The notes beneath the pieces are model-generated. The model saw nothing but the letters and a program-made list of their open reading frames with translations. It was not told the DNA's origin and made no database searches. Below are positions 1 to 64,000 of a DNA stretch of 64,000 bases, in pieces. This stretch comes from Syntrophus sp. (in: bacteria) (lineage in GTDB: Bacteria > Desulfobacterota > Syntrophorhabdia > Syntrophorhabdales > Syntrophorhabdaceae). Made by a program: the position numbers and the translations under genes. The stretch is from NCBI GenBank assembly GCA_013824645.1, contig PNOF01000001.1, positions 1 to 64,000 of the forward strand, given 5' to 3'. Every line of letters begins with the position of its first letter. Positions within the stretch are counted from its first letter, which is position 1.

Positions 1-1217
1 AAATCGGTAATATCGAGAATGGCCCCGATCAGACCACCAACTGAACCATCCATGTTGAGAAATGTGGCTTTGTGGAAAAACACATTATGAACAACTCCAT
101 CCGTATCTTTTACTGTAGACTCGTAAACCTGTAGTCCCTGGTTCCGAAGCAAATCCTGATCCTTTTCATGATATATATCAGCAATTTCCTTCAAGGATAT
201 CTCGTAGACCGATTTGCCAATAATTTGTTCCCTTTTTTGTCCAAAGTATTTCTCGAAGGAACTATTACACCCCATGTATCTGCCTTCCGAATCCTTGTAA
301 AAAACAGGCACCGGCAGAGCATCAATTAACCGCTGCTGGAATATCGCCGCTTGTTGCAGCTTCCGGTCCATCTCCGTGCGTTCCGTGATATCCTCGTATA
401 CGGCCACAATCTCACCTGACGGCAATTTATATACATAATTCTCACGCCAACTGCTTATTCTCTGATCGTTATACAGGGCTGCAGGATATCCTTCCGGTTT
501 ACCCGTTTTGTAGACCTTTTTTAAGACCTCAAAGAGACCGAACTCCTCAACACCGGGAAAGACTGTGCGCACCGATTTGCCTATAACATGTTTTCGGGAA
601 ATGCCCTCAATCTTTTCTGCAGTTGTGTTGAAATCCGTGAAAACGAAATCATCTCCGCCATTCACAGCCTCATAAATAGCTACACAACTGTGTATGTGCT
701 CGAAGAGTTCTCTAAATTTAGTCTCGCTCTCTTGAAGGACATTCTCTGCTCGTTTTCGTTCAGTGATGTCCCTTGCGATGGCACAGATACCAACGATTTC
801 TCTTGTGGTATTCAGAATGGGGGAAACTGCGAGAGACACATGGAAGGGCGTACCGTCCTTTCTCAGACGGACGGTCTCTAAATGATCGACACGTTGTCCT
901 GAGGTGACCTTTTTTTGTATTTTGAGCATCTCATCTTTCCTGTCCGGAGGGGCCAACATGGAAACGCCACACCCGAAGACTTCCTGGGCGGTATACCCAT
1001 AGATCCTCTCTGCGCCCTTATTCCAGCTTACGATGGCACCGTTCACGGTTGAACTGAAAATAGCATCATCCGAGGATCCGATGATATTGGCTAATAATGA
1101 GTTTTTTTGAATAAGATTGTCTTTTTGAAGAGATGACTCCTCCAGTTTTAAGATACGTTGCCGGAGTTCTCCCACTTCCCGGACCAGATCGTCTTTCTTC
1201 ATGTTTCTTGGATCCAT
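1..1217 (-). CDS. PAS-domain sensor protein, 5' part (cut by window start)
   Basis: An open frame of 405 codons runs off the left edge. The ATG at 1217 follows GGAGG at a spacing of 4. After a short coiled-coil-like leader come three PAS-type repeats, each closing with a PAC-like signature: GICAIARDITERKRAE, then GEIVAVYEDITERTEMDRK, then GLIGAILDITD at the edge. The first PAS carries the typical IVSWNKGAERIYGYTAQEV segment. PAS domains sense small ligands, redox state or light and feed kinases, cyclases or regulators. The output domain lies outside the window, so whether this is a histidine kinase or a diguanylate cyclase cannot be decided. No membrane segment is seen, so the visible part is probably cytoplasmic. 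Confidence 0.85.
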   Translation of the reverse strand, partial: MDPRNMKKDDLVREVGELRQRILKLEESSLQKDNLIQKNSLLANIIGSSDDAIFSSTVNGAIVSWNKGAERIYGYTAQEVFGCGVSMLAPPDRKDEMLKIQKKVTSGQRVDHLETVRLRKDGTPFHVSLAVSPILNTTREIVGICAIARDITERKRAENVLQESETKFRELFEHIHSCVAIYEAVNGGDDFVFTDFNTTAEKIEGISRKHVIGKSVRTVFPGVEEFGLFEVLKKVYKTGKPEGYPAALYNDQRISSWRENYVYKLPSGEIVAVYEDITERTEMDRKLQQAAIFQQRLIDALPVPVFYKDSEGRYMGCNSSFEKYFGQKREQIIGKSVYEISLKEIADIYHEKDQDLLRNQGLQVYESTVKDTDGVVHNVFFHKATFLNMDGSVGGLIGAILDITD

Positions 1218-1826
1218 TTCGCCTCCTTGCCCTTCTCGTCTTTGACATTCATCAGCTGTAGAGCATTGCTATCTTCTCTTGGTGTCTGAAATCGGTGTCT
1301 GCTCTCATAATAATTCATCTTGAGAAAAAAGTTGTCAGCGTCTCTATTTCCAGGTCTTCGTATCCCATATATGATCTCTGCGTTAATATTGTGTCATACC
1401 TTATTATGCATTATGACACATTATTATTCCATTAATAAATAATATGGTTTCTTACAACATTTGGATATTGCATCGAAACGATGATAAAAATGATAAAGTG
1501 GGCATTTATTGACATAGATTTCTCGTTTTATGTCGTATGCTTTATCGGGAATCCACAGACTACGCAATATACTTACAATCTGGCCAAGCAGAAAGCATGG
1601 GCCCGACAAATGAATGCCGATAGAAATTTTCACTCTTTGGAGAAACCTACCGACTGCGGAGGAAGCAGCAAACAGATTTTACTCCTATAATTTTTTCAAA
1701 ATGGAATTCCATTGAAAATTGGCACTGTCACCTACCTACGAATCTTGCATCAAGTAATACGGCGAGAGTCAACAATTACCAGTCGAAGTATGCAGCAGCA
1801 TGCAGAATAAAAGCTGAGCGGCTTCC
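1218..1826. other. Intergenic stretch, no convincing gene
   Basis: AT-rich sequence between the PAS gene and the transporter gene. It holds a 9-bp inverted repeat (1390-1420) and a 14-bp perfect palindrome AATGGAATTCCATT at 1700-1713. The palindrome has no T-run on either side, so it does not look like an intrinsic terminator. Two small overlapping open frames on opposite strands (about 1424-1690) lack a ribosome site and any recognisable protein character. Confidence 0.5.
1390..1420. promoter_or_regulatory. Inverted repeat, possible operator
   Basis: TGTGTCATA and TATGACACA form perfect 9-bp arms around a 13-nt AT-rich spacer. The spacing of about two helical turns between arm centres suits a dimeric DNA-binding protein. 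It lies about 170 bp upstream of the PAS sensor start. The regulator is not identifiable. Confidence 0.35.
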
Positions 1827-2717
1827 CTAAGCCGGCTTCGGCCTGCGATTCGTCACATAGATGCCGACACTCACGAGAATGAGTCCGAGGATCAAGCCCG
1901 TAGTCAACTGCTCTCGTAAAAAGATAGCACACGCAGCCACACCGAATACGGGAGAGAGGAATGTGAAGATGGCAAGCTCAGATACGGGGTAGATATGGAT
2001 GAGTTTGAACCACACAAGGTATGATGCGAAAGCGACAATCACGGAAGAATAGATCACCGCTGTTGTCACGGCGCTGCTTACGTTCAAGACCCATTTCGGC
2101 TCAAGAAAAAGAGCGCAGACAAAGGTCACCGGAACGGAGAAAACGAGCTGATACAGAAATGTATGGATGGGGTGGACCCGATCAGCCAGATATTTCTTGA
2201 TGTACACCGTGGTGGCCCCCCAGAACATGGCAGCTGCCAACTGCAGAATGTCTCCGAAGAGCATCGACGGGGTCCACGACCTCGGCTTGCCCAGAAACAC
2301 AAGGTACAGTCCGGCGAATGCAAGGAGAAGGCCTGCAACCTTGGTGAAGGTTAGTTTCTCCTTCAGGAAGAGATAAGCGCCGAGGACCACTACGAAGGGG
2401 GAACAGTTGACGAGGATTATAGCACGTGCAGCATCGGTATACCGCATCCCCCAATAAATGCAGACGAACTCCAGACCGAAGAGGAGACCCACTATGAACC
2501 CGTGAAAAAGACGTATATCCTTATGAAACAAGGGCTCTTTGATGGAGATGCAATAGACGATGCCAAAAGCCGAGGCGATTGCCGACCGGAGAAAGGAGTT
2601 GAAGACGGGCGAAAATCCCAGATTGGCAATTTTGATTGCAGGGTAGTTCAACCCCCACAGCATGGTCAGAACAACCAGTATAAAAAAACCTTTACCATCA
2701 AGATGGTCCTTAATCAC
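1827..2717 (-). CDS. EamA/DMT-family membrane transporter
   Basis: Ten hydrophobic segments arranged as two EamA halves. The first half starts with LTMLWGLNYPAIKIA and includes the RAIILVNCSPFVVVLGAYL segment; the second includes SSVIVAFASYLVWFKLIH and ends in FLREQLTTGLILGLILVSVG. The family (drug/metabolite transporter superfamily) moves amino acids, metabolites or drugs across the inner membrane; the substrate cannot be told from sequence. About 296-301 residues, the usual length. The GTG at 2717 has a GGGGG about 8 nt upstream; an in-frame GTG at 2732 has no ribosome site. It stands alone and shows no link to the motility genes. Confidence 0.85.
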   Translation of the reverse strand: MIKDHLDGKGFFILVVLTMLWGLNYPAIKIANLGFSPVFNSFLRSAIASAFGIVYCISIKEPLFHKDIRLFHGFIVGLLFGLEFVCIYWGMRYTDAARAIILVNCSPFVVVLGAYLFLKEKLTFTKVAGLLLAFAGLYLVFLGKPRSWTPSMLFGDILQLAAAMFWGATTVYIKKYLADRVHPIHTFLYQLVFSVPVTFVCALFLEPKWVLNVSSAVTTAVIYSSVIVAFASYLVWFKLIHIYPVSELAIFTFLSPVFGVAACAIFLREQLTTGLILGLILVSVGIYVTNRRPKPA

Positions 2718-2732
2718 TCGAGTTACCCCCAC

Positions 2733-3286
2733 AAAAGAGATATTCAGCCGGCTTTATGTTGGTGTAAAATTAACACGTGCCAAAGATAGAAATCAAGAAC
2801 TGTTATTCTAAATAAATTCTAAAGAGAGGAAACATCTGAAACAAACGATGAATACAAATTCAGAATTCCAGTTGCCCTCACAATTAAATCTTGCCGATGC
2901 TATATCGAAGACGGGCAACACTGATTTACCTTCTGACAGGCACTGTGTGCCTAAAGGATTACTATGTATAAGTTAGTATAGTTGTCAAAGATGCGGTTTC
3001 GTTTGTTTCAGGCTGCTATGCGTAACAAAATATATTGACCATTTGAGTGGAAGGAATATTATCTTTGACGTTGAGGATTGCCATTTGAAAGTTGCTACTA
3101 AACCTAAATGGCTGTCTGTGTTTATTTAAGGAAGTATTGCAGTTTTGTTCCACATTACGTTGTCCAACTTCATCCAGGGGGGTTATGCTATTGTTTGAGA
3201 GGGGATCACGGCCAGAGAAGCATTAAGAAAAATAGCACAGATACTGTCGTAAATATTCTTCATAATCTATTGACGCTGCCCTGGTA
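2733..3286. other. Intergenic stretch with a possible small mobile remnant
   Basis: About 550 bp without a supported gene. Its only clear structure is the 12-bp inverted repeat pair at 2836-3011 listed separately. A + strand open frame at 3108-3356 has no ribosome site and runs into the CorC gene on the other strand, so it was not called. Confidence 0.5.
2836..3011. repeat. MITE-like element with 12-bp terminal inverted repeats
   Basis: CTGAAACAAACG at 2836-2847 is matched exactly by its reverse complement at 3000-3011. The 152 bp between contain a 42-codon open frame (ATG at 2848) that resembles no family I know. The size of 176 bp fits a miniature inverted-repeat element or the leftover ends of an insertion sequence. 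No target-site duplication is obvious. Confidence 0.35.
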
Positions 3287-4576
3287 TCAGCTTTTTTTCT
3301 CGAACTTGATCTTCGTAATCCTTTTTTTTCCTAAACCGACAACGGTAAATTTATAGAGGCCCTGATAGATAATCTCGCCACCTCTTGGCATTCCCTGTAA
3401 CTGCGCCAGAATGAACCCGCCAAGCGTCTCATAGTCTGTTGATTCGGGGATGTCGAGCTGGAGACGTTCGTTTAAATCCCTTATTGAATATGATGCATCG
3501 ATGATATAGGATCCGTCCCGCAGTTTTTCGATCTTATCGTCAATATCAGTTTCATCCATAATCTCGCCGAAGATCTCTTCCATGATATCTTCAAGGGTAA
3601 CGATACCCGCCGCAGTTCCATATTCATCGATGACAATGGCAAGATGCTGTCGTGTTCTCTGCATCTCCTTGAGAAGAATACTGATCTCCATTGTTTCAGG
3701 AACAAAAACAGGCTTCTTGAGTATTTTCTCCAATTGGAAAGATTCTTTCTCGTGCCATATATGTTTCGTAATCTCCTTGTGGTAGACAACACCGATAATA
3801 TTATCAAGATTATCCCTGTAAACGGGATACCGTGAGAATTCGTTTTCAATAATATAACCGAGCACTTTGTCCCTGCTGTCCTCAACATCAATGGCATAGA
3901 CATTGGGTTTAGGCACCATGATCTCTTTTACAGAGCGGTCGGCAAACTGGAATACACCGTGGATAAGCTCTTCTTCGGTGCGGTCGAAAACGCCTTTTCT
4001 CCTGCCTTCTTCGAGCAATATCTTGATCTCACCTTCACCAACATGTTCTTCTCTGTGCTTCAGGTTAAGACTCTTGACAATCAACATAGTGCTGAAAGAA
4101 AGAAAATTGACAAGAATAGAAAAAAAACGGGACACAAAATCAAAGATGGGGGCGATAAAGAGGGACACTTTCTGTTTGTTGCTTAAAGCGACATATTTCG
4201 GGACAAGTTCACCGAAAATAAGGAAAAGATAGGTCAGAACCACTACAACAATACCAAGCGAAAGGGTCTCTGAAAAGGGTTTTATGAAGGAGATCGTATT
4301 GAAAAGAGGAGCCAGATATTGAATTGCAATGGTCCCGCCGATGGCTGACGCGAGGGTCCCGAAGAGGGTAATGCCGATCTGGACAGCAGAGAGAAACCTC
4401 TCGGGATTTTCCTTCATATGCAGGAGCGTTTCGACCTTCCTGTCTTTCCTCTCTTTGAGCAATTCTTTGATTTTACTTTTTCTGAAAGAGATAATAGCTG
4501 TCTCCCCTGCAGAAAAAATCCCATTGAGCAGAACAAGAATAAGGACAAAAATGATCTCGAGTACGGGGCTATCCAT
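3287..4576 (-). CDS. CorC/HlyC-family (CNNM-CBS) membrane protein
   Basis: The N-terminus has the CNNM-type transmembrane region (about residues 1-190; motif FSAGETAIIS, later FGELVPKYVAL). Next come paired CBS domains (about 200-330; KEIMVPKPNVYAIDVEDS and DEYGTAAGIVTLEDIMEEI) and a C-terminal CorC_HlyC domain (about 345-429). Relatives act in Mg2+/Co2+ efflux or resistance; 'hemolysin' is a legacy name. The ATG at 4576 is chosen because it overlaps the stop of the upstream activase gene by 8 bp, indicating translational coupling. The frame continues upstream to 4666, but that part would lie inside the activase gene. No functional tie to the activase is evident beyond the coupling. Confidence 0.88.
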   Translation of the reverse strand: MDSPVLEIIFVLILVLLNGIFSAGETAIISFRKSKIKELLKERKDRKVETLLHMKENPERFLSAVQIGITLFGTLASAIGGTIAIQYLAPLFNTISFIKPFSETLSLGIVVVVLTYLFLIFGELVPKYVALSNKQKVSLFIAPIFDFVSRFFSILVNFLSFSTMLIVKSLNLKHREEHVGEGEIKILLEEGRRKGVFDRTEEELIHGVFQFADRSVKEIMVPKPNVYAIDVEDSRDKVLGYIIENEFSRYPVYRDNLDNIIGVVYHKEITKHIWHEKESFQLEKILKKPVFVPETMEISILLKEMQRTRQHLAIVIDEYGTAAGIVTLEDIMEEIFGEIMDETDIDDKIEKLRDGSYIIDASYSIRDLNERLQLDIPESTDYETLGGFILAQLQGMPRGGEIIYQGLYKFTVVGLGKKRITKIKFEKKS

Positions 4577-7500
4577 TATTACCATTAAATTGATCTTTGA
4601 CCTGGTACATGAATGCTTCAAGCCTTGTATGAATATTCGTCGCGCCCTGTCCGTCATAGGCAACATTCATGACGGGGACATTATAATCCTTGTTGACAAG
4701 ACTCATGATAGCGCCTGATATGGTCCCCGGCATACAGGTAAAGGGCATGGCATTGACAATACCGGAAACCCCTTTATGGGCAAAATCGATACTTTTACCA
4801 ATACTCAATATGGCTTCTCCCTCAAAGCTTTCATGGATATAGGGGCTTGCCTTTTCCAGGATGTCCCTCACCTTTGGTTCTGCTCCATATTTGAGATGTG
4901 GTTTGAATATTTCTTCCAGCATATGCTCGTCCTTATGCTGAATATAACCGGTTATGAGAAGCTTGGCAAGTCCCATAATGCTGTCTTCTTTCTTACTCTT
5001 TTTCTTGCCGGTATAATTAATATAGGATATCCATTCCGCAATCGGCGCAAGCCATACCACACCGCCCAGCTCTTCGATTCTTTTTATGAGATCATTGTTA
5101 CTGAAGCGGTTTGAACGAATATAGATCTCACCTACTACCCCGATAACAGGTTTTTGTACATCACTCTTTTCAATATCGAGGAACTTTTGCACGATAGTCC
5201 GAAGAACACTGAGAATGTCTTTTCCGCCGGCTTCTATTGACCGGGAAATAGACGTAAGCGCTTCCCGATAAAGGCGATCGCTCTCTCCTGCCTTTTTCTC
5301 ATAAGGACGTGTTTCATGGAGCATCTTGATGATAAGATCTGTGGCAACAACAGCACGCCATGCAAGGCGTGAAAATTGCCCGCCCACAATATCAAGCTCC
5401 CTGTAGAACCGGTGGTCCTGATTAGGGGCATAAATAGGTACGTTATCAAAACCAGCTTCATTGAGGACCATTCTATGGAACCGGTGATATTGACCAAAAC
5501 GGCAGGGACCATCGCCGGATGGCATAAAAAAAGCGCTCTTATGGGGATCAAAACCCTCTTTTCTGGTAGTCTTTAGCATATCTCCTGTTGTAAGGATACA
5601 AGGATAACATTCCTTACCCGTGGTATACTTTCTTCCGAGAACAACAGTGGCTTCATCGGATTCTTCCATTACCTCCGCATCGACACCACAGGCCCTGAAA
5701 GCGCTGGAGAGGGTATACGCGTGGTCCGACATGGGAGGGATATAAATCTTTCGTTTCTTGCCATTCGATTCGAATTTCGACACCCTGTATTGAATATCCT
5801 CTGTTTCGGACTTTGCATTCTTTACGCTGTCTATAAAGGCTTCGAGCCTCGTTACGACCCCAGCATCGGCGCTATGTTCATCTATTTCCAGTTGGAGATA
5901 GGGCTTACTCCCCATGATTTTTTTAAAGAAATGAGTGATAAACGAATCAGGGCCGCAACCGAAACCGGTCACATAAACACCGTAAAGGTTCTTATGGGAT
6001 TTAATGAATTTCGCTGCCTTCAATATTTTCCGCCCATATCCCCAGTACATTTTTTCAAAATCACTGTCGTCGTCGGCAATATCAGTGAGGGGCAGCATAT
6101 CCATAGGTATCGGGTGTATACCGAGATTAATCAGCTTCTTATGGATGTTGAGATTGGCCCCGGCATCAGCGCTGTTATAAGGCCTTCCAATAATCACCAT
6201 GGCCTTGTCATCATCGCTCATTGATGACAAAAACTGGGCGCCGGTGTCAGTGCATTTCCGGTAAAAGGCATCCTGGACGTCCATTGCAACCCGAAATGCC
6301 TTCTCAACCCGTCCTTTTGAGATTTTATATTTTTTGAAATGTTTTATAAGGTCCTGCAGGGCAACCTTTTCCCCTTCACCAAAATATATAACCGGGGAAT
6401 CAAGATGGACGCCCATCTCTTTAAAGTTAATAGACGCCTTGATTGTATACGGCAGGGATTGGGCATAGGGACAGGAAAATGAGTTAGGTGCGCCCTCGGA
6501 AGATTTTTTAAGATTAATGACGCTTGGTATAAAAATCCTTTTCACCCCTTTGGCGATAAGGTTAAGGACATGCCCATGGGCAAGCTTTATGGGGAAACAG
6601 CTTTCAACGATAATGTTCTCCACTCCGCTGCGGATGGTCTTTTTATTCGTCATATCGGAAAAATGTACTGAAAAACCCATCTCTGTAAGCAAACTCTTCC
6701 AGAAGGGGAGAAATTCGTGCATATGGAGGAACCGGGGTATGCCAATCTGAATACCGTCAGTGATTTGACCGGTATAGCTATTATTGAGAAGATCTTCCCT
6801 TATTTTGAAAAGATCGGGAATGTCCTTTTTCTCCACATTCCTCACAACATCATATTTTTCACACCTGCTCCCGTAATAGAGGGGAGATTCTTTTTCAACA
6901 GTGACCCTTCTGATCTCGCAGAGATTCTCGCATCCTTTACACTCAAAAGTATCGATGCCATATTGTCTCTTGCTCAAATCAAAACCCTTAAATGTGCTTT
7001 TTTCCCAGGTCTTTTCTTTCATGGCAAGAATTGCCGCACCTATGGCGCCGGTAACATCGTGATGAGGCGGGACAGTGATAGGCTTCCCGAGGACTTTTTC
7101 AAAGGCAGCTACAACACCCTTGTTGAATGCTGTTCCTCCCTGAAAAAAAATTCTCTTCCCTATTCTTCGATCAGCTACGACCTTATTTAAATAATTCTGC
7201 ACAATCGAATAGGCAAGACCGCCTACAATATCCTCTGTCTGTGCCCCTTTTTGCTGGTGGTGGACCACATCAGACTCAATAAAAACAGTGCATCTCTCAC
7301 CCATTTTGACGGGTTTTTTCGATGACAGGGCAAGCTCACCGAATTCATTCTTTATGGAGATCCCCAGCTTTTCCGCCTGTTCTTCAAGAAAGGAACCTGT
7401 TCCCGCAGCGCATGCCTTGTTCATCTCGAAATCAACAATAACGCCATTCTCAATACTGATATATTTTGAATCCTGCCCGCCGATTTCAAATATAGTATCC

Positions 7501-8723
7501 ACATGGGGATCAATATCAATGGCAGCTTCAGCCTGAGCGGTAATCTCGTTCCGTACGATATCGGCGCCGATAAAATCGGCAGTCAGGTACCGGCCTGAAC
7601 CTGTGGTCCCTGCACCGATAATTTCAATCCTGTCGCCCACCTCTTCCCCGATTTCAGAAAAACCTCTCTTGACCGCTTCAAGGGGTCTGCCCTCGGTCAT
7701 GAGATATCTCTTTGCAATAATGTTTTTGTTCTCATCAATGAGAACAAGATTGGTGCTGATTGAACCAACATCTACACCGAGATATACCCTTGTCTTTTCT
7801 TTGATGGCCTTCAGGTCATAGGCTACATGGAGGTTTTCTTTCGAAATGGTGAGAGGTTCCAGTGAATCTTCAATGTTTTCTTTCATGAGATATTCATCGA
7901 GCTTCGCAAGTCCTGAAAAAGGCTGCTTTAACGAAGGGTCTTCGATAACGGCATAGAGAGCACCGATAGCCCCCATGGCCGTATAATGCTCGGGGACCAG
8001 AAATTCATCGTCCTTAAGGGCAAAAACATCTTTCAAGGCCTTCCTCATACCCCCATTGGCGGCAACGCCACCGATAAACGCTACGGGGGTCTTTATATCT
8101 TTTCCTTTTGCGATATTACCTTTAAAATTTCGGGCAAGGGCATAGCAGAGGCCGGCAACAATCTCGTAGTCAGGTGTTGCGATCTGCTGGAGGTGGATCA
8201 TATCCGATTTGGCAAATACGGTACATCTGCCCGCTATCCTGGGAATGTTCTTTGATTTTAGAGCAACCTCACTGAATTCCTCTATGGTAAAACGAAGTCT
8301 CGAAGCTTGCTGGTCAAGAAAAGAACCCGTTCCGGCCGCACAAAGGGCATTCATGGAGAAATCCTTTACCCGTAAGGTTCCATTCTTGCCTGCCGGTTCA
8401 AATATAATGAGCTTTGAATCCTCTCCTCCAATGTCAATGACACTGCCCGTCCGGGGATAGAGCCGGTTGAACCCCCTGGTAATTGCAACAATTTCGTTAA
8501 TACAGGCGGCCCCTATGAGGGATGAAAATATTTTAGCCCCCATTCCCGTTGTTGCAATAAAATCTATACCATACCTGTCTATACCATCCTGTATGATATC
8601 CCGGGCAACCTCGAAGGGTTTCCCCATATGTCTGATATACTGTGTCGTAACGATGTCACCGTTCTTATTCATAACAGCAACATCGACGCTTACAGAACCG
8701 ATATCAATGCCAACCCTATACAT
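4569..8723 (-). CDS. Giant acyl-CoA dehydratase activase (BadF/HgdC family, duplicated ATPase plus HgdB-like domain)
   Basis: 1384 residues. Two ASKHA-type ATPase domains lie in tandem (about 1-260 and 313-570), each with GxDxGS, an IGG(E/Q)DSK phosphate loop and a CAAGTGSFL element. In domain 1, Cys128 and Cys167 fall where the HgdC activator binds its bridging [4Fe-4S] cluster; domain 2 repeats this with Cys438 and Cys478. A cysteine-rich segment (CKGCENLCEIRR), a DUF2229-type region and an HgdB/D-like C-terminus (GKECYPCILTTGD) follow. The family couples ATP hydrolysis to low-potential electron delivery to 2-hydroxyacyl-CoA dehydratases or benzoyl-CoA reductases, but the partner of these all-in-one forms is not established. 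Start chosen at ATG 8723: GGGGAG lies 5 nt upstream, whereas ATGs at 8747 and 8741 have none. No dehydratase gene is adjacent. Confidence 0.88.
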   Translation of the reverse strand: MYRVGIDIGSVSVDVAVMNKNGDIVTTQYIRHMGKPFEVARDIIQDGIDRYGIDFIATTGMGAKIFSSLIGAACINEIVAITRGFNRLYPRTGSVIDIGGEDSKLIIFEPAGKNGTLRVKDFSMNALCAAGTGSFLDQQASRLRFTIEEFSEVALKSKNIPRIAGRCTVFAKSDMIHLQQIATPDYEIVAGLCYALARNFKGNIAKGKDIKTPVAFIGGVAANGGMRKALKDVFALKDDEFLVPEHYTAMGAIGALYAVIEDPSLKQPFSGLAKLDEYLMKENIEDSLEPLTISKENLHVAYDLKAIKEKTRVYLGVDVGSISTNLVLIDENKNIIAKRYLMTEGRPLEAVKRGFSEIGEEVGDRIEIIGAGTTGSGRYLTADFIGADIVRNEITAQAEAAIDIDPHVDTIFEIGGQDSKYISIENGVIVDFEMNKACAAGTGSFLEEQAEKLGISIKNEFGELALSSKKPVKMGERCTVFIESDVVHHQQKGAQTEDIVGGLAYSIVQNYLNKVVADRRIGKRIFFQGGTAFNKGVVAAFEKVLGKPITVPPHHDVTGAIGAAILAMKEKTWEKSTFKGFDLSKRQYGIDTFECKGCENLCEIRRVTVEKESPLYYGSRCEKYDVVRNVEKKDIPDLFKIREDLLNNSYTGQITDGIQIGIPRFLHMHEFLPFWKSLLTEMGFSVHFSDMTNKKTIRSGVENIIVESCFPIKLAHGHVLNLIAKGVKRIFIPSVINLKKSSEGAPNSFSCPYAQSLPYTIKASINFKEMGVHLDSPVIYFGEGEKVALQDLIKHFKKYKISKGRVEKAFRVAMDVQDAFYRKCTDTGAQFLSSMSDDDKAMVIIGRPYNSADAGANLNIHKKLINLGIHPIPMDMLPLTDIADDDSDFEKMYWGYGRKILKAAKFIKSHKNLYGVYVTGFGCGPDSFITHFFKKIMGSKPYLQLEIDEHSADAGVVTRLEAFIDSVKNAKSETEDIQYRVSKFESNGKKRKIYIPPMSDHAYTLSSAFRACGVDAEVMEESDEATVVLGRKYTTGKECYPCILTTGDMLKTTRKEGFDPHKSAFFMPSGDGPCRFGQYHRFHRMVLNEAGFDNVPIYAPNQDHRFYRELDIVGGQFSRLAWRAVVATDLIIKMLHETRPYEKKAGESDRLYREALTSISRSIEAGGKDILSVLRTIVQKFLDIEKSDVQKPVIGVVGEIYIRSNRFSNNDLIKRIEELGGVVWLAPIAEWISYINYTGKKKSKKEDSIMGLAKLLITGYIQHKDEHMLEEIFKPHLKYGAEPKVRDILEKASPYIHESFEGEAILSIGKSIDFAHKGVSGIVNAMPFTCMPGTISGAIMSLVNKDYNVPVMNVAYDGQGATNIHTRLEAFMYQVKDQFNGNNG

Positions 8724-8779
8724 GCTAACTCCCCAAGACATACCCAAGGTTTTGATTTTATAGTATTTTTATGTTAATA

Positions 8780-8807
8780 AGTATCACATTGAATGTGTGT
8801 TTTTCAA
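8780..8807 (-). promoter_or_regulatory. Sigma-70-like promoter with internal palindrome, activase gene
   Basis: On the minus strand TTGAAA (8802-8807) and GATACT (8780-8785) are separated by 16 bp, about 55 bp upstream of the activase ATG. The spacer carries CACATT-G-AATGTG (8785-8797), an inverted repeat placed where a bound repressor would block polymerase. Inference from sequence only. Confidence 0.4.
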
Positions 8808-8894
8808 GACAAAAGATGGATAATTCATTTAAGCATGCCGATCTTGAGAACATAAAGGTTTATATTAACAGTTAGTTAAGGTGTTTCCTTGCCA

Positions 8895-9167
8895 ATGAAA
8901 AGAATGTATATAGTGGTAAAAGGCATTGTTCAGGGTGTCTCTTATCGGTATAATACGGAAAAAAAGGCCAACGAGTATCAGCTTACCGGATGGGTAAAAA
9001 ATGCATCCGATGGAAACGTGGAAATACTCTGTGAAGGCAGGGAAGATAGTATCAATCAATTTATTGAATGGTGCAAAGTTGGGCCTCGCGGGGCCCACGT
9101 AGAAGAGGTACATACAGAATGGGGAGAATATACCGGTGAATTCCGTGCATTTGAAATCAGATATTAA
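8895..9167 (+). CDS. acyP: Acylphosphatase
   Basis: About 91 residues, the normal acylphosphatase size. It carries both signatures: GIVQGVSYRYNTEKKA with the phosphate-binding Arg, and GWVKNASDGNVEI with the catalytic Asn. The enzyme hydrolyses carboxyl-phosphate bonds such as acetyl phosphate or carbamoyl phosphate in the cytosol. ATG 8895 gives the usual N-terminus; TTG 8889 is an alternative, with AAGGTG 5 nt upstream. It opens a + strand run into the tetrapyrrole genes and overlaps the next start by 32 bp. Confidence 0.9.
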   Translation: MKRMYIVVKGIVQGVSYRYNTEKKANEYQLTGWVKNASDGNVEILCEGREDSINQFIEWCKVGPRGAHVEEVHTEWGEYTGEFRAFEIRY

Positions 9168-9792
9168 ACATTCCTATTATCCGCTCTTCCTTGATATCAC
9201 AGATAAGCAATGCCTTGTTCTCGGAGGGGGCAAAGTTGCAGAGCGGAAAGTTGCCATGCTCCTTCAATTTAACGCTCGCGTTATTGTAGTCAGCCCCTTC
9301 ATTACAAAGGTACTCCTTAAACTCCACCGGGAAGATAAAATAGAATGTTTTCAACGGGTATATACTGCGGAAGACCTTAATGATGCTGCCCTCATTTTTG
9401 CCTGTACAGACAACAGCGCCATCAACAAAAGGATCAAAAAAGATGCAATTCAAAAAAATATCCCCGTCAATGTGGTGGATAACCCCGACCTGTGCGATTT
9501 TATCGTCCCATCGATTGTGAAAAAAGGGGACCTGACAATCGCTATTTCAACCTCCGGGACATTGCCGCTTCTGTCAAAAAAACTCCGGGAAAAGATCGAA
9601 GAGACTATTACCGATGATTATCTGGAATATCTTCATATTGTGGGAGAATTCAGAAAACACCTTATAAAAACAGTGAAAGAAGGGCAGAAGAGAAACATGA
9701 TTATGAAGAAGATCGAGAGAATGGATATTCAAGAGGTCGTCGCAACAGGTCTTTCTCAAATTAAAACGATCTTTGGCCTCACGTCAAAATGA
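9136..9792 (+). CDS. Precorrin-2 dehydrogenase / sirohydrochlorin ferrochelatase (siroheme synthase N-domain)
   Basis: Matches the CysG N-domain / Met8p type. It has a Rossmann NAD site (CLVLGGGKVAERKVAMLL), the conserved FACTDNSAINKRI segment, and IPVNVVDNPDLCDFIVPSIV. The protein oxidises precorrin-2 to sirohydrochlorin and may chelate iron to give siroheme; the SAM methyltransferase half of CysG is absent. GTG 9136 has GGGGAG 9 nt upstream. It sits directly before the ccsA/hemX-like gene and hemA, a common order in anaerobes. The C-terminal part (about residues 150-218) matches the Met8p helical domain in length. Confidence 0.88.
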   Translation: MNSVHLKSDIKHSYYPLFLDITDKQCLVLGGGKVAERKVAMLLQFNARVIVVSPFITKVLLKLHREDKIECFQRVYTAEDLNDAALIFACTDNSAINKRIKKDAIQKNIPVNVVDNPDLCDFIVPSIVKKGDLTIAISTSGTLPLLSKKLREKIEETITDDYLEYLHIVGEFRKHLIKTVKEGQKRNMIMKKIERMDIQEVVATGLSQIKTIFGLTSK

Positions 9793-10604
9793 ATATTTAC
9801 CTTCTTTACGGCGCCCTCATTCTTTACCTTGCATCAACATCGTTGTATCTGTTTATTCTCATAACAAATAAAACAAAGATGGAAAAGGTTGCCCATTATA
9901 TGCTCATACTCGGGTGTTTCGTCCATCTGCTTTCCCTCATTGTGCGGTATTTTCAGGCAGGTTATGCGCCGATCACAAACCTCCATGAGTCTCTCTCCTT
10001 CCTTGCGTTCTGTATAGCCGGCTTTTTTCTCTATCTCAAGAAAATCTATAAGATTCAGTCCATGGGAATCATAATCCTGCCTCTGCTCTCGTTGCTCCTC
10101 ATCCTGGCCCTCGCACACCCCGCAGAGATAAAGCCACTCCCTCCTGCTCTGAAAAGCTGGTGGTTGCCGATCCATACGGTATTCATCTTTCTCGGCAATG
10201 CAATTTTTTTCGTTGCCTTCTTTGTTTCAATACTCTATCTCATCATTGAAAGAGGAATCAAAAAGAAAAAAAAACTGACCTTTTCCGAAAAACTTCCTTC
10301 CCTCGATACTCTCGACAGGGTTAACTACAAATGTATGTCCTGCGGTTTCCCCTTTTTGACCATTGGTATTATCACCGGTTCAATCTGGGCAGGATTAGCC
10401 TGGGGGTCACACTGGAACTGGGACCCGAAAGAAACCTGGTCGCTTATTACATGGATCGTATATGCCATCCTGATCCATAACAGACTCACTATCGGTTGGC
10501 GGGGAAGGAAAACAGCTTACATGATGATACTGGGCTTCCTTTTTATACTCTTCACCTTTCTGGGGGTGAATTTTCTCATGAAAGGACTCCATTCTTATGT
10601 TTAA
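9789..10604 (+). CDS. CcsA/HemX-like cytochrome c assembly membrane protein
   Basis: 271 residues with about eight membrane spans. The tryptophan-rich heme-handling motif is WGSHWNWDPKETWSLITW near residue 210, with His at nearby periplasmic loops. CcsA/CcsB-type proteins present heme to apocytochromes on the outer face of the inner membrane. Homologues placed beside hemA are called HemX and may instead tune glutamyl-tRNA reductase. Context (siroheme gene upstream, hemA downstream) keeps both readings open. The ATG overlaps the previous stop by 4 bp (ATGA). Confidence 0.85.
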   Translation: MNIYLLYGALILYLASTSLYLFILITNKTKMEKVAHYMLILGCFVHLLSLIVRYFQAGYAPITNLHESLSFLAFCIAGFFLYLKKIYKIQSMGIIILPLLSLLLILALAHPAEIKPLPPALKSWWLPIHTVFIFLGNAIFFVAFFVSILYLIIERGIKKKKKLTFSEKLPSLDTLDRVNYKCMSCGFPFLTIGIITGSIWAGLAWGSHWNWDPKETWSLITWIVYAILIHNRLTIGWRGRKTAYMMILGFLFILFTFLGVNFLMKGLHSYV

Positions 10605-11910
10605 CAGCAGGGAGCAGGGAACTCCATACCTGACCGTATTGGGGCTCAACCACAACACGGCGCCGATAGAGATACGGGAAAAGATGTTTATCCGGGAATC
10701 GGATGTACCTGATCTCCTTGAAAAAATAAAAGAAACGGGCATCGATGAATCAGTAATTATTTCTACCTGTAACAGAACGGAAATCTATTTTCACACCGAT
10801 AAACACGAGGAATCTCTCAAAAAATTAGAAGAAACGCTTTCGGAGGTGTTTCAAGCACACCCGGAATGGTTTAACAAATTCACCTACACATTTCACAATG
10901 CAGAGGCATACAAACACTTGTTTCTCGTCGCATCGGGCCTAGACTCTCTCGTGATCGGAGAACCGGAAATCCTGGGCCAGGTTAAAGACGCATACAGAAT
11001 TGCTGTTGTTTGTAATGCCACAGGGTCTTTCCTCAATAAAGTCTTTCATAAAACATTCAATACAGCAAAAAGAATACGGACAGAAACAAAAATAGGGTAT
11101 AACCCCCTCTCGATCAGTTCTATGGCTATTGAACTTGCGAAACAAATTTTCGGGGACCTGAGCGAGAAAAAGATACTCGTCGTCGGTGCCGGCGAAATGT
11201 GTGAAACAGCCCTGAAATATTTTCAGAAAGAAGGTCTCAATGAAGTCCTCATCGTCAACCGCACCTACCAAAAGGCCTGCAAACTTGCTGAAGAGATCGT
11301 GGGTAGTGCCTATCCTTTTCATGAATTGTCGGAACTTCTTGTTAACGTTGATGTTGTCCTTACTTCAACGGGTTCCGAAAAACCACTTATAGACAAAACA
11401 TTTATGCATACTGTCATGAAAAAAAGAAAAAACAGGCCTCTCTTTCTCATTGATATAGCAGTGCCACGGGATATTGCGCCGGAGGTTAATGACATCGAAA
11501 ACGTGTATCTCTATGATATTGATGACCTTAAAGAACTTTCACAACAACATTTTGCCGACAGGCTGAAAGAATCTGAGAAAGCCCATACTATCATCGAAGA
11601 AGAGGTGGATAAGTTTGCAGAAATTCTGAAACAACTCAATTTGAACCCCCTCATCACACAAACCCTGAACCGCGCAGAAGAAATAAGATCAAAAGAACTG
11701 AAAAAAACTCTGCAAAAACTGAAGAATGCAGATGACAATACGATCCGCACTATAGATGCCCTGACAAAGACAATCACCAATAAACTGGTACATCCCTATA
11801 TTGCCCTCATTAAACAAAACAGCAGCGATGCGACAGGGGAAGCTCTGAAGAAATATTTTCAATTCGAGGAAGAAGATGAAGAAGAGATGGATAATCGGGA
11901 CAAGGGGTAG
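10597..11910 (+). CDS. hemA: Glutamyl-tRNA reductase
   Basis: 437 residues. The catalytic Cys58 lies in ISTCNRTEIY. The N-terminal substrate domain includes GLNHNTAPIEIREK and SGLDSLVIGEPEILGQVK. The NADPH Rossmann fold starts at ILVVGAGEM near residue 194, and a dimerisation helix forms the C-terminus. It makes glutamate-1-semialdehyde, the first step of C5-pathway tetrapyrrole synthesis. The start overlaps the ccsA/hemX-like gene by 8 bp and the end overlaps hemC by 35 bp, so the set is probably one transcript. Confidence 0.96.
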   Translation: MFNSREQGTPYLTVLGLNHNTAPIEIREKMFIRESDVPDLLEKIKETGIDESVIISTCNRTEIYFHTDKHEESLKKLEETLSEVFQAHPEWFNKFTYTFHNAEAYKHLFLVASGLDSLVIGEPEILGQVKDAYRIAVVCNATGSFLNKVFHKTFNTAKRIRTETKIGYNPLSISSMAIELAKQIFGDLSEKKILVVGAGEMCETALKYFQKEGLNEVLIVNRTYQKACKLAEEIVGSAYPFHELSELLVNVDVVLTSTGSEKPLIDKTFMHTVMKKRKNRPLFLIDIAVPRDIAPEVNDIENVYLYDIDDLKELSQQHFADRLKESEKAHTIIEEEVDKFAEILKQLNLNPLITQTLNRAEEIRSKELKKTLQKLKNADDNTIRTIDALTKTITNKLVHPYIALIKQNSSDATGEALKKYFQFEEEDEEEMDNRDKG

Positions 11911-12769
11911 CAAACTCGCCCTCAGACAAACACATATTGTTATGGAAGGGCTTCAACGACAGTATCCGGATTACGAATTTATCATCAAAACGATCAAAAC
12001 AACAGGCGACACGATATGGGATAAACCGCTCCATCTCATCGGCGGGAAAGGACTTTTTGTAAAAGAGATTGAAGAACAACTGCTTAATAAAAACATCGAT
12101 ATGGCCGTCCATAGTGTCAAGGACCTTCCGGCGGAACTGGAAGAGGGGCTTCGTTTGGGCGCAGTTCTAAAACGGGAAGACCCCAGAGATGCCTTTATCT
12201 CTTCCACAGGCAAGAGACTGCATGAGATGACAAAAGGATCGAGAATCGGCACGGGCAGCCTCAGACGGAAAGCTCAACTGCTCAACTACAATAAGGCCCT
12301 TAAAATAGTGCCCATACGGGGCAACATTGATACACGGCTCAGGAAACTCGAAACAGAAAAGATGGATGGCATTGTACTTGCCTCTGCGGGTGTAAAAAGA
12401 ATGGGCCTGGAAAAGCATATCACGGAGATCCTCCCTCTTGACATCATGATCCCTTCCTGTGGTCAGGGAGCAATAGGGATCGAGATCAGGGCCGAAGAGG
12501 ATGCCGTGAAACTCCTTGAGGCCCTCAATGACGAAAAAACTTTCCGGGAAGTATCCGTCGAAAGAACACTCCTTAAAATGATAGGTGGAGGGTGCCATTT
12601 GCCGCTGGGCATTCATGTCTCAATATCAGGCAACACAGTACTGCTTTACATCTCAATGGGGGCAGAAGACAACAGACTCTCTATTCACGAACAACATACC
12701 GGGCATATAGAAGGTATCCCACTGCTCATTTCTGAAGTGTTTCACAAATTAAAAAAATTTCTCGCCTGA
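11876..12769 (+). CDS. hemC: Hydroxymethylbilane synthase (porphobilinogen deaminase)
   Basis: 297 residues. It begins IIGTRGSKLALRQ and has the DMAVHSVKDLP active-site segment (catalytic Asp), the arginine-rich GTGSLRRKAQL, and Cys240 in GGGCHLPLG, which carries the dipyrromethane cofactor. It joins four porphobilinogen units into hydroxymethylbilane. The uroporphyrinogen III synthase gene (hemD), often next, is not here; the + strand run stops and meets the HU gene head-on. The start ATG lies inside the end of hemA, an overlap of 35 bp. Confidence 0.95.
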   Translation: MKKRWIIGTRGSKLALRQTHIVMEGLQRQYPDYEFIIKTIKTTGDTIWDKPLHLIGGKGLFVKEIEEQLLNKNIDMAVHSVKDLPAELEEGLRLGAVLKREDPRDAFISSTGKRLHEMTKGSRIGTGSLRRKAQLLNYNKALKIVPIRGNIDTRLRKLETEKMDGIVLASAGVKRMGLEKHITEILPLDIMIPSCGQGAIGIEIRAEEDAVKLLEALNDEKTFREVSVERTLLKMIGGGCHLPLGIHVSISGNTVLLYISMGAEDNRLSIHEQHTGHIEGIPLLISEVFHKLKKFLA

Positions 12770-12778
12770 CGAACAAAA

Positions 12779-12812
12779 ACTAAATGCCTCCCAAAACCGG
12801 GAGGCATTTAGT
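12779..12812 (-). terminator. Intrinsic terminator of the HU gene
   Basis: Perfect 14-bp stem (12779-12792 with 12799-12812) and a 6-nt loop. On the minus strand it is followed by GTTTTTGTTC, so it best serves the HU gene. On the plus strand it is followed by A residues, so for hemC it would act only weakly. Confidence 0.8.
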
Positions 12813-12832
12813 AAAAAACAACGCTGTTTGTA

Positions 12833-13102
12833 TTATATTGCTTCCTTGAGGGCTTTTCCTGCGGTGAATTTTGGTACTTTCCGTGCAGGGATCTTGATCT
12901 CTTTACCGGTTCTCGGGTTTCTTCCTTTTCTTGCTTTTCTCTTTGAAACTGAGAAGGTGCCAAAACCAACAAGTGTTACCCTTTCTTCTTTCTTGAGAGA
13001 CCCTTTTACGCCGTCAAGAAAAGCTTCCAACGCTTTACCCGCTTTAGCCTTGGAAATTTCTGCTCCAGATGCCATCTTACTGATCAATTCTGCTTTTGTC
13101 AT
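12833..13102 (-). CDS. hup: HU-family nucleoid protein
   Basis: 89 residues, full HU length. It has the [11 protein letters not shown] start and the DNA-binding beta-arm consensus [20 protein letters not shown]. It binds DNA with little sequence preference and bends it. A strong ribosome site (AAGGAGGGG) lies 5 nt before the ATG. It has its own promoter upstream and its own terminator, as expected of a highly expressed single gene. Confidence 0.96.
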
Positions 13103-13163
13103 GCTTACCCCTCCTTAGAGTTTGAATTTACAGTGGTTCCCATAGTTCCCACCTTCTAAATAG

Positions 13164-13193
13164 TTTATACTCTTGATTTTACACAATATGCAA
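13164..13193 (-). promoter_or_regulatory. Sigma-70-like promoter of the HU gene
   Basis: TTGCAT (13188-13193) and TATAAA (13164-13169) on the minus strand are separated by 18 bp, about 60 bp before the HU start codon. The flanks are A/T-rich. Confidence 0.5.
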
Positions 13194-13221
13194 CATTTTT
13201 TTTCAGTTTTCTAATATTTTT

Positions 13222-13578
13222 TTAGATCCGCCCGTAGTCATCATCTATACGCTCAATATCATCTTCGCCAAAATAATCGCCAAGCTGTACTTCTATATAT
13301 ACCAATCTTTGCGCGCCTTTATTGGTCATCCTATGGGGCAAACCCTGTGGTATGTCAATCGCCTGGCCACTTAACAGCTTTGTCTCTTTCCCGTCAACGG
13401 TTACAACCGACTCACCCTGAACAATAAACCAGTGTTCTTTCCTTCGTTGATGTCTCTGAAGGCTTAAACGTCCATTGGGTTCAACGGTAATCCGCTTTAC
13501 CTTATGGTCCATCTCATCAGCAAGGACCTCATAAAACCCCCAGGGACGATGCTCCATTTCTCTTTTGCTCTCTGCCAT
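13222..13578 (-). CDS. Cupin protein, mannose-6-phosphate isomerase type II C-domain
   Basis: 118 residues from ATG 13578, which has GAGAGGGGG 4 nt upstream. The protein is a single cupin: RPWGFYEVLAD, then QRHQRRKEHWFIVQG (metal-binding His and Glu), then IPQGLPHRM. This is the C-terminal isomerase part of ManC/AlgA without the nucleotidyltransferase part. Free-standing forms occur in many bacteria and may interconvert mannose- and fructose-6-phosphate, or act as sugar-binding cupins. No sugar nucleotide genes are adjacent. Confidence 0.8.
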   Translation of the reverse strand: MAESKREMEHRPWGFYEVLADEMDHKVKRITVEPNGRLSLQRHQRRKEHWFIVQGESVVTVDGKETKLLSGQAIDIPQGLPHRMTNKGAQRLVYIEVQLGDYFGEDDIERIDDDYGRI

Positions 13579-13731
13579 GATACCCCCTCTCGTTCTTCTT
13601 CCATATAAAGAACTCTCTTTTGTGGGTCCTTCTTCCCCTTTGCTGATAACATTAGCACACAATAGTGCTGGCAGACAAGAGTGATGTAGTATCTTAATGA
13701 TTTGATAATTGGTTATGAAAGTTTGTCGGCG

Positions 13732-14454
13732 CTACAGCAGTTCTTTCGTTGATTTAGTTATGATGATCTCTATTCTCCTGTTGAGAGCCCGGTTCTCTGC
13801 CGTATCATTAGGCGCTACCGGTCTGTGTTCGGCATAACCAACTGCAGATATCCTCTCAGGAGAAAAATCGTACTTTTCGATGAAATATCTAACCACTTCC
13901 GTTGCGCGCCGGACGGAAAGCTCCCAGTTTGACCTGAATTCACGGGTATTAATGGGGACATTATCGGTGTGGCCCTCGATCCTGATGTGATTGTTGACAC
14001 TTTTCACAACAGGTACAATCTTGTCAAGAGCATTTTTTGCTTTCTCTTTAAAATCGGCTTTACCCTCATCAAAAAAAGCTTTATCAAGAATTCTGATAAC
14101 AGTGCCTCTTTCATCGACAAAAACTGAGATGTTCTTCTGACTCGCGCCGTTGCCGGCAAGACTGTGTAACTCATCTTTTAGTTTTTTTTGCACCTCTTCA
14201 CTGCTGCCCTGTGCCATTTTGATCGGTAAATCAAAGGAGACTATGCCGGCAGCTTTGGCCTGGCCGGGAGCGTTTGCCCCCCCGGTAAAGATCGTCTTTA
14301 AATGACCGACAACCTCTTCATACTTCTGCGTGTCTTTTTTCGAAAACACATACATCATGATAAAGAAGGCAAGAAGCAGTGTAATCAGGTCTGCATAGGT
14401 AATAAGCCACCGTTCATTATTTTCATGTTCTTCTTCTGTTTTTTTCCGTTTCAA
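13732..14454 (-). CDS. motB: Flagellar stator protein MotB
   Basis: 240 residues. A short charged N-terminus precedes one membrane span with the proton-carrying Asp in TYADLITLLLAFFIMM. A periplasmic OmpA-type peptidoglycan-binding domain follows (RIEGHTDNVPI, NWELSVRRATEVVRYF, NRRIEI). It pairs with MotA as the motor stator. The start overlaps motA by 4 bp. An A residue rather than a polar residue near the channel does not allow the ion (H+ or Na+) to be assigned. Confidence 0.93.
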   Translation of the reverse strand: MKRKKTEEEHENNERWLITYADLITLLLAFFIMMYVFSKKDTQKYEEVVGHLKTIFTGGANAPGQAKAAGIVSFDLPIKMAQGSSEEVQKKLKDELHSLAGNGASQKNISVFVDERGTVIRILDKAFFDEGKADFKEKAKNALDKIVPVVKSVNNHIRIEGHTDNVPINTREFRSNWELSVRRATEVVRYFIEKYDFSPERISAVGYAEHRPVAPNDTAENRALNRRIEIIITKSTKELL

Positions 14455-15218
14455 ATACGCCCCTCCCGTCTCTTATCGGGAAGAAGGAAAGAAACTAATT
14501 TCATCCGTATTACCCGGGGATTATCACCCATAGCCAGCGAAATTATCCCTTCAGTGATAATTTCGAGATAGAGGGCCTCATGCTGGTGTTTGTGCTTCAG
14601 CTTATCGGAAATAGGGAGGTAAATGAGGTTTGCCATAGCGACACCCCAGAGAGTTGCGATAAAAGCGCTTGCTATTGCAGAGGCCATATTGGAACTGTTT
14701 TCCATGTTCCCCAGGGCATGGATCAATCCGAGAACAGTTCCCATGATGCCAAGGGTCGGCGAAAATCCGCCGAGTTTATTAAAAAACATGGCGCCCGCTT
14801 TATGTCTTTCTTCTGTATAGAACATTTCTATCTCAAGGATTTCTCTGATCTTATTCGTTTCAAAACCATCAATGGCAAGCTGGATCGCCTTTTTCAAAAA
14901 AGGCTCTCTGATATCTTCAAGTTCTCTCTCAAGACTTAAAAGTCCATTCTTCCGCGCTTTCTGGGCAAGATCAAAGATAAGTTCTATGATCTCCTCTGTA
15001 TCCATCTCTTTATCGAATAGGGCCACCTTCGCCAGGCTTGGTAAATTGGCGAGTTGTTTCATAGAGGTAGTAATGGCTGCAGCACCGAAGGTCCCAAAAA
15101 TAACCAGGATTATCGCCGGGATCTGAATAAGCGCCGAAAGATGGCCTCCTTCCATAAGGAAAGAAAGAATAAGGGAGCCGACGCCTAAAGTGAGACCGAG
15201 TATAGTTGCAATATCCAT
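14451..15218 (-). CDS. motA: Flagellar stator protein MotA
   Basis: 255 residues with four membrane spans (first ILGLTLGVGSLILSF; last pair around GGFSPTLGIMGTVLGLIHAL and IASAFIATLWGVAMANLIYL). The large cytoplasmic loop contains the ELEDIREPFLKKAIQ region. It forms the pentameric ring of the stator around a MotB dimer and pushes on FliG. It lies 6 bp downstream of the PilZ gene, placing a c-di-GMP receptor and the stator on one transcript. Confidence 0.94.
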   Translation of the reverse strand: MDIATILGLTLGVGSLILSFLMEGGHLSALIQIPAIILVIFGTFGAAAITTSMKQLANLPSLAKVALFDKEMDTEEIIELIFDLAQKARKNGLLSLERELEDIREPFLKKAIQLAIDGFETNKIREILEIEMFYTEERHKAGAMFFNKLGGFSPTLGIMGTVLGLIHALGNMENSSNMASAIASAFIATLWGVAMANLIYLPISDKLKHKHQHEALYLEIITEGIISLAMGDNPRVIRMKLVSFLLPDKRREGRI

Positions 15219-15224
15219 AGTTCA

Positions 15225-15806
15225 TCAACTCGTTGTTTCTTTTTTTTGTCTCAGATACTCTCTTTCTTTTACAAATATATAATTAATCAAAATGTCCCTG
15301 TCCTTTTCGTTGATAACGAGGAATTTCAAGGCTATCCCAAAGCGCCCGATGGTACTGCTTATGAGATCTTGAGCCCTCACGACCTCACATATGGCTGTAA
15401 TTTTCGGATAGGGAAAAACAGGGATGACTACCTTGAGCTCAACATAGACCCCTTGCTGCAGGGGACTGTCACATTCAAATTGAAGGCCTGCGCCGCTGAT
15501 ATTAACATCTGTCTGTAGGCCATGATAAGCTTCACCACATTGCAGCTTATACAAATAATCAATAATTGTATCGAGCTTCTTGTTAATAACCTGCATGTAT
15601 GCATAGATCTGGTCGTTCTTGCTCGTGGATTCCTTTTCTTCTTTAAAATAGACTTCGTTTATTTTGTCAATTACCTGCGTTGAATTGTGGAGGATAAAAT
15701 CTTTCAGTTTAGCAAAGTCTTCGGCGCTTATCTGTCTATACTCGATAAGCAGATGGTCGTGGACTCTAAAGAACTCTCTCTTCTCATCTTCCCGCATTGT
15801 AACCAT
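15225..15806 (-). CDS. PilZ-domain c-di-GMP receptor
   Basis: 193 residues. An N-terminal REFFR supplies the RxxxR motif, and DVNISGAGLQF supplies the D/N-x-S-x-x-G motif, the two parts of a PilZ c-di-GMP site. They are separated by an unusually long helical insert (about residues 20-100). Placed between an HD-GYP phosphodiesterase and motA, it is a candidate brake on motility, comparable in role (not in sequence identity) to YcgR. The start overlaps the upstream gene by 23 bp; ATG 15797 is an alternative. Confidence 0.85.
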   Translation of the reverse strand: MVTMREDEKREFFRVHDHLLIEYRQISAEDFAKLKDFILHNSTQVIDKINEVYFKEEKESTSKNDQIYAYMQVINKKLDTIIDYLYKLQCGEAYHGLQTDVNISGAGLQFECDSPLQQGVYVELKVVIPVFPYPKITAICEVVRAQDLISSTIGRFGIALKFLVINEKDRDILINYIFVKEREYLRQKKETTS

Positions 15807-17268
15807 CTCGTATCAAATCAACAAAGCTTTCGGCGATAGAAGGATCGAACTGGCTCCCCTTGCAGCGTGTTATTTCGACAGCTATCTCGGCCCTGCTTGC
15901 TGCCTTTTTGTATGGCCTTTCGGTACCCATAGCATCATAGGTATCACATACGGCAATGATCCTTGAGCAGAGCGGTATTTCCTCGCCGGAGAGGGCATCC
16001 GGGTATCCGCTTCCATCGTATTTTTCGTGATGGTGCCGTATGATTTTTGCCTCTCTGGATAAGATCTCGAATCTGCTCATGATCTCCTCGCCATATATCG
16101 AGTGACCTTTCATGATGGCATATTCTGCATCTGTCAATCCTTGCGGTTTCAATAATATCGCGTCAGGAATGCCAATTTTACCAAGGTCATGGACTGGACC
16201 CACAACCTTTATGGCGTCCCGCTCATACTCGTTAATCCCCATCCTTTCTCCCAGTATGAGGCTCATCTCGGTAACGCGCTTGCAATGACCTTCCGTATAA
16301 AAATCCCTCTTGTTGATAGCAATAATAAGGGATTTCAATGTGTGGAGGATGTTTTCGAAAAGACTCTCATAGAGCATTCTGTTCTCGATCTGTGTTGACG
16401 CTTTATCTGCGATTAGTTTCAAGAAAAATATATCACCATCGAGAGATCGTTTATTTCCGTTTCTATTGGCCATGGTTTCAGCCATGATAAATCCGATACA
16501 TTCACCCTTGATGATAAGGGGCAGGTATAATCGATTATCTTGTAACACGTGCCTTCCCGCCATACGGGCTTCACCAAAAGAATCACCGGCTATAGAGATC
16601 TTGTGGCCGTTTTCAGGGATAACATTATTATCTTTTGCGTAGCCTGTGTATAAAATAAGCTCTTTATTATCATTGTCAGTGACATAGTATCCACAGGATT
16701 TCACATCCATAATTTCCCCTACTATATGGACCATCTTTTCATAAATATCATCATATATATTGATAGTGTTAAATTTGTTGGAAATGTGGTACATCATGGT
16801 CAGTTCTTTGATCTTCTTCTGCAGCTCCCTGTTTAGGACCTCTATCTTTTTTTTATCTTCGAGATTATGGAGTATGTTTTCTTTCTCGATCAATAGCCGT
16901 CTCTCTCTGACAACCCGCATCATGACGAGCATCAGCTTGTCAAGTTCAAAGGGTTTCAGGAGAAAATCGGAAGCCCCCTTCTTCATAGCATCTATGACAA
17001 AACTGGGATCATAATAACCTGTTATCATAATAACAGCAACGCTCGGCTTACTCTCCTTGATGGCATCCAAAAGGGATATACCGTTTATATCGGGCAATCT
17101 TACATCAAGAAGAACAATATCAATGTCCTTTTTGTTGAGAATGTCGAGGCCATCGTAACCCATTGACGCTTGATAGACATCACAGTCGTTGAGGGAAAGA
17201 AAATCAGCGAGTACATCAACAACTTCCTGATTATCATCAATTATCAGTATTTTAGAACCGCCAATCAT
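15784..17268 (-). CDS. Response regulator with GAF-like and HD-GYP domains (c-di-GMP phosphodiesterase)
   Basis: 494 residues. The receiver domain (1-125) has its phosphoacceptor at Asp55 (VLLDVRLPD). A coiled coil follows (about 130-160), then a GAF-like region (about 160-300). The C-terminal HD-GYP domain has VHDLGKIGIPD and HHEKYDGSGYP intact. HD-GYP enzymes hydrolyse c-di-GMP. The upstream response regulator gene ends 39 bp away; the PilZ gene overlaps the 3' end. The cluster suggests phosphorylation-controlled c-di-GMP breakdown near the motor. Confidence 0.92.
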   Translation of the reverse strand: MIGGSKILIIDDNQEVVDVLADFLSLNDCDVYQASMGYDGLDILNKKDIDIVLLDVRLPDINGISLLDAIKESKPSVAVIMITGYYDPSFVIDAMKKGASDFLLKPFELDKLMLVMMRVVRERRLLIEKENILHNLEDKKKIEVLNRELQKKIKELTMMYHISNKFNTINIYDDIYEKMVHIVGEIMDVKSCGYYVTDNDNKELILYTGYAKDNNVIPENGHKISIAGDSFGEARMAGRHVLQDNRLYLPLIIKGECIGFIMAETMANRNGNKRSLDGDIFFLKLIADKASTQIENRMLYESLFENILHTLKSLIIAINKRDFYTEGHCKRVTEMSLILGERMGINEYERDAIKVVGPVHDLGKIGIPDAILLKPQGLTDAEYAIMKGHSIYGEEIMSRFEILSREAKIIRHHHEKYDGSGYPDALSGEEIPLCSRIIAVCDTYDAMGTERPYKKAASRAEIAVEITRCKGSQFDPSIAESFVDLIRDGYNAGR

Positions 17269-17307
17269 GCATGCACCATATCTCCAATTATTTCAATCAA
17301 CAGGAGA

Positions 17308-17892
17308 TTAATCAATCAGGAGTCTCCTTCTTCGCAACTTTTCAAGATTTTCTATTTCTTTCACAATATTTTCCGTATTACTGACCGGCGCGATAACAAC
17401 CTCTTCGGGTACGTTATTTTCATCACTCTCTTGGCTCTTCTTCCGGTACCTGTCTATTTCATCATAAAAACCCTTAAGGGTTCCAACGAGCTGTGCATTG
17501 AGTTTTTTAAGTCTCACCTTATCACGGGCATTCTTTACCACCACACTCAGTTCTTCCATCCTGAAGGGCTTTACAATATAATCAAAAGCCCCTATTCTGA
17601 CTGCCTCAACGGCAGTATCCATAGACGCATAGCCGGTAATGATGACAAATTCGGTTATATCGTTTTCCTGTTTAATTGTTTTTATCAATTCCATGCCCGG
17701 CAGTTCCGGCATGTTCAGATCGGTGATGATAAGATCGTAAGAATGCTGCTTTTGCTTTTCCAGGGCCTCTTTTCCGTTATCAGCCCCTTCTACACTGTCA
17801 CCTTCTCCCTTAAGATACTCCTCCAGGATCTCCCGCAATCCCCTGTTATCATCAACAACGAGTATTCTGAAATCTTCATCATTCCTGGTCAT
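17308..17892 (-). CDS. Response regulator with helical C-terminal extension
   Basis: 194 residues. A receiver domain (about 8-130) has the acidic pair at DD15-16, the phosphoacceptor at Asp58 (DLIITDLNMPE) and the conserved KPF lysine. About 60 residues of charged, probably helical sequence follow, with no DNA-binding or enzyme motif. It likely acts by protein contact. The start overlaps the previous gene by 14 bp. Confidence 0.85.
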   Translation of the reverse strand: MTRNDEDFRILVVDDNRGLREILEEYLKGEGDSVEGADNGKEALEKQKQHSYDLIITDLNMPELPGMELIKTIKQENDITEFVIITGYASMDTAVEAVRIGAFDYIVKPFRMEELSVVVKNARDKVRLKKLNAQLVGTLKGFYDEIDRYRKKSQESDENNVPEEVVIAPVSNTENIVKEIENLEKLRRRRLLID

Positions 17893-18097
17893 ACTTTTTC
17901 TGCTTTTCTGTCAGCTTTTCAGTCATCTGTTCTCCTATCCGGTCGTAGAGCATCTTTTTCATCCCTTCCCTCGAGATATCCACCTCGTCTTCCCTCGTAA
18001 CGTAATCAAGGTTTTTTTCCGTTTGGCCAGCCTTGACTTTCATGCTTTTCATGTAAGTCTTGATGACACTGCTTATTTGATAATCTGATATGGTCAT
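17879..18097 (-). CDS. Small conserved flagellar-cluster protein (DVU0524-like?)
   Basis: 72 residues from ATG 18097 (MTISDYQISSVIKTYMK). The ISDYQ...VIKTY opening and a later DEVDISREGMKK resemble the small proteins annotated as FlgM-associated (DVU0524 type) in Desulfobacterota. That assignment is from memory of the family and is tentative. An ATG at 18130 in the same frame is less likely. It sits between the FliT-like gene and the response regulator. Confidence 0.6.
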   Translation of the reverse strand: MTISDYQISSVIKTYMKSMKVKAGQTEKNLDYVTREDEVDISREGMKKMLYDRIGEQMTEKLTEKQKKYDQE

Positions 18098-18152
18098 CGC
18101 TTTATTCCTTATATTGTTATCGGATAGCACAACAAATACTTAAGATTTTTTT

Positions 18153-18473
18153 TCAGCCAATTCTGTCGAAAAAAACCGGCATGTAAGGAAAGGGGAACTT
18201 TGAAGAATATTTCTTGATAGCTTTCTTATTTTTTGACAGTTTGTCAATTTCTTCGATAACCTTTTTTCTTTCCGTTTCGAGTCTTTCCAGTATTAATGTC
18301 TCACGAAAAAGGCATTTTCCCATCTCTTCTCCGAATACACGGGGGTCGTTTTTCAGTAGATTGCCGATGTAGGAATCCCGCTTCATCAAAGATTCAACAA
18401 ATTTATCCTGTTCCTCCTCCTTGAGGGCTTTTTCAGTCAATAAAATAAAATCTTCTCTTTGCCAATGTTCCAC
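18153..18473 (-). CDS. FliT-like flagellar chaperone candidate
   Basis: 106 residues, helical and highly charged. The GTG start at 18473 follows AAAGGGG, just 10 nt after the upstream stop; an ATG farther up at 18512 would lie inside the neighbouring gene. The final part (KNKKAIKKYSS) recalls the end of FliT/FlgN-type export chaperones, but similarity is weak. Its position next to a gene with a FliD-like tail supports a chaperone role. It could also be an unrelated coiled-coil protein. Confidence 0.5.
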   Translation of the reverse strand: MEHWQREDFILLTEKALKEEEQDKFVESLMKRDSYIGNLLKNDPRVFGEEMGKCLFRETLILERLETERKKVIEEIDKLSKNKKAIKKYSSKFPFPYMPVFFDRIG

Positions 18474-18483
18474 AACTACCCCT

Positions 18484-20292
18484 TTATGTGTTGTCTTCCA
18501 CCTGCACTGCATTATCTTCGGTAAACCATTGTTTTAAAAGAGTGGAGCGCTCAATTAAGAGCTGGAGTTCGTTGAGTCGTTTTTCGAGTCCTCCCTGCTC
18601 CTTGTTTAACTGTTTATCGAGTAACAGCGCCCCTTCATCCTTTTGGCTTGCCCTTAATTGAAGGATCTGTTTGTCGTCAGCATAAATGCCGGCATAGGGG
18701 TGGACGAAATAGTTGATCCTCTCATAAAGAGAACTGCCAAGTCCCTTTATGGTATTCAGTGTTTCTTCCCTATTAGATGAAATGGCCCCCTCAAGAGTGG
18801 GCATATCAAGACGTAATAAATTGTTTTTCTCGATGGATAAGCCTATCATCTGGGCCTTCTGAAATTCTTCGTATTCAAATATAATTTTTTTCACAGCGGC
18901 TTGAACGACAGGCCCTATTCCTGCATCCCGCGTTTGCAGCCGAAGCAGGTGCAGCTTTTCTGATATTAATTCCGGCTCTCCGCCTGCCAGAGCATCAATG
19001 GTAACTTCATCAACCGCTGAGTCACCATCTAAAAGAGCATTCACGCGATCAACAAAGAGCTCAAGTCTTTTTAGGATCACATCATTGTCAACAGGAAGAA
19101 AAGAGTTGTTTGTTATAGGGCTGTTCGTAATAGGGCTTTTTGTTATTTCTTGACCGCCAAAAGCTGTGCCGGAAGCAGGTTCGCCCTGAAACCCCTGAGC
19201 ACTTAACCCATTGGGACTGACAGGTGCCATTTTGTTGTTGTCCTTTGTCGGGTCAATGTGAATTACTATCGCATGTAGTGAATCAACAGGAAAGGACCTC
19301 GTTGCGCCCTCTTGCGCTGTATCCTTTTCCATACCACCAGCAAAAGTACTCAATTTTTCAAAAAACTCCTTATCATTTCCAACACTCCGGTATAGAGCCA
19401 GCAATTTTTGACCATCTATGGCCTTACCTTCTATCCAGGTACCTTCTACCTGGGCAACATCGACCACGTCAGACGCAACCAATGGAAGGGATTGCGACAG
19501 GTCACCTTTTTCTCCCGTTTGCGCCACCATGGATCGGAGGACCTGTCCCTCGAATTGCGCATGGGCTAAATAGGGAAACTTTACAACAAATCCAATCTCA
19601 TCTTCAGAAGCAATATTACCCTTGCCACCCTTTATGGAAACAAGGGCACTTCCCGTTGATATACCTATGTATTTTTTTGCGTTTTCCACTACAGCATCAA
19701 TAAAACCGTTCTTTGCCGTCTCTTGATATACAACACCCCCTGCAACCGGCTCGTCGGTCTTATAGGCAACAAATATTTCCAATGGATTTTCCAGGGCTTC
19801 GCCTTTCTTAGAGATCAATAACACCAGAATGTCGCTTTGAGGCATAGGTGGTTCGGCAAGCTTCAATATGTCAATTTTTGCATTGCCGGTTGTTATCGTA
19901 TCCTCATTGTCTGTCTCATACTTGACGATACTATCCGTAAGATCGCGGGTTATATTTTTGAGTACCTGAAATACCTCTTGTTCAACCCGCCCCAATGCTT
20001 CACTTATTGTATAGGAATCAACATTCAAGATCTGTTCCGGCGAAATGGTAGTCGCCTTCTTTGACAATTCGACATTATTGAAAGAAATAATGCGATATAA
20101 AGCTTCCTCAATTTTCACGACAGGGATACTCCTCCCTTTCAGACTCTCTTTACTATTATCGCACTTATTACAAAAAACTTTACCGCTTCCAGTCCGTATA
20201 AACTCTTTGCACATATATAATAGACAACAATCTTTTGATATATTCCCTGCATGTTTGATACTGTTGTCAATTATCTGACAACGATCTTTCAA
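18484..20292 (-). CDS. Large protein with cysteine-rich head and FliD-like tail
   Basis: 602 residues. The head (about 1-45) has six Cys (5, 22, 23, 28, 41, 44), the last two as CNKC, resembling a metal-binding knuckle. The middle part (about 60-360) is not recognised. A linker repeats SPITN units near residue 395. The last 100 residues resemble the FliD C-terminus: GLGSSLYERINYFVHPYAG, then a coiled coil ending ERSTLLKQWF. The FliD N-terminal D0 start is absent. Start is TTG 20292 with AGGAGAG 13 nt upstream, a weak site; ATG 20214 is possible and would lose part of the Cys head. Function unknown; perhaps a filament-cap relative or an assembly regulator. Confidence 0.65.
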   Translation of the reverse strand: MKDRCQIIDNSIKHAGNISKDCCLLYMCKEFIRTGSGKVFCNKCDNSKESLKGRSIPVVKIEEALYRIISFNNVELSKKATTISPEQILNVDSYTISEALGRVEQEVFQVLKNITRDLTDSIVKYETDNEDTITTGNAKIDILKLAEPPMPQSDILVLLISKKGEALENPLEIFVAYKTDEPVAGGVVYQETAKNGFIDAVVENAKKYIGISTGSALVSIKGGKGNIASEDEIGFVVKFPYLAHAQFEGQVLRSMVAQTGEKGDLSQSLPLVASDVVDVAQVEGTWIEGKAIDGQKLLALYRSVGNDKEFFEKLSTFAGGMEKDTAQEGATRSFPVDSLHAIVIHIDPTKDNNKMAPVSPNGLSAQGFQGEPASGTAFGGQEITKSPITNSPITNNSFLPVDNDVILKRLELFVDRVNALLDGDSAVDEVTIDALAGGEPELISEKLHLLRLQTRDAGIGPVVQAAVKKIIFEYEEFQKAQMIGLSIEKNNLLRLDMPTLEGAISSNREETLNTIKGLGSSLYERINYFVHPYAGIYADDKQILQLRASQKDEGALLLDKQLNKEQGGLEKRLNELQLLIERSTLLKQWFTEDNAVQVEDNT

Positions 20293-20410
20293 ATACTTTT
20301 TTTCTCTCCTCTCAATGTTGATCCCTACGATAAGGCGGTGTTTGTCACTGCTTTATTTTGCGTGGTGTTCTTGAGATCATATAGTCAAAAAACCTCTGGT
20401 GTTCATTTCA

Positions 20411-20426
20411 TGGCATAATGTTTGCA
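20411..20426 (+). promoter_or_regulatory. Sigma-54 promoter, giant glycosyltransferase gene
   Basis: TGGCAT-N5-TTGCA with GG and GC exactly 10 bp apart, the -24/-12 consensus. The predicted start site is near 20437, about 190 bp before the glycosyltransferase ATG. It matches the fliL and flgF boxes, which would place this gene in the flagellar regulon. Confidence 0.6.
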
Positions 20427-20444
20427 AATCATCTTTTAATTGCC

Positions 20445-20588
20445 ATGAATATAGTAGAAGACAAAGACATCAGCAATTATCTCTCAATCATAAAAAAGCA
20501 AGGTCAGACCATGAGCGAAGAAGTTGAAAAAATGTGGACATCACTACCCATGCAAAATAACCAATTATGGGGTATAAGCCTTGAATAA
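20445..20588 (+). CDS. Possible 47-residue leader protein
   Basis: An open frame (MNIVEDKDISNYLSII...) begins 8 nt after the predicted sigma-54 start site and ends 40 bp before the giant gene. It has no Shine-Dalgarno sequence, so it would have to be read as a nearly leaderless message. No family recognised. It may simply be untranslated leader. Confidence 0.25.
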   Translation: MNIVEDKDISNYLSIIKKQGQTMSEEVEKMWTSLPMQNNQLWGISLE

Positions 20589-20628
20589 ACATGTTGCTCA
20601 CATGCCAAACAAATAAAGGAGACGACCC

Positions 20629-23600
20629 ATGCATCAAAGCTCCTATAATATCATGTCTCAATTCCGCAACTTGGTAACAAAACATTTCCAAGGAAACAAG
20701 GTTAGAATACTTGATGTGGGCAGTCATGGAGTAAACGGGACTTACAAAGAGATATTCACTGATGACAAGTTATATAGCTATACCGGCTTAGATTTGCAGC
20801 CGGGACCTAATGTAGATTATGTACCTTCTGGCCCTTATTGTTGGCCGGAACTGCAAGACGAGTCATTTGATGTGATCATCTCCGGTCAGGCCTTTGAGCA
20901 TATAGAATATCCCTGGCTGATCATCGAAGAAATAAACAGAGTACTCAAAAAAAACGGATTGATCTGCATTGTCGCTCCCTCGCGCGGACCGGAGCATAAA
21001 TATCCTGTTGACTGCTGGCGGTATTATCCTGATGGTTTCCGTGCCCTGGCCAAGTGGGTGCACCTGGAGGTGCTCGAGGCGAAAACATCATGGGGGAAAT
21101 CCGGTTTTAGTGATGGAAGCGATCAATGGGGAGACACATTCTGCATATTATACAAACCGGAAAATCAAGATAAAATTATACAACACGAAAGAAAGGCGAA
21201 AAGTGTTTCTCAAGTTGTCAACCGCAACAATCCTCTAAGGCAGAGCAAGCAGAATTCTTATTATGGTTTTGCGAGACCCGAGGTTGTTGAAGCCATCATT
21301 AAAAATAACCTGCCCACCGGGAAAGTGCTCGAAATTGGATGCGCAGGAGGCGCTACCGGAAAGAATCTGAAAGAAAGGCTGCCGGTGCAGTCTTACGTGG
21401 GGATTGATATTTCACCGGAAGCGGCCGACATTGCGAAAAATTATTTAGATAGGGTAATTGTTGCGAATATAGAAAAAACGGATTTGGCTTCTGAACATGG
21501 GTTGAAACCCGGAGAATTTGACTTGTTGCTGGCATTGGATGTTTTGGAGCATCTCTACGACCCCTGGGATATTCTTGCCGAGTTGTCACATTATGTCAAA
21601 CCAGGCGGTTATGTCGTGGTTTCTTTACCCAACATTCAGAACATAACCATTGTGCAGGGCTTGATAAAGGGAAACTGGCAGTATCAGGATGCCGGAATTC
21701 TTGATGCCACTCATCTACGCTTTTTCACACTTGAAGCATCAATAAAAATGTTCAGCGGGGCCGGGTTAACGATTAAGAGCATCGAACATGTTATTAATCC
21801 GACCCTTGATATAGAGACGGTAAAAGAATCAGGGAATAAATACCAGCAGGGAAATTTGGAAATAGCCAACCTGACCAAAAATGAACTTCTACATTTATTT
21901 ACTTATCAATACATTCTGATCGCTCAAAAAACGTCCTCCACAGAAGTACTAAATACGGCTTCTACAGATAGTACCGCCCCCGGAGGGGATCTTTTATTGC
22001 CCCATTTCAAACAAGAAAATATTGTTCCAGAACTTTCATCCATTATCATTTTAGCCTTCAACGAGCTGGAATACACAAAGAGGTGCGTGAAGAGCATACG
22101 CAAGCATACACCGGAACCTCATGAGATTATCTTTGTTGACAATGGTTCGACGGACGGCACCGTGAAATGGCTGAGTAAGTTAGTGCAAGAAAACGATAAC
22201 TACCAATTAATCGAGAATAAGGAAAACTTAGGCTTTGCAAAAGGCTGTAACCAGGGGATCGAGGCATCTCACGGCGAGTTTATTCTCCTTCTGAACAATG
22301 ATGTCATTCTTGTTGATAAATGGCTTTCCGGGATGCTGGGATGTCTAAACAGCGCTTCTGACGTCGGTATCGTAGGTCCCCTGACCAACAATATCAGCGG
22401 CCCTCAGCAGATCGTCTCAGATGAATACCGATCCGTGGATTATCTGGATAAATACGCGGCACAGTTTCGGAAAAAACACCGTCATCGTCGGATTCCCCTG
22501 AGAAGGATCGTCGGGTTTTGTATGCTCTTCAAACGGGCATTGGCCGAACAGATCGGAATGTTGGATGAGAGCTTCGGCACGGGCAATTTTGAGGATGATG
22601 ATTTCTGCCTGAGAGCTGCACTCAAGGGCTACCGGAACCTCGTCGCCGGAGATGTCTTCATCCACCACTACGGAAGCAGAAGTTTCATTGGCAACAAGAT
22701 AGACTACAGTGCGTCGATATCCGGGAATAGAAAGATCATCGAAGAAAAGTGGACACTCAGCACGTTAAGCCCCGAGGGCAAGAAGTTGGCAGCCCTGAAA
22801 GCCACAGAATTAGCTGACGATCTTAATCAAAAAGGGAAAACAGATCAGGCAATCGGAATGCTTATCGATGGTATTAAAATTACACCGGAGGCCAAGGAAA
22901 TCTATTACGCGCTTGCCAGGATTTTCGTTGAATCAAAGAGATTTGCCGAGGCTTTGGAAGTTGTTGAGTCCATGCCTGAATCGGCGAGGGAAGAACTGAA
23001 AGGGCTTGAATACGCGGGATACGCCAAGGAAGGATTAGGGTTGGATGATGAAGCGGCTACATACACTGACAGGATGTTGTCTCTTGATAAAAAATACCCT
23101 CCGGCTCTGAATTTGAAAGGAGTTTTGGGATATAAGAGAGGGCACAAGGAAACGGCAGCGGATTTTTTTCGGAGGGCTCTGGATTCAGACCCAGGTTATG
23201 GCGAAGCCTATACTAATCTTGGCGTTCTGCAATGGACTGCTGAGAAAAGGGATGAGGCTCTTGATTATCTGAAAAAAGGATTTGTCCTATCCCCAATCGT
23301 GCCGGATACCAGTTCGCTTTATTATTCCGTTGTATCTTCATTGGGCACATATCGTGATGCGGAAAATGTTTTCCGGGAAACCAAGGGATTGTACCCAAAC
23401 AATAAAAATATCACTTTTTTATATATTGACGCCCTGATCCAGCAAGGCAAATTCAGTGTTGCCATGATTGAAATAGAGGACGCTATCGCTTGGTTTGGCC
23501 TTGACGAGGGCATTCTTGCTGCGGCCTTATCGGTTCGCGAGAAGCTTGGCCCCCGGGCTCCAGGGGAAAAAGGCCCAAAAAAAACCACGCTTTCCGTCTG

Positions 23601-26600
23601 CATGATCGTAAAAAATGAAGAAAAACACCTTGTAAAATGTTTGAAAAGCGTCCGTGACATTGTGGATGAAATGATTGTGGTGGATACGGGATCTACCGAC
23701 AGAACAAGAGATATGGCCGTGGCTTTTGGGGCACAGGTTTTTGATTTTAAATGGAATGACGATTTTTCCGCTGCGAGAAACCTTTCCTTATCCAAGGCAA
23801 TCGGCGATTGGATTTTGATACTCGACGCCGATGAGGTTATCTCCAGTCTCGATCATAAGCGTCTCCTGAAAACAATCGACATAGGAAAACAACGGCCTGT
23901 CGCTTTTGATATTGTTACCCGGAACTATCTTGTAAAATCGGGGTCCGCAGGGTGGACCGGAAATGATGGGGCATATCCGCAAGAGGAAAAGGGCGTCGGT
24001 TGGTTTGGAAGCAATAAAGTAAGGCTGTTCAAGAACAACAACCTTGTTCGGTTTGAAAATCCCGTGCATGAGCTTATCGAAGCATCCCTGAATAGGGCCG
24101 GGATCCCTATCGAAAAATGCACCATCCCCATCCATCATTACGGCAGACTCGATCACGATAAACTCCTGGCAAAAGGCCTGGATTACTGCCTGCTGGGAAG
24201 AAAAAAATTGGAAGAACGTGGCGGCGGCGACTATGTAGCCATTCGGGAACTGGCCGTTCAGGCCACGGAGATCGGCAAGTTTGACGAAGCCATTGACCTG
24301 TGGCAGCAAGCATTAGCTTTGCGTGCGGACGATGTAGAAGCGCTGTTTAATTTGGCGTACGACTACATGTGCATCGGAAAATATCAGGAGGCATTACAGG
24401 CAGCAAAGAGGTCTGTCGAACTTTCACCGGGGACAAAAGATGCTGTATTGAACTATGCCTTGTGCGAAATGCTCATGGGTAATGTGCTGAAAACCACGGC
24501 TTTACTTGAGGAATCGGTATCAAGCGAAAATGAAAATCCTACTCTGACACTTCCTGAACATACAGAGGGCTTCACATCAATCATCATCCCAGTATCTGAA
24601 TTCAACGATAACATAAGAAAATGCCTTGAGTCAATCAATGCCAATGCTGCCGAACCATACGAAATTATCCTTGTCAAAAACGGTTCGTTAAAAGTGCCTG
24701 CGTGGCTGAAAAAATACACTGCCATGGATACTCATTGCAAGATAATAGGCATTGCAAAAAATACCGGCTTTTCCGGGATGTGCAACGAAGGATTGCAAAA
24801 AGCCATCGGGCAATATGTACTGATTCTCGACGGGAATGTTATCATGCTTGAGGGGTCCCTTGAGAAAATGCGTAAGTGCATGGATCAAGACCCGGAGCAC
24901 GGAATAATCGTCCCTATGTCAAATAACGCAATCGGTCCCCAGCAGATTCCCAAGACCCAGCAGATGTCTTGCAGGGATTTTGAGGAATACGCGAGGACTT
25001 TTTGCGAACGCAACCAGCATCGTTATATCATTACCTTTGAAATTGACTGTACATGTACGCTTATCAAAAAAACATTTATCAATACAATCGGTCTCTTGAA
25101 CGAGCAGATCGAGACCCCCTATTTTGCAATCAACGATTACCGTATACGGGCACTCATGGAAGGACAGCAGGCCGTGATTGCGGGCAATATCTGCGTCTAC
25201 CTGAACCAAAGCGGCACAAGAAATAAAGGTTCAGACAAAGCATTTCATGAAAAATGGGATATATTTAACCCCCATAGTGCAACAGGGGGAAAACTTTCAC
25301 CTTTTGTTGCCATAAAAAATGCCCGTGACCATCACAGCAAGGGCCTTCTCGATGAATCGGTGCAGGCCATTATGGAAGGAATAAAGTACACACCTGAAGA
25401 AGAGGAACTCTATTACTGTCTTGCTGAAATCTTGTTAGAGGAAAAACAATACGAAGAAGCTATAGATGCGATACGAGCGATGCCGAGAACAGGACAAGAC
25501 AAAGCAGGGGCGCTGGAGATACTCGGATATTGCAATTATTATCTGGGTCATCTGGAGGAGGCTGATAATTATGCTGATCGTGCGTTTTCCCTTTCCGGCA
25601 ATTCAGCAAAGGCGCTTAACCTCAAGGGCTTAATGGCACTCAAGCAGAAAGATCAAAAGAACGCTGAGGCATTGTTTCAGCAGGCAGTCGCTATGAATCC
25701 CTGTTTCGCAGACCCCTATATGAATATGGGGATAATGAAATGGCACGATAGTGAACAGAAAGAAGCATTGGACCTCATTGAAAAAGGTTTTATCCTTTCA
25801 CCGGAGACCGGGGACTTCTCAACAACGTACAATTCCGGCATCACTTCTTTAAATGAGCTTTCAAGGGCGGAAAGGGTATTTATGGAAGCCTGCGGGCTCT
25901 TTCCTAAGAATAGAAGGCTCTCATTTCTTTTCATCGGTGTACTCTTGCAGCAGGAGAAATACGGCGAGGCAATGGAAGAGATAGTGAAGGCCATACTGGC
26001 CTTTGGGGTAGACGATGAGACCCTCTCTGCCGCACTCACGGTGAGAGAAAAGATAGGCCCTCTCGTCATTGACGGAGGCGGCAAGAAAAGAAACGCCCTT
26101 TCGGTCTGTATGATCGTAAAGAATGAAGAAACGTATATGGCACGATGTATGGCAAGCCTCACACCCGTTGCCGATGAGATCATTGTCGTCGATACGGGGT
26201 CAACAGACAGAACAAGGGGCATTGCCATTGCTTTCGGGGCACAGATCTTTGATTTTCCCTGGACAGATGATTTCTCTGAGGCCAGGAATGTGTCGCTCGA
26301 AAAGGCAAAGGGTGACTGGATTCTCGTTCATGATGCTGACGAGGTGCTTTCACCGCTTGATTATGCAGAGTTTAAGAAACTATTGCAGCAAAAACATTCC
26401 AAACCATTTGCATATGATATTATCACAAGAAACTACATAATGGAGCCGGCCATCGACGGTTGGACAGCAAACGTTGGGGAATACCACGAAGAGGAATCTG
26501 GAAGCGGTTGGTTTCCGAGCAATAAAGTGCGGCTTTTCACCAATGATCGGCGTATTCTATTCTGCAATACCGTCCACGAAATACTGGAGCCTTCAATCAA

Positions 26601-27306
26601 ACAGGCAGGTATAGAAATCAAGCCCTGCAGTATTCCCATACATCATTACGGTAAACTCCCCTCCGAGACAAACAAGAAGAAAGGTGACGTTTATTACCAA
26701 TTAGGCAAAAGAAAAGTTGAACTCATGGGAAACATTCCCGCTGCCCATCGCGAGCTAGCTATTCAGGCAGAGGAACTAGGGAAACACGAGGAAGCCATAG
26801 AACACTGGCAGGCATATGCCCGGGCCATACCGAAAAATGCGCTGCCCTATTTTAATATGGCCAGTATCTATCTGGAGATGGGGCAGTTTGAGCTGGCCCT
26901 CGATGCCGCAAAAAAGGCCTGTGAGATCGATCCGCACGCAAAGGAAACAATACTCACCCATGCCACAGTCTCCCTGTGTGCCGGTGATGCATATGAAGCG
27001 GCAACAAATCTTGAAAAACTGCTTGAGACGGTTCACAACTATCCTCCCGCCCAAGTTGCTTTGGGCATGGCTTATTGTATTACAGGAAGAAAGGAGCAAG
27101 GAATCACATTAATGACTAAAATGAGGGAAAAGGGGTATAACTATGACCCTGCGCTCTACTCAATAGCAAAAAAATTAATCTCTGCTGGCAGAATTGAACA
27201 GGCGATGTCTTTGCTGGAGAGTATGATGAAGTGGAATTCCACAAATCAAGATACTATTGCTTTATTCGATGAGTGCAAAAGAGCGGTGCTCAAAGAAAAT
27301 ACATAA
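20629..27306 (+). CDS. Giant bifunctional methyltransferase-glycosyltransferase-TPR protein, probably flagellin-modifying
   Basis: 2225 residues, start supported by AAGGAG 7 nt upstream. Order: class I SAM methyltransferase (about 1-185; ILDVGSHGVNG); second methyltransferase (205-440; VLEIGCAGGATG); GT2 domain A1 (466-735; VDNGSTDGT, LLLNNDV); TPRs (740-970); GT2 domain B1 (985-1200; VDTGSTDRT, LDADE); TPRs; GT2-like A2 (1312-1570); TPRs; GT2 domain B2 (1822-2035; HDADE); TPRs to the end. A-TPR-B-TPR is therefore duplicated with an offset of about 840 residues. A2 is decayed: DNGSTDGT became KNGSLKVPA and LNNDV became LDGNV, so it probably does not catalyse. Cytosolic, no signal or membrane span. 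It faces the flagellin operon and has a sigma-54 type promoter, suggesting O-glycosylation of flagellin with methylated sugars; this role is inferred. Confidence 0.85.
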   Translation: MHQSSYNIMSQFRNLVTKHFQGNKVRILDVGSHGVNGTYKEIFTDDKLYSYTGLDLQPGPNVDYVPSGPYCWPELQDESFDVIISGQAFEHIEYPWLIIEEINRVLKKNGLICIVAPSRGPEHKYPVDCWRYYPDGFRALAKWVHLEVLEAKTSWGKSGFSDGSDQWGDTFCILYKPENQDKIIQHERKAKSVSQVVNRNNPLRQSKQNSYYGFARPEVVEAIIKNNLPTGKVLEIGCAGGATGKNLKERLPVQSYVGIDISPEAADIAKNYLDRVIVANIEKTDLASEHGLKPGEFDLLLALDVLEHLYDPWDILAELSHYVKPGGYVVVSLPNIQNITIVQGLIKGNWQYQDAGILDATHLRFFTLEASIKMFSGAGLTIKSIEHVINPTLDIETVKESGNKYQQGNLEIANLTKNELLHLFTYQYILIAQKTSSTEVLNTASTDSTAPGGDLLLPHFKQENIVPELSSIIILAFNELEYTKRCVKSIRKHTPEPHEIIFVDNGSTDGTVKWLSKLVQENDNYQLIENKENLGFAKGCNQGIEASHGEFILLLNNDVILVDKWLSGMLGCLNSASDVGIVGPLTNNISGPQQIVSDEYRSVDYLDKYAAQFRKKHRHRRIPLRRIVGFCMLFKRALAEQIGMLDESFGTGNFEDDDFCLRAALKGYRNLVAGDVFIHHYGSRSFIGNKIDYSASISGNRKIIEEKWTLSTLSPEGKKLAALKATELADDLNQKGKTDQAIGMLIDGIKITPEAKEIYYALARIFVESKRFAEALEVVESMPESAREELKGLEYAGYAKEGLGLDDEAATYTDRMLSLDKKYPPALNLKGVLGYKRGHKETAADFFRRALDSDPGYGEAYTNLGVLQWTAEKRDEALDYLKKGFVLSPIVPDTSSLYYSVVSSLGTYRDAENVFRETKGLYPNNKNITFLYIDALIQQGKFSVAMIEIEDAIAWFGLDEGILAAALSVREKLGPRAPGEKGPKKTTLSVCMIVKNEEKHLVKCLKSVRDIVDEMIVVDTGSTDRTRDMAVAFGAQVFDFKWNDDFSAARNLSLSKAIGDWILILDADEVISSLDHKRLLKTIDIGKQRPVAFDIVTRNYLVKSGSAGWTGNDGAYPQEEKGVGWFGSNKVRLFKNNNLVRFENPVHELIEASLNRAGIPIEKCTIPIHHYGRLDHDKLLAKGLDYCLLGRKKLEERGGGDYVAIRELAVQATEIGKFDEAIDLWQQALALRADDVEALFNLAYDYMCIGKYQEALQAAKRSVELSPGTKDAVLNYALCEMLMGNVLKTTALLEESVSSENENPTLTLPEHTEGFTSIIIPVSEFNDNIRKCLESINANAAEPYEIILVKNGSLKVPAWLKKYTAMDTHCKIIGIAKNTGFSGMCNEGLQKAIGQYVLILDGNVIMLEGSLEKMRKCMDQDPEHGIIVPMSNNAIGPQQIPKTQQMSCRDFEEYARTFCERNQHRYIITFEIDCTCTLIKKTFINTIGLLNEQIETPYFAINDYRIRALMEGQQAVIAGNICVYLNQSGTRNKGSDKAFHEKWDIFNPHSATGGKLSPFVAIKNARDHHSKGLLDESVQAIMEGIKYTPEEEELYYCLAEILLEEKQYEEAIDAIRAMPRTGQDKAGALEILGYCNYYLGHLEEADNYADRAFSLSGNSAKALNLKGLMALKQKDQKNAEALFQQAVAMNPCFADPYMNMGIMKWHDSEQKEALDLIEKGFILSPETGDFSTTYNSGITSLNELSRAERVFMEACGLFPKNRRLSFLFIGVLLQQEKYGEAMEEIVKAILAFGVDDETLSAALTVREKIGPLVIDGGGKKRNALSVCMIVKNEETYMARCMASLTPVADEIIVVDTGSTDRTRGIAIAFGAQIFDFPWTDDFSEARNVSLEKAKGDWILVHDADEVLSPLDYAEFKKLLQQKHSKPFAYDIITRNYIMEPAIDGWTANVGEYHEEESGSGWFPSNKVRLFTNDRRILFCNTVHEILEPSIKQAGIEIKPCSIPIHHYGKLPSETNKKKGDVYYQLGKRKVELMGNIPAAHRELAIQAEELGKHEEAIEHWQAYARAIPKNALPYFNMASIYLEMGQFELALDAAKKACEIDPHAKETILTHATVSLCAGDAYEAATNLEKLLETVHNYPPAQVALGMAYCITGRKEQGITLMTKMREKGYNYDPALYSIAKKLISAGRIEQAMSLLESMMKWNSTNQDTIALFDECKRAVLKENT

Positions 27307-27339
27307 ATGCACGGCAACATGGATCTGTGGACAATCGTT

Positions 27340-27717
27340 TTAGCCGGGTGACCCCCGAAGTCCGGCAGCCAAGTTGATATTGATGTTAATGATGAGATCG
27401 AGCTTATCGGGGAACGGATTGCTCATCACTTCAATAATCCGTTTATCAATGATGAGGCTAAGCTTCAAAATATCTGCCTTTAATTGTGCCAGCATGGGGT
27501 TATCTTCTCTTGCAAGTTCACCCTGGAATATGGACCAGATTTTCTGGTTGAATGTCAATGCCTCATCAAGCCTTCTAAAATGACCTTCTTCATTCCATTG
27601 TTCCTTGCACTCTTTCAACAAATTAGCTGCCTTTGTCAGAACAGATGCTTCCAGGTCTCTGCCTGATGTGGTTGACTTTATTGTCTTTTTATACGCGTTG
27701 AGCCCTGGTCCTGGCAT
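27340..27717 (-). CDS. flaF: Flagellar regulator FlaF
   Basis: 125 residues matching FlaF: NAYKKTIKSTTSGRDLEASVL at the start, then LDEALTFNQKIWSIFQGEL, then KLDLIININ and LAAGLRG at the end. In Caulobacter, FlaF is needed for flagellin synthesis or secretion and opposes FlbT. A good ribosome site (AGGAGGC) lies before ATG 27717. It overlaps flbT by 29 bp and converges on the giant gene only 33 bp away. Confidence 0.9.
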   Translation of the reverse strand: MPGPGLNAYKKTIKSTTSGRDLEASVLTKAANLLKECKEQWNEEGHFRRLDEALTFNQKIWSIFQGELAREDNPMLAQLKADILKLSLIIDKRIIEVMSNPFPDKLDLIINININLAAGLRGSPG

Positions 27718-28096
27718 ATTTCATAGCCTCCTCTTCATATTTGATCAATCTCTTTGCCAGCTTAAGGGCTGGATAATATCTGTTATTTAAGATATGTTCA
27801 CTGATTTCCCCGAGCATTTCTGTAGTGCTTGGCGCTGCTTCAACAACATCCTTGACAAGCGACCAGTAAAGGTTATGTTTTTCGACAAGGTCCTTGCTGT
27901 CGATATACATAAGCTGGATGATAAAATAGACCCTTTTGCAAGGGGTCACAGCTTCTTTTTCGCGGAGTATGTCTTTCTGGCGCAATATGGGTACATTATT
28001 CTCTACGATAAATTCACATTTTGTATTACCATTCGTTATCACTGCACCGTCAATAATCAAACGCTCATGTGGCTTCAGGTTTATCTTTAGGGCCAT
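27689..28096 (-). CDS. flbT: Flagellin mRNA regulator FlbT
   Basis: 135 residues from ATG 28096 (GAGG 5 nt upstream). MALKINLKPHERLIIDGAVI is the FlbT start; LREKEAVTPCKRVYFIIQLMY follows. In Caulobacter, FlbT binds the 5' leader of flagellin mRNA and lowers its stability until the hook is built. Placed after flagellin and before flaF, it suggests the same kind of control here. The in-frame extension up to 28171 overlaps the small upstream gene and is rejected. Confidence 0.9.
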   Translation of the reverse strand: MALKINLKPHERLIIDGAVITNGNTKCEFIVENNVPILRQKDILREKEAVTPCKRVYFIIQLMYIDSKDLVEKHNLYWSLVKDVVEAAPSTTEMLGEISEHILNNRYYPALKLAKRLIKYEEEAMKYARTRAQRV

Positions 28097-28112
28097 ATAA
28101 TGTCCTCTACCG

Positions 28113-28319
28113 TTATTTCTCAGTTTTAAACATACTCTGCGTGACACAGATCGGGAAAAATGGCGGATCATTCGTCTTTGTTGTCCCTTTGATTTCCGGT
28201 TTTGTACTGATAGATACCGTATCCGACGTTTCCAACTGCGGATGGGACTTTTTTTCCGCTATCTTCATATGCATGGTAACCGGTAAAGATATCGTATTCC
28301 CTATCTTATCTACTGTCAT
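28113..28319 (-). CDS. Small unknown protein between flagellin and FlbT
   Basis: 68 residues from ATG 28319, preceded by a strong GAGGAGGTG ribosome site 4 nt away. Sequence MTVDKIGNTISLPVTMHMKIAEKK then a Ser/Thr/Lys-rich tail. No family recognised, no signal or membrane segment. Its clean ribosome site and tight packing (75 bp after flagellin, 16 bp before flbT) argue for a real gene in the flagellin operon. Confidence 0.65.
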   Translation of the reverse strand: MTVDKIGNTISLPVTMHMKIAEKKSHPQLETSDTVSISTKPEIKGTTKTNDPPFFPICVTQSMFKTEK

Positions 28320-28349
28320 AACACACCTCCTCACTACTACGAGGTTATT

Positions 28350-28376
28350 GGAGGAGGGCGCTATGCCCTCTCCTCC
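28350..28376 (-). terminator. Intercistronic hairpin after flagellin
   Basis: GGAGGAGGGC and its near complement (one 2-nt bulge) form a GC-rich stem around a 5-nt loop, 19 bp after the flagellin stop. No T-run follows, so it more likely stabilises the flagellin end of the message or attenuates read-through than fully terminates. Confidence 0.4.
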
Positions 28377-28394
28377 GTAGTCCTCATTACCCGT

Positions 28395-29552
28395 TTACTG
28401 GAACAATCTCAACACTGACTGCGCAGCCTGAGCTGACATGCTCAATGCCGATGTACTGATTGACTGTCTTGTCTGGAGCATAAGCATATTGGCGCCCTCT
28501 TCGTTAGCGTCTGCCAGGGTCAGATTGGCAGCACCGGTCTGAAGGGTTTCCGCAATGCCTGTAATCCATTCATTCCTGGCACTAACAATAGCCAGGTTAC
28601 TGGACAGGTCCGAAGATTTGGTTCTCAGCGTCTCAAGACCGGCTTCCAGTTTATCAATACTGGCCTGGAGCGTTGCTTCGCTTGTCGATGTCAATGTTGC
28701 ATCCAATGCCAAACCAGACCTGCTGCCGTCGAAAGAAGCGACCGCCAGGTTGTGGCTATTGCCGAAACGGACAGTCATATCGTTTGCAGTGGTGGATGCA
28801 CCTCCGAGAAGGTTTTTGCCTTTGTAAAAGGCGTCGCTCTTCAAGTCGTCAAGCTGGTTCATCAAGGTGCTGTACTGGGCTAGTTTTGAAGTCAGGTCAC
28901 CCGTGGCAGCTACAGCCGATTCTGAATATGCGAGGCTCAACGCAGCTGAGTACTCAATGTCAGTTGCACCCATTGTAGCGCCAGCAGTAGTAGCAGTGAC
29001 GGTAAGAGCGCTACCGTTTACTGAGGCTGACATGGGACGCGTTTCTGTGGCTGCGTTAATTGCGGTTGCAAGGGCTGCTGCAATGCCTGTCGTTGTTCCA
29101 CTATCGATTGAGAAAGTGGTAGCCGTAGTCGCAGTACCAGCCACTGCCGTAAAGGCGGTCCCACCGATGCTAATCGTAGTGCCGGCAGTTATGCTCGTGG
29201 CTGCATTGATTGTCAGGGTCTGGCTTGCAGATCCTGTACCTGCTGCAAGAGCGCTCTTTGCGGACTCGGCAACAGCCTTTGCAGATTCAATGAGCTTTGT
29301 TATGCCGGTGATCGCTGTATCTGCCGCCTTAATGGTCTGGATTGCCTCTGAAATACCATCCTTAAAGCTGAGGAGATCGTTTGCACGGTTATTATGAGCC
29401 AGGGCGGTAAAAAAGTTTGAGGGGTTATCAAGTGCCGAGTTGACTTTCTTGCCTGTGGCCAGCCTTTGCTGGGTCATTTCCTGTAAAACGTTCGTTGACT
29501 GTAATGCCAATAGGTTCTGTCTCATGCCAGTTGTTAAAGTTATTGAACTCAT
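28395..29552 (-). CDS. fliC: Flagellin
   Basis: 385 residues. Conserved D0/D1 N-terminus (LQSTNVLQEMTQQRLATGKKVNSALDNP) and C-terminus (SISTSALSMSAQAAQSVLRLF). The centre (about 105-215) is Ala/Thr-rich and looks like a flagellin IN-type insertion (QTLTINAA, TAINAAT, LTVTATTAG). Short flagellin of the kind handled by FlaF/FlbT systems. The ribosome site AGGAG lies 7 nt before the ATG, after a leader of about 115 nt from a sigma-28 promoter. Many surface Ser/Thr in the variable core are plausible glycosylation sites for the neighbouring giant enzyme (inference). Confidence 0.95.
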   Translation of the reverse strand: MSSITLTTGMRQNLLALQSTNVLQEMTQQRLATGKKVNSALDNPSNFFTALAHNNRANDLLSFKDGISEAIQTIKAADTAITGITKLIESAKAVAESAKSALAAGTGSASQTLTINAATSITAGTTISIGGTAFTAVAGTATTATTFSIDSGTTTGIAAALATAINAATETRPMSASVNGSALTVTATTAGATMGATDIEYSAALSLAYSESAVAATGDLTSKLAQYSTLMNQLDDLKSDAFYKGKNLLGGASTTANDMTVRFGNSHNLAVASFDGSRSGLALDATLTSTSEATLQASIDKLEAGLETLRTKSSDLSSNLAIVSARNEWITGIAETLQTGAANLTLADANEEGANMLMLQTRQSISTSALSMSAQAAQSVLRLFQ

Positions 29553-29582
29553 GATATTTCTCCTTTTCTAGGAATTTTTTCT

Positions 29583-29600
29583 CCCAACGATCTCGTCGGG
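29583..29600 (-). promoter_or_regulatory. Hairpin in the flagellin mRNA leader
   Basis: CCCGACGAGATCGTTGGG on the minus strand folds into a 7-8 bp stem with one G-T pair, about 20 nt upstream of the ribosome site. With flbT in the same operon, it is a candidate site for leader-based control. Confidence 0.45.
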
Positions 29601-29675
29601 GATTACCGCTTTTTGTACCCACTCACTTTTTGTTTAACCTCCTTCGCGAGTACCAATCTCATCTTCATACAACAA

Positions 29676-29702
29676 TTATCGGATGCTTGTGAAATAACTT
29701 AA
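29676..29702 (-). promoter_or_regulatory. Sigma-28 promoter of flagellin
   Basis: TTAAGTTA (29695-29702), exactly 11 bp, TCCGATAA (29676-29683), against the FliA consensus TAAAGTTT-N11-GCCGATAA. It gives a leader of roughly 115 nt before the flagellin ATG. Confidence 0.8.
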
Positions 29703-29763
29703 GGACAGAATATTTATCAGAGTACACCTCTGCGATACATGCGTCATTTCATGTAGAGGAAAT

Positions 29764-29883
29764 ATTGCAAAACGTTTTGTCATGCCCAAATACTCTTGTC
29801 GGGCATCCATGATTTTAAATAGTCATTAAACTGGATTCCCGCCCAGAAACTATGCGGGAATGACATATTGGGATTTTTGCAAT
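29764..29883. repeat. MITE/REP-like inverted-repeat element
   Basis: Nested inverted repeats: outer ends ATTGCAAAA (29764-29772) and TTTTGCAAT (29875-29883), then TGTCAT/ATGACA. Inside are two hairpins, ATGCCC/GGGCAT and ATTCCCGC/GCGGGAAT (29835-29861). About 120 bp, between flgL and the flagellin promoter. The CCCGC...GCGGGAATGAC core is of a kind often dispersed in proteobacterial genomes. It may also end flgL transcripts. Confidence 0.5.
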
Positions 29884-29986
29884 TATCTCAAAGAAAAGAA
29901 GTTTTTGACGCAGATAAATGCAGATAACATGGGGTGGTTGACACTTCCCCTGCCCGTAATAAATTGTTTTTCGATCTATGACAATA

Positions 29987-31813
29987 TTATTTCAGATAAT
30001 TGAGGATACTTATTGCCTGCATCCTGGCCAAGGTGGAGAGTAATGCCTGGTAGGTGTTGAGGAGAGAGCTGAACTCTGTGGCAAGCTCCGACATATTTGC
30101 ATTTACGAGGTCTCCCTGCATTGTCTGAATCTTGCCCTCTTTTGTCTTGTTATTTTCGATCATTGTTTGCGCCAGGGTACCCTGAAATGCAATAACGCCA
30201 TTATTTTTGGTCGTCAATTCTCTGGCTGCATCTATGTTTTGTAAGTTCTTGGAAACCCATGTTGACTTGTCGGATTCAAAAGCATCCTTAAGGTTCTTCA
30301 GTAATTCAAAGATGCTCAGGTCTTTTACGTGAAAGGTGTCGTTTGCGTTGAGGTTATCCGTCACTCCGGTGCTGAAAAGTAATTTGATACGATTATTCGT
30401 CGTATTAGCTACACCTGCACCGTCGATAAACATACCCGCATCAAAGTCGCTGACATCATTAGTGCCGTTGCTTAACGCGGAATCCACATTATCAAAACCG
30501 AGGACACCTGCTGCAGTTGCACCGGTATTGGACCATTTGAAGTTGACAACTGCTCCGGTGTTGTTGGTAATATTAAACTTTCTCGTTGTTGAGTCAAAGG
30601 CAACTGAATAACCTGTACCGAGCCGACCCTGAATCTCGGTTGCAAGGGTTGCCCCTGTATAGCTCCCGTTCGTAAGTGTGATGGCTGTGCTATTGCGAAA
30701 GAGCGTATTGTTAGTTGCATCTATCGTGATATCCGCCGTCGTATCTACACCGCCGGTGTTGACCGGAATCGAGGTAATACCTCCGTCAATGGAATACCGC
30801 GCCCTGTTCACCAAGGCGCCTGTAGTGGAACCCCCTGTAGTAACCTGAGCAAGAAAAGCTTTTCTCCCTGTATCGAGGTCACTCTTCTCGGTTGCGCCGG
30901 TTGCGACAACAGAATCGATGGTGTCGAAGCCGAGGACACTCGCTGCGGTAGCCCCTGCATTGGACCAGTTAAAGGTAACGGCAGCGCCGGTATTATTGGT
31001 AACGGAAAACTTCCTTGTCGTTGAATCAAAAGCAACCGAATAGTTGGCGCCGAGCTGATTTTGAATCTCTTTTGCGAGGCTTCCGCCCGTGTACACACCT
31101 GATGTGAGGGTTCGCGTAGAAGTGACAGGAGGGACAGCGCTATTTGTGTAGACCATCGTGTTGTTGCTTGTATCGATAACATAGGCAAAACTATCCGTGT
31201 TGGAATAGATATCGCCGGTATAGGCATTCGCCACGTTTCCAAAGGCAACTTTGGAGGTATCATAGAAGGCCGCCCGGCCGGAAATCCCGTATTGTCCGGT
31301 TTGGGCCTTATCCACATATATCTTTGTGGCGTCCTCGCCCTGCTGACCTACGGTAAATGTGACGGAATAGTCATTATTCATTTGAAAGGGTGGAGTATCA
31401 GCCTCTTTGCCTCCAAATATATAGGCATTGCCAAGCTTTGTATTCCCGACAGTAACGAGCTGTTCGATGATACCATTTATCTCTTGTATGGCAGACTGCC
31501 GCAGATCAGACCCCATGGAATCAAAATTTGTGGCCATTTGCATTGCATTGTTCAATTGGCTGCCGATGCTCGAAAAAGACATATCGTACATGCTCACAAG
31601 AGTACTCAGTCGTTGCAGGTTATTATTGTACTGGGTCCCTAATTTCAGCTCTGCATCATATTGGATGGATGTTGCGTATTTTATAGGATCGTCGGAGGGC
31701 GCATTGATATTCCTTTGAGTAGAGATCTTTTTTTGTATATCATCGAGCTGCTTGCCAACCTTGCTGACATTCATCTGAAATAATCTATAGCGCAGGCTGT
31801 CTGATACCCTCAT
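29987..31813 (-). CDS. flgL: Hook-filament junction protein FlgL
   Basis: 608 residues, about twice the enterobacterial length. The conserved ends are present: MRVSDSLRYRLFQMNVSKVG with ISTQRNINAPSDDP, and the heptad C-terminus LLNTYQALLSTLARMQAISILNYL. The extra length is a central insertion (about residues 205-465) holding two copies of one segment, each with YSVAFDSTTRKF, TNNTGA and VLGFD. It overlaps flgK by 4 bp. The duplicated part probably forms surface domains and is likely antigenic or variable (inference). Confidence 0.93.
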   Translation of the reverse strand: MRVSDSLRYRLFQMNVSKVGKQLDDIQKKISTQRNINAPSDDPIKYATSIQYDAELKLGTQYNNNLQRLSTLVSMYDMSFSSIGSQLNNAMQMATNFDSMGSDLRQSAIQEINGIIEQLVTVGNTKLGNAYIFGGKEADTPPFQMNNDYSVTFTVGQQGEDATKIYVDKAQTGQYGISGRAAFYDTSKVAFGNVANAYTGDIYSNTDSFAYVIDTSNNTMVYTNSAVPPVTSTRTLTSGVYTGGSLAKEIQNQLGANYSVAFDSTTRKFSVTNNTGAAVTFNWSNAGATAASVLGFDTIDSVVATGATEKSDLDTGRKAFLAQVTTGGSTTGALVNRARYSIDGGITSIPVNTGGVDTTADITIDATNNTLFRNSTAITLTNGSYTGATLATEIQGRLGTGYSVAFDSTTRKFNITNNTGAVVNFKWSNTGATAAGVLGFDNVDSALSNGTNDVSDFDAGMFIDGAGVANTTNNRIKLLFSTGVTDNLNANDTFHVKDLSIFELLKNLKDAFESDKSTWVSKNLQNIDAARELTTKNNGVIAFQGTLAQTMIENNKTKEGKIQTMQGDLVNANMSELATEFSSLLNTYQALLSTLARMQAISILNYLK

Positions 31814-33210
31814 CGCCCAATCTCCAGAAGACTATTCATCATCAGATCAACAGCATTCATCAGACGGGCCGCCGCCTGGTACGCATACTGGTACTTGATA
31901 AGGTTCGACATTTCTTCATCGATGGAAACCCCTGAGACGCTGTCTCTCTGTTTTTCCACTGCGTTCATAAGATTTTGATGATATTCGGAAAGGTCCATTG
32001 CATTCCTTGAGAGACTCCCTGCCCTGCTCGCGATAGAAGCAGTATAATCGGTGTAAGTAGCGCTCTGTCCGCTGATCGTAACAGAACTCGTTCCGAGGTT
32101 GGCAAGGGCAAGGGCTACATCATTGTCAGACAGGTGAGCGGCAGAAGATGAAACAGCAATATTTCCTGAATCTGCCTTTACTTCATCGCTGATATCGAAA
32201 CCTGCGGCATAATTACTCGTCAAGTTCTTGAAAAAGTTGATGTTCGTTGTGCCGTTCATATTATAACCGGCACTGTGAATAGCATTTACCTCTGTCATAA
32301 GCGATTCTGCAAGATCATCGATAGTACCCATAAATCCGCTGATCTGGTTATCCCTGAGATCACGAAGGCCTTTCAAAGTCCCGCCCTGGATAGTGTCTGT
32401 AATATCATAGGAATTAAGCGAATTGCCCGACCAGGTTATCTCATAGAAATTATTATTCTCCAGATTCGGCTCCGCAGCAAGTTCATAGACAGTCACTCTG
32501 TCCACAAGGGCCTTCCCGCCCGATGTCATGACCGTCGCGCCACCGTCTCTATCTTCAAAATACTGGATATCTATTTTGCCTGAGAGTTCCTGGAGTAGCT
32601 GCGCCCTCTGATTGACAAATGTATTATTTTCTCCTCCATTGGCGCCGGCTGCATATATCTGATCATTTAAAGCGGCGATGGCATCAAGTATGCCATTTAT
32701 ATTCTCCACTTCTTTCAATATGTTATTGTCAACTTCTGTCTGCACATCTCTTAATTCACCGTAAATATTCCGGATACCATTGCTCACATTAATACCGGCA
32801 GTAGCCGCATTCGTCCGGGCGGTGACACTGAGAGGGTCCGCAGAAAGGTCTTGCCAGGTATTGAAAAAGGCAGCCACGCTTGACATCAGTTGCGTATTGT
32901 TCTCATCAAGAATACTCTCAATACGGCTGAAATATTGCGCATATGTTTTTTGCTCCTCCAGCGAATTATTTTCCTTTGCTATAGAGGCTTCAAGGTATTT
33001 ATCATAATGGCTCATAATTGTTGATACCTTGACTCCGTTGCCAAGGAGCCCCAAGTCAGTCATTAAGGCATTTTCTTCGACAAGGACTGCTTCCTGCCGC
33101 GCATATCCCTTTGTATTTACATTGGCTACGTTATTCGAGAGGACCTGCATTGCAGTCTGCTGCGCAAAAAGGGCGTTTTTTGCGATATTCAGGATGGACG
33201 TTATACCCAT
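31810..33210 (-). CDS. flgK: Hook-filament junction protein FlgK
   Basis: 466 residues. Typical rod/hook-family N-terminus (ILNIAKNALFAQQTAMQVLSN, then NVANVNTKGYARQEAV). FlgK features include LSADPLSVTARTNA, LNDQIYAAGANG and LLQELSGKIDIQYF. The C-terminus is SGVSIDEEMSNLIKYQYAY. It forms the first junction ring between hook and filament. Directly followed by flgL and preceded by its chaperone gene flgN. Confidence 0.96.
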   Translation of the reverse strand: MGITSILNIAKNALFAQQTAMQVLSNNVANVNTKGYARQEAVLVEENALMTDLGLLGNGVKVSTIMSHYDKYLEASIAKENNSLEEQKTYAQYFSRIESILDENNTQLMSSVAAFFNTWQDLSADPLSVTARTNAATAGINVSNGIRNIYGELRDVQTEVDNNILKEVENINGILDAIAALNDQIYAAGANGGENNTFVNQRAQLLQELSGKIDIQYFEDRDGGATVMTSGGKALVDRVTVYELAAEPNLENNNFYEITWSGNSLNSYDITDTIQGGTLKGLRDLRDNQISGFMGTIDDLAESLMTEVNAIHSAGYNMNGTTNINFFKNLTSNYAAGFDISDEVKADSGNIAVSSSAAHLSDNDVALALANLGTSSVTISGQSATYTDYTASIASRAGSLSRNAMDLSEYHQNLMNAVEKQRDSVSGVSIDEEMSNLIKYQYAYQAAARLMNAVDLMMNSLLEIGR

Positions 33211-33639
33211 TTATATGACCTTTGAGAGAAGTAAGGGCCTTTGCTCCAGATTTTTACCATAATTTGAGCTGTTAATGAAACCGACGATATGCTCTATGGA
33301 AGATTTTACATGGTCAATCGAGAAGGAAAGCAATTTCATATTTTTCTGGAGGGCTGTCTTGACATCGCGCATGGTATGTTCCATATCTTTCACGATGGAC
33401 TGCCAGGCACTACTCTCCAACAGCTCTTCCCTGTCTGTCATGGATTCGAGAATCTTCTCTTTCTCGCTCTTTAAATATTCAAGTTTTCTCAGGATTTCCT
33501 CTTTCCGGTTATTTTCCTGAATGATGCCTTCGAGAGAAAAAGAAATAATTGCGTCCCTTTCTCCCTGGAGAACTTTTAAAAAATCTTTCAGCGCTTTCTC
33601 TTCCTTGCGCGCTATCTCTATGATTGCATGTTCACTCAT
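33211..33639 (-). CDS. flgN: Flagellar export chaperone FlgN
   Basis: 142 residues, almost wholly helical. The middle (EEILRKLEYLKSEKEKILESM) and the position between flgM and flgK match the FlgN family, which keeps FlgK and FlgL soluble and delivers them to the export gate. The start codon shares one base with the flgM stop (TAATG), a coupled arrangement. Confidence 0.85.
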   Translation of the reverse strand: MSEHAIIEIARKEEKALKDFLKVLQGERDAIISFSLEGIIQENNRKEEILRKLEYLKSEKEKILESMTDREELLESSAWQSIVKDMEHTMRDVKTALQKNMKLLSFSIDHVKSSIEHIVGFINSSNYGKNLEQRPLLLSKVI

Positions 33640-33950
33640 TAGAATAGTTCATCCAAAAGCTGGCTTTTCATCATGCTTCTTGCCACAAGCTGACCCTTAA
33701 CATTGTATGTTTCGTTCTTAATTGCCTCTCTTATGGCATCGACCTTATCCTGTCTCACTGCCGGCTCTGCCTTTACCCTTTCCGTCAGTTCGCTGACCTG
33801 CTGTCTTTTGGTAGACAGTTCAACCGTGTCAAAGGCGTCGGTTGTCCCTCTCCCGCCTTTATCAACGGCAGGTTCTTTTTGCGGCTTACTCTGTGTTGCC
33901 CTTATAAGACTATCGAGAAGGTTGGTCTTGGTATCATTCTCTATCTTCAT
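33639..33950 (-). CDS. flgM: Anti-sigma-28 factor FlgM
   Basis: 103 residues. The disordered N-terminal half is followed by the sigma-binding region VDAIREAIKNETYNVKGQLVARSMM. It holds FliA inactive until exported through the finished hook. The gene has AAAGGAGG before its ATG and its own sigma-28 promoter inside the end of flgJ, giving feedback. Confidence 0.93.
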   Translation of the reverse strand: MKIENDTKTNLLDSLIRATQSKPQKEPAVDKGGRGTTDAFDTVELSTKRQQVSELTERVKAEPAVRQDKVDAIREAIKNETYNVKGQLVARSMMKSQLLDELF

Positions 33951-33966
33951 AGTCTACCTCCTTTTT

Positions 33967-34308
33967 TTACTTAACTATATTATCGCCACTTCTTTTTAAA
34001 ACTTTAGCATTTCCCTGGTCGGCATATTTCATAAGCATTTCTTTGATTCCAATCCCTTTATGGGCAAGGAAATCAGCCACTTTTTCATAAACTATGGACA
34101 TATAGGTTTGTTCCTTAAACCCTTTCTTTGAAATGTGGGTTGTTTTTTCCATTTCTTTCAGGATATTTAAAATAAAGTAGGACTCAAAACCTTCACAGAC
34201 TTTTTCCTTGTCACCTTCGGGGATTGATTGACCATAACGTGTTATTTGAGGCTCCTTCAGTGCAATGGGCAGTGTGCTATTCATAACAGACTTTAACATC
34301 TCACTCAT
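33967..34308 (-). CDS. flgJ: Rod-binding protein FlgJ (short form without muramidase)
   Basis: 113 residues. It carries the FlgJ N-terminal rod-binding domain (CEGFESYFILNILKEMEKT, then YMSIVYEKVADFLAHKGIGI) and lacks the peptidoglycan hydrolase half seen in enterobacteria. It serves as a rod cap or scaffold; another enzyme must open the wall. It lies 13 bp after flgI, and its 3' end contains the flgM promoter. Confidence 0.9.
   Translation of the reverse strand: MSEMLKSVMNSTLPIALKEPQITRYGQSIPEGDKEKVCEGFESYFILNILKEMEKTTHISKKGFKEQTYMSIVYEKVADFLAHKGIGIKEMLMKYADQGNAKVLKRSGDNIVK
33980..34006 (-). promoter_or_regulatory. Sigma-28 promoter of flgM
   Basis: TAAAGTTT (33999-34006), 11 bp, GGCGATAA (33980-33987): 15 of 16 consensus positions. 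It lies inside the last codons of flgJ, about 30 bp before the flgM start. It would let FliA drive its own anti-sigma factor and the flgM-N-K-L genes. Confidence 0.85.
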
Positions 34309-34321
34309 TCTATCACCTTCA

Positions 34322-35707
34322 TCATATCACTTCCAGATCCGCATGGAGCGCGCCGGAGGCTTTGATGGTCTGGAGGATGGTAATAATATCCCTCGTGGAA
34401 ACCCCTGTCGCATTTAATGCCTGGACCAATTCCCTGATCGATACACCGCCTTCCATCATATACCACCGTCCCTTTTCTTCTTCCACTCTAATAGTGGTAT
34501 CAGGTGTTACCACCGTTTCGCCTTTTGCAAAGGGCAGAGGCTGGCTTACCTTCTGGTCCTCTTTGATCTGAATACTCAGATTTCCATGAGAGATGGCAAC
34601 CGTTGAAATTTTTACGTTTTCACCGATAACAACGGTGCCTGTTTTTTCGTCAACCACAATTCGTGCAAGGAGATCGGGCTTGACATCAAGATTTTCCACT
34701 ATAGAGAGAAATTTAACCGGATTGGCCTTCATATCACCAGGCAGGTTGACAGTAACTGTCCCGCCGTCTTTCGCATATGAGGAACCCGCAAATATATCGT
34801 TAATACGTTCGGCAACCCTTCTCGCTGTCGTAAAATCGGGGTCCTTCAGTGCAATCATTATCACATCTGTCCGTAAACTTTCATAGGATATTTCCCGTTC
34901 TATCGAAGCTCCATTGGCAATTCTGCCCACAGTAGGATGGTTCTTCTGAACAGTAGCGCCCTGGCCGCTTGCCAGATAACCGCCGGTCACGATAGGCCCC
35001 TGGGCAATTGCATAGGTTTCCCCATCGGCTCCCCTTAACTGAGTGAGCATAAGGACCCCGCCTTCAAGACTCTTTGCATCACCTATAGATGATACGGTCA
35101 CATCTATCTTATTGCCGACCTTCGCAAAAGGAGGCAGATTAGCTGTAACCATTACCCCTGCTATGTTATTGACTTTTGTCGCCCTGGGGTCCACCTTTAT
35201 ACCGAGGGTTTCAAGCATATTGGCAAGACTCTGGTTTGTAAAAAGGGTATTTGTTTTGTCGCCTGTTCCATTGAGTCCTACGATAAGACCATATCCGATA
35301 AGCTGATTGGTCCTCACTCCGTTTATATAGCCCAGTTCTTTTATCCGTGCCGCATATGCAGGATGAATGAGAGCGCCTGCACAGAACATCAAAACAAAAA
35401 ATATAACAGGAAAGACCCTGGCGATGATCTTTGATTTTGTCTTCTGATTCAGCGTGAACCGCTTAATGGCGTTTTGTATCTCCCCGCCTTCTTCATCTCT
35501 CATCTTCTGCCTTTCAATTTCCCTCTTCCCTCTTCCCTCTTCCCTCTTCCCTCTTCCCTCTTCCCTCTTCCCTCTTCCCTCTTCCCTCTTCCCTCTTCCC
35601 TCTACATCCTGTGCTTCACCTTCTATGCTCTCCTGCAGCACAACATATCGGCACTCGCCGCTTGTCTTTGGTTCGCCTTTCTTAATTCTTAATTCTCCAT
35701 TTTTCAT
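34322..35707 (-). CDS. flgI: Flagellar P-ring protein FlgI with repeat-bearing 5' extension
   Basis: The mature P-ring protein is canonical: ARIKELGYINGVRTNQLIG, GLNGTGDKT, ending in IITILQTIKASGALHADLEV. It is preceded by a signal peptide (VIFFVLMFCAGALIHPAYA). The ATG at 35707 follows the flgH stop by 10 nt with GAGGG 7 nt upstream, so translation probably begins there. This gives 461 residues, about 90 more than usual, including four EGRGKRE heptapeptides encoded by 12 units of a 7-bp repeat. An ATG at 35503, just past the repeat, gives a 393-residue precursor of more normal size but has only a weak AAAGG. In either case the repeat controls frame or spacing at the start of flgI. Confidence 0.9.
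   Translation of the reverse strand: MKNGELRIKKGEPKTSGECRYVVLQESIEGEAQDVEGRGKREEGRGKREEGRGKREEGRGKREIERQKMRDEEGGEIQNAIKRFTLNQKTKSKIIARVFPVIFFVLMFCAGALIHPAYAARIKELGYINGVRTNQLIGYGLIVGLNGTGDKTNTLFTNQSLANMLETLGIKVDPRATKVNNIAGVMVTANLPPFAKVGNKIDVTVSSIGDAKSLEGGVLMLTQLRGADGETYAIAQGPIVTGGYLASGQGATVQKNHPTVGRIANGASIEREISYESLRTDVIMIALKDPDFTTARRVAERINDIFAGSSYAKDGGTVTVNLPGDMKANPVKFLSIVENLDVKPDLLARIVVDEKTGTVVIGENVKISTVAISHGNLSIQIKEDQKVSQPLPFAKGETVVTPDTTIRVEEEKGRWYMMEGGVSIRELVQALNATGVSTRDIITILQTIKASGALHADLEVI
35519..35602. repeat. 12 perfect copies of TTCCCTC
   Basis: An 84-bp uninterrupted tandem array of a 7-bp unit (GAGGGAA on the flgI coding strand). It lies between the two possible flgI starts. Loss or gain of one unit shifts the frame when reading from 35707. 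Confidence 0.95.
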
Positions 35708-35717
35708 AGCCTCACCC

Positions 35718-36419
35718 TCAGAACGGCCAGAACCGATCCATCCACCTGGCAAGCCATCCAGGCTCCTGTTTTTCTCCAATAACCCCGATACCCGTATAGA
35801 TAACTTTTGCATCGGCGACCTGCGTGGAAAGAATAGTGTTGTCATAGGCAATATCTCTGGGCCTTATGATGCCCTGAAGGAGTATCTCTTTCCTCTCACT
35901 GTTGACATTGATCTCTCTTTTGCCTTCTATGGCAAGGTTACCGCTGGGCATAACATCAACAATCCGTGCAGTGATCGTAGCGCTCAGAGAACCGGTACGT
36001 GTCGTTTCTCCGTCCCCTGAGAAATCATTCTTTGTACTGGCGCTAATCATTTTGCTCAGGTCAATACTGGAGGGTATCTTATTGGTCTCCAATCCAAGGA
36101 GGTGGGGAATACCGGTATTAATATCAGAAGCCCTCTTGGTACCCGTAGTTGCCTTTTCGGAAGCCTGGGAAACTTCCACAATCTTCACGGTAATAATATC
36201 TCCGACAAAACGGGCCCGCTGGTCCCCGAAAAACGTATTCGTTGTGCTTACGCCTTTCCAGATGGAGCCCGGTTTCGGATCCACTACCGGTTTAGCGAGC
36301 CTATGGGTATTATCAATAACAAAGGGTTCGTCTTTTATGCGCGAGTGCTGAGGTATCTGGCAGGCGGAAAAGAAAACACATAAAGCAAAAAGCAGAAAGA
36401 CAATTCGTAACATCTTCAT
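35718..36419 (-). CDS. flgH: Flagellar L-ring lipoprotein FlgH
   Basis: About 233 residues. Lipoprotein signal MLRIVFLLFALCVFFSAC with the lipobox Cys, then FlgH motifs: GSIWKG, FGDQRARFVGDIITVKIVE, FSGDGETTRTGSL and LSTQVADAKVIYTG. It forms the outer-membrane ring. ATG 36419 has AGGAG at a spacing of 9; ATG 36428 sits too close to that site. It follows the flgA stop within 15 bp. Confidence 0.94.
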   Translation of the reverse strand: MKMLRIVFLLFALCVFFSACQIPQHSRIKDEPFVIDNTHRLAKPVVDPKPGSIWKGVSTTNTFFGDQRARFVGDIITVKIVEVSQASEKATTGTKRASDINTGIPHLLGLETNKIPSSIDLSKMISASTKNDFSGDGETTRTGSLSATITARIVDVMPSGNLAIEGKREINVNSERKEILLQGIIRPRDIAYDNTILSTQVADAKVIYTGIGVIGEKQEPGWLARWMDRFWPF

Positions 36420-36431
36420 AAGATCCATCTC

Positions 36432-37226
36432 CTAAAAATCTACCGTTACAGCATTGTTCGCAGTAACACGTCCTGTAATTTCCCTGCCGGAAGATATATT
36501 TTTTACCCTTACCATATCTCCCATCCTGCCTTTATCAACCATTTTTCCTTTCAACTGTATGAGAAGCCTTTTGTTCTCGGCAATAATGTTTACGACTTCC
36601 CCCCTCTGGACGACCACAGGCTCCTCCAGCATCTGATTTGTCATAATGGTATTGGTTGGGACATCCCTTTTCAGGACTTTTCCGATCACGTCTTCAATGG
36701 AAACCGGGTATTCAGCGCCCCTCCCATTCATGTATGTTTCTTTGACAAAAATATCTCTCTTGCCAAGGATAGTATCTTTTTTACCGGCCTCTTTGAGCAC
36801 AAAGAGTTTTCTCTTTGTAAATATCCTGAAGGGAACCTGAACATTTTTGCTCCTGCCGGCGCCGGTATCTAATTCAACCGTGCAGATACCATCGCCATTT
36901 ACATCAGGAATCTTTATGAAGGTTATATTGTTCACCTTAACCTTTTCTTTCAATTTATTTGGCATACTATTCAACCGCACCTGTACGTCATCGCCCGGAT
37001 TGTACACCTCTTTGACAAACTGGATAATCTTTGCTTCGGTGGCGGAATATTCGGCGGCGTGAGCAACGGAAGGTGAAAGGTGAAAGGTGAAAGGTGAAAG
37101 GTAAAGGATGCATACCAGCAGGGTACAAACTAAAGGGCGATATCCTATAGCCTTTTCAGATTCTCGTACCTTGTACCTTGTACCTTGTACCTTTAACCTT
37201 TTACCTTGTACCTTGCACCTTATCAC
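36432..37226 (-). CDS. flgA: P-ring assembly chaperone FlgA with repeats in its signal region
   Basis: 264 residues. The mature part matches FlgA/SAF: an IFTKRKLFVLKEAGKKD strand, DVPTNTIMTNQML, VVVQRGEVVNIIAENKRLL, and GRMGDMVRVKNISSGREITG. FlgA guides FlgI polymerisation in the periplasm. The start is GTG 37226, with GAGGAG 6 nt upstream and overlapping the flgG stop. No other in-frame start occurs before the signal peptide. Two heptanucleotide arrays lie in this coding segment: the first encodes the basic KVQG-rich N-region, the second encodes the LSPFTFHLSPSV part of the signal peptide. A change of one unit would disrupt the mature protein. Confidence 0.9.
   Translation of the reverse strand: MIRCKVQGKRLKVQGTRYKVRESEKAIGYRPLVCTLLVCILYLSPFTFHLSPSVAHAAEYSATEAKIIQFVKEVYNPGDDVQVRLNSMPNKLKEKVKVNNITFIKIPDVNGDGICTVELDTGAGRSKNVQVPFRIFTKRKLFVLKEAGKKDTILGKRDIFVKETYMNGRGAEYPVSIEDVIGKVLKRDVPTNTIMTNQMLEEPVVVQRGEVVNIIAENKRLLIQLKGKMVDKGRMGDMVRVKNISSGREITGRVTANNAVTVDF
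37070..37104. repeat. AAGGTGA heptamer array in flgA signal peptide
   Basis: Four perfect AAGGTGA units (37070-37097) and one with a single change. On the coding strand it reads as TCACCTT units and encodes the end of the hydrophobic core and the cleavage region of the FlgA signal peptide. Confidence 0.9.
37164..37219. repeat. TTGTACC heptamer array at the flgA start
   Basis: Eight 7-bp units, four of them exact TTGTACC (three consecutive at 37171-37191). It begins 7 bp after the GTG start of flgA, within the translated N-region. Confidence 0.88.
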
Positions 37227-37228
37227 CG

Positions 37229-38017
37229 CTATCTCCTCAAACTATTCGCCATCTGCAACATTTCATCTGCGGCCTGAATCGCCTTCGAATTTACTTCGTA
37301 AGCCCTCTGGCCGACAATGAGGTTGATCATTTCCTGCATAATATTGACATTCGACCCTTCCAGATATCCCTGGAGCATCGTACCGATACCGTTTTGTCCG
37401 GGATTGCCCGTCGTCGCTGTACCACTGGCGTCGGTCTGCAGGAAAAGGTTTTTTCCCATGGCCCTGAGTCCCGCCGAATTCGGAAAAATAGCCAGTTCGA
37501 GCCTGCCTATCTGCTGGGGTGTTGTCTGACCCTGGATCTGCGCCGATATGCTTCCATCTGATTCGATAGATACGTTCAGTGTCCTGGCAGGTATAGTAAG
37601 GCTTGGCTCGATAGGATAGCCGTCAGTGGTAACGATCCTTCCTTCGGCGTCGCTCTTTAATGCGCCCGCCCTCGTGTACGCTTTCTCACCGGAAGGCAGC
37701 GTGACCTGCAGGAAACCGTTTCCCTCAATGGCAATATCGAGTTCGTTTTCAGTCTTTTGATAATCGCCCTGCTGGAATATCTTCTGCACCGACGACAACA
37801 TGGCCCCGAGACCTATCTGTACACCGGTCGGCACTGTATTACCTCCGTCTGTTTTTGCGCCCTGAAGCCGGAGTGTCTGGTACATGAGGTCCTGAAAATC
37901 GGCCCGGCTCCTTTTATAACCATTGGTATTTACGTTCGCAATATTATTTGCAATAACGTCAAGATTTACCTGCTGCACATTCATACCGGAAGCAGATGAC
38001 CATAAAGCCCTTATCAT
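37229..38017 (-). CDS. flgG: Distal rod protein FlgG
   Basis: 262 residues. N-terminal rod motif MIRALWSSASGMNVQQVNLD and NIANVNTNGYKRSRADFQDLMYQ; central QKIFQQGDYQKTENELDIAIEGNGFLQV; C-terminal LEGSNVNIMQEMINLIVGQRAYE and the usual ADEMLQMANSLR end. It builds the distal rod inside the P- and L-rings. Starts 9 bp after flgF. Confidence 0.96.
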   Translation of the reverse strand: MIRALWSSASGMNVQQVNLDVIANNIANVNTNGYKRSRADFQDLMYQTLRLQGAKTDGGNTVPTGVQIGLGAMLSSVQKIFQQGDYQKTENELDIAIEGNGFLQVTLPSGEKAYTRAGALKSDAEGRIVTTDGYPIEPSLTIPARTLNVSIESDGSISAQIQGQTTPQQIGRLELAIFPNSAGLRAMGKNLFLQTDASGTATTGNPGQNGIGTMLQGYLEGSNVNIMQEMINLIVGQRAYEVNSKAIQAADEMLQMANSLRR

Positions 38018-38026
38018 ATATCCCTC

Positions 38027-38758
38027 CTAAAACTTTCCTAATTCTACCAGTTTGGCGTTCATATCACTGAACATCTGGTCAACCTTCGTGTAACACTCAA
38101 AAGCACGCATCGTATGAATCATCTCCACCATTTCCCGAAAAATATTTACGTTGGAACCTTCGTATGCACCCTGGCGAATGGCATATAGATCCGGAACAAT
38201 CTCGGGTTCAGCCTTGTTTTCATTGGCAAAAAGGCTCTTTCCCACCGGCTTCAACCCCCTCTTATCCTTGAAATCTACAATCTTTACCTTGTCCACAAGA
38301 TCTTTTCCAAGAAAGATGGAACCGTCAGTTTCTATGAGCACCTCTTTCCCGTCCGTTGTGTCAATGGTAATATCTCCGCCGCTTCCCTGTACAGGATCTC
38401 CGTTCATCGTCACAAGTCTGTTACTCTTATCGACGGTAAACTGACCGTTCCTCGTGTATAAATTCCCGTCTTTGCCCTGGATAACAAAGTACCCGTCGCC
38501 AACAATAGCCATATCGAAGGTGGCCCCGCTATCGACGATAGGTGCGTCAGAAAAGTCGATGAAGGTGTCATAAATACCGACATAGGCATTCTTCAGCTGC
38601 CCGCCGTCACCGGCTGCCTGCCCTGCAGTAGAAACCATACTGAATACCGGCTTCACGGCCTTGTACCCTGCAGTCAACGAATTGGCAATATTATTTGAGA
38701 TAATATCAAGTTTTTTCTCGTTTACGAATTTACCTGCTACGGTTACATAAAAGCTCAT
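38027..38758 (-). CDS. flgF: Proximal rod protein FlgF
   Basis: 243 residues, rod family: MSFYVTVAGKFVNEKKLDIISNN at the start, FDMAIVGDGYFVIQGKDGN in the centre, YEGSNVNIFREMVEMIHTMRAFE at the end. Slightly divergent from FlgG and placed just before it, which favours FlgF. No Shine-Dalgarno sequence precedes the ATG, and a sigma-54 box ends only 12 bp upstream, so the message may be nearly leaderless. Confidence 0.9.
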   Translation of the reverse strand: MSFYVTVAGKFVNEKKLDIISNNIANSLTAGYKAVKPVFSMVSTAGQAAGDGGQLKNAYVGIYDTFIDFSDAPIVDSGATFDMAIVGDGYFVIQGKDGNLYTRNGQFTVDKSNRLVTMNGDPVQGSGGDITIDTTDGKEVLIETDGSIFLGKDLVDKVKIVDFKDKRGLKPVGKSLFANENKAEPEIVPDLYAIRQGAYEGSNVNIFREMVEMIHTMRAFECYTKVDQMFSDMNAKLVELGKF

Positions 38759-38770
38759 GCATGGTAATGA

Positions 38771-38786
38771 TGCAATCGCCGTGCCA
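38771..38786 (-). promoter_or_regulatory. Sigma-54 promoter of flgF operon
   Basis: TGGCAC-GGCGA-TTGCA on the minus strand is a full consensus -24/-12 box with GG and GC 10 bp apart. The predicted start site (about 38760) lies 2 nt from the flgF ATG. It would drive flgF-G-A-H-I-J. Confidence 0.65.
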
Positions 38787-38794
38787 GTCAGTAA

Positions 38795-38921
38795 TAAATG
38801 GTAAATCGTGAATGGTCAAACCCGTGTCGACCAGATGATAAACCTGCTCCTTTACTATCACTGATAGCGATCAGCCTGTTTTACCGCTTACGATTTGCAA
38901 TTTACGATTTACGATTTACGA
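38795..38921. repeat. Inverted pair of TAAATCG-type heptamer arrays
   Basis: Three units TAAATGG-TAAATCG-TGAATGG read on the plus strand (38795-38815). Five units of the same family read on the minus strand (38887-38921, three of them exact TTTACGA on plus). The pair can fold back. A G9-A7 homopolymer pair follows at 38936-38951. Confidence 0.75.
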
Positions 38922-38971
38922 TTCGCGGGTTCTAAGGGGGGGGGAAAAAAATTCCTACATAGGCAAAATTT

Positions 38972-39202
38972 TCATATAGTAATATCAATGGTGCTGTCCT
39001 GCTCGTCGTGGGCCACAGGTTCTCTCTCGTAACCGACATGTCCCTGGCTGGGCGGAGGATGGTCCTGGTTGTAACCATCGGACCTTTTTTTATTTTCCTT
39101 TCTTTGTTTCCGTTTTAAACCGACAAACTCCTTTGAAACAGAGGATTGACTTACCGGAGCCTGAACGTTCCTGATCAAATTGACTTCGTGTGTTTCGCTC
39201 AT
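38972..39202 (-). CDS. Small hydrophilic unknown protein after CheW
   Basis: 76 residues, very polar (KRKQRKENKKRSDGYNQDHPPP). GAGAGG lies 6 nt before ATG 39202, and the gene starts 30 bp after the cheW stop, so it is probably co-transcribed from the sigma-28 promoter. No signal peptide, no membrane span, no family recognised. Likely disordered. Confidence 0.6.
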   Translation of the reverse strand: MSETHEVNLIRNVQAPVSQSSVSKEFVGLKRKQRKENKKRSDGYNQDHPPPSQGHVGYEREPVAHDEQDSTIDITI

Positions 39203-39232
39203 ATAGAACCTCTCAGGCCTTAATTATTGGCC

Positions 39233-39703
39233 TCAATTGTTGGCCTCGATGTTCTCGATATCTTTTCTCTCCGGTGATGAGAATATCTTTTTCAGTTCAA
39301 GTAATATCAGAAGTCTGTCATCAACTTTGCCGATTCCTTCAATATATTCGGATTCAATACCCGCTATCATTGTTGGCGGTGGTTCTATTGTATTCTCGGG
39401 TATCCTTAAAACTTCTGAAACAGAATCGACTATAAACCCGAGAACCAGCCCATCAAGTTCAACAACGATAATCCTCGTTGATTTATCATAATCCTGGTCT
39501 TTGAAACCAAGTCTCTTCCTTAAATCCACAATAGGAATAATTTTCCCTCTTAAATTTATTACACCTTCGATAAATGCCGGGGCATTGGGTATCTTGGTGA
39601 TGTTCATCATCTTATTTATTTCCTGCACTTTCAGAATATCAACTGCAAATTCCTCGCTCCCAAGTTTAAATGTCACCAACTGCAATATTTTCCCGTCGCC
39701 CAT
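39233..39703 (-). CDS. cheW: Chemotaxis coupling protein CheW
   Basis: 156 residues from ATG 39703, which has GGAGGAG 6 nt upstream. CheW fold throughout: LVTFKLGSEEFAVDILKVQE, INLRGKIIPIVDLRKRLG, LDGLVLGFIVDSVSEVLRIP. It links chemoreceptors to CheA. The frame extends to 39730, but that part lies upstream of the predicted sigma-28 start site, which supports 39703. No receptor gene is in the window; cheA is 1.7 kb beyond, in another operon. Confidence 0.94.
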   Translation of the reverse strand: MGDGKILQLVTFKLGSEEFAVDILKVQEINKMMNITKIPNAPAFIEGVINLRGKIIPIVDLRKRLGFKDQDYDKSTRIIVVELDGLVLGFIVDSVSEVLRIPENTIEPPPTMIAGIESEYIEGIGKVDDRLLILLELKKIFSSPERKDIENIEANN

Positions 39704-39726
39704 TTGACACTCCTCCTTCCAAGATA

Positions 39727-39753
39727 TCATCGGAATAAAACAAAAAAACTTAA
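39727..39753 (-). promoter_or_regulatory. Sigma-28 promoter of cheW
   Basis: TTAAGTTT (39746-39753), 11 bp, TCCGATGA (39727-39734) on the minus strand. The leader would be about 17 nt. Confidence 0.75.
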
Positions 39754-39776
39754 ATATATATTTTATATTATTCTCT

Positions 39777-39803
39777 TAATTTATTTTAAAGTCAAACCGA
39801 TAA
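39777..39803 (+). promoter_or_regulatory. Possible sigma-28 promoter of the EAL-HDOD gene
   Basis: TAATTTAT (39777-39784), 11 bp, ACCGATAA (39796-39803) on the plus strand. The -10 is close to consensus and the -35 weaker. Divergent from the cheW promoter. Confidence 0.45.
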
Positions 39804-39844
39804 ACTGTATAGAGTGAAAATAATGCTTCCGCCCGGAAAAGAGC

Positions 39845-41122
39845 ATGCTTGATAATGTCAGGTCTCCTTTGAAAAATAATCCTTTAAATAATTGTGGGGA
39901 AGACGATAATAAGATCTTTATCGGCAGGCAGCCAATCCTGAACAGGCAGCAGAAAACCTTCGGCTATGAGCTTTTATTCAGGAGCAGTACAGTTCAGTGC
40001 GCAAACGTAACGGATAATATGAAAGCAACGGCCAACGTCATGGTAAACACCCTCAATAATATCGGATTCTCAAAGCTGATCGGCGATAAAAAAGGGTTTA
40101 TCAATGTTGACGAACAGATACTCTCCAGCGGTATTACCGATCTTCTGCCCAGCGATACTACTGTTTTCGAGCTTTTGGAAACCGTCAAAATCGATGAAAC
40201 GGTCCTTGAGCTTTGCAGAAATGCAAAGAAAGCAGGGTATCAGATCGCCCTCGATGATTACATACATGGCGGCCCTTCTGAAATCCTTGATATCGCGAGT
40301 TATATTAAGATCGATGTAATGGCCACTCAAAGAGAAGCAATTACAGCAATATGCAAAGAATTGAAAAAATACCCCCTTGAGCTCGTCGCTGAAAAGGTGG
40401 AAACCAGAGAAGACTTTGAATTCTGCTATAATCTCGGCTTTCACTATTTTCAGGGATACTTTTTCGCAAAACCATCCATTATATCTGCAAAATCCATATC
40501 CCCCACACAGGTAGTGCTTCTGGAGCTTTCAAGACTGCTGGCAAAGGAAGAGGAATTCTTTGTTATAGAAAAAATATTCAGGCAAAATCCGAAACTCCAT
40601 ATAAAGCTTCTTCAGTTTATCAATTCGGCGGCTTTTTATACAGCGCAAAAGATAACATCTATAGGCCAGTGTATCGCGCTTCTTGGCTACCGTAATCTTC
40701 AGAAATGGGTAACCCTGCTTCTCTTCGCAGGAGAAGGGTACGACATGAAATCAACGCCTCTCTTCGAGAGAGCAGTGCTCAGGGGACGGATCATGGAACT
40801 TCTCGCGGCAAAGTTTACCCGCGATACATCTGCAACCGACACAGCATTCATTACCGGTGTTTTTTCTCTTATCGACACGCTTCTCCAGTCACCCCTTGAA
40901 GGTATTCTGAAAGAGATGAACCTCTCTGAAGAGATAAACAATGCCCTGCTGCATCGAGACGGCAGGCTGGGAACTCTCATTACGGTTATCGAAGACCTTG
41001 AACAGAAAAAATATGTCACGCTGGAAGAACGCCTCGGCAGTCTTAACATTAACATTGAAGAATTGTTTCGCATGGAAAGCGATGCCATTATAGAATACGA
41101 AACAATGAACAGCGCCGCATAA
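39845..41122 (+). CDS. EAL-HDOD signalling protein
   Basis: 425 residues. The N-terminal EAL-like domain (about 22-220) has IFIGRQPILNRQ, YELLFR, VFELLET, ALDDYI, IKIDVM, VAEKVET and FQGYFF. The C-terminal HDOD domain (about 225-410) has LLQFINSAAF and IGQCIALLGYRNLQKWVTLLL. Such proteins often bind rather than cleave c-di-GMP; the DDFG motif is altered here to DDYI, so activity is doubtful. It stands alone on the plus strand between cheW and cheA with a possible sigma-28 promoter, suggesting a role in motility control. Confidence 0.88.
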   Translation: MLDNVRSPLKNNPLNNCGEDDNKIFIGRQPILNRQQKTFGYELLFRSSTVQCANVTDNMKATANVMVNTLNNIGFSKLIGDKKGFINVDEQILSSGITDLLPSDTTVFELLETVKIDETVLELCRNAKKAGYQIALDDYIHGGPSEILDIASYIKIDVMATQREAITAICKELKKYPLELVAEKVETREDFEFCYNLGFHYFQGYFFAKPSIISAKSISPTQVVLLELSRLLAKEEEFFVIEKIFRQNPKLHIKLLQFINSAAFYTAQKITSIGQCIALLGYRNLQKWVTLLLFAGEGYDMKSTPLFERAVLRGRIMELLAAKFTRDTSATDTAFITGVFSLIDTLLQSPLEGILKEMNLSEEINNALLHRDGRLGTLITVIEDLEQKKYVTLEERLGSLNINIEELFRMESDAIIEYETMNSAA

Positions 41123-41291
41123 CCTCGTAAATCGTCTCTTAGTTCATCCCCATCCAGAAACTCAGGGTGAGAGGCTATCGGTTTCTGAATCGGAAGGGAG
41201 GGACTTTTCGTTCTGGCAAGGAAATGCACCACCCCGCAGCAAATTACGAGACAACGGCATAATACCACCTCGAAGCAAGCTTGAGGATATG

Positions 41292-41380
41292 AACCTGCGG
41301 GGCAATCAAGGGATTGCGCGGAGGCCCGTCGGGGCACCCGCTTGCGGGTCGTGTACGCCGCACAAGCAAAACCGCAGGTT
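41292..41380. repeat. GC-rich structured element between convergent genes
   Basis: Closed by 9-bp arms AACCTGCGG (41292-41300) and CCGCAGGTT (41372-41380). Inside are smaller hairpins: GCAAT/ATTGC, ACCCGCTTGCGGGT and a GTG...CAC stem. It is more GC-rich than its neighbours and lies in the approximately 300-bp gene-free gap 41123-41420. It does not match tRNA (no T-loop). It could be a dispersed repeat, a folded transcript end or a small RNA. Confidence 0.35.
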
Positions 41381-41420
41381 GACACCGCCAGGGCGGAAAA
41401 GGACCCTTTCCGGATGGAAA

Positions 41421-43265
41421 CTAGTTCATTGCACTCGCGGAGACGGCACGCAGGTGACTGTATGCCTTCTTCTGATTATTATGATGGAGAATGACGGAAG
41501 GTATATCGAGAATGAGGATGACTTTCCCGTCGCCTCTGATCGTTGCGCCACTGATACCTTTTATATTCTTCAGGAATTCTCCGAGAGGCTTAATAACTAC
41601 TTCCTCCTGTCCCACGACGGAATGGACCTTAATGCCTACGACCTTTTCTCCGATGTTACAGATGACAACATAGCCGCCTTGCTTTTCTTCGGTCTTCCTG
41701 GAAAAAGTCTTCTGAAGATCCATAAGAGGAATAACCGTATTTCTGAGGACCAGAACTTCATTTTTATCGACTGTCTTGAGAAGCCCTTCCTTCAGTTTGA
41801 CCAGCTCCGTAACCATATTCAAAGGGATAGCAAAAAGTTCATCTTCGGACTTAACGATTAAAGCCCTCATGATAGCCAACGTAAGGGGTAATTTTATGGT
41901 GAGTTTAGTCCATTGGCCTTCTTCGGAATCGATATAGGCCTGACCGTTCATCTTTTCAATATTTGTCTTCACAACATCCATTCCCACGCCCCTGCCGGAA
42001 ACACTGCTCACTTTCTGGGCAGTGCTGAGACCCGGTATGAAGACGAGGTTCATTGCTTCTTTCGTTGAAAGACTTGCAAGCTCTGCTTCACTCATAAGTC
42101 CTTTTTCTTTCACCTTATCTTTAACGGCCTGGAGATTGATTCCCTTTCCGTCGTCGAAGATATCGATAATAACGTGGTTTCCTTCATTGTAAGCCTTGAT
42201 TGAAAGCAAACCCTTTCTGTTTTTGCCCTTCTTTTCCCGTTCTGCCGGCACCTCAACACCATGGTCCACAGAATTTCTGACGATATGGATCATAGGATCG
42301 GTGAGGGCCTCGATAAGTGACCTGTCAAGCTCGGTCTCCTCACCTTCCACTTTTAATTCAATATCCTTTTTGAATTCGCCGCAAAGGTCTCGTACCATTC
42401 TGGGTATCTTGCTAAAAACCTTACCGATCGGCACGAGTCGTGCACGCATGACGGAAAGCTGAAGTTCATTGGTAATACCCTCAACATAGCTCGTGACATC
42501 GGCCAGATTATCTAATACGGATTCACCACCACCTTCCTTCTTCGCCAGACTGTTCACCAGGATGAGCCTGTTCTTTCCAAGAACGAGCTCGCCGACAAGG
42601 TTCATCAGTTCGTCAAGTTTCTTGACATCAATACGAATGCTCTGTTCCTCTTTGCCGGCTGTTTTTTGCTTTATGAGAGTATTCTTTACCTGCCCTTCAG
42701 TGGCAAGTTTTTCCTCGACGACTATTTCACCGACCATTTTGTCTGTTTCCGTTTCCTGTTTCTTGAGAACATCCTCAAGCTCACCTTTGGTAATGATCTT
42801 TTCCTCTATAAGCATTTCGCCTATTTTCTTTTTTTCTTCCTGAGGGGGTTCCGCATTTTTCTTCTTACTGACCAAGAAGCCGGCCAGTTTTTCTATTACT
42901 GAAGATGCATCATGATTCTCCACACCTCCGGTCCGGATATCTTCAATCATAAGCTTCATCAAATCAAAAGCTTCAAGGAGGACATCAGCAACTTCCTGGT
43001 CGGTCTTCATTTCACCTTTTCTGACAAGCCCAAGAAGATCCTCCCCTTTGTGCGCAAGCGCGGTCAGGACATTAAAACCTAAGAAACTGGCTGTACCCTT
43101 TATGGTATGGACAGCGCGGAATATACCATTCACCTTCTCTTCGTCCTGACTTTGCTCGATAGCAACAATGTCCTGAATGACATTATCCATTAATTCGCTT
43201 GATTCAACGATAAACTCATCAATAATTTCCTGCATCTCATCTTTTTGTAAAGCCTGATCATCCAT
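41421..43265 (-). CDS. cheA: Chemotaxis histidine kinase CheA
   Basis: 614 residues from ATG 43265 (GAGGAGG upstream; overlaps cheY by 8 bp). Order: Hpt domain with phospho-accepting His53 (AVHTIKGTASFLGF); a linker with two copies of an IGE(M/I)...EEK...L...KQ motif (about 148-201) in place of a usual CheY-binding P2; dimerisation (about 208-275); HATPase (HIVRNSVDHGVE, GRGVGMDVV); CheW-like domain (about 475-605). It phosphorylates CheY and CheB. Last gene of the large fliL-cheA operon. Confidence 0.95.
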   Translation of the reverse strand: MDDQALQKDEMQEIIDEFIVESSELMDNVIQDIVAIEQSQDEEKVNGIFRAVHTIKGTASFLGFNVLTALAHKGEDLLGLVRKGEMKTDQEVADVLLEAFDLMKLMIEDIRTGGVENHDASSVIEKLAGFLVSKKKNAEPPQEEKKKIGEMLIEEKIITKGELEDVLKKQETETDKMVGEIVVEEKLATEGQVKNTLIKQKTAGKEEQSIRIDVKKLDELMNLVGELVLGKNRLILVNSLAKKEGGGESVLDNLADVTSYVEGITNELQLSVMRARLVPIGKVFSKIPRMVRDLCGEFKKDIELKVEGEETELDRSLIEALTDPMIHIVRNSVDHGVEVPAEREKKGKNRKGLLSIKAYNEGNHVIIDIFDDGKGINLQAVKDKVKEKGLMSEAELASLSTKEAMNLVFIPGLSTAQKVSSVSGRGVGMDVVKTNIEKMNGQAYIDSEEGQWTKLTIKLPLTLAIMRALIVKSEDELFAIPLNMVTELVKLKEGLLKTVDKNEVLVLRNTVIPLMDLQKTFSRKTEEKQGGYVVICNIGEKVVGIKVHSVVGQEEVVIKPLGEFLKNIKGISGATIRGDGKVILILDIPSVILHHNNQKKAYSHLRAVSASAMN

Positions 43266-43638
43266 GGTCTTCCTCCTCACCGAGAAGACTTTCAACCTTA
43301 TAAAGAAGAAAATTCGGCTGGACAGGTTTATTGAGAAACATATTCACTCCAGCATCAAATGCATCTTTTTTCAGTTTTTCGTCCTTCGTCGTTGTCAGCA
43401 TTATAACAGGTGTATCCATATAGTAGTAGTTATCGCGCAAATTCTTGACAAATTCAATACCGTCCATATTAGGCATGTTGAGATCCACGATAACAAGATC
43501 AACCTGTACATGACCCAGTTTCTCCATTGCATCAAGTCCGTCTTCTGCTTCGGCAATGATGTAACTCTTCTTCTTTAATATATAACCAAGCAATTTCCTT
43601 ATGGTCGGTGAATCGTCTACAACCAGTATTGTTTTCAT
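43258..43638 (-). CDS. cheY: Chemotaxis response regulator CheY
   Basis: 126 residues, a lone receiver: DD8-9, phosphoacceptor Asp52 (LVIVDLNMPNMDG), the Thr in MLTTTKDEK and Lys in NKPVQPNF. When phosphorylated it binds FliM (whose N-terminal docking motif is intact here) and changes motor rotation. Lies 3 bp after cheR and overlaps cheA. Confidence 0.93.
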   Translation of the reverse strand: MKTILVVDDSPTIRKLLGYILKKKSYIIAEAEDGLDAMEKLGHVQVDLVIVDLNMPNMDGIEFVKNLRDNYYYMDTPVIMLTTTKDEKLKKDAFDAGVNMFLNKPVQPNFLLYKVESLLGEEEDHG

Positions 43639-43641
43639 AGG

Positions 43642-44469
43642 TCATCCTTTTTGATATACAATAGTGCCCGGAAACACAAGGGGCTTGAATGCTCTTGAAA
43701 TATTATGCAGGGATTCAGCATGGCCGATTATCAAAAACCCCTTGGGCTTTAAGCACTCATAGAGATTTTCAATAACCTTTTTCTTTACCTTCTCATCAAA
43801 ATAGATGAGGACATTCCTGCAGAAAATCAGATCCATTTGCTTATAGGCCCGATAGGCGTTATCGTCCATGAAATTCAGAAAATCTATCTTCACGTTCTTC
43901 TTTGCTTTCTCATGTAGCTTGAACATATTGTTCTCTTCGACAAAGTACTTTTTTCTGAGGGAATCATCGGTATTGCGTATACTGTATTGATTGAAAACAG
44001 CACGTTTTGCCGATTCCAGGACCTTCTGGCTAATGTCCGTTGCATAAATCATATAGGGGATATTCTGCTTCATTGTCTGTATAAGCTCCTCCAGCATAAT
44101 AGCCAGCGTGTAAGGTTCTTCCCCTGTGGAACAGGCAGCGCTCCATATCTTAATAGGGTTCGTCATCGAGTTTCCATTGAGATAATGCTTCTGGACAACA
44201 ACCTTAAATGCTTCAAGCTGGGGCGGATTTCTAAAAAAGCTCGTTTCGTTTGTCGTGACCACATCAAAAAGATTGGCAATCTCGTTCTTTCCTTTGTCGC
44301 TAGTATATTTCAGGCTGTAATAGTAGTCCTCGAAGGAACTTAGGCCAAGTTCGTTAAGCCTGTTGGTAAGTCTGCTCTCCAGGAGGTACAATTTGTTTTC
44401 GGCAAAAAATATGCCCGTCTTTTCATAGACAAAATCGCGGAGAGTGGTAAATTCTTCCTTGGTCATCAT
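43642..44469 (-). CDS. cheR: Chemoreceptor methyltransferase CheR
   Basis: 275 residues. The helical N-domain is YEKTGIFFAENKLYLLESRL; the SAM domain has NETSFFRNPPQLEAF, IWSAACSTGEEPYTLA and LIFCRNVLIYFDEKVKKKV; the end is LIIGHAESL. It methylates receptor glutamates, opposed by CheB. Two adjacent ATGs are possible at the start. Ten bp after the HEAT-repeat gene. Confidence 0.95.
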   Translation of the reverse strand: MMTKEEFTTLRDFVYEKTGIFFAENKLYLLESRLTNRLNELGLSSFEDYYYSLKYTSDKGKNEIANLFDVVTTNETSFFRNPPQLEAFKVVVQKHYLNGNSMTNPIKIWSAACSTGEEPYTLAIMLEELIQTMKQNIPYMIYATDISQKVLESAKRAVFNQYSIRNTDDSLRKKYFVEENNMFKLHEKAKKNVKIDFLNFMDDNAYRAYKQMDLIFCRNVLIYFDEKVKKKVIENLYECLKPKGFLIIGHAESLHNISRAFKPLVFPGTIVYQKG

Positions 44470-44478
44470 AATGTTTTC

Positions 44479-46326
44479 CTATACACTCTCAAGTTTCTCC
44501 AGCACCGACGCCGCAGTTGACTGGACATCTTCGTTGGAGTTCTCCGCAAAAGGTTGTATATAGTTGATTGCCTTTTTGTCATTCAAATCGGCAAGGGCCC
44601 TGATACAGCCGATAATAATAAGATTATTCTCATCACTGAGACCGCTCGCAAAGACATCAAACAAGGAGCTGTCTTCAAAGACGGCAAGGGCCACAAGGGC
44701 GTAATATCGTGTCCAGAGTCCCCTTTTAGTATCTATAAAAATCTCTACCAGCCTGTCTCTGAACATATTAAGCTTTTTGTCTTTAATAATCTTCAATGCC
44801 TCATGGGGTATGTCTTCATCCGTTAAGATTTTTTTCAGGAGATTTACATGGCCTTCACTGTCGAGAAAGTTACCAATTAACCCGATAGCGCTTCTCCGCA
44901 CAGTCTCATCGTCATCTGACGATAGTTTCTCGATAAAGGGAAAACTTCTCTCACTGTCAATAAGACTTACTGCCGAGATGCATACTTTTTTATCCTCACT
45001 GGTACCGTCATAGACAAAATATTCCATAAGTTTCAAGGCCTGATCCCGGTCAAGACACACCAGCACTTTCAGGGCTTTGGTTCTTACATCAAAAAAATCT
45101 TTCTTCGCGATAGTGGCTATCTCATTTTTGAGGTCCTGAAGCAATAAAGTCCCGACTGCATCTACGGCGTATCCCTTGATATGACCATCTGTGTCCTGTA
45201 TCGCCTCCCGTACAAGCAAATAGCCGCTCCCATGAAGAATAGCGGGAATACCGGTAATAATCTCTCTTTTTACCTCCACAGAAGAGGAGAGAAAGATGTT
45301 CAGAAGAAATGGCTCTTCCAGCTTTACACCGACAGATTTACAGGCTTGTATGAGGGGAAGGCAATATTTTTCGTCTCTTTTCACATAATCCTGAACAGAG
45401 GGTGCCCAGACATCGCTGAGGGAAACAAAAAGTTCAAGGATTGTTCTGTAATCTTCATTGTCCGGACCCATCTCTGCAAGTACATCGAGGATGGCCTCAC
45501 AGGTTTCATCATACCTGAAATAGGCAAGCATCTGCATTATTTCGAGAGAATATTGTTTTTCATATCTGATACCGTTCAAGAGGTGCTCGTATAATTCATC
45601 ACCTATCTTTTCTTTAAGCTTTTGGAAGATATCTTCATTGCCTTTTTCGAGAATAACCCTTAAATAGGAGTTTCTTTTTTCTCTATTCCATCCCTTTAAT
45701 ATCTCAAAGACCTCATTAAGAATAGCATCATCTTCATATTCTATAAGCACTTCACAGGCTGCTACGGATAATTCTTCTTCGCTGTTTTTGAAAAATTCCA
45801 GCAGCGCCGGCACGGCCTTGCTGCTCTTTGTCCGCCCGAGGCTGTATATGGCCGAAAAAGCAATCCAATCCACATCTTTTAAAGCAACAAGGAGCGCCAT
45901 CACTGCCCCTTCATCGTCGAAATCGCCCAGCGCTACACAGGCTGCATTTCTCGTGTTTTCTTCATCGTTACGAAGCTTGTCGATAAGGCTGGGAATGGCG
46001 CGTCTGTCTTTCAGGAAACTCAAGACTTCACATCCATAAACCCTGATGTCCTCGTTCTCGTCATAGAGCATCCGGATAACACCGTCAATGTGGCTGCTTC
46101 CTATTTTTTTCAAGACATCGAGAACAGCCATCCTGGCGCCAGTATTGACCTCCTGTAAGAGCGGAACAATACCCTCCACAACATCTTTGCCCGGGGAGGA
46201 TATTAAGGCATCGATGGCCCTTTCCTTTTCAAAATTATCTCCATTCTGCAAGAGATCAATAAAACGCGTTAATTCTTCCTTGCCAATCTGTTTTTGTGGT
46301 ATCCCTTGAGCATCCATATTTTTCAT
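44479..46326 (-). CDS. HEAT-repeat protein in the chemotaxis operon
   Basis: 615 residues made almost entirely of HEAT/PBS-lyase-type helical repeats (for example VRVYGCEVLSFLKDRRAIPS-like units about every 31 residues: RAIPSLIDKLRNDEENTRNAA, KAVPALLEFFKNSEEELSVAA, VNLLKKILTDED). No enzymatic motif, signal or membrane span. Such solenoids are protein-binding scaffolds. It overlaps cheB by 4 bp and precedes cheR by 10 bp, so it is fixed inside the che genes; a partner among Che proteins is likely but unproven. Confidence 0.85.
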   Translation of the reverse strand: MKNMDAQGIPQKQIGKEELTRFIDLLQNGDNFEKERAIDALISSPGKDVVEGIVPLLQEVNTGARMAVLDVLKKIGSSHIDGVIRMLYDENEDIRVYGCEVLSFLKDRRAIPSLIDKLRNDEENTRNAACVALGDFDDEGAVMALLVALKDVDWIAFSAIYSLGRTKSSKAVPALLEFFKNSEEELSVAACEVLIEYEDDAILNEVFEILKGWNREKRNSYLRVILEKGNEDIFQKLKEKIGDELYEHLLNGIRYEKQYSLEIMQMLAYFRYDETCEAILDVLAEMGPDNEDYRTILELFVSLSDVWAPSVQDYVKRDEKYCLPLIQACKSVGVKLEEPFLLNIFLSSSVEVKREIITGIPAILHGSGYLLVREAIQDTDGHIKGYAVDAVGTLLLQDLKNEIATIAKKDFFDVRTKALKVLVCLDRDQALKLMEYFVYDGTSEDKKVCISAVSLIDSERSFPFIEKLSSDDDETVRRSAIGLIGNFLDSEGHVNLLKKILTDEDIPHEALKIIKDKKLNMFRDRLVEIFIDTKRGLWTRYYALVALAVFEDSSLFDVFASGLSDENNLIIIGCIRALADLNDKKAINYIQPFAENSNEDVQSTAASVLEKLESV

Positions 46327-47351
46327 AAGACCCTCATTATCTCCTCAGATATCTTATCTATGGGTAACACTACGTCAGCCAGATTTGCGCTGATTACCGC
46401 CTTGGGCATGCCAAAAACAACGCAGGTATCTTCATCCTGTGCAATAATATATCCTTTTTTCGCTTTCATTTCCTTCATACCGTTCAACCCGTCATTGCCC
46501 ATACCTGTCAGAATAACGCCAATCGATTGCTCCCCATAGGCACTCGCAGTTGAAGACATGAGGAGGTCGACAGAAGGGCGGTAAATATACTGCGTTCCTT
46601 CAACGAATTCAACGACCACGTCTTTTCCTCTCCTCTTGAGCGCCATATGGGTATTACCGGGGGCAATGAGAGCAACACCGGGGGTAAGCGTCTCTTTCTC
46701 TTCCGCTTCTTTTACGTGGATCTGGGAAACAGTATCAAGTCTCTGCGCAAAAGACTGGGTAAACAGTTTTGGCATGTGCTGAGCTATAACAATGGGAAGG
46801 GGGAAATCCTTGGGCAGGCTTTTCAGTATATGCTGGAGAACGGGTGGACCGCCAGTGGAGGCCCCAATAGATAAAACCTCATGTTTGATTTTTTGATTGA
46901 GATTTAAGATAACCGGTTTTTTGACAAGATCCAGTTTTCTCAATAAAAATATTACTTTATTCCTTGCAACGTTTTTGACCTTTGTAATAAGTTCCGTTTC
47001 TTTTGCAGCCAGGGAATTGGCAATGCCGCTAAAATCTTTTGTAACAAAATCGCAGGCGCCGAGATTGAGGGCCTCCATAGTAATTTCAGCGCCCTCTTTT
47101 GTTAAAGCGCTCATCATGATCACAGGAATAGGATTATTGGCCATAATATGTCTTAAGGCCTCCAGACCATTCATAACGGGCATCTCAACATCCATAGTGA
47201 TGAGGTCCGGTTTTAAGGCTTCTATTTTCTCTAAAGCATCTCTCCCATCAACAGCAGTGCCTACAACCTCTATATGCTGGTCTTTCGACAGCATACGAGA
47301 TATCGTTTTCCGCATGACAAGAGAATCGTCAACAACAAGAACTTTTATCAT
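46323..47351 (-). CDS. cheB: Chemoreceptor methylesterase CheB
   Basis: 342 residues. The receiver domain (1-120) has Asp54 (LITMDVEMPVMNG). A linker precedes the methylesterase domain (about 155-340), whose triad elements are the Ser in SIGASTGGPPVLQ, the His in IAQHMP and the Asp in GMGNDGLNGM. It removes methyl groups from receptors and deamidates glutamines. Overlaps both neighbours (HDOD gene by 23 bp, HEAT gene by 4 bp). Confidence 0.95.
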   Translation of the reverse strand: MIKVLVVDDSLVMRKTISRMLSKDQHIEVVGTAVDGRDALEKIEALKPDLITMDVEMPVMNGLEALRHIMANNPIPVIMMSALTKEGAEITMEALNLGACDFVTKDFSGIANSLAAKETELITKVKNVARNKVIFLLRKLDLVKKPVILNLNQKIKHEVLSIGASTGGPPVLQHILKSLPKDFPLPIVIAQHMPKLFTQSFAQRLDTVSQIHVKEAEEKETLTPGVALIAPGNTHMALKRRGKDVVVEFVEGTQYIYRPSVDLLMSSTASAYGEQSIGVILTGMGNDGLNGMKEMKAKKGYIIAQDEDTCVVFGMPKAVISANLADVVLPIDKISEEIMRVL

Positions 47352-48237
47352 CTTTCTCCTCTAACACCTCTTCGAAGAACCCTTTGACGTTTTTTAACTG
47401 TGCAAATGCCTGTTCAAAAAATCTAAGCTCCTCACTGGGTGTTAAACTTACCCACTGGTCTTCTGCAATCTGGATACAATCCCTGTACTTATATAAAAAT
47501 TCATCGAAACTGGAAAAATTATCTCTTAAGTCAATCTTTTTTGCACATGTATTGCCCATACTTATTATCATTGCATGTTCCCGATATTCTTCGGCAGCTT
47601 CAGGATTATGGTGAAACATGATACCGCCGGTAACTGATTTTGGTATATTCCACATTTGAAGGAGCAGAGCGCCTATAACGCCATGATCAACGGAAAAAAC
47701 CTCCCTTTCCGCGTCAAGACGGCTTATATTTTGTTCCATTATCAGCGCATTGATGTGCTCCCATTCCTCGCGAAAATACCGATATATAACAATAGCTCCG
47801 ATATCATGCATAAGCCCGCCGATATAGACTTCATTGGCGTTTGTCCCGCGTACGCATGTGCTGATTGTTTTTGAGAGAACGCCACAGGTGATGGAATGTC
47901 TGATAAACTCTTCCCGATTGAAGACAGAATCACCTTTGATCATAGTAATAAAAGGCATGTGGAGAATAATATGGGAAAGATGCTGAAAACCGACAATCGC
48001 TATAGCATGCTCAATAGAGGTAATATTCCTGAAGTTCCGCGTACCGAAATAAGCCGTATTGGCCACTCTCAGTACTTCTCCCACCATTGAGGGGTCCATG
48101 CTTTTTGCCAGATCTGCCGCGGAACTCATAGGGTCCTCAATAACATTGATCACTTCTCCCACTATCCCGGGAAACGTCGGCAGAACTTCTATCTTGCCCA
48201 GTTTACCGAGTATGTATTCGGTGTCCATACCCATCAT
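47329..48237 (-). CDS. HDOD-domain protein
   Basis: 302 residues. A single HDOD domain (about 10-215) has VLRVANTAYFG, SIEHAIAIVGFQHLSHIIL and the GGLMHDIGAIVIYRYF segment with an HD pair. HDOD proteins are signalling modules related to HD phosphohydrolases but usually lack catalysis. Lies between fliA and cheB. The tail ends in a Cys pair (SSCC). The first or third Met may be the start. Confidence 0.85.
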   Translation of the reverse strand: MMGMDTEYILGKLGKIEVLPTFPGIVGEVINVIEDPMSSAADLAKSMDPSMVGEVLRVANTAYFGTRNFRNITSIEHAIAIVGFQHLSHIILHMPFITMIKGDSVFNREEFIRHSITCGVLSKTISTCVRGTNANEVYIGGLMHDIGAIVIYRYFREEWEHINALIMEQNISRLDAEREVFSVDHGVIGALLLQMWNIPKSVTGGIMFHHNPEAAEEYREHAMIISMGNTCAKKIDLRDNFSSFDEFLYKYRDCIQIAEDQWVSLTPSEELRFFEQAFAQLKNVKGFFEEVLEEKDDKSSCC

Positions 48238-48266
48238 CTATATTATCGGGTTGTAGGATATAAATC

Positions 48267-49007
48267 TTAACTCTTAAGATATTTTTTCATTGTTACCCGT
48301 AAATTCATAATAGCCTGGGAATGGATCTGACATATTCGTGCTTCCGTAATGCCGAGGACCGCGGCAATTTCTTTCATATTCATATCTTCGTGATAATAAA
48401 GGCTCAGGACATGTTTCTGCCTCTCCGGCAATTTATCAAGCTCTTTGGCGAGGATTTTTTCCATTTCATACAACTCGGCACACTTTTCAGGATCATCACT
48501 TTCGTCCATAACATAACGGATGATCCTCTCCTTTGCTTCTCCGAGAAGTTCATACAAATCTTCAATACTCACCACCGATAGATTCCCATAATCTTTGAGC
48601 AGCATGAAGTACTCGTCGAGATCCATACCGAGCGCTTCAGCTACTTCCTCTTCCTGGGGAAGCCTGCCCAGCTTGTTTTCCAGCTTTCTGACTACTTCAT
48701 TTATCTTTTTCGATTTAGACCTGGCGCTCCTCGGAAACCAATCTCTGGACCGCAATTCATCAATCATGGCCCCCCGTACCCTGAGATACGCAAAGGTATT
48801 GAGTTTGATGCCCTTACTTACATCATACTTTTCCATAGCCTCAAGAAGTCCAACGATACCTGCTGAGATGAGATCCTCGATGATACCGTCATCGTCATAC
48901 CGCTTTGACACTTTATAAGCAAGGTGCTTGACGATAGGGATAAATTCATCGATGATTTTTTCCCGTTCATCGACACATGTTTTTGCATAAGCCCTCTTCC
49001 ACATCAT
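48267..49007 (-). CDS. fliA: Flagellar sigma factor FliA (sigma-28)
   Basis: 246 residues. Region 2 is VKHLAYKVSKRYDDDGIIEDLISAGIVG plus KLNTFAYLRVRGAMIDELRS; region 3 and region 4 follow (LPERQKHVLSLYY, MKEIAAVLGITEARICQIHS). It recognises the TAAA/CCGATAA promoters seen before flagellin, flgM and cheW. It overlaps flhG by 4 bp, placing it in the sigma-54-type fliL operon and giving a two-tier cascade. Confidence 0.95.
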   Translation of the reverse strand: MMWKRAYAKTCVDEREKIIDEFIPIVKHLAYKVSKRYDDDGIIEDLISAGIVGLLEAMEKYDVSKGIKLNTFAYLRVRGAMIDELRSRDWFPRSARSKSKKINEVVRKLENKLGRLPQEEEVAEALGMDLDEYFMLLKDYGNLSVVSIEDLYELLGEAKERIIRYVMDESDDPEKCAELYEMEKILAKELDKLPERQKHVLSLYYHEDMNMKEIAAVLGITEARICQIHSQAIMNLRVTMKKYLKS

Positions 49008-49747
49008 GACACCAGTCTGTTGCAGATTTGCATGAGTGCTTTTGTAGCGTGGGTGTCAGGGAAACGCTCGACCCATAACTTCTGCTTTCTCGTAGCGATA
49101 TTTACATTTTTGTCAATCGGAATATAGCCGAAATAATCAAGGTAGACATCGAGGAACCTGTCAGTTACATTAAGAATCTGCTTATATATTTCCAAGGCCT
49201 CTTCTTCATCCTTTACCATATTAACAATCACATTAAAGTCTTTTCTGCCCGTCTTCTTGTGTAAAACCTTTATAACCGCGTATGAATCTGTGATACTTGC
49301 CGGATCGGGGGTAATAACCACAAAAATATTCTCGCTCATGGCATTAAAGTAGACAACATTGGAAGATATACCCGCCGAGGTATCAATAATTAAAATATCA
49401 TGTTTGGGAAGTCCCTGAATGGAGGCAAAGAGGATCTTTCTTTCGTTCTCGCTGAGATGAGAAAATTCACTGATTCCCGATGTAGCCGGGATAATTTTGA
49501 TACCACAGGGACCTTCTGCTATTACTTCCTCGATGCTCCTGGTACCGTCAATGAGGTCTTTGACATTATATTTCGGGTGCATCCCAAACATAATATCGAT
49601 ATTCCCAAGGGAAAGGTCGGCATCGAGAATAAAAGTCGACTTATCCATATTCCCCAGTAAGTAGGCCATATTGGAAACAATTGATGATTTGCCTACACCC
49701 CCTTTCCCGCTTGTTACTGTAATTGTCTTTCTACCGTTTTTTACCAT
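49004..49747 (-). CDS. flhG: MinD-like ATPase FlhG
   Basis: 247 residues. Deviant Walker A SGKGGVGKSSIVSNMA, switch motif DADLSLGNIDIMFG, and IIDTSAGISSNVV. FlhG (FleN) limits flagellar number by acting on FlhF and the master regulator. It follows flhF with a 7-bp overlap. The activating N-terminal DQ-rich motif is short here, starting only MVKNGRK. Confidence 0.92.
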   Translation of the reverse strand: MVKNGRKTITVTSGKGGVGKSSIVSNMAYLLGNMDKSTFILDADLSLGNIDIMFGMHPKYNVKDLIDGTRSIEEVIAEGPCGIKIIPATSGISEFSHLSENERKILFASIQGLPKHDILIIDTSAGISSNVVYFNAMSENIFVVITPDPASITDSYAVIKVLHKKTGRKDFNVIVNMVKDEEEALEIYKQILNVTDRFLDVYLDYFGYIPIDKNVNIATRKQKLWVERFPDTHATKALMQICNRLVS

Positions 49748-50787
49748 ATAGCACCTTCAATTAGTATTCTGCTGAATGTTTCCTTGTCATGCGGCAATAT
49801 GTCGTTGAAACCGATCCCTTTTGTCATAAAGCAAACAGGCCGGCCTAATTTAATAACATTGCAGCAGAGGCTCCCAAGGTTTTCCTCTTCATCAAGTTTT
49901 GAAAAAACAAGCCCGGCGATATTACAGTTTTGAAATATTTTCAAATACTGTTCCATTTTTTCATCCCGCGCTCCTGCCGGAAGGACAATAATTTTTTTAA
50001 ACTCTTTCAGTTGCTCGACAGCCTGTTTTTGGATCTCCACTTGTCCCGTGAGATCAATGAGCGTTTTCCCTGTATTCCTTTTTGCCTTCACGAAAAGATC
50101 TTCCGGATTGGTGGTAAATTGAACGGGTACGCCGGTACTTTCCGAAAAGGCGAGAAGCTCATCGTGACTTGATTTTTTTACCGGATCAAAAGAGAGAATT
50201 GAAACCGGCATCCCCTCGTCAGATACCATTTTTGAAAGTTTTTTCACTGTCTCCGTCTTCCCGGAGCCGGTAGGACCCAGAAAAACAAGCGGCTCCGGTG
50301 AATCGACCGGACGATATGTACTTATTCTCCTTGCTATGGCGGTCTTGAGAAAAAAAATCGCCTTTGTAGAGTTCTCTGCGAGATGTCCTACCTCAGCATA
50401 CACCTCAGAAACCAGTTCCAGGGCAAAGTGTATGTTAAAACCATTTTTCGCTATTTTTTCAAAAAGCACCTTCAGGGGTAGCGGATAGGTTTTCATTCTG
50501 TCCCGTATCATTTCAGACTCCATAGTGCCCAACCGTTCGGTGAGATATTTCGTCGTATATTGCCACACTGCCTCAGTCCCGCGCCGTAATTCTCCGAGAT
50601 AATCTTCCTCGGGTGTTGCCGGCACATCTTCGACGGCTATGGAAATCTCGCAGCCCTTTTTCGTCCAGCCATAGCCATCAAGATTGTTTTGTTTGATGTC
50701 CATTATAATCGTATCAGGGCCGTATTGTTCCTTAATCGATTCCATGCCTTTTCTGATGTCGTCAAAACTGTGGGTCCTAACCTTCAT
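49741..50787 (-). CDS. flhF: Flagellar placement GTPase FlhF
   Basis: 348 residues. Basic/variable N-domain (about 1-90), N-domain helices, then an SRP-type GTPase: FLGPTGSGKTETVKKL (G1), LSFDPVKKSSHDELLAF (near G2), LIDLTGQ, and VFSKLDEEENLGS (G4). FlhF sets the cell-pole site of the flagellum. The G3 element reads DLTGQ rather than the usual D-x-A/P-G-x. Overlaps flhA by 11 bp. Confidence 0.92.
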   Translation of the reverse strand: MKVRTHSFDDIRKGMESIKEQYGPDTIIMDIKQNNLDGYGWTKKGCEISIAVEDVPATPEEDYLGELRRGTEAVWQYTTKYLTERLGTMESEMIRDRMKTYPLPLKVLFEKIAKNGFNIHFALELVSEVYAEVGHLAENSTKAIFFLKTAIARRISTYRPVDSPEPLVFLGPTGSGKTETVKKLSKMVSDEGMPVSILSFDPVKKSSHDELLAFSESTGVPVQFTTNPEDLFVKAKRNTGKTLIDLTGQVEIQKQAVEQLKEFKKIIVLPAGARDEKMEQYLKIFQNCNIAGLVFSKLDEEENLGSLCCNVIKLGRPVCFMTKGIGFNDILPHDKETFSRILIEGAIW

Positions 50788-52834
50788 TGATTCTTATTAC
50801 CCCCACGGATTGTATTTTTATCTGCGGCGGAATCTCATTATGGGAAATAACGGTAACACCCTGAATATAGCGTTCCAGGAATTTTCTTAGCTTACCCCTC
50901 AAGATAGGATGTACAAGGACAATAGGTTGTATATTGGCAAGCATTGCTTTTTTTGCCTCATTACCAATTTTTTCAATAAGACGCTGGCTGAAAGAGAGGT
51001 CCAGGGCGAGGCAGGCCCCCTGTTCCGCCGGTTGGATACTGTTTATCAGTTTTTCTTCCAGGCTTTTTTCCAATATCTGGATGTTGAGAATTCCATCGAT
51101 GAGATAGGGTTTCAAGATACTCCTGGCCATCCGCTGGCGTACATACTCGGTAATAACCTCAGGATCTTTTGTTGACGACGAGGCATCGGCAACGGATTCA
51201 AGGATAGTTATGAGATCACGTATCGAGACCTGTTCCCGGAGCAGACTCTGCAAAACCTTCTGGACAATGCCCATGTTGATCTGGTTCTGGGTAATCTCCT
51301 CCACCACTTTCGGGTGTGTGGCAACAATGGTATCAATGAGCTTCTGTGCTTCTTGTCTCGTCATGAGTTCATGGGCGTTATTTCTGACAAGCTCCGTCAA
51401 ATGGGTGGCAATAACGGTAGGATGGTCCACAACGGTAAAACCCTCGGCGATATATCTGTCTCTATCCTTCTCGTTTATCCAGTAAGCATCGAGATTGAAC
51501 ACAGGCTCTTTTGTCGGTACACCTTCCAACATTTTCTGCTTATCTTCAGAACCCATTGCGAGAAAGCTGCCCTGCACGAGGTCCCCTCTGCCCATTTCAA
51601 TTCCTTTGAGAAAAATAACATATTCAAATGCCTTGAGCTGGAGATTGTCCCGCAGTTTCATAGGCGGCACAACAATACCAAGTTCAACAGCAATCTGTTT
51701 CCTGATAGCCCGTATCTTATCGAGAAGTTCGCCGCCCTGCTCCGCATCAACAAGAGAGATGAGCCCATAACCGATTTCCAGCTCGATAATTTCCAGCGGT
51801 TTAATCAATTCGGCCTTTTCCTGGTCTACAGGGGCCACATCGGGGACACCGACAACCTCTTCATCCTGCGCTTTTTTAACAAAATAACTCACACCATAGG
51901 TAATGGAAGACAAAATAAGAAAAGGGACTAAGGGAATGCCCGGCACCATGCCGATAGAGAAAATAACAACAGAGGCAAGCATCATGGCCTTTGGCTGGGT
52001 AAAGAGCTGGCGCACCATGTCGCTGCCAAGATTGGATTCGCTGGCGGCTCTTGTGACAATGATACCTGCGGCAGTAGATGTGAGGAGTGCCGGTATCTGA
52101 GTCACAAGACCCTCACCGATAGTCAATATGGTGTAGACAGCAAGCGCCTCATAGACGGGCATGCCTTTCTGAACAACACCAATTACCAAACCGCCGATAA
52201 TATTGACAAAGATAATAATAATACCGGCAATGGCATCACCCCTGACGAACTTACTGGAACCATCCATGGCCCCATAAAAGTCGGCCTCCATCTCAACCTT
52301 TTCTCTTCTTTTACGGGCCCCTACATCGTCAATGAGGCCAGCGTTGAGATCGGCATCGATACTCATCTGTTTTCCGGGCATTGCGTCAAGGGTAAACCGT
52401 GCGGCCACTTCAGCTACACGACCCGCTCCTTTGGTGATAACAACAAAGTTAATAACCATGAGGATGAGAAAGATAACAGCCCCAACAACATAATTCCCGC
52501 CTACAATAAATGTTCCGAATCCCTTGATGATAAGGCCCGCAGCCTGAGTCCCTTCATCGCCGTGGACAAGGATAAGCCGCGTTGAAGCAATGTTCAGGGA
52601 CAGTCTGAAGAGGGTCACAATAAGCAGAACCGATGGAAAAACCGAAAAATCGAGAGGCCTGCTGGTATACATTGCGATGAAGAGGATAAGGAGCGAAAGA
52701 GAGATACTCAGGGTCAGAAATATATCAATAAAAAAACTGTTGAGGGGAACAATCATGATAAGAATGACAAAAACAACACTTATAGCGATGAAGATATCGC
52801 TTCTTTCTTTGACCTTTGTCCCGAATTCCTTCAT
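50777..52834 (-). CDS. flhA: Export gate protein FlhA
   Basis: 685 residues. Eight membrane spans in the first half, with the FHIPEP-type block (FLTLSISLSLLILFIAMY, RFTLDAMPGKQMSIDADLNAG, GDAIAGIIIIFVNIIGGL). The cytoplasmic substrate-docking domain lies about 345-685. It forms the nonameric ring of the type III export apparatus. Overlaps flhB by 4 bp. Confidence 0.96.
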   Translation of the reverse strand: MKEFGTKVKERSDIFIAISVVFVILIMIVPLNSFFIDIFLTLSISLSLLILFIAMYTSRPLDFSVFPSVLLIVTLFRLSLNIASTRLILVHGDEGTQAAGLIIKGFGTFIVGGNYVVGAVIFLILMVINFVVITKGAGRVAEVAARFTLDAMPGKQMSIDADLNAGLIDDVGARKRREKVEMEADFYGAMDGSSKFVRGDAIAGIIIIFVNIIGGLVIGVVQKGMPVYEALAVYTILTIGEGLVTQIPALLTSTAAGIIVTRAASESNLGSDMVRQLFTQPKAMMLASVVIFSIGMVPGIPLVPFLILSSITYGVSYFVKKAQDEEVVGVPDVAPVDQEKAELIKPLEIIELEIGYGLISLVDAEQGGELLDKIRAIRKQIAVELGIVVPPMKLRDNLQLKAFEYVIFLKGIEMGRGDLVQGSFLAMGSEDKQKMLEGVPTKEPVFNLDAYWINEKDRDRYIAEGFTVVDHPTVIATHLTELVRNNAHELMTRQEAQKLIDTIVATHPKVVEEITQNQINMGIVQKVLQSLLREQVSIRDLITILESVADASSSTKDPEVITEYVRQRMARSILKPYLIDGILNIQILEKSLEEKLINSIQPAEQGACLALDLSFSQRLIEKIGNEAKKAMLANIQPIVLVHPILRGKLRKFLERYIQGVTVISHNEIPPQIKIQSVGVIRINEG

Positions 52835-53898
52835 GACAACCTTATCCTGCCTTTTTGTTTATAGATCATTGCCAGTAATTCAGCAACTATGAGGTAAAAT
52901 TTTTCCGGTATATAATCGCCGATATTGATAGCATGAAAGAGACCCTGTGCGAGGGGCTTGTTCTCAATCACAGGTACTCCGTGCTTAAATGCCACTTCCT
53001 TTATTTTTGCTGCAACGAACCCTGCTCCCTTTGCAACCACTTTAGGGGCCGGCATTTCTCCTGTCTTGTATTTGAGTGCTATGGCGTATGTCGTCGGGTT
53101 GGTAACAACCACATCGGCTGTTTTTACATCTTCCATCATCCGTATTCTTGACATTTCCCTCTGGAGACTCCGTATCCGCGACTTGACAAGTGGATTGCCT
53201 TCTCTCTCCTTAGCCTCTTCCTTCACTTCCTGCTGGGTCATCATGAGATCTTTGTTGTGCTGCCATCTCTGGTAAAGATAATCAAGACCGGCAACAAAGA
53301 GGAAGACCATGCCTACCTTAAGGGTAAGATGGAATGCGGTATTCCCGAGGTAAGAGATGATTGACAGCACATCCTGACCGGGTAATGCAAATATCTGAGG
53401 CAATTCCTTCATAATAAGGTTATAGGCAATATAGGTAAGTAACAGTATCTTCAGAATAGATTTCAAAAGTTCAACAAGGGCCCGTTTGTTAAAGAATTTC
53501 TTGATACCCTCAATGGGGTTCATCTTCGACGGATCGAATTTTAGGGACTCGGTGCTCCACATAAAACCCGACTGAAGAATGCTTGAGCCGACAGTAATGA
53601 AAAGAAGCAGACCAAAAACAGGGACCACAAGCCACATCCATTGGTAAACAGCAAAGGCGACAATACCGTATGCATTTGAAACATTAATATCGAAGTTAAT
53701 ACTTCTCACAGAACTCACATAAATTTTAAAAATATCGTTGAAGAGCTGCGTAATAGTAAAAGAGAGAAAGATTGTCGTAAAGACGATAATCATGCTGGAG
53801 GATACCTCTTTAGACTGGGCAATCTGACCCTTATTTTTCGCATCCTCAAGCTTCTTATCAGAGGGCTGCTCTGTCTTTTCCTGAAAGTTCTCGGCCAT
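52831..53898 (-). CDS. flhB: Export switch protein FlhB
   Basis: 355 residues with four membrane spans and a cytoplasmic tail. The usual self-cleavage motif NPTH is here NPTT (Asn267-Thr270, then YAIALKYKTGEMPAP). Cleavage occurs between Asn and Pro in known FlhB, and both remain; the His position is replaced. It changes export from rod/hook to filament proteins together with FliK. Three bp after fliR. Confidence 0.95.
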   Translation of the reverse strand: MAENFQEKTEQPSDKKLEDAKNKGQIAQSKEVSSSMIIVFTTIFLSFTITQLFNDIFKIYVSSVRSINFDINVSNAYGIVAFAVYQWMWLVVPVFGLLLFITVGSSILQSGFMWSTESLKFDPSKMNPIEGIKKFFNKRALVELLKSILKILLLTYIAYNLIMKELPQIFALPGQDVLSIISYLGNTAFHLTLKVGMVFLFVAGLDYLYQRWQHNKDLMMTQQEVKEEAKEREGNPLVKSRIRSLQREMSRIRMMEDVKTADVVVTNPTTYAIALKYKTGEMPAPKVVAKGAGFVAAKIKEVAFKHGVPVIENKPLAQGLFHAINIGDYIPEKFYLIVAELLAMIYKQKGRIRLS

Positions 53899-53901
53899 TT
53901 T

Positions 53902-54669
53902 CTACACCATCAACCGCATTACTTTCATAAAGTCTGTATCCATACCTTTAAATAAGCCGGCCACCACAGGCGCGATGAAACTCAGTGATACGGTGAGCAG
54001 AATCATGGTGATGAGAATTTTTATGGGAACGCCTTCAATGAATATGTTTATCTGGGGAATCATTCTCGAAAGCATCCCGAAAGCCAGTTCAACGAGAAAG
54101 AGTGTTACAATAATGGGCGCCCCTATTTTAAAACCCAGCGAAAAGACCCTGGTAGTCGCGTTTATAATATAATTGAGAAGAGGCTCTTTAAAGGTAGCAG
54201 CGCCGATAGGGAGTGTTTTAAAACTCACCGCTATTGCCTGGAACACTATATAATGGGCATCGATAGCAAAAAAGATCATAATGGCAAGGAGGTTCTTGAT
54301 CTGTTCAATCACAGAAACCTGGGTCATGGTGAAGGGATCCATAAATCGGGCAAATGAAAAACCGGTCTGAAGGGATATAATATCGCCGGCTATTGCTACA
54401 GATGAAAAAATAATCTTCACGATAAAGCTGATGGTAATACCGATGAAAAGTTCTCTCGCAACAAGAAGGGTAAAAGAAAAAGGATCTTTGAGAATATCAG
54501 CGGCAATATTGACGGAACCATAGAGCAGAAAAGCAATAAGAAGCGACAGGCTTGCCTTAAAGACAACCGAAACATACCGCGATGAAAACAACGGCACAAG
54601 CCACAGCACAGACACAACTCTGAAAAAAACAAGCATGAATTTCTGGGCTTCTATGCCTATATCAATCAT
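53902..54669 (-). CDS. fliR: Export gate protein FliR
   Basis: 255 residues, about six membrane spans, FliR family: VVSVLWLVPLFSSRYVSVVFKASLSLLIAF, ARELFIGITISFIVKIIFSSVAIAG-type block, and LALVELAFGMLSRMIPQINIF-like end. Part of the FliPQR core pore. Two bp after fliQ. Confidence 0.93.
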   Translation of the reverse strand: MIDIGIEAQKFMLVFFRVVSVLWLVPLFSSRYVSVVFKASLSLLIAFLLYGSVNIAADILKDPFSFTLLVARELFIGITISFIVKIIFSSVAIAGDIISLQTGFSFARFMDPFTMTQVSVIEQIKNLLAIMIFFAIDAHYIVFQAIAVSFKTLPIGAATFKEPLLNYIINATTRVFSLGFKIGAPIIVTLFLVELAFGMLSRMIPQINIFIEGVPIKILITMILLTVSLSFIAPVVAGLFKGMDTDFMKVMRLMV

Positions 54670-54671
54670 AT

Positions 54672-54941
54672 CTATTTCACGTATACCGGTATGTTCGTTA
54701 TGAGATTAGCCGTATAGGTAGTGGCGTAATTCATCATCCAGGGGAACAGGACCAGCAGACAGGCCGCGATAACAAGGATCTTCGGCACAAAGACAAGGGT
54801 CATTTCATGTATCTGCGTCGCTGCCTGAAAGATACTGACAAGCATGCCCACGACAATGGAGGCGATGAGCATCGGCGCCATGAGAATCAGTGTTGACTTT
54901 AATAATTCCCGGAATAATTGCACAACAAGGTCTTGACTCAT
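54672..54941 (-). CDS. fliQ: Export gate protein FliQ
   Basis: 89 residues from ATG 54941, with AGGAG upstream (the longer frame to 54995 overlaps fliP). Two membrane hairpins: LILMAPMLIASIVVGMLVS, IFQAATQIHEMTL, then ILVIAACLLVLFPWMMN. Four copies surround FliP5R1 in the pore. Confidence 0.94.
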   Translation of the reverse strand: MSQDLVVQLFRELLKSTLILMAPMLIASIVVGMLVSIFQAATQIHEMTLVFVPKILVIAACLLVLFPWMMNYATTYTANLITNIPVYVK

Positions 54942-54952
54942 AATAATTTCTC

Positions 54953-55714
54953 CTAATAAAATCCTTTTATGATGGAGCCAACGAGAAGGTTCCATCCATC
55001 TACCAGCACAAAGAGCATAAGTTTGAAGGGAAGAGATATGAATATGGGCGGAAGCATCATCATACCTGCCGATAAAAGCACACTGGCAACAACCATATCA
55101 ATCATGAGAAAAGGTATGTAGAGGAGAAAGCCTATCTGAAAGGCACGTTTCAGCTCGCTTATGGCAAAGGCGGGCACGACAACGCGAATTGGTATCTCCT
55201 GAGGAGTTTTCGGTCTCTCGAGGGCAGCGATATTCATGAAAAGCGCCAGGTCTTTCTCTTTCGTATACTTGAGCATAAAGGTGTTCATTTCCTTCGATGC
55301 TTTGTCAATGAATTCTTCAAAACCTATTTTATTGTTCATATAGGGCGCAAGGGCATTTGTATTTACCTTTTCGTAGGTGGGGGCCATGACAAAGAATGTC
55401 AGAAAGAGCGACAGCCCGACAATAATCTGGTTCGGCGGCAGCTGCGGTATACCCATTGCCTGTCTCAAAAAGGAGAGAACAATCACTATTCTCGTAAAAG
55501 CGCTCATAAGCAACAGCACTGCCGGTGCGAATGCAAGCACTGTCAGGACAAGCACGATGTTAATGAGACCCTTGCTCGATTCACTCCCGGTAAATGCCGA
55601 AAAGAGGTTTCCTGCCTGTGTCTGGGGCTTCTCTTTGGCAGCCGCCTTTGCCGAAGCCAGGGCTGGCATCATAATGAGAGAAAGGACGATAACGGCTAAC
55701 AGAATATATTTCAT
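54953..55714 (-). CDS. fliP: Export gate protein FliP
   Basis: 253 residues. Cleavable signal (MKYILLAVIVLSLIMMPALASAKA), then FliP motifs LLMSAFTRIVIVLSFLRQAMG, PPNQIIVGLSLFLTFFVMAP, and MMMLPPIFISLPFKLMLFV. Five copies form the channel. Overlaps fliO by 4 bp. Confidence 0.95.
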   Translation of the reverse strand: MKYILLAVIVLSLIMMPALASAKAAAKEKPQTQAGNLFSAFTGSESSKGLINIVLVLTVLAFAPAVLLLMSAFTRIVIVLSFLRQAMGIPQLPPNQIIVGLSLFLTFFVMAPTYEKVNTNALAPYMNNKIGFEEFIDKASKEMNTFMLKYTKEKDLALFMNIAALERPKTPQEIPIRVVVPAFAISELKRAFQIGFLLYIPFLMIDMVVASVLLSAGMMMLPPIFISLPFKLMLFVLVDGWNLLVGSIIKGFY

Positions 55715-55986
55715 GTTGCATTACCCTCTTTTTTCCATTTGGCAAGGAGAGACATTTCCTTGTCCCCTGAGGCCACAACCAGGACGTAATCTTTGACTTC
55801 TATGACAGAAATGAACTTTTTGTAGCCAAGATAGAGGGAATCAACCTTTTTCAGACCATAGCCCGAATTCTGAGGGCGAAGGGGAAATTTGAACTTTCCC
55901 GCGTAACGGGAAAGGAGAATAATGGCGGCAACAATCCCCAGCATGAGCAGAATGACTTTCGCAATCCCCATGTAAACATCCATCAT
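55711..55986 (-). CDS. fliO: Export assembly protein FliO
   Basis: 91 residues. One membrane span (IAKVILLMLGIVAAIILL) and a small cytoplasmic domain with VDSLYLGYKKFISVIEVKDYVLVVAS, the FliO pattern. It aids FliP ring assembly. Overlaps fliN and fliP by 4 bp each. Confidence 0.85.
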   Translation of the reverse strand: MMDVYMGIAKVILLMLGIVAAIILLSRYAGKFKFPLRPQNSGYGLKKVDSLYLGYKKFISVIEVKDYVLVVASGDKEMSLLAKWKKEGNAT

Positions 55987-56294
55987 CCCAGTTCCTGTAC
56001 CCTTTCTTTGGGTGTCACGATTTCGATGACCCTCACGCCGAGGCGCTCATTGACAAGAACAACCTCACCTCTGCCGAGAAGCTTTTCATTGACAAGGATA
56101 TCGACCGATGCACCGGCGAGCCTATTCAATTCAACAATAGAACCTTTTGACAGCGAAAGGAGGTCTCCGATGGTCAGCTTTGTTCTCCCTATCTCGACGG
56201 TTATTTCCACAGAGACGTCGAGGAGACTGTCAATATTTACTTCAAATTTCTTTGCACCATTGCCGGCTTGATTATCTGTTAAAAACTCTTCCAT
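55983..56294 (-). CDS. fliN: Motor switch protein FliN
   Basis: 103 residues, essentially one SpoA domain: DVSVEITVEIGRTKLTIGDLL, GSIVELNRLAGASVDILVN, LLGRGEVVLVNERLGVRV. Forms the lower C-ring with FliM and receives export cargo. Nine bp after fliM. Confidence 0.95.
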   Translation of the reverse strand: MEEFLTDNQAGNGAKKFEVNIDSLLDVSVEITVEIGRTKLTIGDLLSLSKGSIVELNRLAGASVDILVNEKLLGRGEVVLVNERLGVRVIEIVTPKERVQELG

Positions 56295-56303
56295 TCTACC
56301 TCC

Positions 56304-57293
56304 CTAAGAAACAGTATCCTCTATCTTTACAGCCTTATTCCCCTTGTAAATACCCATTTTCCCCGTGAATTTTGTCGTATCATAGACGTTGATATCGATG
56401 GGGTCATTAACATACCGGTCAACCATGATGACATTGTCTTCAGCAATTTTCATGAATTCCTGAATGGGCATCTTCTTTTTGCCCAATACAGCCCGTATCT
56501 CAAGAGGCACCTCAAGGACCCTTTCTTTCAATAGGGCAAACCATTTCTCCCGCATTTCCTTATCTTCCCTCGAAGGTGTGGAGATAAGATATCCCTTTAT
56601 CGTTTCAAGAATACCGTAGGGCATACAGACCTTCATCCAGCTCGTAATGTCTCCGATCTCAATGGAGAATTCACACAAACTGACAGCTTCCTCGGGAGCG
56701 ACCATGGTAATGTAGTTGGGATTTATCTCAGAACGTGAATATTTACAGCGGATCTCGTAAACCGGCGCCCAGGCTTTCTCCATTTCGGTTGAAACAAGGT
56801 CAATCAATTTTCTAATGACATTAAACTCTATCTTCGAAAACTCCCTGCCTTCGATCTTTGTTGCAGAGATTGTTGAACTGCCGAAGATTGTTTCCAGCAC
56901 TGAAAAGATCATCTTTGCATCAAAAATAATAATGAAAAAACCGTTCAAATGCTCCGTAACGACAATATTCATATTCGTCGGCAAGGGGATGGTCTTTATG
57001 AATTCCGCGTATTCCACATATTGAATAGGTGAAACAGCTACTTCTATTTCTTTTTCCATAAAAAGGGCGAGGGCGGATCTCAATGATTTTGCAAAACGTT
57101 CATAGATAAATTCCAGGGCCGGCAGCCTTTCCTTTTTGCCTTTTGTATATTTGACAAAGTCAAATTCCCTTTCTTCCCTGTGGGCTTCAGGCAATACTAT
57201 CGCTTCTTCTATAGTCTCCGCGGTGTCTATGGCGCCTTCGGATATTCCACCAAGCAGCGCATCTATTTCAGCCTGAGATAGGACCTGCTCCAT
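56304..57293 (-). CDS. fliM: Motor switch protein FliM
   Basis: 329 residues. The N-terminal CheY-P docking motif VLSQAEIDALLGGI is intact. The middle CheC-like domain and FliG-contact motif (KIEGREFSKIEFNVIRKLI region) follow. The C-terminal SpoA domain is at about 255-320. It responds to CheY-P and sets rotation. Eleven bp after fliL. Confidence 0.95.
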   Translation of the reverse strand: MEQVLSQAEIDALLGGISEGAIDTAETIEEAIVLPEAHREEREFDFVKYTKGKKERLPALEFIYERFAKSLRSALALFMEKEIEVAVSPIQYVEYAEFIKTIPLPTNMNIVVTEHLNGFFIIIFDAKMIFSVLETIFGSSTISATKIEGREFSKIEFNVIRKLIDLVSTEMEKAWAPVYEIRCKYSRSEINPNYITMVAPEEAVSLCEFSIEIGDITSWMKVCMPYGILETIKGYLISTPSREDKEMREKWFALLKERVLEVPLEIRAVLGKKKMPIQEFMKIAEDNVIMVDRYVNDPIDINVYDTTKFTGKMGIYKGNKAVKIEDTVS

Positions 57294-57304
57294 CTATCGG
57301 TTCC

Positions 57305-57916
57305 TCACTGTATAATGATGTCGGTTATATAAACCGCTCTCAATTCTTCTTCGTCCTTAAAGAGTGTCTTTAAGCTTGCCTGGACTTCACTTTTTATGGC
57401 GCTTCTCTGGCTCACATCCATGAGCGCCTCAGGGGCCTTTGCTCCTAATATTGACAATACTTTGTCCCTTATGACGGGCACCATTTTCTTTGCCTCTTCC
57501 ATGACCTTCGGGTCTTTCAGCTCTATCCCCAGGGTCACCTTTGCATACTTGGCCTGATTGCCGGACATATTAAACACAAAAGGTTCCAGCGCCAGAATAG
57601 GACCCAGGAGTTCCTTTTTCTTCTGCTCCTTGGCTTCTTTCTGCTCGCCCCCTTCCTGCTGTTCGCCTTCTGGCGGCTTTTTTCCAAAATACTTCTGCAT
57701 GATTTTGTTGCTGAAGGACATGATTTTACTGCTGAAGAAATAGTATCCCGCTCCCCCGCCTCCAAGAAAAATAACGATAAGGAGGAGGAACAGAATCAAC
57801 TTAATTTTGCTCTTTTTTTTGCCTTCTTCCGGCTGTTCAGAGGCCTCTTCCTTTTGTTTTTGTTTTTTTTCTTCCGGTTGTTTTTTTTCTTCCGGTTGCT
57901 TTTTCTCTTCAGCCAT
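57305..57916 (-). CDS. fliL: Basal body protein FliL
   Basis: 203 residues. The cytoplasmic N-terminus carries EEKKQP repeats (an 18-bp in-frame DNA repeat). One membrane span (IKLILFLLLIVIFLGGGGAGY) precedes a Glu/Lys-rich linker and the periplasmic FliL domain (LEPFVFNMSGNQAKYAKVTLGI ... LKTLFKDEEELRAVYITDIIIQ). It rings the stator and aids motor torque. GGAGGAA precedes the ATG. First gene of the 18-gene operon. Confidence 0.92.
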   Translation of the reverse strand: MAEEKKQPEEKKQPEEKKQKQKEEASEQPEEGKKKSKIKLILFLLLIVIFLGGGGAGYYFFSSKIMSFSNKIMQKYFGKKPPEGEQQEGGEQKEAKEQKKKELLGPILALEPFVFNMSGNQAKYAKVTLGIELKDPKVMEEAKKMVPVIRDKVLSILGAKAPEALMDVSQRSAIKSEVQASLKTLFKDEEELRAVYITDIIIQ

Positions 57917-57943
57917 GCTTTATTCCTCCGTATCCCATGAGAA

Positions 57944-57959
57944 AGCAATAAGTATGCCA
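57944..57959 (-). promoter_or_regulatory. Sigma-54 promoter of the fliL-cheA operon
   Basis: TGGCAT-N5-TTGCT on the minus strand, GG and GC 10 bp apart. Predicted start near 57933 gives a 17-nt leader containing the ribosome site. Together with the terminator at 58051-58081 it marks a new transcription unit. Confidence 0.75.
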
Positions 57960-58050
57960 AATATTTTTCACTTTTTATTTCAGTGTGTTGCATGTCATTG
58001 AGGTAATAAAGGACACTATGAGACGAGGTTTCTGTCAGCAGATTGACACA

Positions 58051-58081
58051 AAAAAGGGGCTGGTTAAACCAGCCCCTTTTT
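58051..58081 (-). terminator. Intrinsic terminator after flgE
   Basis: 15-nt arms, AAAAAGGGGCTGGTT and its exact complement, around a single central base (realistic loop 3-5 nt). On the minus strand it ends in a run of six T. Lies 14 bp past the flgE stop and before the fliL promoter. Confidence 0.88.
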
Positions 58082-58094
58082 ACTCTTTAACGTA

Positions 58095-59966
58095 TTATCG
58101 CTTCAAATTCATCAATTCCGCAAGGATCTCATCTGTCGTGGTAATGACCCGTGAATTGGCCTGGAAACCCCTCTGCGCAATGATCATCTTGACGAACTCC
58201 GTGGCAAGATCGACGTTTGACTGCTCAAGGGAGTTCGGATTGATCTTTCCAAGACCTCCTTCACCGGGAGCGCTCGTATAGGCAACACCGGACTCAATGG
58301 TCTCTGAATAGAGGTTGCTTCCTTCTCTCCTCAACCCGTTGGGGTTATTGAAATTTGCAAGTGTTATCTGATAGAGGTTAAGAATCTGGCCATTTGAATA
58401 GTGGCCGGAGATGACCCCTTCGGGGGCTACGGTAACATTCAGAAGAGTACCTGGAGGATAGCCGTCCTGGGTTTGAAAGTTCGTTGTAGAGGCGATAGGG
58501 TACTGGGTCGTTGTGCCGCCACCTGAGCCGGAACCAAATACGAGATCAATTGCCTGGTCTCCCTGTGCCCCCTGAGAGAAATCGAAGTCAACGGGTATGG
58601 CAAGGCCGCCTGATACTAAAGCGCCGTTGTTATTGAATGTCAACGAACCATAACCTGCCAGTTGGTTGGAGCCCGTTGCGGAATCTGCCGCATCGAGGTG
58701 TGCCATCCATTCCCAAATGCTCTGTTGAGGTACAGTCGTCTCATAGGATTTCCTGAAATAGACTGTTACAACATGGGGCTGGCCCAGAGAATCGTATGCG
58801 GTGACGGACGTGGAATAATTAGATGTGTTGGCTGGATTAACGGTAGCGCTCACATAATCGGTCGAGAACCCGGCAACGGTAAATGTCTGCGTGCCTCCTG
58901 CGGCTATGGCGCCACATGTAATATCCAGCCCAGAACCTTCCCAGTCTGTCAGTGTTGCGGCTGAAACGGAAATATGTTCGTTAAAGGTAGTCGTTCCCTG
59001 CGAAACACCGCCGAGCATCTGGTCAACGGTAAGGGTAAGGTCGGCGCCATAGAGATCTGTGTTTGCCAAGTCTGCAGCGGTCCAGCCAATACTGCCTGTT
59101 AAGATCGCCGAATCGTCTACAACAATATCCTCGCCGACGTTGTCCGCCACCAGTCTGAGCTCCCCTCCTACATCGCTTGCAGTCACAGCAAGGCCTGCGG
59201 CGAGATTGATAGCAGCGGCAGCATCTGCCGCAGTAGCGCCAGTAATAGCAGTCAGCACGACATCAGTACCATTAATCGTGAGCGTCCCTGTACAAGCAGA
59301 GAAAGTCCCTGTCCCTGTAAGGGCCGCTGTTCGTGTAGCAATTAGCGACGTATAGTTACCTGCCCGTGCATATTTTCCTTCGCTTCCGGCAACATCGGTG
59401 ACATTCCCGGTCCCTGCCGTTGTGGTCCTGCTGCCAGGTGTCCCTCGCCAGGGAGCATCAGACTGGAGATTTACGTTCATACCGATCAACGCTGTGGCCC
59501 TCGGCTCACTGGGCGCCTGGGAAATCACGATATCCGCGTCAACACCGGTAGGGGCATTGGTCGTTCTGTCTATTACCCTTCCCTGGATTATGTCACCATT
59601 AGGCTGAGTAAGATTGCCGTCCCTGTCGAACCTGAATTGACCAGCCCTTGTGTAATAATTTGTCTGGTTTTCAGCAGACCGTACAATGAAAAAACCCTTA
59701 CCGCCGATAGCAAGGTCCGTAGGCTCACTGGTACTTTCGAAGGACCCCTGGGAAAAGAGGGTATCCACAGAGCTGAGCGCTGTGCCGCGGCCAACCTGGC
59801 TCGACCCGGAAGAACCGAAGATAGACTGGTAGAGAACGTCCTGGAAGGTGGCCCTGCTCGCTTTAAATCCGACGGTATTGACGTTGGCAATATTGTTGCC
59901 GACAACATTGATGGATGAACTGTTTGCTATTAAACCGCTGATGCCTGAAAAGAATGAGCTTAACAT
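58095..59966 (-). CDS. flgE: Flagellar hook protein FlgE
   Basis: 623 residues, longer than the enterobacterial protein of about 400. Rod/hook N-terminus (SSFFSGISGLIANSSSINVVGN, NIANVNTVGFKASRATFQDVLYQ) and C-terminus (EQSNVDLATEFVKMIIAQRGFQANSRVI, TTTDEILAELMNL). The central insertion (about 205-350) includes a flagellin IN-type motif (GTLTINGTDVVL, AADAAAAINLAAG, LRLVADNVGEDIVV). GAGGAGG precedes the ATG. A terminator follows. Confidence 0.95.
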   Translation of the reverse strand: MLSSFFSGISGLIANSSSINVVGNNIANVNTVGFKASRATFQDVLYQSIFGSSGSSQVGRGTALSSVDTLFSQGSFESTSEPTDLAIGGKGFFIVRSAENQTNYYTRAGQFRFDRDGNLTQPNGDIIQGRVIDRTTNAPTGVDADIVISQAPSEPRATALIGMNVNLQSDAPWRGTPGSRTTTAGTGNVTDVAGSEGKYARAGNYTSLIATRTAALTGTGTFSACTGTLTINGTDVVLTAITGATAADAAAAINLAAGLAVTASDVGGELRLVADNVGEDIVVDDSAILTGSIGWTAADLANTDLYGADLTLTVDQMLGGVSQGTTTFNEHISVSAATLTDWEGSGLDITCGAIAAGGTQTFTVAGFSTDYVSATVNPANTSNYSTSVTAYDSLGQPHVVTVYFRKSYETTVPQQSIWEWMAHLDAADSATGSNQLAGYGSLTFNNNGALVSGGLAIPVDFDFSQGAQGDQAIDLVFGSGSGGGTTTQYPIASTTNFQTQDGYPPGTLLNVTVAPEGVISGHYSNGQILNLYQITLANFNNPNGLRREGSNLYSETIESGVAYTSAPGEGGLGKINPNSLEQSNVDLATEFVKMIIAQRGFQANSRVITTTDEILAELMNLKR

Positions 59967-59980
59967 GTATTATCCTCCTC

Positions 59981-60610
59981 TTAGTTTTTTATCTTTTTTA
60001 TGGCGCTCACAGCATACTGGTCGCCATTGCTTGCCACTGCAACAAGTCCTTTGTCACCGGACTGAACACCTGTTACGGTACGATATACACTGGCCGTGCA
60101 ACTTACCACTTTGCCGCCTTTTACCGCTACGGCAGAAACCTTTACATCGTCTTCCCCGTTGTAGGTATTCGTCAATGTATCACCCTTGTTGAAAGTAACC
60201 TGTGTGGTGTTGCCGTCCTTTACGCCTTTGAGGGTTAAGATAATCGTGTCATAGTCGGCAGCCGGCTTCAGTTCTACATCGTCACCCTTAGAAATAGTAT
60301 TCCCATCAACGTTGACCTTTTTACCAATAACATTGAGCCACTGAGTGATATTGCCGCTATCAGCGGCCGCCTTCATCTCTGCAAGGGTCTGTGAAATGTT
60401 CTGTAATTCCTCCACCTGGGTAAGCTGCGCTAACTGACTCATAAATTGGTCGGCCTTCATGGGGTCCATGGGGTCCTGATACTTGAGCTGGGACATGAGG
60501 ATTTTCAGGAAAGCGTCCTTACTGACCATGCTGGTTGCCGAGCTTGTACCTGTTGAGGTTGTTGTTGCCGCTGTTTTCGTTGCACTTGAAACGTCTGTAA
60601 TCACTGACAT
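59981..60610 (-). CDS. flgD: Hook cap protein FlgD
   Basis: 209 residues. Ser/Thr-rich start, then the FlgD signature VSKDAFLKILMSQLKYQDPMDPMKADQFMSQLAQL-type block (about 28-65), and a Tudor/FnIII-like C-half (VKGGKVVSCTASVY). It caps the growing hook. AAAGGAGG lies 5 nt before the ATG. Between fliK and flgE. Confidence 0.94.
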   Translation of the reverse strand: MSVITDVSSATKTAATTTSTGTSSATSMVSKDAFLKILMSQLKYQDPMDPMKADQFMSQLAQLTQVEELQNISQTLAEMKAAADSGNITQWLNVIGKKVNVDGNTISKGDDVELKPAADYDTIILTLKGVKDGNTTQVTFNKGDTLTNTYNGEDDVKVSAVAVKGGKVVSCTASVYRTVTGVQSGDKGLVAVASNGDQYAVSAIKKIKN

Positions 60611-60621
60611 GCTTACCTCCT

Positions 60622-62031
60622 TTACGCCAGCGCCTCTAAAAAGACACCGAAATCCTTTTTGTCCTCTTCCTGGGAGTGCTTCTTCTGCTCCTCTTTCTCT
60701 TCTTTCTTTTGTGAGTTTTCATTCTGTACATCTACATAGATATTGGCATAAACATATTTACCTTCAAGCTGCTTTGCAATTTCCTCTTTCTGTGACTGGA
60801 GAAAGTTTCCCATACCTTCGTTCGTCGTCTTCACTTCAACGGAAATCCTCTGTCCCTGGTCCTTGAGACCTACAAGTATTGTCTCCTTATCATCAATCTT
60901 GAGCCTTATCACCATATCCATGGAGAACGTTTTATTTCCGTACTGCTCTGCGATCTTTTCAATTCTGTCAACCATAATTGAAGCGAAAGAACCCTTTTCA
61001 ACTGTTTTAACAGCCTCTTTGTCGGAATGCGTGCTCATTTTTGTATAATCATTCTGAGATAACAACTGGTGTTCATCCTTACCGGCATTATCATCAATCT
61101 CTTTGTCAGATACCTTGAAAACAACCTTAGAGGCATCATCACCCCGGGAAGGGATTGTTTTTTCAGCCTTTATTGTCAGCACGGAAATATTTTTATTCAG
61201 TTCATCACCCTCCATTGCCGTCGATTCATGGGTAGTGATCTGAAAAACATTTTCCCGGCTGTTTATCTTTTTTACCTCAAATTTCTGAAAGGACCTCATA
61301 GCGTCATCATTCTGCTTCCCTTCATTATCAAGGCCGGGGATAATATCCGGCTTTTTGAAGGCCTGGAATGCTTCTTTGTCGATCACCATCTTATGTTTTT
61401 CTCCATTGTTGGCTACGTTTTTACCTGCATCTTTGTCTACGCTTTCTGCAACTGTATGATTTGTATTCCCTCCATCTGTTTTTTCGAAATTGCCCATCTG
61501 ATGAGTCATCGCTGCAAGATACCCGATTAATGAGGTATTCTCCGGTTTCTTTTGAGACTCGTCGGATATGTCTTCAGAAATCCCAATTGTTTCTTTTTCA
61601 TCACTTTTCATCAGAGAAAAAAGGTCCAGGCTCCCTTTTTCTTTCACGAATTCAACACTTTCCCCTTCCTGTAAAAAGGCGAAAATATCCTTGAGAAACT
61701 TCTCAAGGTTGTCCTGAAGATTGGCCTCTTGAGGGCTCTTCAAATTAAAATAGGTTTGCAGAAGCGCAAAGATATTCTGAGTTGACAATGAAAGGGCGCC
61801 CTGTTCTTTTTTCTCATTTTCCTGGGGCGCTTCACCCTTTTGGTCCTTTGATGCGGTTTCATCAATGCTGTCCGTCGAGGCCATTACACCACTTCCCATC
61901 TTGCCGTTAAGGAGACTGAGGAAATCGAGTGTATTTCCACCTTCTTCCGTGGAGGCTTTCTCCTGTGAAAAAAATTCCTTTGTCAGTGTTGCGCAATTTG
62001 TAAGAAGATAATTTATCAGTAAATTTTCCAT
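60622..62031 (-). CDS. fliK: Hook-length control protein FliK
   Basis: 469 residues. Long polar, low-conservation N-region rich in Lys/Glu/Ser. A C-terminal domain has the FliK pattern (MDMVIRLKIDDKETILVGLKDQGQRISVEVKTT-like strand pair, then FLQSQKEEIAKQLEGKYVYANIYVDVQ). It measures hook length and triggers the FlhB switch. ATG 62031 has AGGAT 4 nt upstream. Just before flgD. Confidence 0.85.
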   Translation of the reverse strand: MENLLINYLLTNCATLTKEFFSQEKASTEEGGNTLDFLSLLNGKMGSGVMASTDSIDETASKDQKGEAPQENEKKEQGALSLSTQNIFALLQTYFNLKSPQEANLQDNLEKFLKDIFAFLQEGESVEFVKEKGSLDLFSLMKSDEKETIGISEDISDESQKKPENTSLIGYLAAMTHQMGNFEKTDGGNTNHTVAESVDKDAGKNVANNGEKHKMVIDKEAFQAFKKPDIIPGLDNEGKQNDDAMRSFQKFEVKKINSRENVFQITTHESTAMEGDELNKNISVLTIKAEKTIPSRGDDASKVVFKVSDKEIDDNAGKDEHQLLSQNDYTKMSTHSDKEAVKTVEKGSFASIMVDRIEKIAEQYGNKTFSMDMVIRLKIDDKETILVGLKDQGQRISVEVKTTNEGMGNFLQSQKEEIAKQLEGKYVYANIYVDVQNENSQKKEEKEEQKKHSQEEDKKDFGVFLEALA

Positions 62032-62042
62032 ACTATCCTATA

Positions 62043-62058
62043 ATCAAACGCCGTGCCA
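62043..62058 (-). promoter_or_regulatory. Degenerate sigma-54-like box before fliK
   Basis: TGGCACGGCG-TTTGAT on the minus strand shares its first ten bases with the flgF box, but the -12 GC is GA. It ends 11 bp before the fliK ATG, so a start site at 62032 would leave no leader. Confidence 0.35.
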
Positions 62059-62180
62059 AAACCTATTTATTTATTATCTCAGGTAGTTATAAATCAAGAG
62101 CATTCTTTTGAGATACGATTTCAAGGAATTAATTTCCCTGCTGGGAAAATATTTCCTACATCTCCTGTCTGCATATCATT

Positions 62181-62216
62181 GATTTGGGAATAGGATTTGA
62201 TTTGGGAATAGGATTT
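62181..62216. repeat. Two exact 18-bp tandem copies
   Basis: GATTTGGGAATAGGATTT twice in direct succession, then a decayed GGAATGAATGGGAATGG. In the gap between fliJ and fliK. Confidence 0.85.
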
Positions 62217-62354
62217 GGAATGAATGGGAATGGAGAGAGGACACCGAAAGAGCGGTTAACAAACATAATCTTTTTTGGAGACAATCAATATATGTTGGAA
62301 ACAGAAGGAACGGGGTTAAGATACTTCGGCAATCCAGGCAGAGCCGGATTGATA

Positions 62355-62783
62355 TCAGATACTCTTCTCTTCTATCCTGAGGGCCATATCGTCGAGGAGC
62401 TTCTGCTCACGTCTGTTGAAGGATTTTTTTAGGCCATTCATCTCTTTTATGTGCAAATTATCAAGCATTTTCTTTTCCTGCATAAGCTCAATGAGTTCCT
62501 GTTTTAAAATAAGGATCTTTTCCTCAAGTAATTCACCCTCTCTGATGAGGGCACATTTTGTATTCTCAAGATATTCCAGGTAATCCCTGATAACGGAAAA
62601 GTCATTCCCTTGCAGCATTTTTGTAGTAATTTTTTCATAGTTTTGTTCGATGTCAGCATCGACAGCATTGATCTCATTGATAACAATATCCAGCTTGGCT
62701 TTTTCTTCCTCCATCTCCCTTTCTTTGTCTTCCATCATTTTTGCTTTTATTTCAATGATGCGCTTGAGACGGCCTTTCAGCAT
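62355..62783 (-). CDS. fliJ: Flagellar export coiled-coil protein FliJ
   Basis: 142 residues, one long antiparallel coiled coil (LKRIIEIKAKMMEDKEREME ... ELLEEKILILKQELIELMQE ... SFNRREQKLLDDMALR). Position after fliI and length match FliJ, which links the FliI ATPase ring to FlhA. AAGGTG lies 5 nt before the ATG. Sequence conservation in this family is low. Confidence 0.82.
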   Translation of the reverse strand: MLKGRLKRIIEIKAKMMEDKEREMEEEKAKLDIVINEINAVDADIEQNYEKITTKMLQGNDFSVIRDYLEYLENTKCALIREGELLEEKILILKQELIELMQEKKMLDNLHIKEMNGLKKSFNRREQKLLDDMALRIEEKSI

Positions 62784-62936
62784 AATTCACCTTGCCGGCA
62801 GCAAATAGTAAAATATGTTTCACGCAAGGTAAGATTCAGATACAGACCGGGGAGGTGAGGAGGAGGTGACACAGGCGCACCTTGAGTACATCGGAGAAAC
62901 TGGCGACGAAGGTATATGAATGGAGGTAACTGTGTG

Positions 62937-64000
62937 TTAGACATAGAAAAGTATCTTCATACTATTGAGGGTCTCCTCGAGGGTAACCCGATCGTCAATG
63001 CCCTGGGTAAGAAAGGTTTTTACCCTATCGATCATTGTTACGGCATAATCTATTTTCGGGTTGCTTCCGGGCGTGTAGGCGCCGATATTAATCAAATCTT
63101 CCGCCCGCTCATATTCGGATAATATCTCGATAATTTTTCCGGCATACTCTGTCTGCTCTTTTGATGAAATATCCTTCATGAGTCTGCTTATGCTCCTCAG
63201 AATATCCACAGGCGGGTAATGGTTCTGATCGGCAAGTTTTCTCGAAAGCACAATGTGCCCATCAAGTATCGACCGTGCCGAATCGGCAATAGGATCATCG
63301 AGATCATCTCCTTCGACAAGAACGGTGTATATGCCTGTCATTGTCCCTTCTCCTTCCCCGTTCCCTGCCCTCTCAAGAAGCTTTGTCAGAAGAGAAAATA
63401 CGCTTGGTGTATACCCCTTGGAGGTAGGCGGTTCACCAATTGCCAGACCGATCTCCCGCTGGGCCATGCTGAACCGGGTTAAGGAATCCATAAGGAGGAG
63501 CACATCATCACCTCTGTCACGGAAGTACTCCGCAATAGCTATGGTAAGAAAAGCCCCCCGGACCCTGGTAAGCGGAGCCTGATCCGAGGTTGCAACAATA
63601 ACGACAGAGCGGTTGATGCCATCACCTAAATCTTTTTCAATAAACTCCCGTACCTCTCTTCCCCGCTCACCAATGAGGCCGATAACATTGACGTTCGCCT
63701 CTGTATGCCGCGCTATCATGCCCATGAGCACACTTTTGCCCACACCTGAACCTGCGAAGATACCCATCCTCTGACCCCTGCCGCAGGTAAGGAGACCGTT
63801 TATGGATCTGAGCCCCAGGTCGAGAGGTTCGTTGATCCTCTTTTTCTTCATGGGATTGATGGTATCCCGATAGATAGGTATGGTTTCATTGCACTGGATG
63901 GGGCCTTTCCCGTCCATGGGGTTCCCCAGACCATCTATGACCCTGCCGAGAAGACCTTCACCAACAAATGCGTCTACTGTTTTTCGTTTTGAGAGAATTC
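62937..64000 (-). CDS. fliI: Flagellar export ATPase FliI (cut by window end)
   Basis: The frame is open to the right edge (354 codons visible), so the ATG at 63917 is internal; residues VDAFVGEGLLGRVIDGLGNP precede it. Walker A is IFAGSGVGKSVLMG, Walker B is VLLLMDSLTRFSMAQRE, and the beta-type IGERGREVREF follows. FliI hexamers energise substrate unfolding and entry into the export gate. fliJ follows about 150 bp downstream. The N-terminal domain and probably fliF-G-H lie beyond the window. Confidence 0.96.
   Translation of the reverse strand, partial: ILSKRKTVDAFVGEGLLGRVIDGLGNPMDGKGPIQCNETIPIYRDTINPMKKKRINEPLDLGLRSINGLLTCGRGQRMGIFAGSGVGKSVLMGMIARHTEANVNVIGLIGERGREVREFIEKDLGDGINRSVVIVATSDQAPLTRVRGAFLTIAIAEYFRDRGDDVLLLMDSLTRFSMAQREIGLAIGEPPTSKGYTPSVFSLLTKLLERAGNGEGEGTMTGIYTVLVEGDDLDDPIADSARSILDGHIVLSRKLADQNHYPPVDILRSISRLMKDISSKEQTEYAGKIIEILSEYERAEDLINIGAYTPGSNPKIDYAVTMIDRVKTFLTQGIDDRVTLEETLNSMKILFYV

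Follow-up and report, generated by a model that had tools for sequence, protein, structure and literature searches.

GmaR of Listeria is both a flagellin O-GlcNAc transferase and a MogR antirepressor. It contains glycosyltransferase (GT), TPR and antirepressor domains (PMC9638930). In C. difficile, the flagellin GT2 is fused to a PF08241 methyltransferase (MTase), and GT1 acts before this GT2-with-MTase protein (PMC5207246); many of the GT41 enzymes of enterobacterial flagellin islands also carry MTase domains (PMC4875605). The TPR of FlmG binds flagellin (PMC7591256), and Maf-1, as cited in PMC13317340, provides a precedent for a TPR that holds flagellin. Finally, GtfB is the acceptor-binding partner of GtfA (PMC6973325).

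The stretch of DNA analysed here (64,000 nucleotides, hereafter the window) carries a gene in which such modules are joined in one chain. Starting with an ATG closely preceded by a Shine-Dalgarno-like AAAGGAGA, it runs over 2225 codons of a single frame with zero internal stops. Pfam analysis of this uninterrupted ORF confirmed the domain order proposed in an earlier note on this DNA, namely MTase-MTase-GT2-TPR-GT2-TPR-GT2-TPR-GT2-TPR: two class I methyltransferases precede four stretches matching Glycos_transf_2 (PF00535, E=2e-93), with TPRs after every GT. The features of the locus are as follows.

20411..20426, + strand: sigma-54-like promoter element TGGCATAATGTTTGCA (GG-N10-GC), 2 mismatches to TGGCACGNNNNTTGCW
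20445..20588, + strand: 47-aa ORF (tblastn, ORF listing)
20629..27306, + strand: whole ORF of the 2225-aa multidomain enzyme, putatively for flagellin glycosylation
20629..21243, + strand: MT1, class I SAM methyltransferase, aa 1-205 (Pfam Methyltransf_11/23; weak 3cc8 match)
21244..21993, + strand: MT2, class I SAM methyltransferase, aa 206-455 (Pfam; 3cc8, E=8e-37)
22015..22794, + strand: GT1 (A1), intact GT2-family GT-A domain, aa 463-722 (10/10 key residues)
22795..23583, + strand: TPR block a, aa 723-985 (Pfam)
23584..24213, + strand: GT2 (B1), GmaR/SunS-type GT2 domain, aa 986-1195 (motif DADE intact; GmaR 22ao, E=2e-30)
24214..24528, + strand: TPR block b, aa 1196-1300 (Pfam)
24565..25272, + strand: GT3 (A2*), predicted pseudo-glycosyltransferase, aa 1313-1548 (GT-A fold kept; 1/10 key residues)
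25273..26082, + strand: TPR block c, aa 1549-1818 (Pfam; AF2 model)
26083..26718, + strand: GT4 (B2), GmaR/SunS-type GT2 domain, aa 1819-2030 (motif DADE intact; GmaR, E=3.7e-28; SunS, Z=23.9)
26719..27303, + strand: TPR block d, aa 2031-2225 (Pfam; AF2 model)
27340..27717, - strand: flaF, flagellin export chaperone/regulator, convergent neighbour (Pfam FlaF, 9.7e-29)
27689..28171, - strand: flbT (Pfam FlbT, 1e-43)
28395..29552, - strand: flagellin, with a Ser/Thr-rich middle (35 S/T in residues 101-200)

The gene stands tail to tail with flaF-flbT-flagellin, 33 bp from the flaF stop. Its position against the flagellin operon, as described earlier, is thus borne out, the gene adjoining the operon convergently from outside. 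Apart from FlgL, this flagellin is the sole one found in the genome. A PF08241 MTase and a PF00535 GT share one flagellar-locus protein (Pfam; synteny). The earlier note took such a fusion to be out of the ordinary, but the C. difficile GT2 (PMC5207246) and the enterobacterial GT41s (PMC4875605) are precedents. MT1 counterparts in three relatives (L004, L001, and L081) are 62-80% identical over the domain; the structure models of MT1 and MT2 are of modest confidence.

The GT domains alternate between two types (A-B-A*-B). Compared with solved chains, B2 is closest to GmaR (E=3.7e-28; next is SunS, 3.5e-9), and this GmaR-homologous domain has intact DxD and His motifs, with a TPR domain directly C-terminal to it. 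More broadly, 48 of the 52 GTB domains retain 9/9 motif residues. The genome contains only two close GTB copies, both within the 2225-aa gene, whose internal halves (aa 463-1285 and 1286-2225) show 41% identity across 820 aa. A recent tandem duplication can nevertheless be rejected, because A1 and A2*, like B1 and B2, belong to different clades, and the nearest relatives of the units differ. Judging from these affinities, the gene is a mosaic, best read as assembled by swapping complete GT-TPR units at the hypervariable position next to flaF. A shuffled set of GT-TPR modules describes the protein more aptly than the fixed "one-protein assembly line" of the earlier note. Cultured Geobacteraceae carry a version with an intact A domain; cultured relatives that have the orthologue are Citrifermentans bremense, Geomonas sp. 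Red32, G. propionica, and Geotalea sp. SG265.

The earlier note also assumed four working GTs, which is unsupported since GT3, as its sequence and modelled structure indicate, is a catalytically degraded pseudo-GT that retains the GT-A fold. Of 10 catalytic and donor-site residues that do not vary otherwise, A2* keeps one, as against 9-10 in 22 intact domains. K1350 and K1355 replace D504 and D509, D1401/G1402/N1403 replace N556/N557/D558, A1500/I1501 replace E655/D656, and Y1524/L1525 replace H679/H680, so that the donor-site Asp, DxD-like triplet, ED base, and HH of a competent GT-A domain are all missing. The equivalents of A2* in the family relatives are degraded as well (13/13, with 1-6 of the 10 key residues). 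The AF2 model that includes A2* adopts a GT-A fold (pLDDT 89, pTM 0.80; mostly above 84 pLDDT over A2*). As Foldseek with the whole C-terminal half returned mostly TPR solenoids, domains of this half were compared using VIA-align, which matched the A2* model to GalNAc-Ts, WrtF, and PcManGT with Z around 20 (model residues 27-282 for GalNAc-Ts and WrtF), in line with a Rossmann-like GT-A fold.

What the A* domains have kept suggests a function other than transfer. Donor-site and catalytic residues are lost, whereas equivalents of N541, P584, N587, Q593, D658, and R662 are retained; about 27 positions, mostly in the fold and possibly on the acceptor side, are still conserved, and R1461 is newly conserved (93%). 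dN/dS values of 0.20-0.47 in measurable pairs point to purifying selection on A*. One may argue that A2* is a decaying domain left by fusion or duplication and has no role in the enzyme, as it is the fastest evolving part of the module, sits on long tree branches, and has a higher dN/dS than the neighbouring GTB in measurable pairs. However, this ratio is clearly below 1, the frame is intact in 15 proteins, the fold is confidently predicted, and A2* always stands N-terminal to a catalytic GTB; together with the conserved positions and R1461, these observations make simple decay unlikely. Most likely, A2* and its TPR block would bind the acceptor on behalf of the catalytic GTB next to them. In the part of the literature covered, we found no earlier account of a pseudo-GT taking part in flagellin glycosylation.

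The C-terminal GTB-TPR module is found in 14 of the 15 FlaF+ genomes of the family versus none of the 24 FlaF- genomes, and its co-absence with FlaF is also seen inside genera g5 (G005, G182) and g8 (G022). Of the 14 other FlaF+ family genomes, 13 have the GTB gene converging on flaF-flbT-flagellin, as do 5 of the 10 FlaF+ genomes drawn phylum-wide. GTB loci were also collected with sequence similarity as the sole criterion; of the 20 with enough downstream DNA, 19, from several phyla, show the gene convergent with flbT/flaF-flagellin. The association is not obligatory, as G007 and five phylum-wide FlaF+ genomes have no GTB gene beside flaF. Because of the FlaF co-occurrence, the cross-phylum convergent synteny, and the proximity of GTB to GmaR, we favour a link to flagellin, which supports the flagellin-directed, TPR-containing glycosylation and methylation enzyme envisaged in the earlier note.

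Many GT2-TPR proteins are encoded away from flagellar loci, and the gene could instead encode an assembly protein for a cell-surface polysaccharide (O-antigen or capsule) that merely lies beside flagellar genes. Polysaccharide loci typically contain GT2 and class I MTase modules, GTA-only relatives of the protein are widespread, and the genome has an O-antigen-like locus with GT2 proteins elsewhere (C10). We consider this reading improbable, and more so than the decay of A2*, given that presence tracks FlaF within the family, that the convergent arrangement spans several phyla, and that the GTB domains are closest to a flagellin transferase and the adjacent genes are flagellar. We looked for placement with O-antigen genes, which the earlier note had named as counter-evidence, and did not see this pattern; the one exception is the long A-B protein of Nitrospirota L014, with no flagellar genes recognised within ~10 kb downstream. 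No nucleotide-sugar genes adjoin the window gene, while relative L137 has sugar-nucleotide genes just upstream of its copy. Elsewhere, the genome encodes a NeuB homologue, which would allow for surface glycans of other kinds. Profiles PF20157 and PF01973 gave no match to a Maf transferase that might compete for flagellin, with uninformative controls.

It is very unlikely that the 2225-aa gene is an assembly chimera of an MT-MT-A1-B1 gene and an A2*-B2 gene. The genome is admittedly a metagenomic draft (128 contigs, 88% complete), the nearest relatives of the segments differ, and G008 has an MT-MT-A1-type gene and a flaF-side gene on separate contigs. Against this, the frame is uninterrupted, GC content is even (about 0.42-0.48), and the protein identity of the halves (41%) is too low for long shared DNA on which to misjoin. 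The order MT-MT-A-B is seen independently at the flaF site of L001, B2-TPRd faces flaF convergently in the same way as in relatives, and multi-GT fusions, of up to ~2900 aa, are usual there. We give hardly any credence to a dual role combining glycosylation with flagellar transcription control through the TPR blocks: GTB-TPR resembles the first two of the three GmaR domains (PMC9638930), but TPR block d runs up to the C-terminus of the protein.

Upstream, TGGCATAATGTTTGCA is plausibly the sigma-54 promoter of the gene. The box reported in the earlier note is indeed present, although it counts for little alone: ~7.6 sites with at most 2 mismatches to TGGCACGNNNNTTGCW are expected by chance per window, and at the weighted score of TGGCATAATGTTTGCA three are seen in the window versus 0.8 expected. 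One of the other two lies upstream of ORF 38027-38758, which encodes an FlgF/FlgG-type rod protein, and the other upstream of ORF 57305-57916. By tblastn, the first 18 codons of the 47-aa ORF match the beginning of a gene for a hexapeptide acyltransferase, which stands ahead of the orthologue in L001, L081, and L004 (Hexapep detected in L081). As a motif scan matched few loci, all of acyltransferase type, the ORF is probably a remnant of a deleted acyltransferase gene rather than a new small protein or general docking tag. No close copy of the acyltransferase turned up in the rest of the genome.

We thus regard the product of the gene as likely to be a modular enzyme that O-glycosylates flagellin in the cytoplasm. 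A first sugar, probably GlcNAc, would be attached by one or both of the GmaR-like GTB domains to Ser/Thr residues in the middle part of the single flagellin, ahead of FlaF/FlbT-assisted export. Intact A1 would add a further sugar to the GTB-primed glycan, and MT1/MT2 would methylate, and so cap, it. The TPR blocks may bind flagellin, as the earlier note proposed and with FlmG and Maf-1 as direct precedents, or may keep the domains aligned with one another, and A2*, its transfer activity presumably lost, may with TPR block c bind the acceptor for the GTB beside it. More tentatively, a conserved pseudo-GT immediately preceding a GmaR-like transferase might be a flagellin- or glycan-reading module, the GT-TPR exchange beside flaF rewriting the flagellar glycan between species. 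If the main reading is correct, a single protein would start a flagellin glycan, extend and methylate it, and probably also recognise the acceptor; we found no description of flagellin glycosylation for this lineage in the literature. A2* beside catalytic B2 is a mutable test case for the role of dead GT domains, and the locus is suited to asking whether module swapping alters the sugar coat of the filament.

GmaR shares with the window protein the closest GTB sequence, the GT-then-TPR order, and a flagellar locus, but the latter, in which no antirepressor domain is recognised, has two GTB copies plus A-type GT and MTase domains in one chain. SunS and ThuS, peptide S-glycosyltransferases, are structural neighbours of GTB (Z 20-24), yet they are single-GT proteins acting on glycocins. 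The GtfA-GtfB pair of SRR adhesins (PMC6973325) offers a GT-like acceptor binder for a catalytic partner, a functional analogy to A2*-B2 in which no homology is claimed, as these are separate subunits of another GT family. FlmG of Caulobacter (PMC7591256) likewise combines TPR and GT domains to glycosylate flagellin, and its flagellar system is of the FlaF/FlbT type; it has an N-terminal TPR and a C-terminal glycosyltransferase of the GT-B superfamily, whereas the window GTs are GT-A/GT2, each followed by TPRs, and are joined to MTases. The window protein works like FlmG in our reading and is not a member of the FlmG type. The C. difficile type B system (GT1, GT2-MTase, and GT3; PMC5207246) also has flagellin-locus GT2 enzymes, one of them MTase-fused, and its stepwise addition of GlcNAc, then of further sugars with methylation, resembles what the genes predict for the window enzyme. 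The GT2-MTase step there consists of rhamnose transfer with methylation. GT-MTase fusion in flagellin glycosylation is thus already known, but the C. difficile proteins are encoded by separate genes, whereas the domains of the window enzyme are fused, doubled, and partly dead.

The gene under study, its two upstream neighbours and the repeat arrays in the window are as follows.

20629-27306 (+): 2225-codon ORF with an ATG start, preceded by the Shine-Dalgarno-like AAAGGAGA
20445-20588: 47-aa ORF starting 19 bases past a sigma-54-like box
18484-20292 (-): divergent neighbour, 602 aa
35519-35603, 37070-37107, 37166-37221, 38888-38923: tandem arrays of heptamers (TTCCCTC in 12 perfect copies, followed by AAGGTGA, GTACCTT and TTACGAT)

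As the earlier note had described, the 2225 codons form a single frame, encoding two class I methyltransferases (MT1, MT2) and four GT2 domains with TPRs behind every one (Pfam). The source genome is a draft MAG, and a two-gene chimera created by assembly is an unlikely origin for this ORF. Its two halves, residues 463-1285 and residues 1286-2225, share 41% identity in an alignment of 820 residues, so the deeper repeat unit is GT type A, TPR, GT type B, TPR, present twice (A1 and B1, then A2* and B2); A and B (GTA, GTB) denote GT2 subtypes sharing the GT-A fold, not the GT-A/GT-B folds. A1 and A2* match generic GT2 enzymes, and the best alignment of B1 and B2 is with the flagellin O-GlcNAc transferase of Listeria, GmaR (B2: E=3.7e-28; runner-up SunS, 3.5e-9).

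Four glycosyltransferases had been counted from the sequence; four GT2 domains are indeed present, but A2* keeps only one of the ten donor-site and catalytic positions tallied. By the same tally, the 22 A domains called intact, A1 of the window among them, score 9-10/10, and the domain equivalent to A2* scores 1-6/10 in 13 other family loci. Degraded A domains also occur in L149, L142, L144 and L145, and in the Nitrospirota loci L014, L016, L018 and L024. GTB motif residues are all kept (9/9) in 48 of 52 GTB domains. The positions lost in A2* are presumably the nucleotide, metal and base holders of such GT-A enzymes. A2* is confidently modelled as a GT-A domain (AlphaFold2, pLDDT 89, pTM 0.80), retains fold positions and the equivalents of N541, P584, N587, Q593, D658 and R662 (A1 numbering), and shows a dN/dS of 0.20-0.47 where saturation permits an estimate. 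The simplest reading is that A2* is a retained pseudoenzyme. By analogy, its likeliest role would be to bind the acceptor: GtfB is described as contacting the acceptor, and GtfA as transferring the sugar (PMC6973325).

Relatives share the A-TPR-B-TPR core at the C-terminus and differ in what precedes it (GT10-like, Glyco_trans_1-like or extra GT2 units, in proteins of up to about 2900 aa). Just upstream in genome G021 (locus L137) lie dTDP-sugar epimerase, NAD-dependent epimerase/dehydratase, transketolase-like, GHMP kinase and nucleotidyltransferase genes. Along the window protein, the nearest relatives are loci L081/L001/L006 for MT1-MT2-A1-TPRa, L131 for B1-TPRb, L133/L135 for A2*-TPRc and L149 for B2-TPRd, and the changes fall at TPR-GT junctions. 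Trees pair B1 with L131 (100/100) and A1 with L081/L001 (100/99), and place B2 with L149 within the family clade and A2* within the family pseudo-A clade (100/99). A recent tandem duplication is ruled out, as the nearest relatives of the units differ and the trees agree; the protein was instead built by module exchange. In L081, an out-of-context fragment resembling the end of B1 (325-762) precedes a gene that breaks off after its GTB; both are probably traces of module recombination.

The gene does lie against the flagellin genes, as first noticed: it converges on flaF (33 bp from stop to stop), followed on the opposite strand by flbT, the flagellin gene, flgL, flgK and the remainder of an extensive locus for flagella and chemotaxis, with motAB on the other side. 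The genome carries one flagellin gene plus flgL, and its only two close GTB copies are both within this gene. The 602-aa neighbour, which has no Pfam match, is weakly related to proteins from the flagellar loci L152, L138 and L139. The heptamer arrays lie close to where flgI, flgA and the FlgF/FlgG-type rod genes begin and, as seven is not a multiple of three, copy change could alter spacing or frame.

This flagellar link is borne out across genomes. FlaF is found in 15 of 39 genomes of the family, and the C-terminal GTB-TPR module in 14/15 FlaF-positive versus 0/24 FlaF-negative ones, counts for which a naive exact test would exaggerate the evidence, as the genomes are related. Within-genus co-absences count as separate events; FlaF-lacking G005, G182 and G022 (two genera) also lack the module. 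Among 20 loci retrieved by GT protein similarity alone, and counted only with enough DNA downstream of the GTB gene (Geobacteraceae, Desulfobacterales, Syntrophaceae and one Nitrospirae MAG), this gene is convergent with flbT and/or flaF together with flagellin in 19, the sole exception being L014. Starting from FlaF, a GTB gene occupies that spot in 13/14 other family genomes and in 5/10 genomes of a phylum-wide draw. The association is thus strong but not obligatory. The FlaF-negative relative G015 encodes a 2226-aa all-GTA protein (L153, 8403-15083) beside motAB-pilZ and response-regulator genes, so carrying long GT proteins at flagellar loci is a more widespread trait of the family.

The sigma-54 box reported earlier is present before the gene, but is only weakly above chance and not generally conserved in relatives, where in many cases different genes sit immediately in front. 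In L001, L081 and L004 the orthologous gene is immediately preceded by one for a hexapeptide acyltransferase, whose N-terminus is matched by the first 18 residues of the 47-aa ORF; nothing further of the acyltransferase gene is left in front of the window gene, which may mean that glycan acylation has been lost in this species. In L004, two different ORFs (7400-7618 and 8279 onward), one of them encoding an acyltransferase, start with the same 17-aa stretch, of the M-I-E-D-x-D-I-x-x-Y type, which also opens the 47-aa ORF and the L001 and L081 acyltransferases.

The most likely mechanism, proposed from sequence and analogy as regards flagellin as substrate, the sugars and the order of steps, would begin with GTB priming flagellin Ser/Thr with GlcNAc, as suggested by GmaR kinship and analogy to C. 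difficile GT1. A1 would extend the glycan, MT1/MT2 would methylate, and A2* and the TPRs would position flagellin, all ahead of FlaF-linked export. C. difficile GT2 carries a methyltransferase like MT1/MT2 and is proposed to methylate (PMC5207246). In the FlaF/FlbT system of FlmG, the TPR of this protein binds flagellins (PMC7591256), and Maf-1 uses its TPR in the same way according to work cited in PMC13317340. Methyltransferase and glycosyltransferase functions had been thought usually separate, but their fusions are already described (PMC5207246, PMC4875605), as are TPR-GT flagellin transferases. What the window protein adds to these known parts is a conserved dead GT and module shuffling.

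Follow-up and report, generated by a model that had tools for sequence, protein, structure and literature searches.

The window, that is the whole stretch of DNA analysed here (64,000 nucleotides), contains a gene on the minus strand that is identified as flgI by its Pfam match (PF02119, E=4.6e-138), with flgH and flgA adjoining it. Two in-frame starts are available to this gene. The long reading frame (34322..35707, minus strand) begins at ATG 35707, directly past the flgH stop (TGA 35718-35720), and encodes 461 aa; its start and open extension are matched in G001, the only congener among the genomes compared. The ribosome-site-like sequence GAGGGTGAGG (35710..35719, minus strand), read from the sequence, precedes this ATG and overlaps the flgH stop, and a similar GGTGAGG is found in G001. 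The short reading frame (34322..35503, minus strand) begins at the internal ATG 35503 and encodes 393 aa with a complete signal peptide. It is preceded by AAAGG (35510..35514, minus strand), a ribosome-site-like sequence that was likewise read from the sequence. The FlgI signal peptide, about KTKSKIIARVFPVIFFVLMFCAGALIHPAYA, is encoded at 35351..35445 (minus strand), and the mature protein starts near 35350 with ARIKE, a start that is conserved across the family.

Between the two starts lies a heptanucleotide array at 35519-35603 (minus strand), for which Tandem Repeats Finder reports the unit TTCCCTC with period 7, 12.1 copies, 100% matches and a score of 170, far above that of every other tandem array in the window. 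The preliminary description of this DNA had counted twelve perfect units between two possible flgI starts, with ATG 35707 well placed at the flgH stop and in frame through the array and with ATG 35503 following it, and the repeat finder and the computed frames bear this arrangement out. The coding strand of the array is (GAGGGAA)12, which is read from ATG 35707 as the heptapeptide EGRGKRE four times over. The array lies upstream of the signal peptide and encodes no part of it. A long perfect array with a unit not divisible by three is the form of a simple-sequence contingency locus, and the flgI array has this form. When it was searched for in 39 family genomes, the array was present in this genome only (0/38 others). 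A new fused domain at the FlgI N terminus was dismissed, as the extension has neither conserved sequence nor a Pfam match outside FlgI. A mobile element insertion was also dismissed, as the flanks carry no repeats or genes and the heptads stand alone.

Unit number and the flgI reading frame

The flgI frame was computed for every array length from 8 to 16 units. With 9, 12 or 15 units the long protein is produced. With 8, 11 or 14 units the frame stops at a TGA that overlaps ATG 35503 in the form ATGA (35500..35502, minus strand, for 11 or 14 units), and with 10, 13 or 16 units it stops at a TGA located 13 bases ahead of ATG 35503 (35514..35516, minus strand, for 10 or 13 units), with AAAGG between the two. 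These frames agree with the earlier statement that 7-bp unit steps change the frame of flgI. The further proposal that gain or loss of a unit turns the gene off fares poorly, because the stops of both shifted frames either overlap the in-frame ATG 35503 or come shortly ahead of it, and an on/off effect on flgI is thus doubtful. A stop that overlaps a start, or that shortly precedes one, is a layout at which ribosomes commonly restart (translational coupling). Since the frame from ATG 35503 has the entire signal peptide, the exported FlgI would be unchanged, and a shift in the length and amount of the precursor appears likelier than an on/off effect. We infer restart at ATG 35503 from the stop positions, and stops near this ATG in both frames may be a matter of luck.

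A possible but unlikely alternative is that translation starts at ATG 35503 only, leaving the array as an untranslated spacer between flgH and flgI whose length would at most tune coupling. The leader encoded from ATG 35503 has 51 residues, near the 30-60 of most relatives, and AAAGG is well spaced from this ATG, but the better ribosome site is that of ATG 35707. The congener also argues against an untranslated array, as the flgI of G001 has an ATG at the same place followed by an open extension of 118 codons (119 here), and its later starts are GTG and TTG only. Such open frames are improbable by shuffling, with a chance of 0.004 for G001 and 0.009 for this genome with the array excluded. The middle parts of the two extensions align no better than shuffles, and this genome and G001 therefore have just the position, the start and the openness in common. 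Heptad arrays are absent from both the flgI and the flgA leader of G001.

Heptad arrays in flgA and in P-ring leaders of relatives

The flgA gene (36432..37226, minus strand; PF13144) encodes the P-ring chaperone and is present in a single copy. It begins at GTG 37226, with the ribosome site GAGGAG (37233-37238) upstream, and further in-frame starts are absent until 37007, past the signal peptide. The FlgA leader is encoded by two heptad arrays (MIRCKVQGKRLKVQGTRYKV...LVCILYLSPFTFHLSPSVAHA), which belong to the same operon as flgI and were missed in the preliminary description. The GTACCTT array (37166..37221, minus strand, 8 copies by Tandem Repeats Finder) encodes the charged start of the leader, and the AAGGTGA array (37070..37107, minus strand, 5.6 copies) encodes a portion of the signal peptide's hydrophobic core (YLSPFTFHLSP). 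Because GTG 37226 is the sole usable start, these heptads must be translated. To judge from starts and stops, flgA would be a better candidate for a phase switch than flgI, and the best reading of the two genes is that flgI is probably largely buffered against unit change and flgA is not. A further array of 5 TTACGAT copies (38888..38923, minus strand), likewise missed in the preliminary description, is intergenic and lies upstream of the operon's first flagellar rod gene.

For comparison, flgH-flgI junctions were collected from 29 relatives and the operon from 20. Heptads are found in the flgA leaders of three other genera, the first represented by G018, G033 and G031 (CAGCTAT, AGAGAGC and GAGCGAG types), the second by G015 and G004 (TATTCAC, GTGAAAA) and the third by G017, G008 and G022 (TATTCAC, CTTCTGT), and at least three unrelated units occur among them. 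In each of these relatives the part of the signal peptide that they encode is either its charged start or its hydrophobic core, and a repeat encoding part of the FlgA signal peptide is thus seen both here and in the relatives. Heptads are also found in the flgI leaders of G015, G017 and G008 (two genera), and in the latter two genomes flgI is without a later start, so its heptads must be translated. In the 353 kb around the operons, 21 of the 41 heptad arrays are inside flgA or flgI leaders, which make up 2.3% of that sequence; this count leaves out the window itself and is inflated by arrays shared by descent, so that the counts are not independent. The concentration in these leaders could reflect selection for switching and not tolerance.

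The genomes G008 and G017 are about 92% identical over the operon region. The flgI leader of G008 is 18 bases longer than that of G017, with three AGAAGAC-type units more and three bases fewer at another point, a difference that leaves the reading frame intact. The flgA gene of G017 contains four copies of TATTCAC and is in frame (L083:8436-8540), and G008 has exactly 7 bases fewer in the alignment (L084:13464-13562). The flgA frame of G008 meets a stop after 48 codons and the remainder is open to the gene end. The flgA bodies of the two genomes differ mostly by silent changes (dN 0.009, dS 0.148, dN/dS about 0.06), and a search for a second flgA copy in G008 found none. A frame-broken allele with an intact body, of the opa type, is thus seen for flgA in this one pair, and none is seen for flgI. 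The G008 flgA is the only direct sign of effective one-unit variation, and its frameshift may have arisen in assembly or may mark a gene that is lost for good. The kind of phase switch that the preliminary description had placed in flgI gains support in principle from this allele, one unit short and broken in frame; an off-switch in flgI itself is doubtful. As a separate observation, an 8-base repeat, (AAAAAGGT)3, is seen in G008 alone, where it covers the stop codon of flgG and the ribosome site of flgA (L084:13435-13465).

Heptads across the genome and the place of the flgI array

A sample of 864 kb, about a third of the genome, was searched with Tandem Repeats Finder at a score cut-off of 40 or more. 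The sample contains 21 period-7 arrays and the shuffled control contains none, which excludes chance for the flgI array, the longest perfect heptad array of the sample. Among periods that are not multiples of three, period 7 with its 14-base forms is the commonest, and heptads are heavily over-represented genome-wide in the manner of LSSRs. The unit sequences vary (GTGAATC, TTACGAT, TTGAACC, GGTGACG and others), and no single fixed dispersed heptamer of the TAACTGA or STRR kind accounts for them. About 15 of 26 loci are intergenic and the rest are in ORFs, an approximate split that depends on crude ORF calls. In a GT2 glycosyltransferase (L057:6745-6891, C15), residues 148-204 are encoded by two heptad arrays, (TTGAACC) and (CGTGAAT), which form an in-frame block of 57 residues; relatives align on either side of it with the block missing. 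The same loop in G010, G013 and G018 contains heptads of different sequence, and the frame is always kept. Heptads thus appear to enter permissive coding sites throughout, with flgI as one instance. Taken by itself, the flgI array is of less interest than the class to which it belongs and the repeated occurrence of that class in P-ring leaders. Two further arrays were noted, a (TTGAGAT)5 in a GDP-fucose-synthase-like protein, where it occupies a loop of variable length (L055:4374-4406, C13), and a (TCTGAAC)4 that forms the signal peptide start of a secreted lytic-transglycosylase-like protein (L096:8081-8107, C3).

The reading that we favour, with modest confidence, is that the flgI array belongs to a class of heptad repeats that is spread through the genome and the family and colonises permissive leaders, with flgI buffered against unit changes and flgA not. 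Such repeats would grow and shrink by slippage and would be retained at sites where they are harmless, namely intergenic regions, secretion leaders and variable protein loops. Translation from ATG 35707 would turn the flgI array into a hydrophilic stretch ahead of the signal peptide, and this stretch would be removed during export. A step of one unit either way would shift the flgI frame, ribosomes could restart at ATG 35503 to give a precursor that is shorter but yields an identical mature FlgI, and the array would then mostly toggle the length and amount of the precursor. In flgA the heptads form the signal peptide itself and there is no rescue start, so a one-unit change would be expected to switch the P-ring chaperone off.

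The flgA and flgI leaders may also be parts of a shared contingency module, which we regard as an improbable extension. Slippage in either leader would then switch assembly of the outer ring and, with it, motility; flgA would be the true switch and flgI either a graded switch or one of precursor length, and several genera would have rebuilt the module from different units. It is rather doubtful that the flgI array itself evolved for on/off phase switching of the P-ring and motility. Its twelve perfect non-triplet units do have the form of known contingency loci, heptads occur repeatedly in both P-ring genes with units that differ across genera, and the G008 flgA shows a frame-breaking difference of one unit. 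Against this proposal, each of the two shifted frames has a stop that overlaps ATG 35503 or lies shortly ahead of it, heptads are frequent across the genome at sites unrelated to motility, and the search of the 39 family genomes, where the array is confined to one, showed no length variants. As the repeat class is both genome-wide and family-wide, an evolved flgI switch is unnecessary as an explanation.

The composition of the array raises a further alternative, in which G-quadruplexes in mRNA or DNA, or a triplex of the purine strand, would slow ribosomes or polymerase. The coding strand has 12 GGG tracts with AAGA spacers, the G-quadruplex motif GGGAAGAGGGAAGAGGGAAGAGGG recurs along it, and loci of this type are rare in the 864-kb sample, which has just 14, 4 of them heptad arrays. 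This effect is very improbable as the explanation, as other leaders of the same class are without G tracts (TATTCAC, CTCAAAA, CTTCTGT) and the property is not common to the class. That draft metagenome assembly produced the array, the number of its units or the frameshift of G008 is scarcely credible as a general account, for although every genome compared is a draft (this one with 128 contigs, 88% complete), the 85-base array is shorter than an ordinary read and lies deep within a 146-kb contig with intact genes on both sides, and the repeat class recurs across many independent assemblies.

If the favoured reading of a colonising repeat class is right, secretion leaders and protein loops throughout the family would be continually rewritten from non-triplet 7-base repeats made by slippage. 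The means by which coding DNA tolerates non-triplet repeats, be they leaders, restart codons or removable peptides, would become open to test. It would also make testable whether environmental bacteria phase-vary flagellar rings as pathogens do adhesins.

Comparison with known repeat systems

A literature search found no report of heptanucleotide repeats in flagellar genes, or of phase variation of flgI or flgA, most subscription journals being outside the search. The heptanucleotide repeats of hmw1A in Haemophilus influenzae are located in the promoter region, and such promoter repeats alter transcription, whereas the repeats described here are coding. Phase variation by unit number is described for the hmw1A heptanucleotide tandem repeats (PMC8262952).

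In several bacterial genomes, long repeats with units of 5-11 bases are most often heptads according to the survey by Mrazek and co-workers as summarised in PMC4679880, where slippage with a 7-base polymerase contact is proposed for them and units that are multiples of three are reported as likeliest within coding regions. The heptads described here differ from those LSSRs in being in frame within leaders and loops. The TAACTGA repeats of Beggiatoaceae and cyanobacteria are dispersed intergenic heptamers near starts; some of them fall within ORFs, and an RNA polymerase-like subunit has one in a surface loop (PMC4679880). TAACTGA and the cyanobacterial STRR are each one fixed heptamer, whereas many units occur here, even within one gene.

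A close layout is that of the Neisseria opa genes, which switch by means of (CTCTT)n located in the leader-coding part, where unit changes shift the frame (PMC3960869). The P-ring genes are alike in having short non-triplet repeats in this part, where a change in unit number shifts the frame. The flgA arrays match the opa layout further in their pyrimidine-rich coding strand and in encoding the hydrophobic core. The flgI gene is unlike opa in that its array comes before the signal peptide and is followed by a putative restart codon. The units here have 7 bases and a different sequence in each species, and the target would be the flagellar P-ring, where that of opa is an adhesin.
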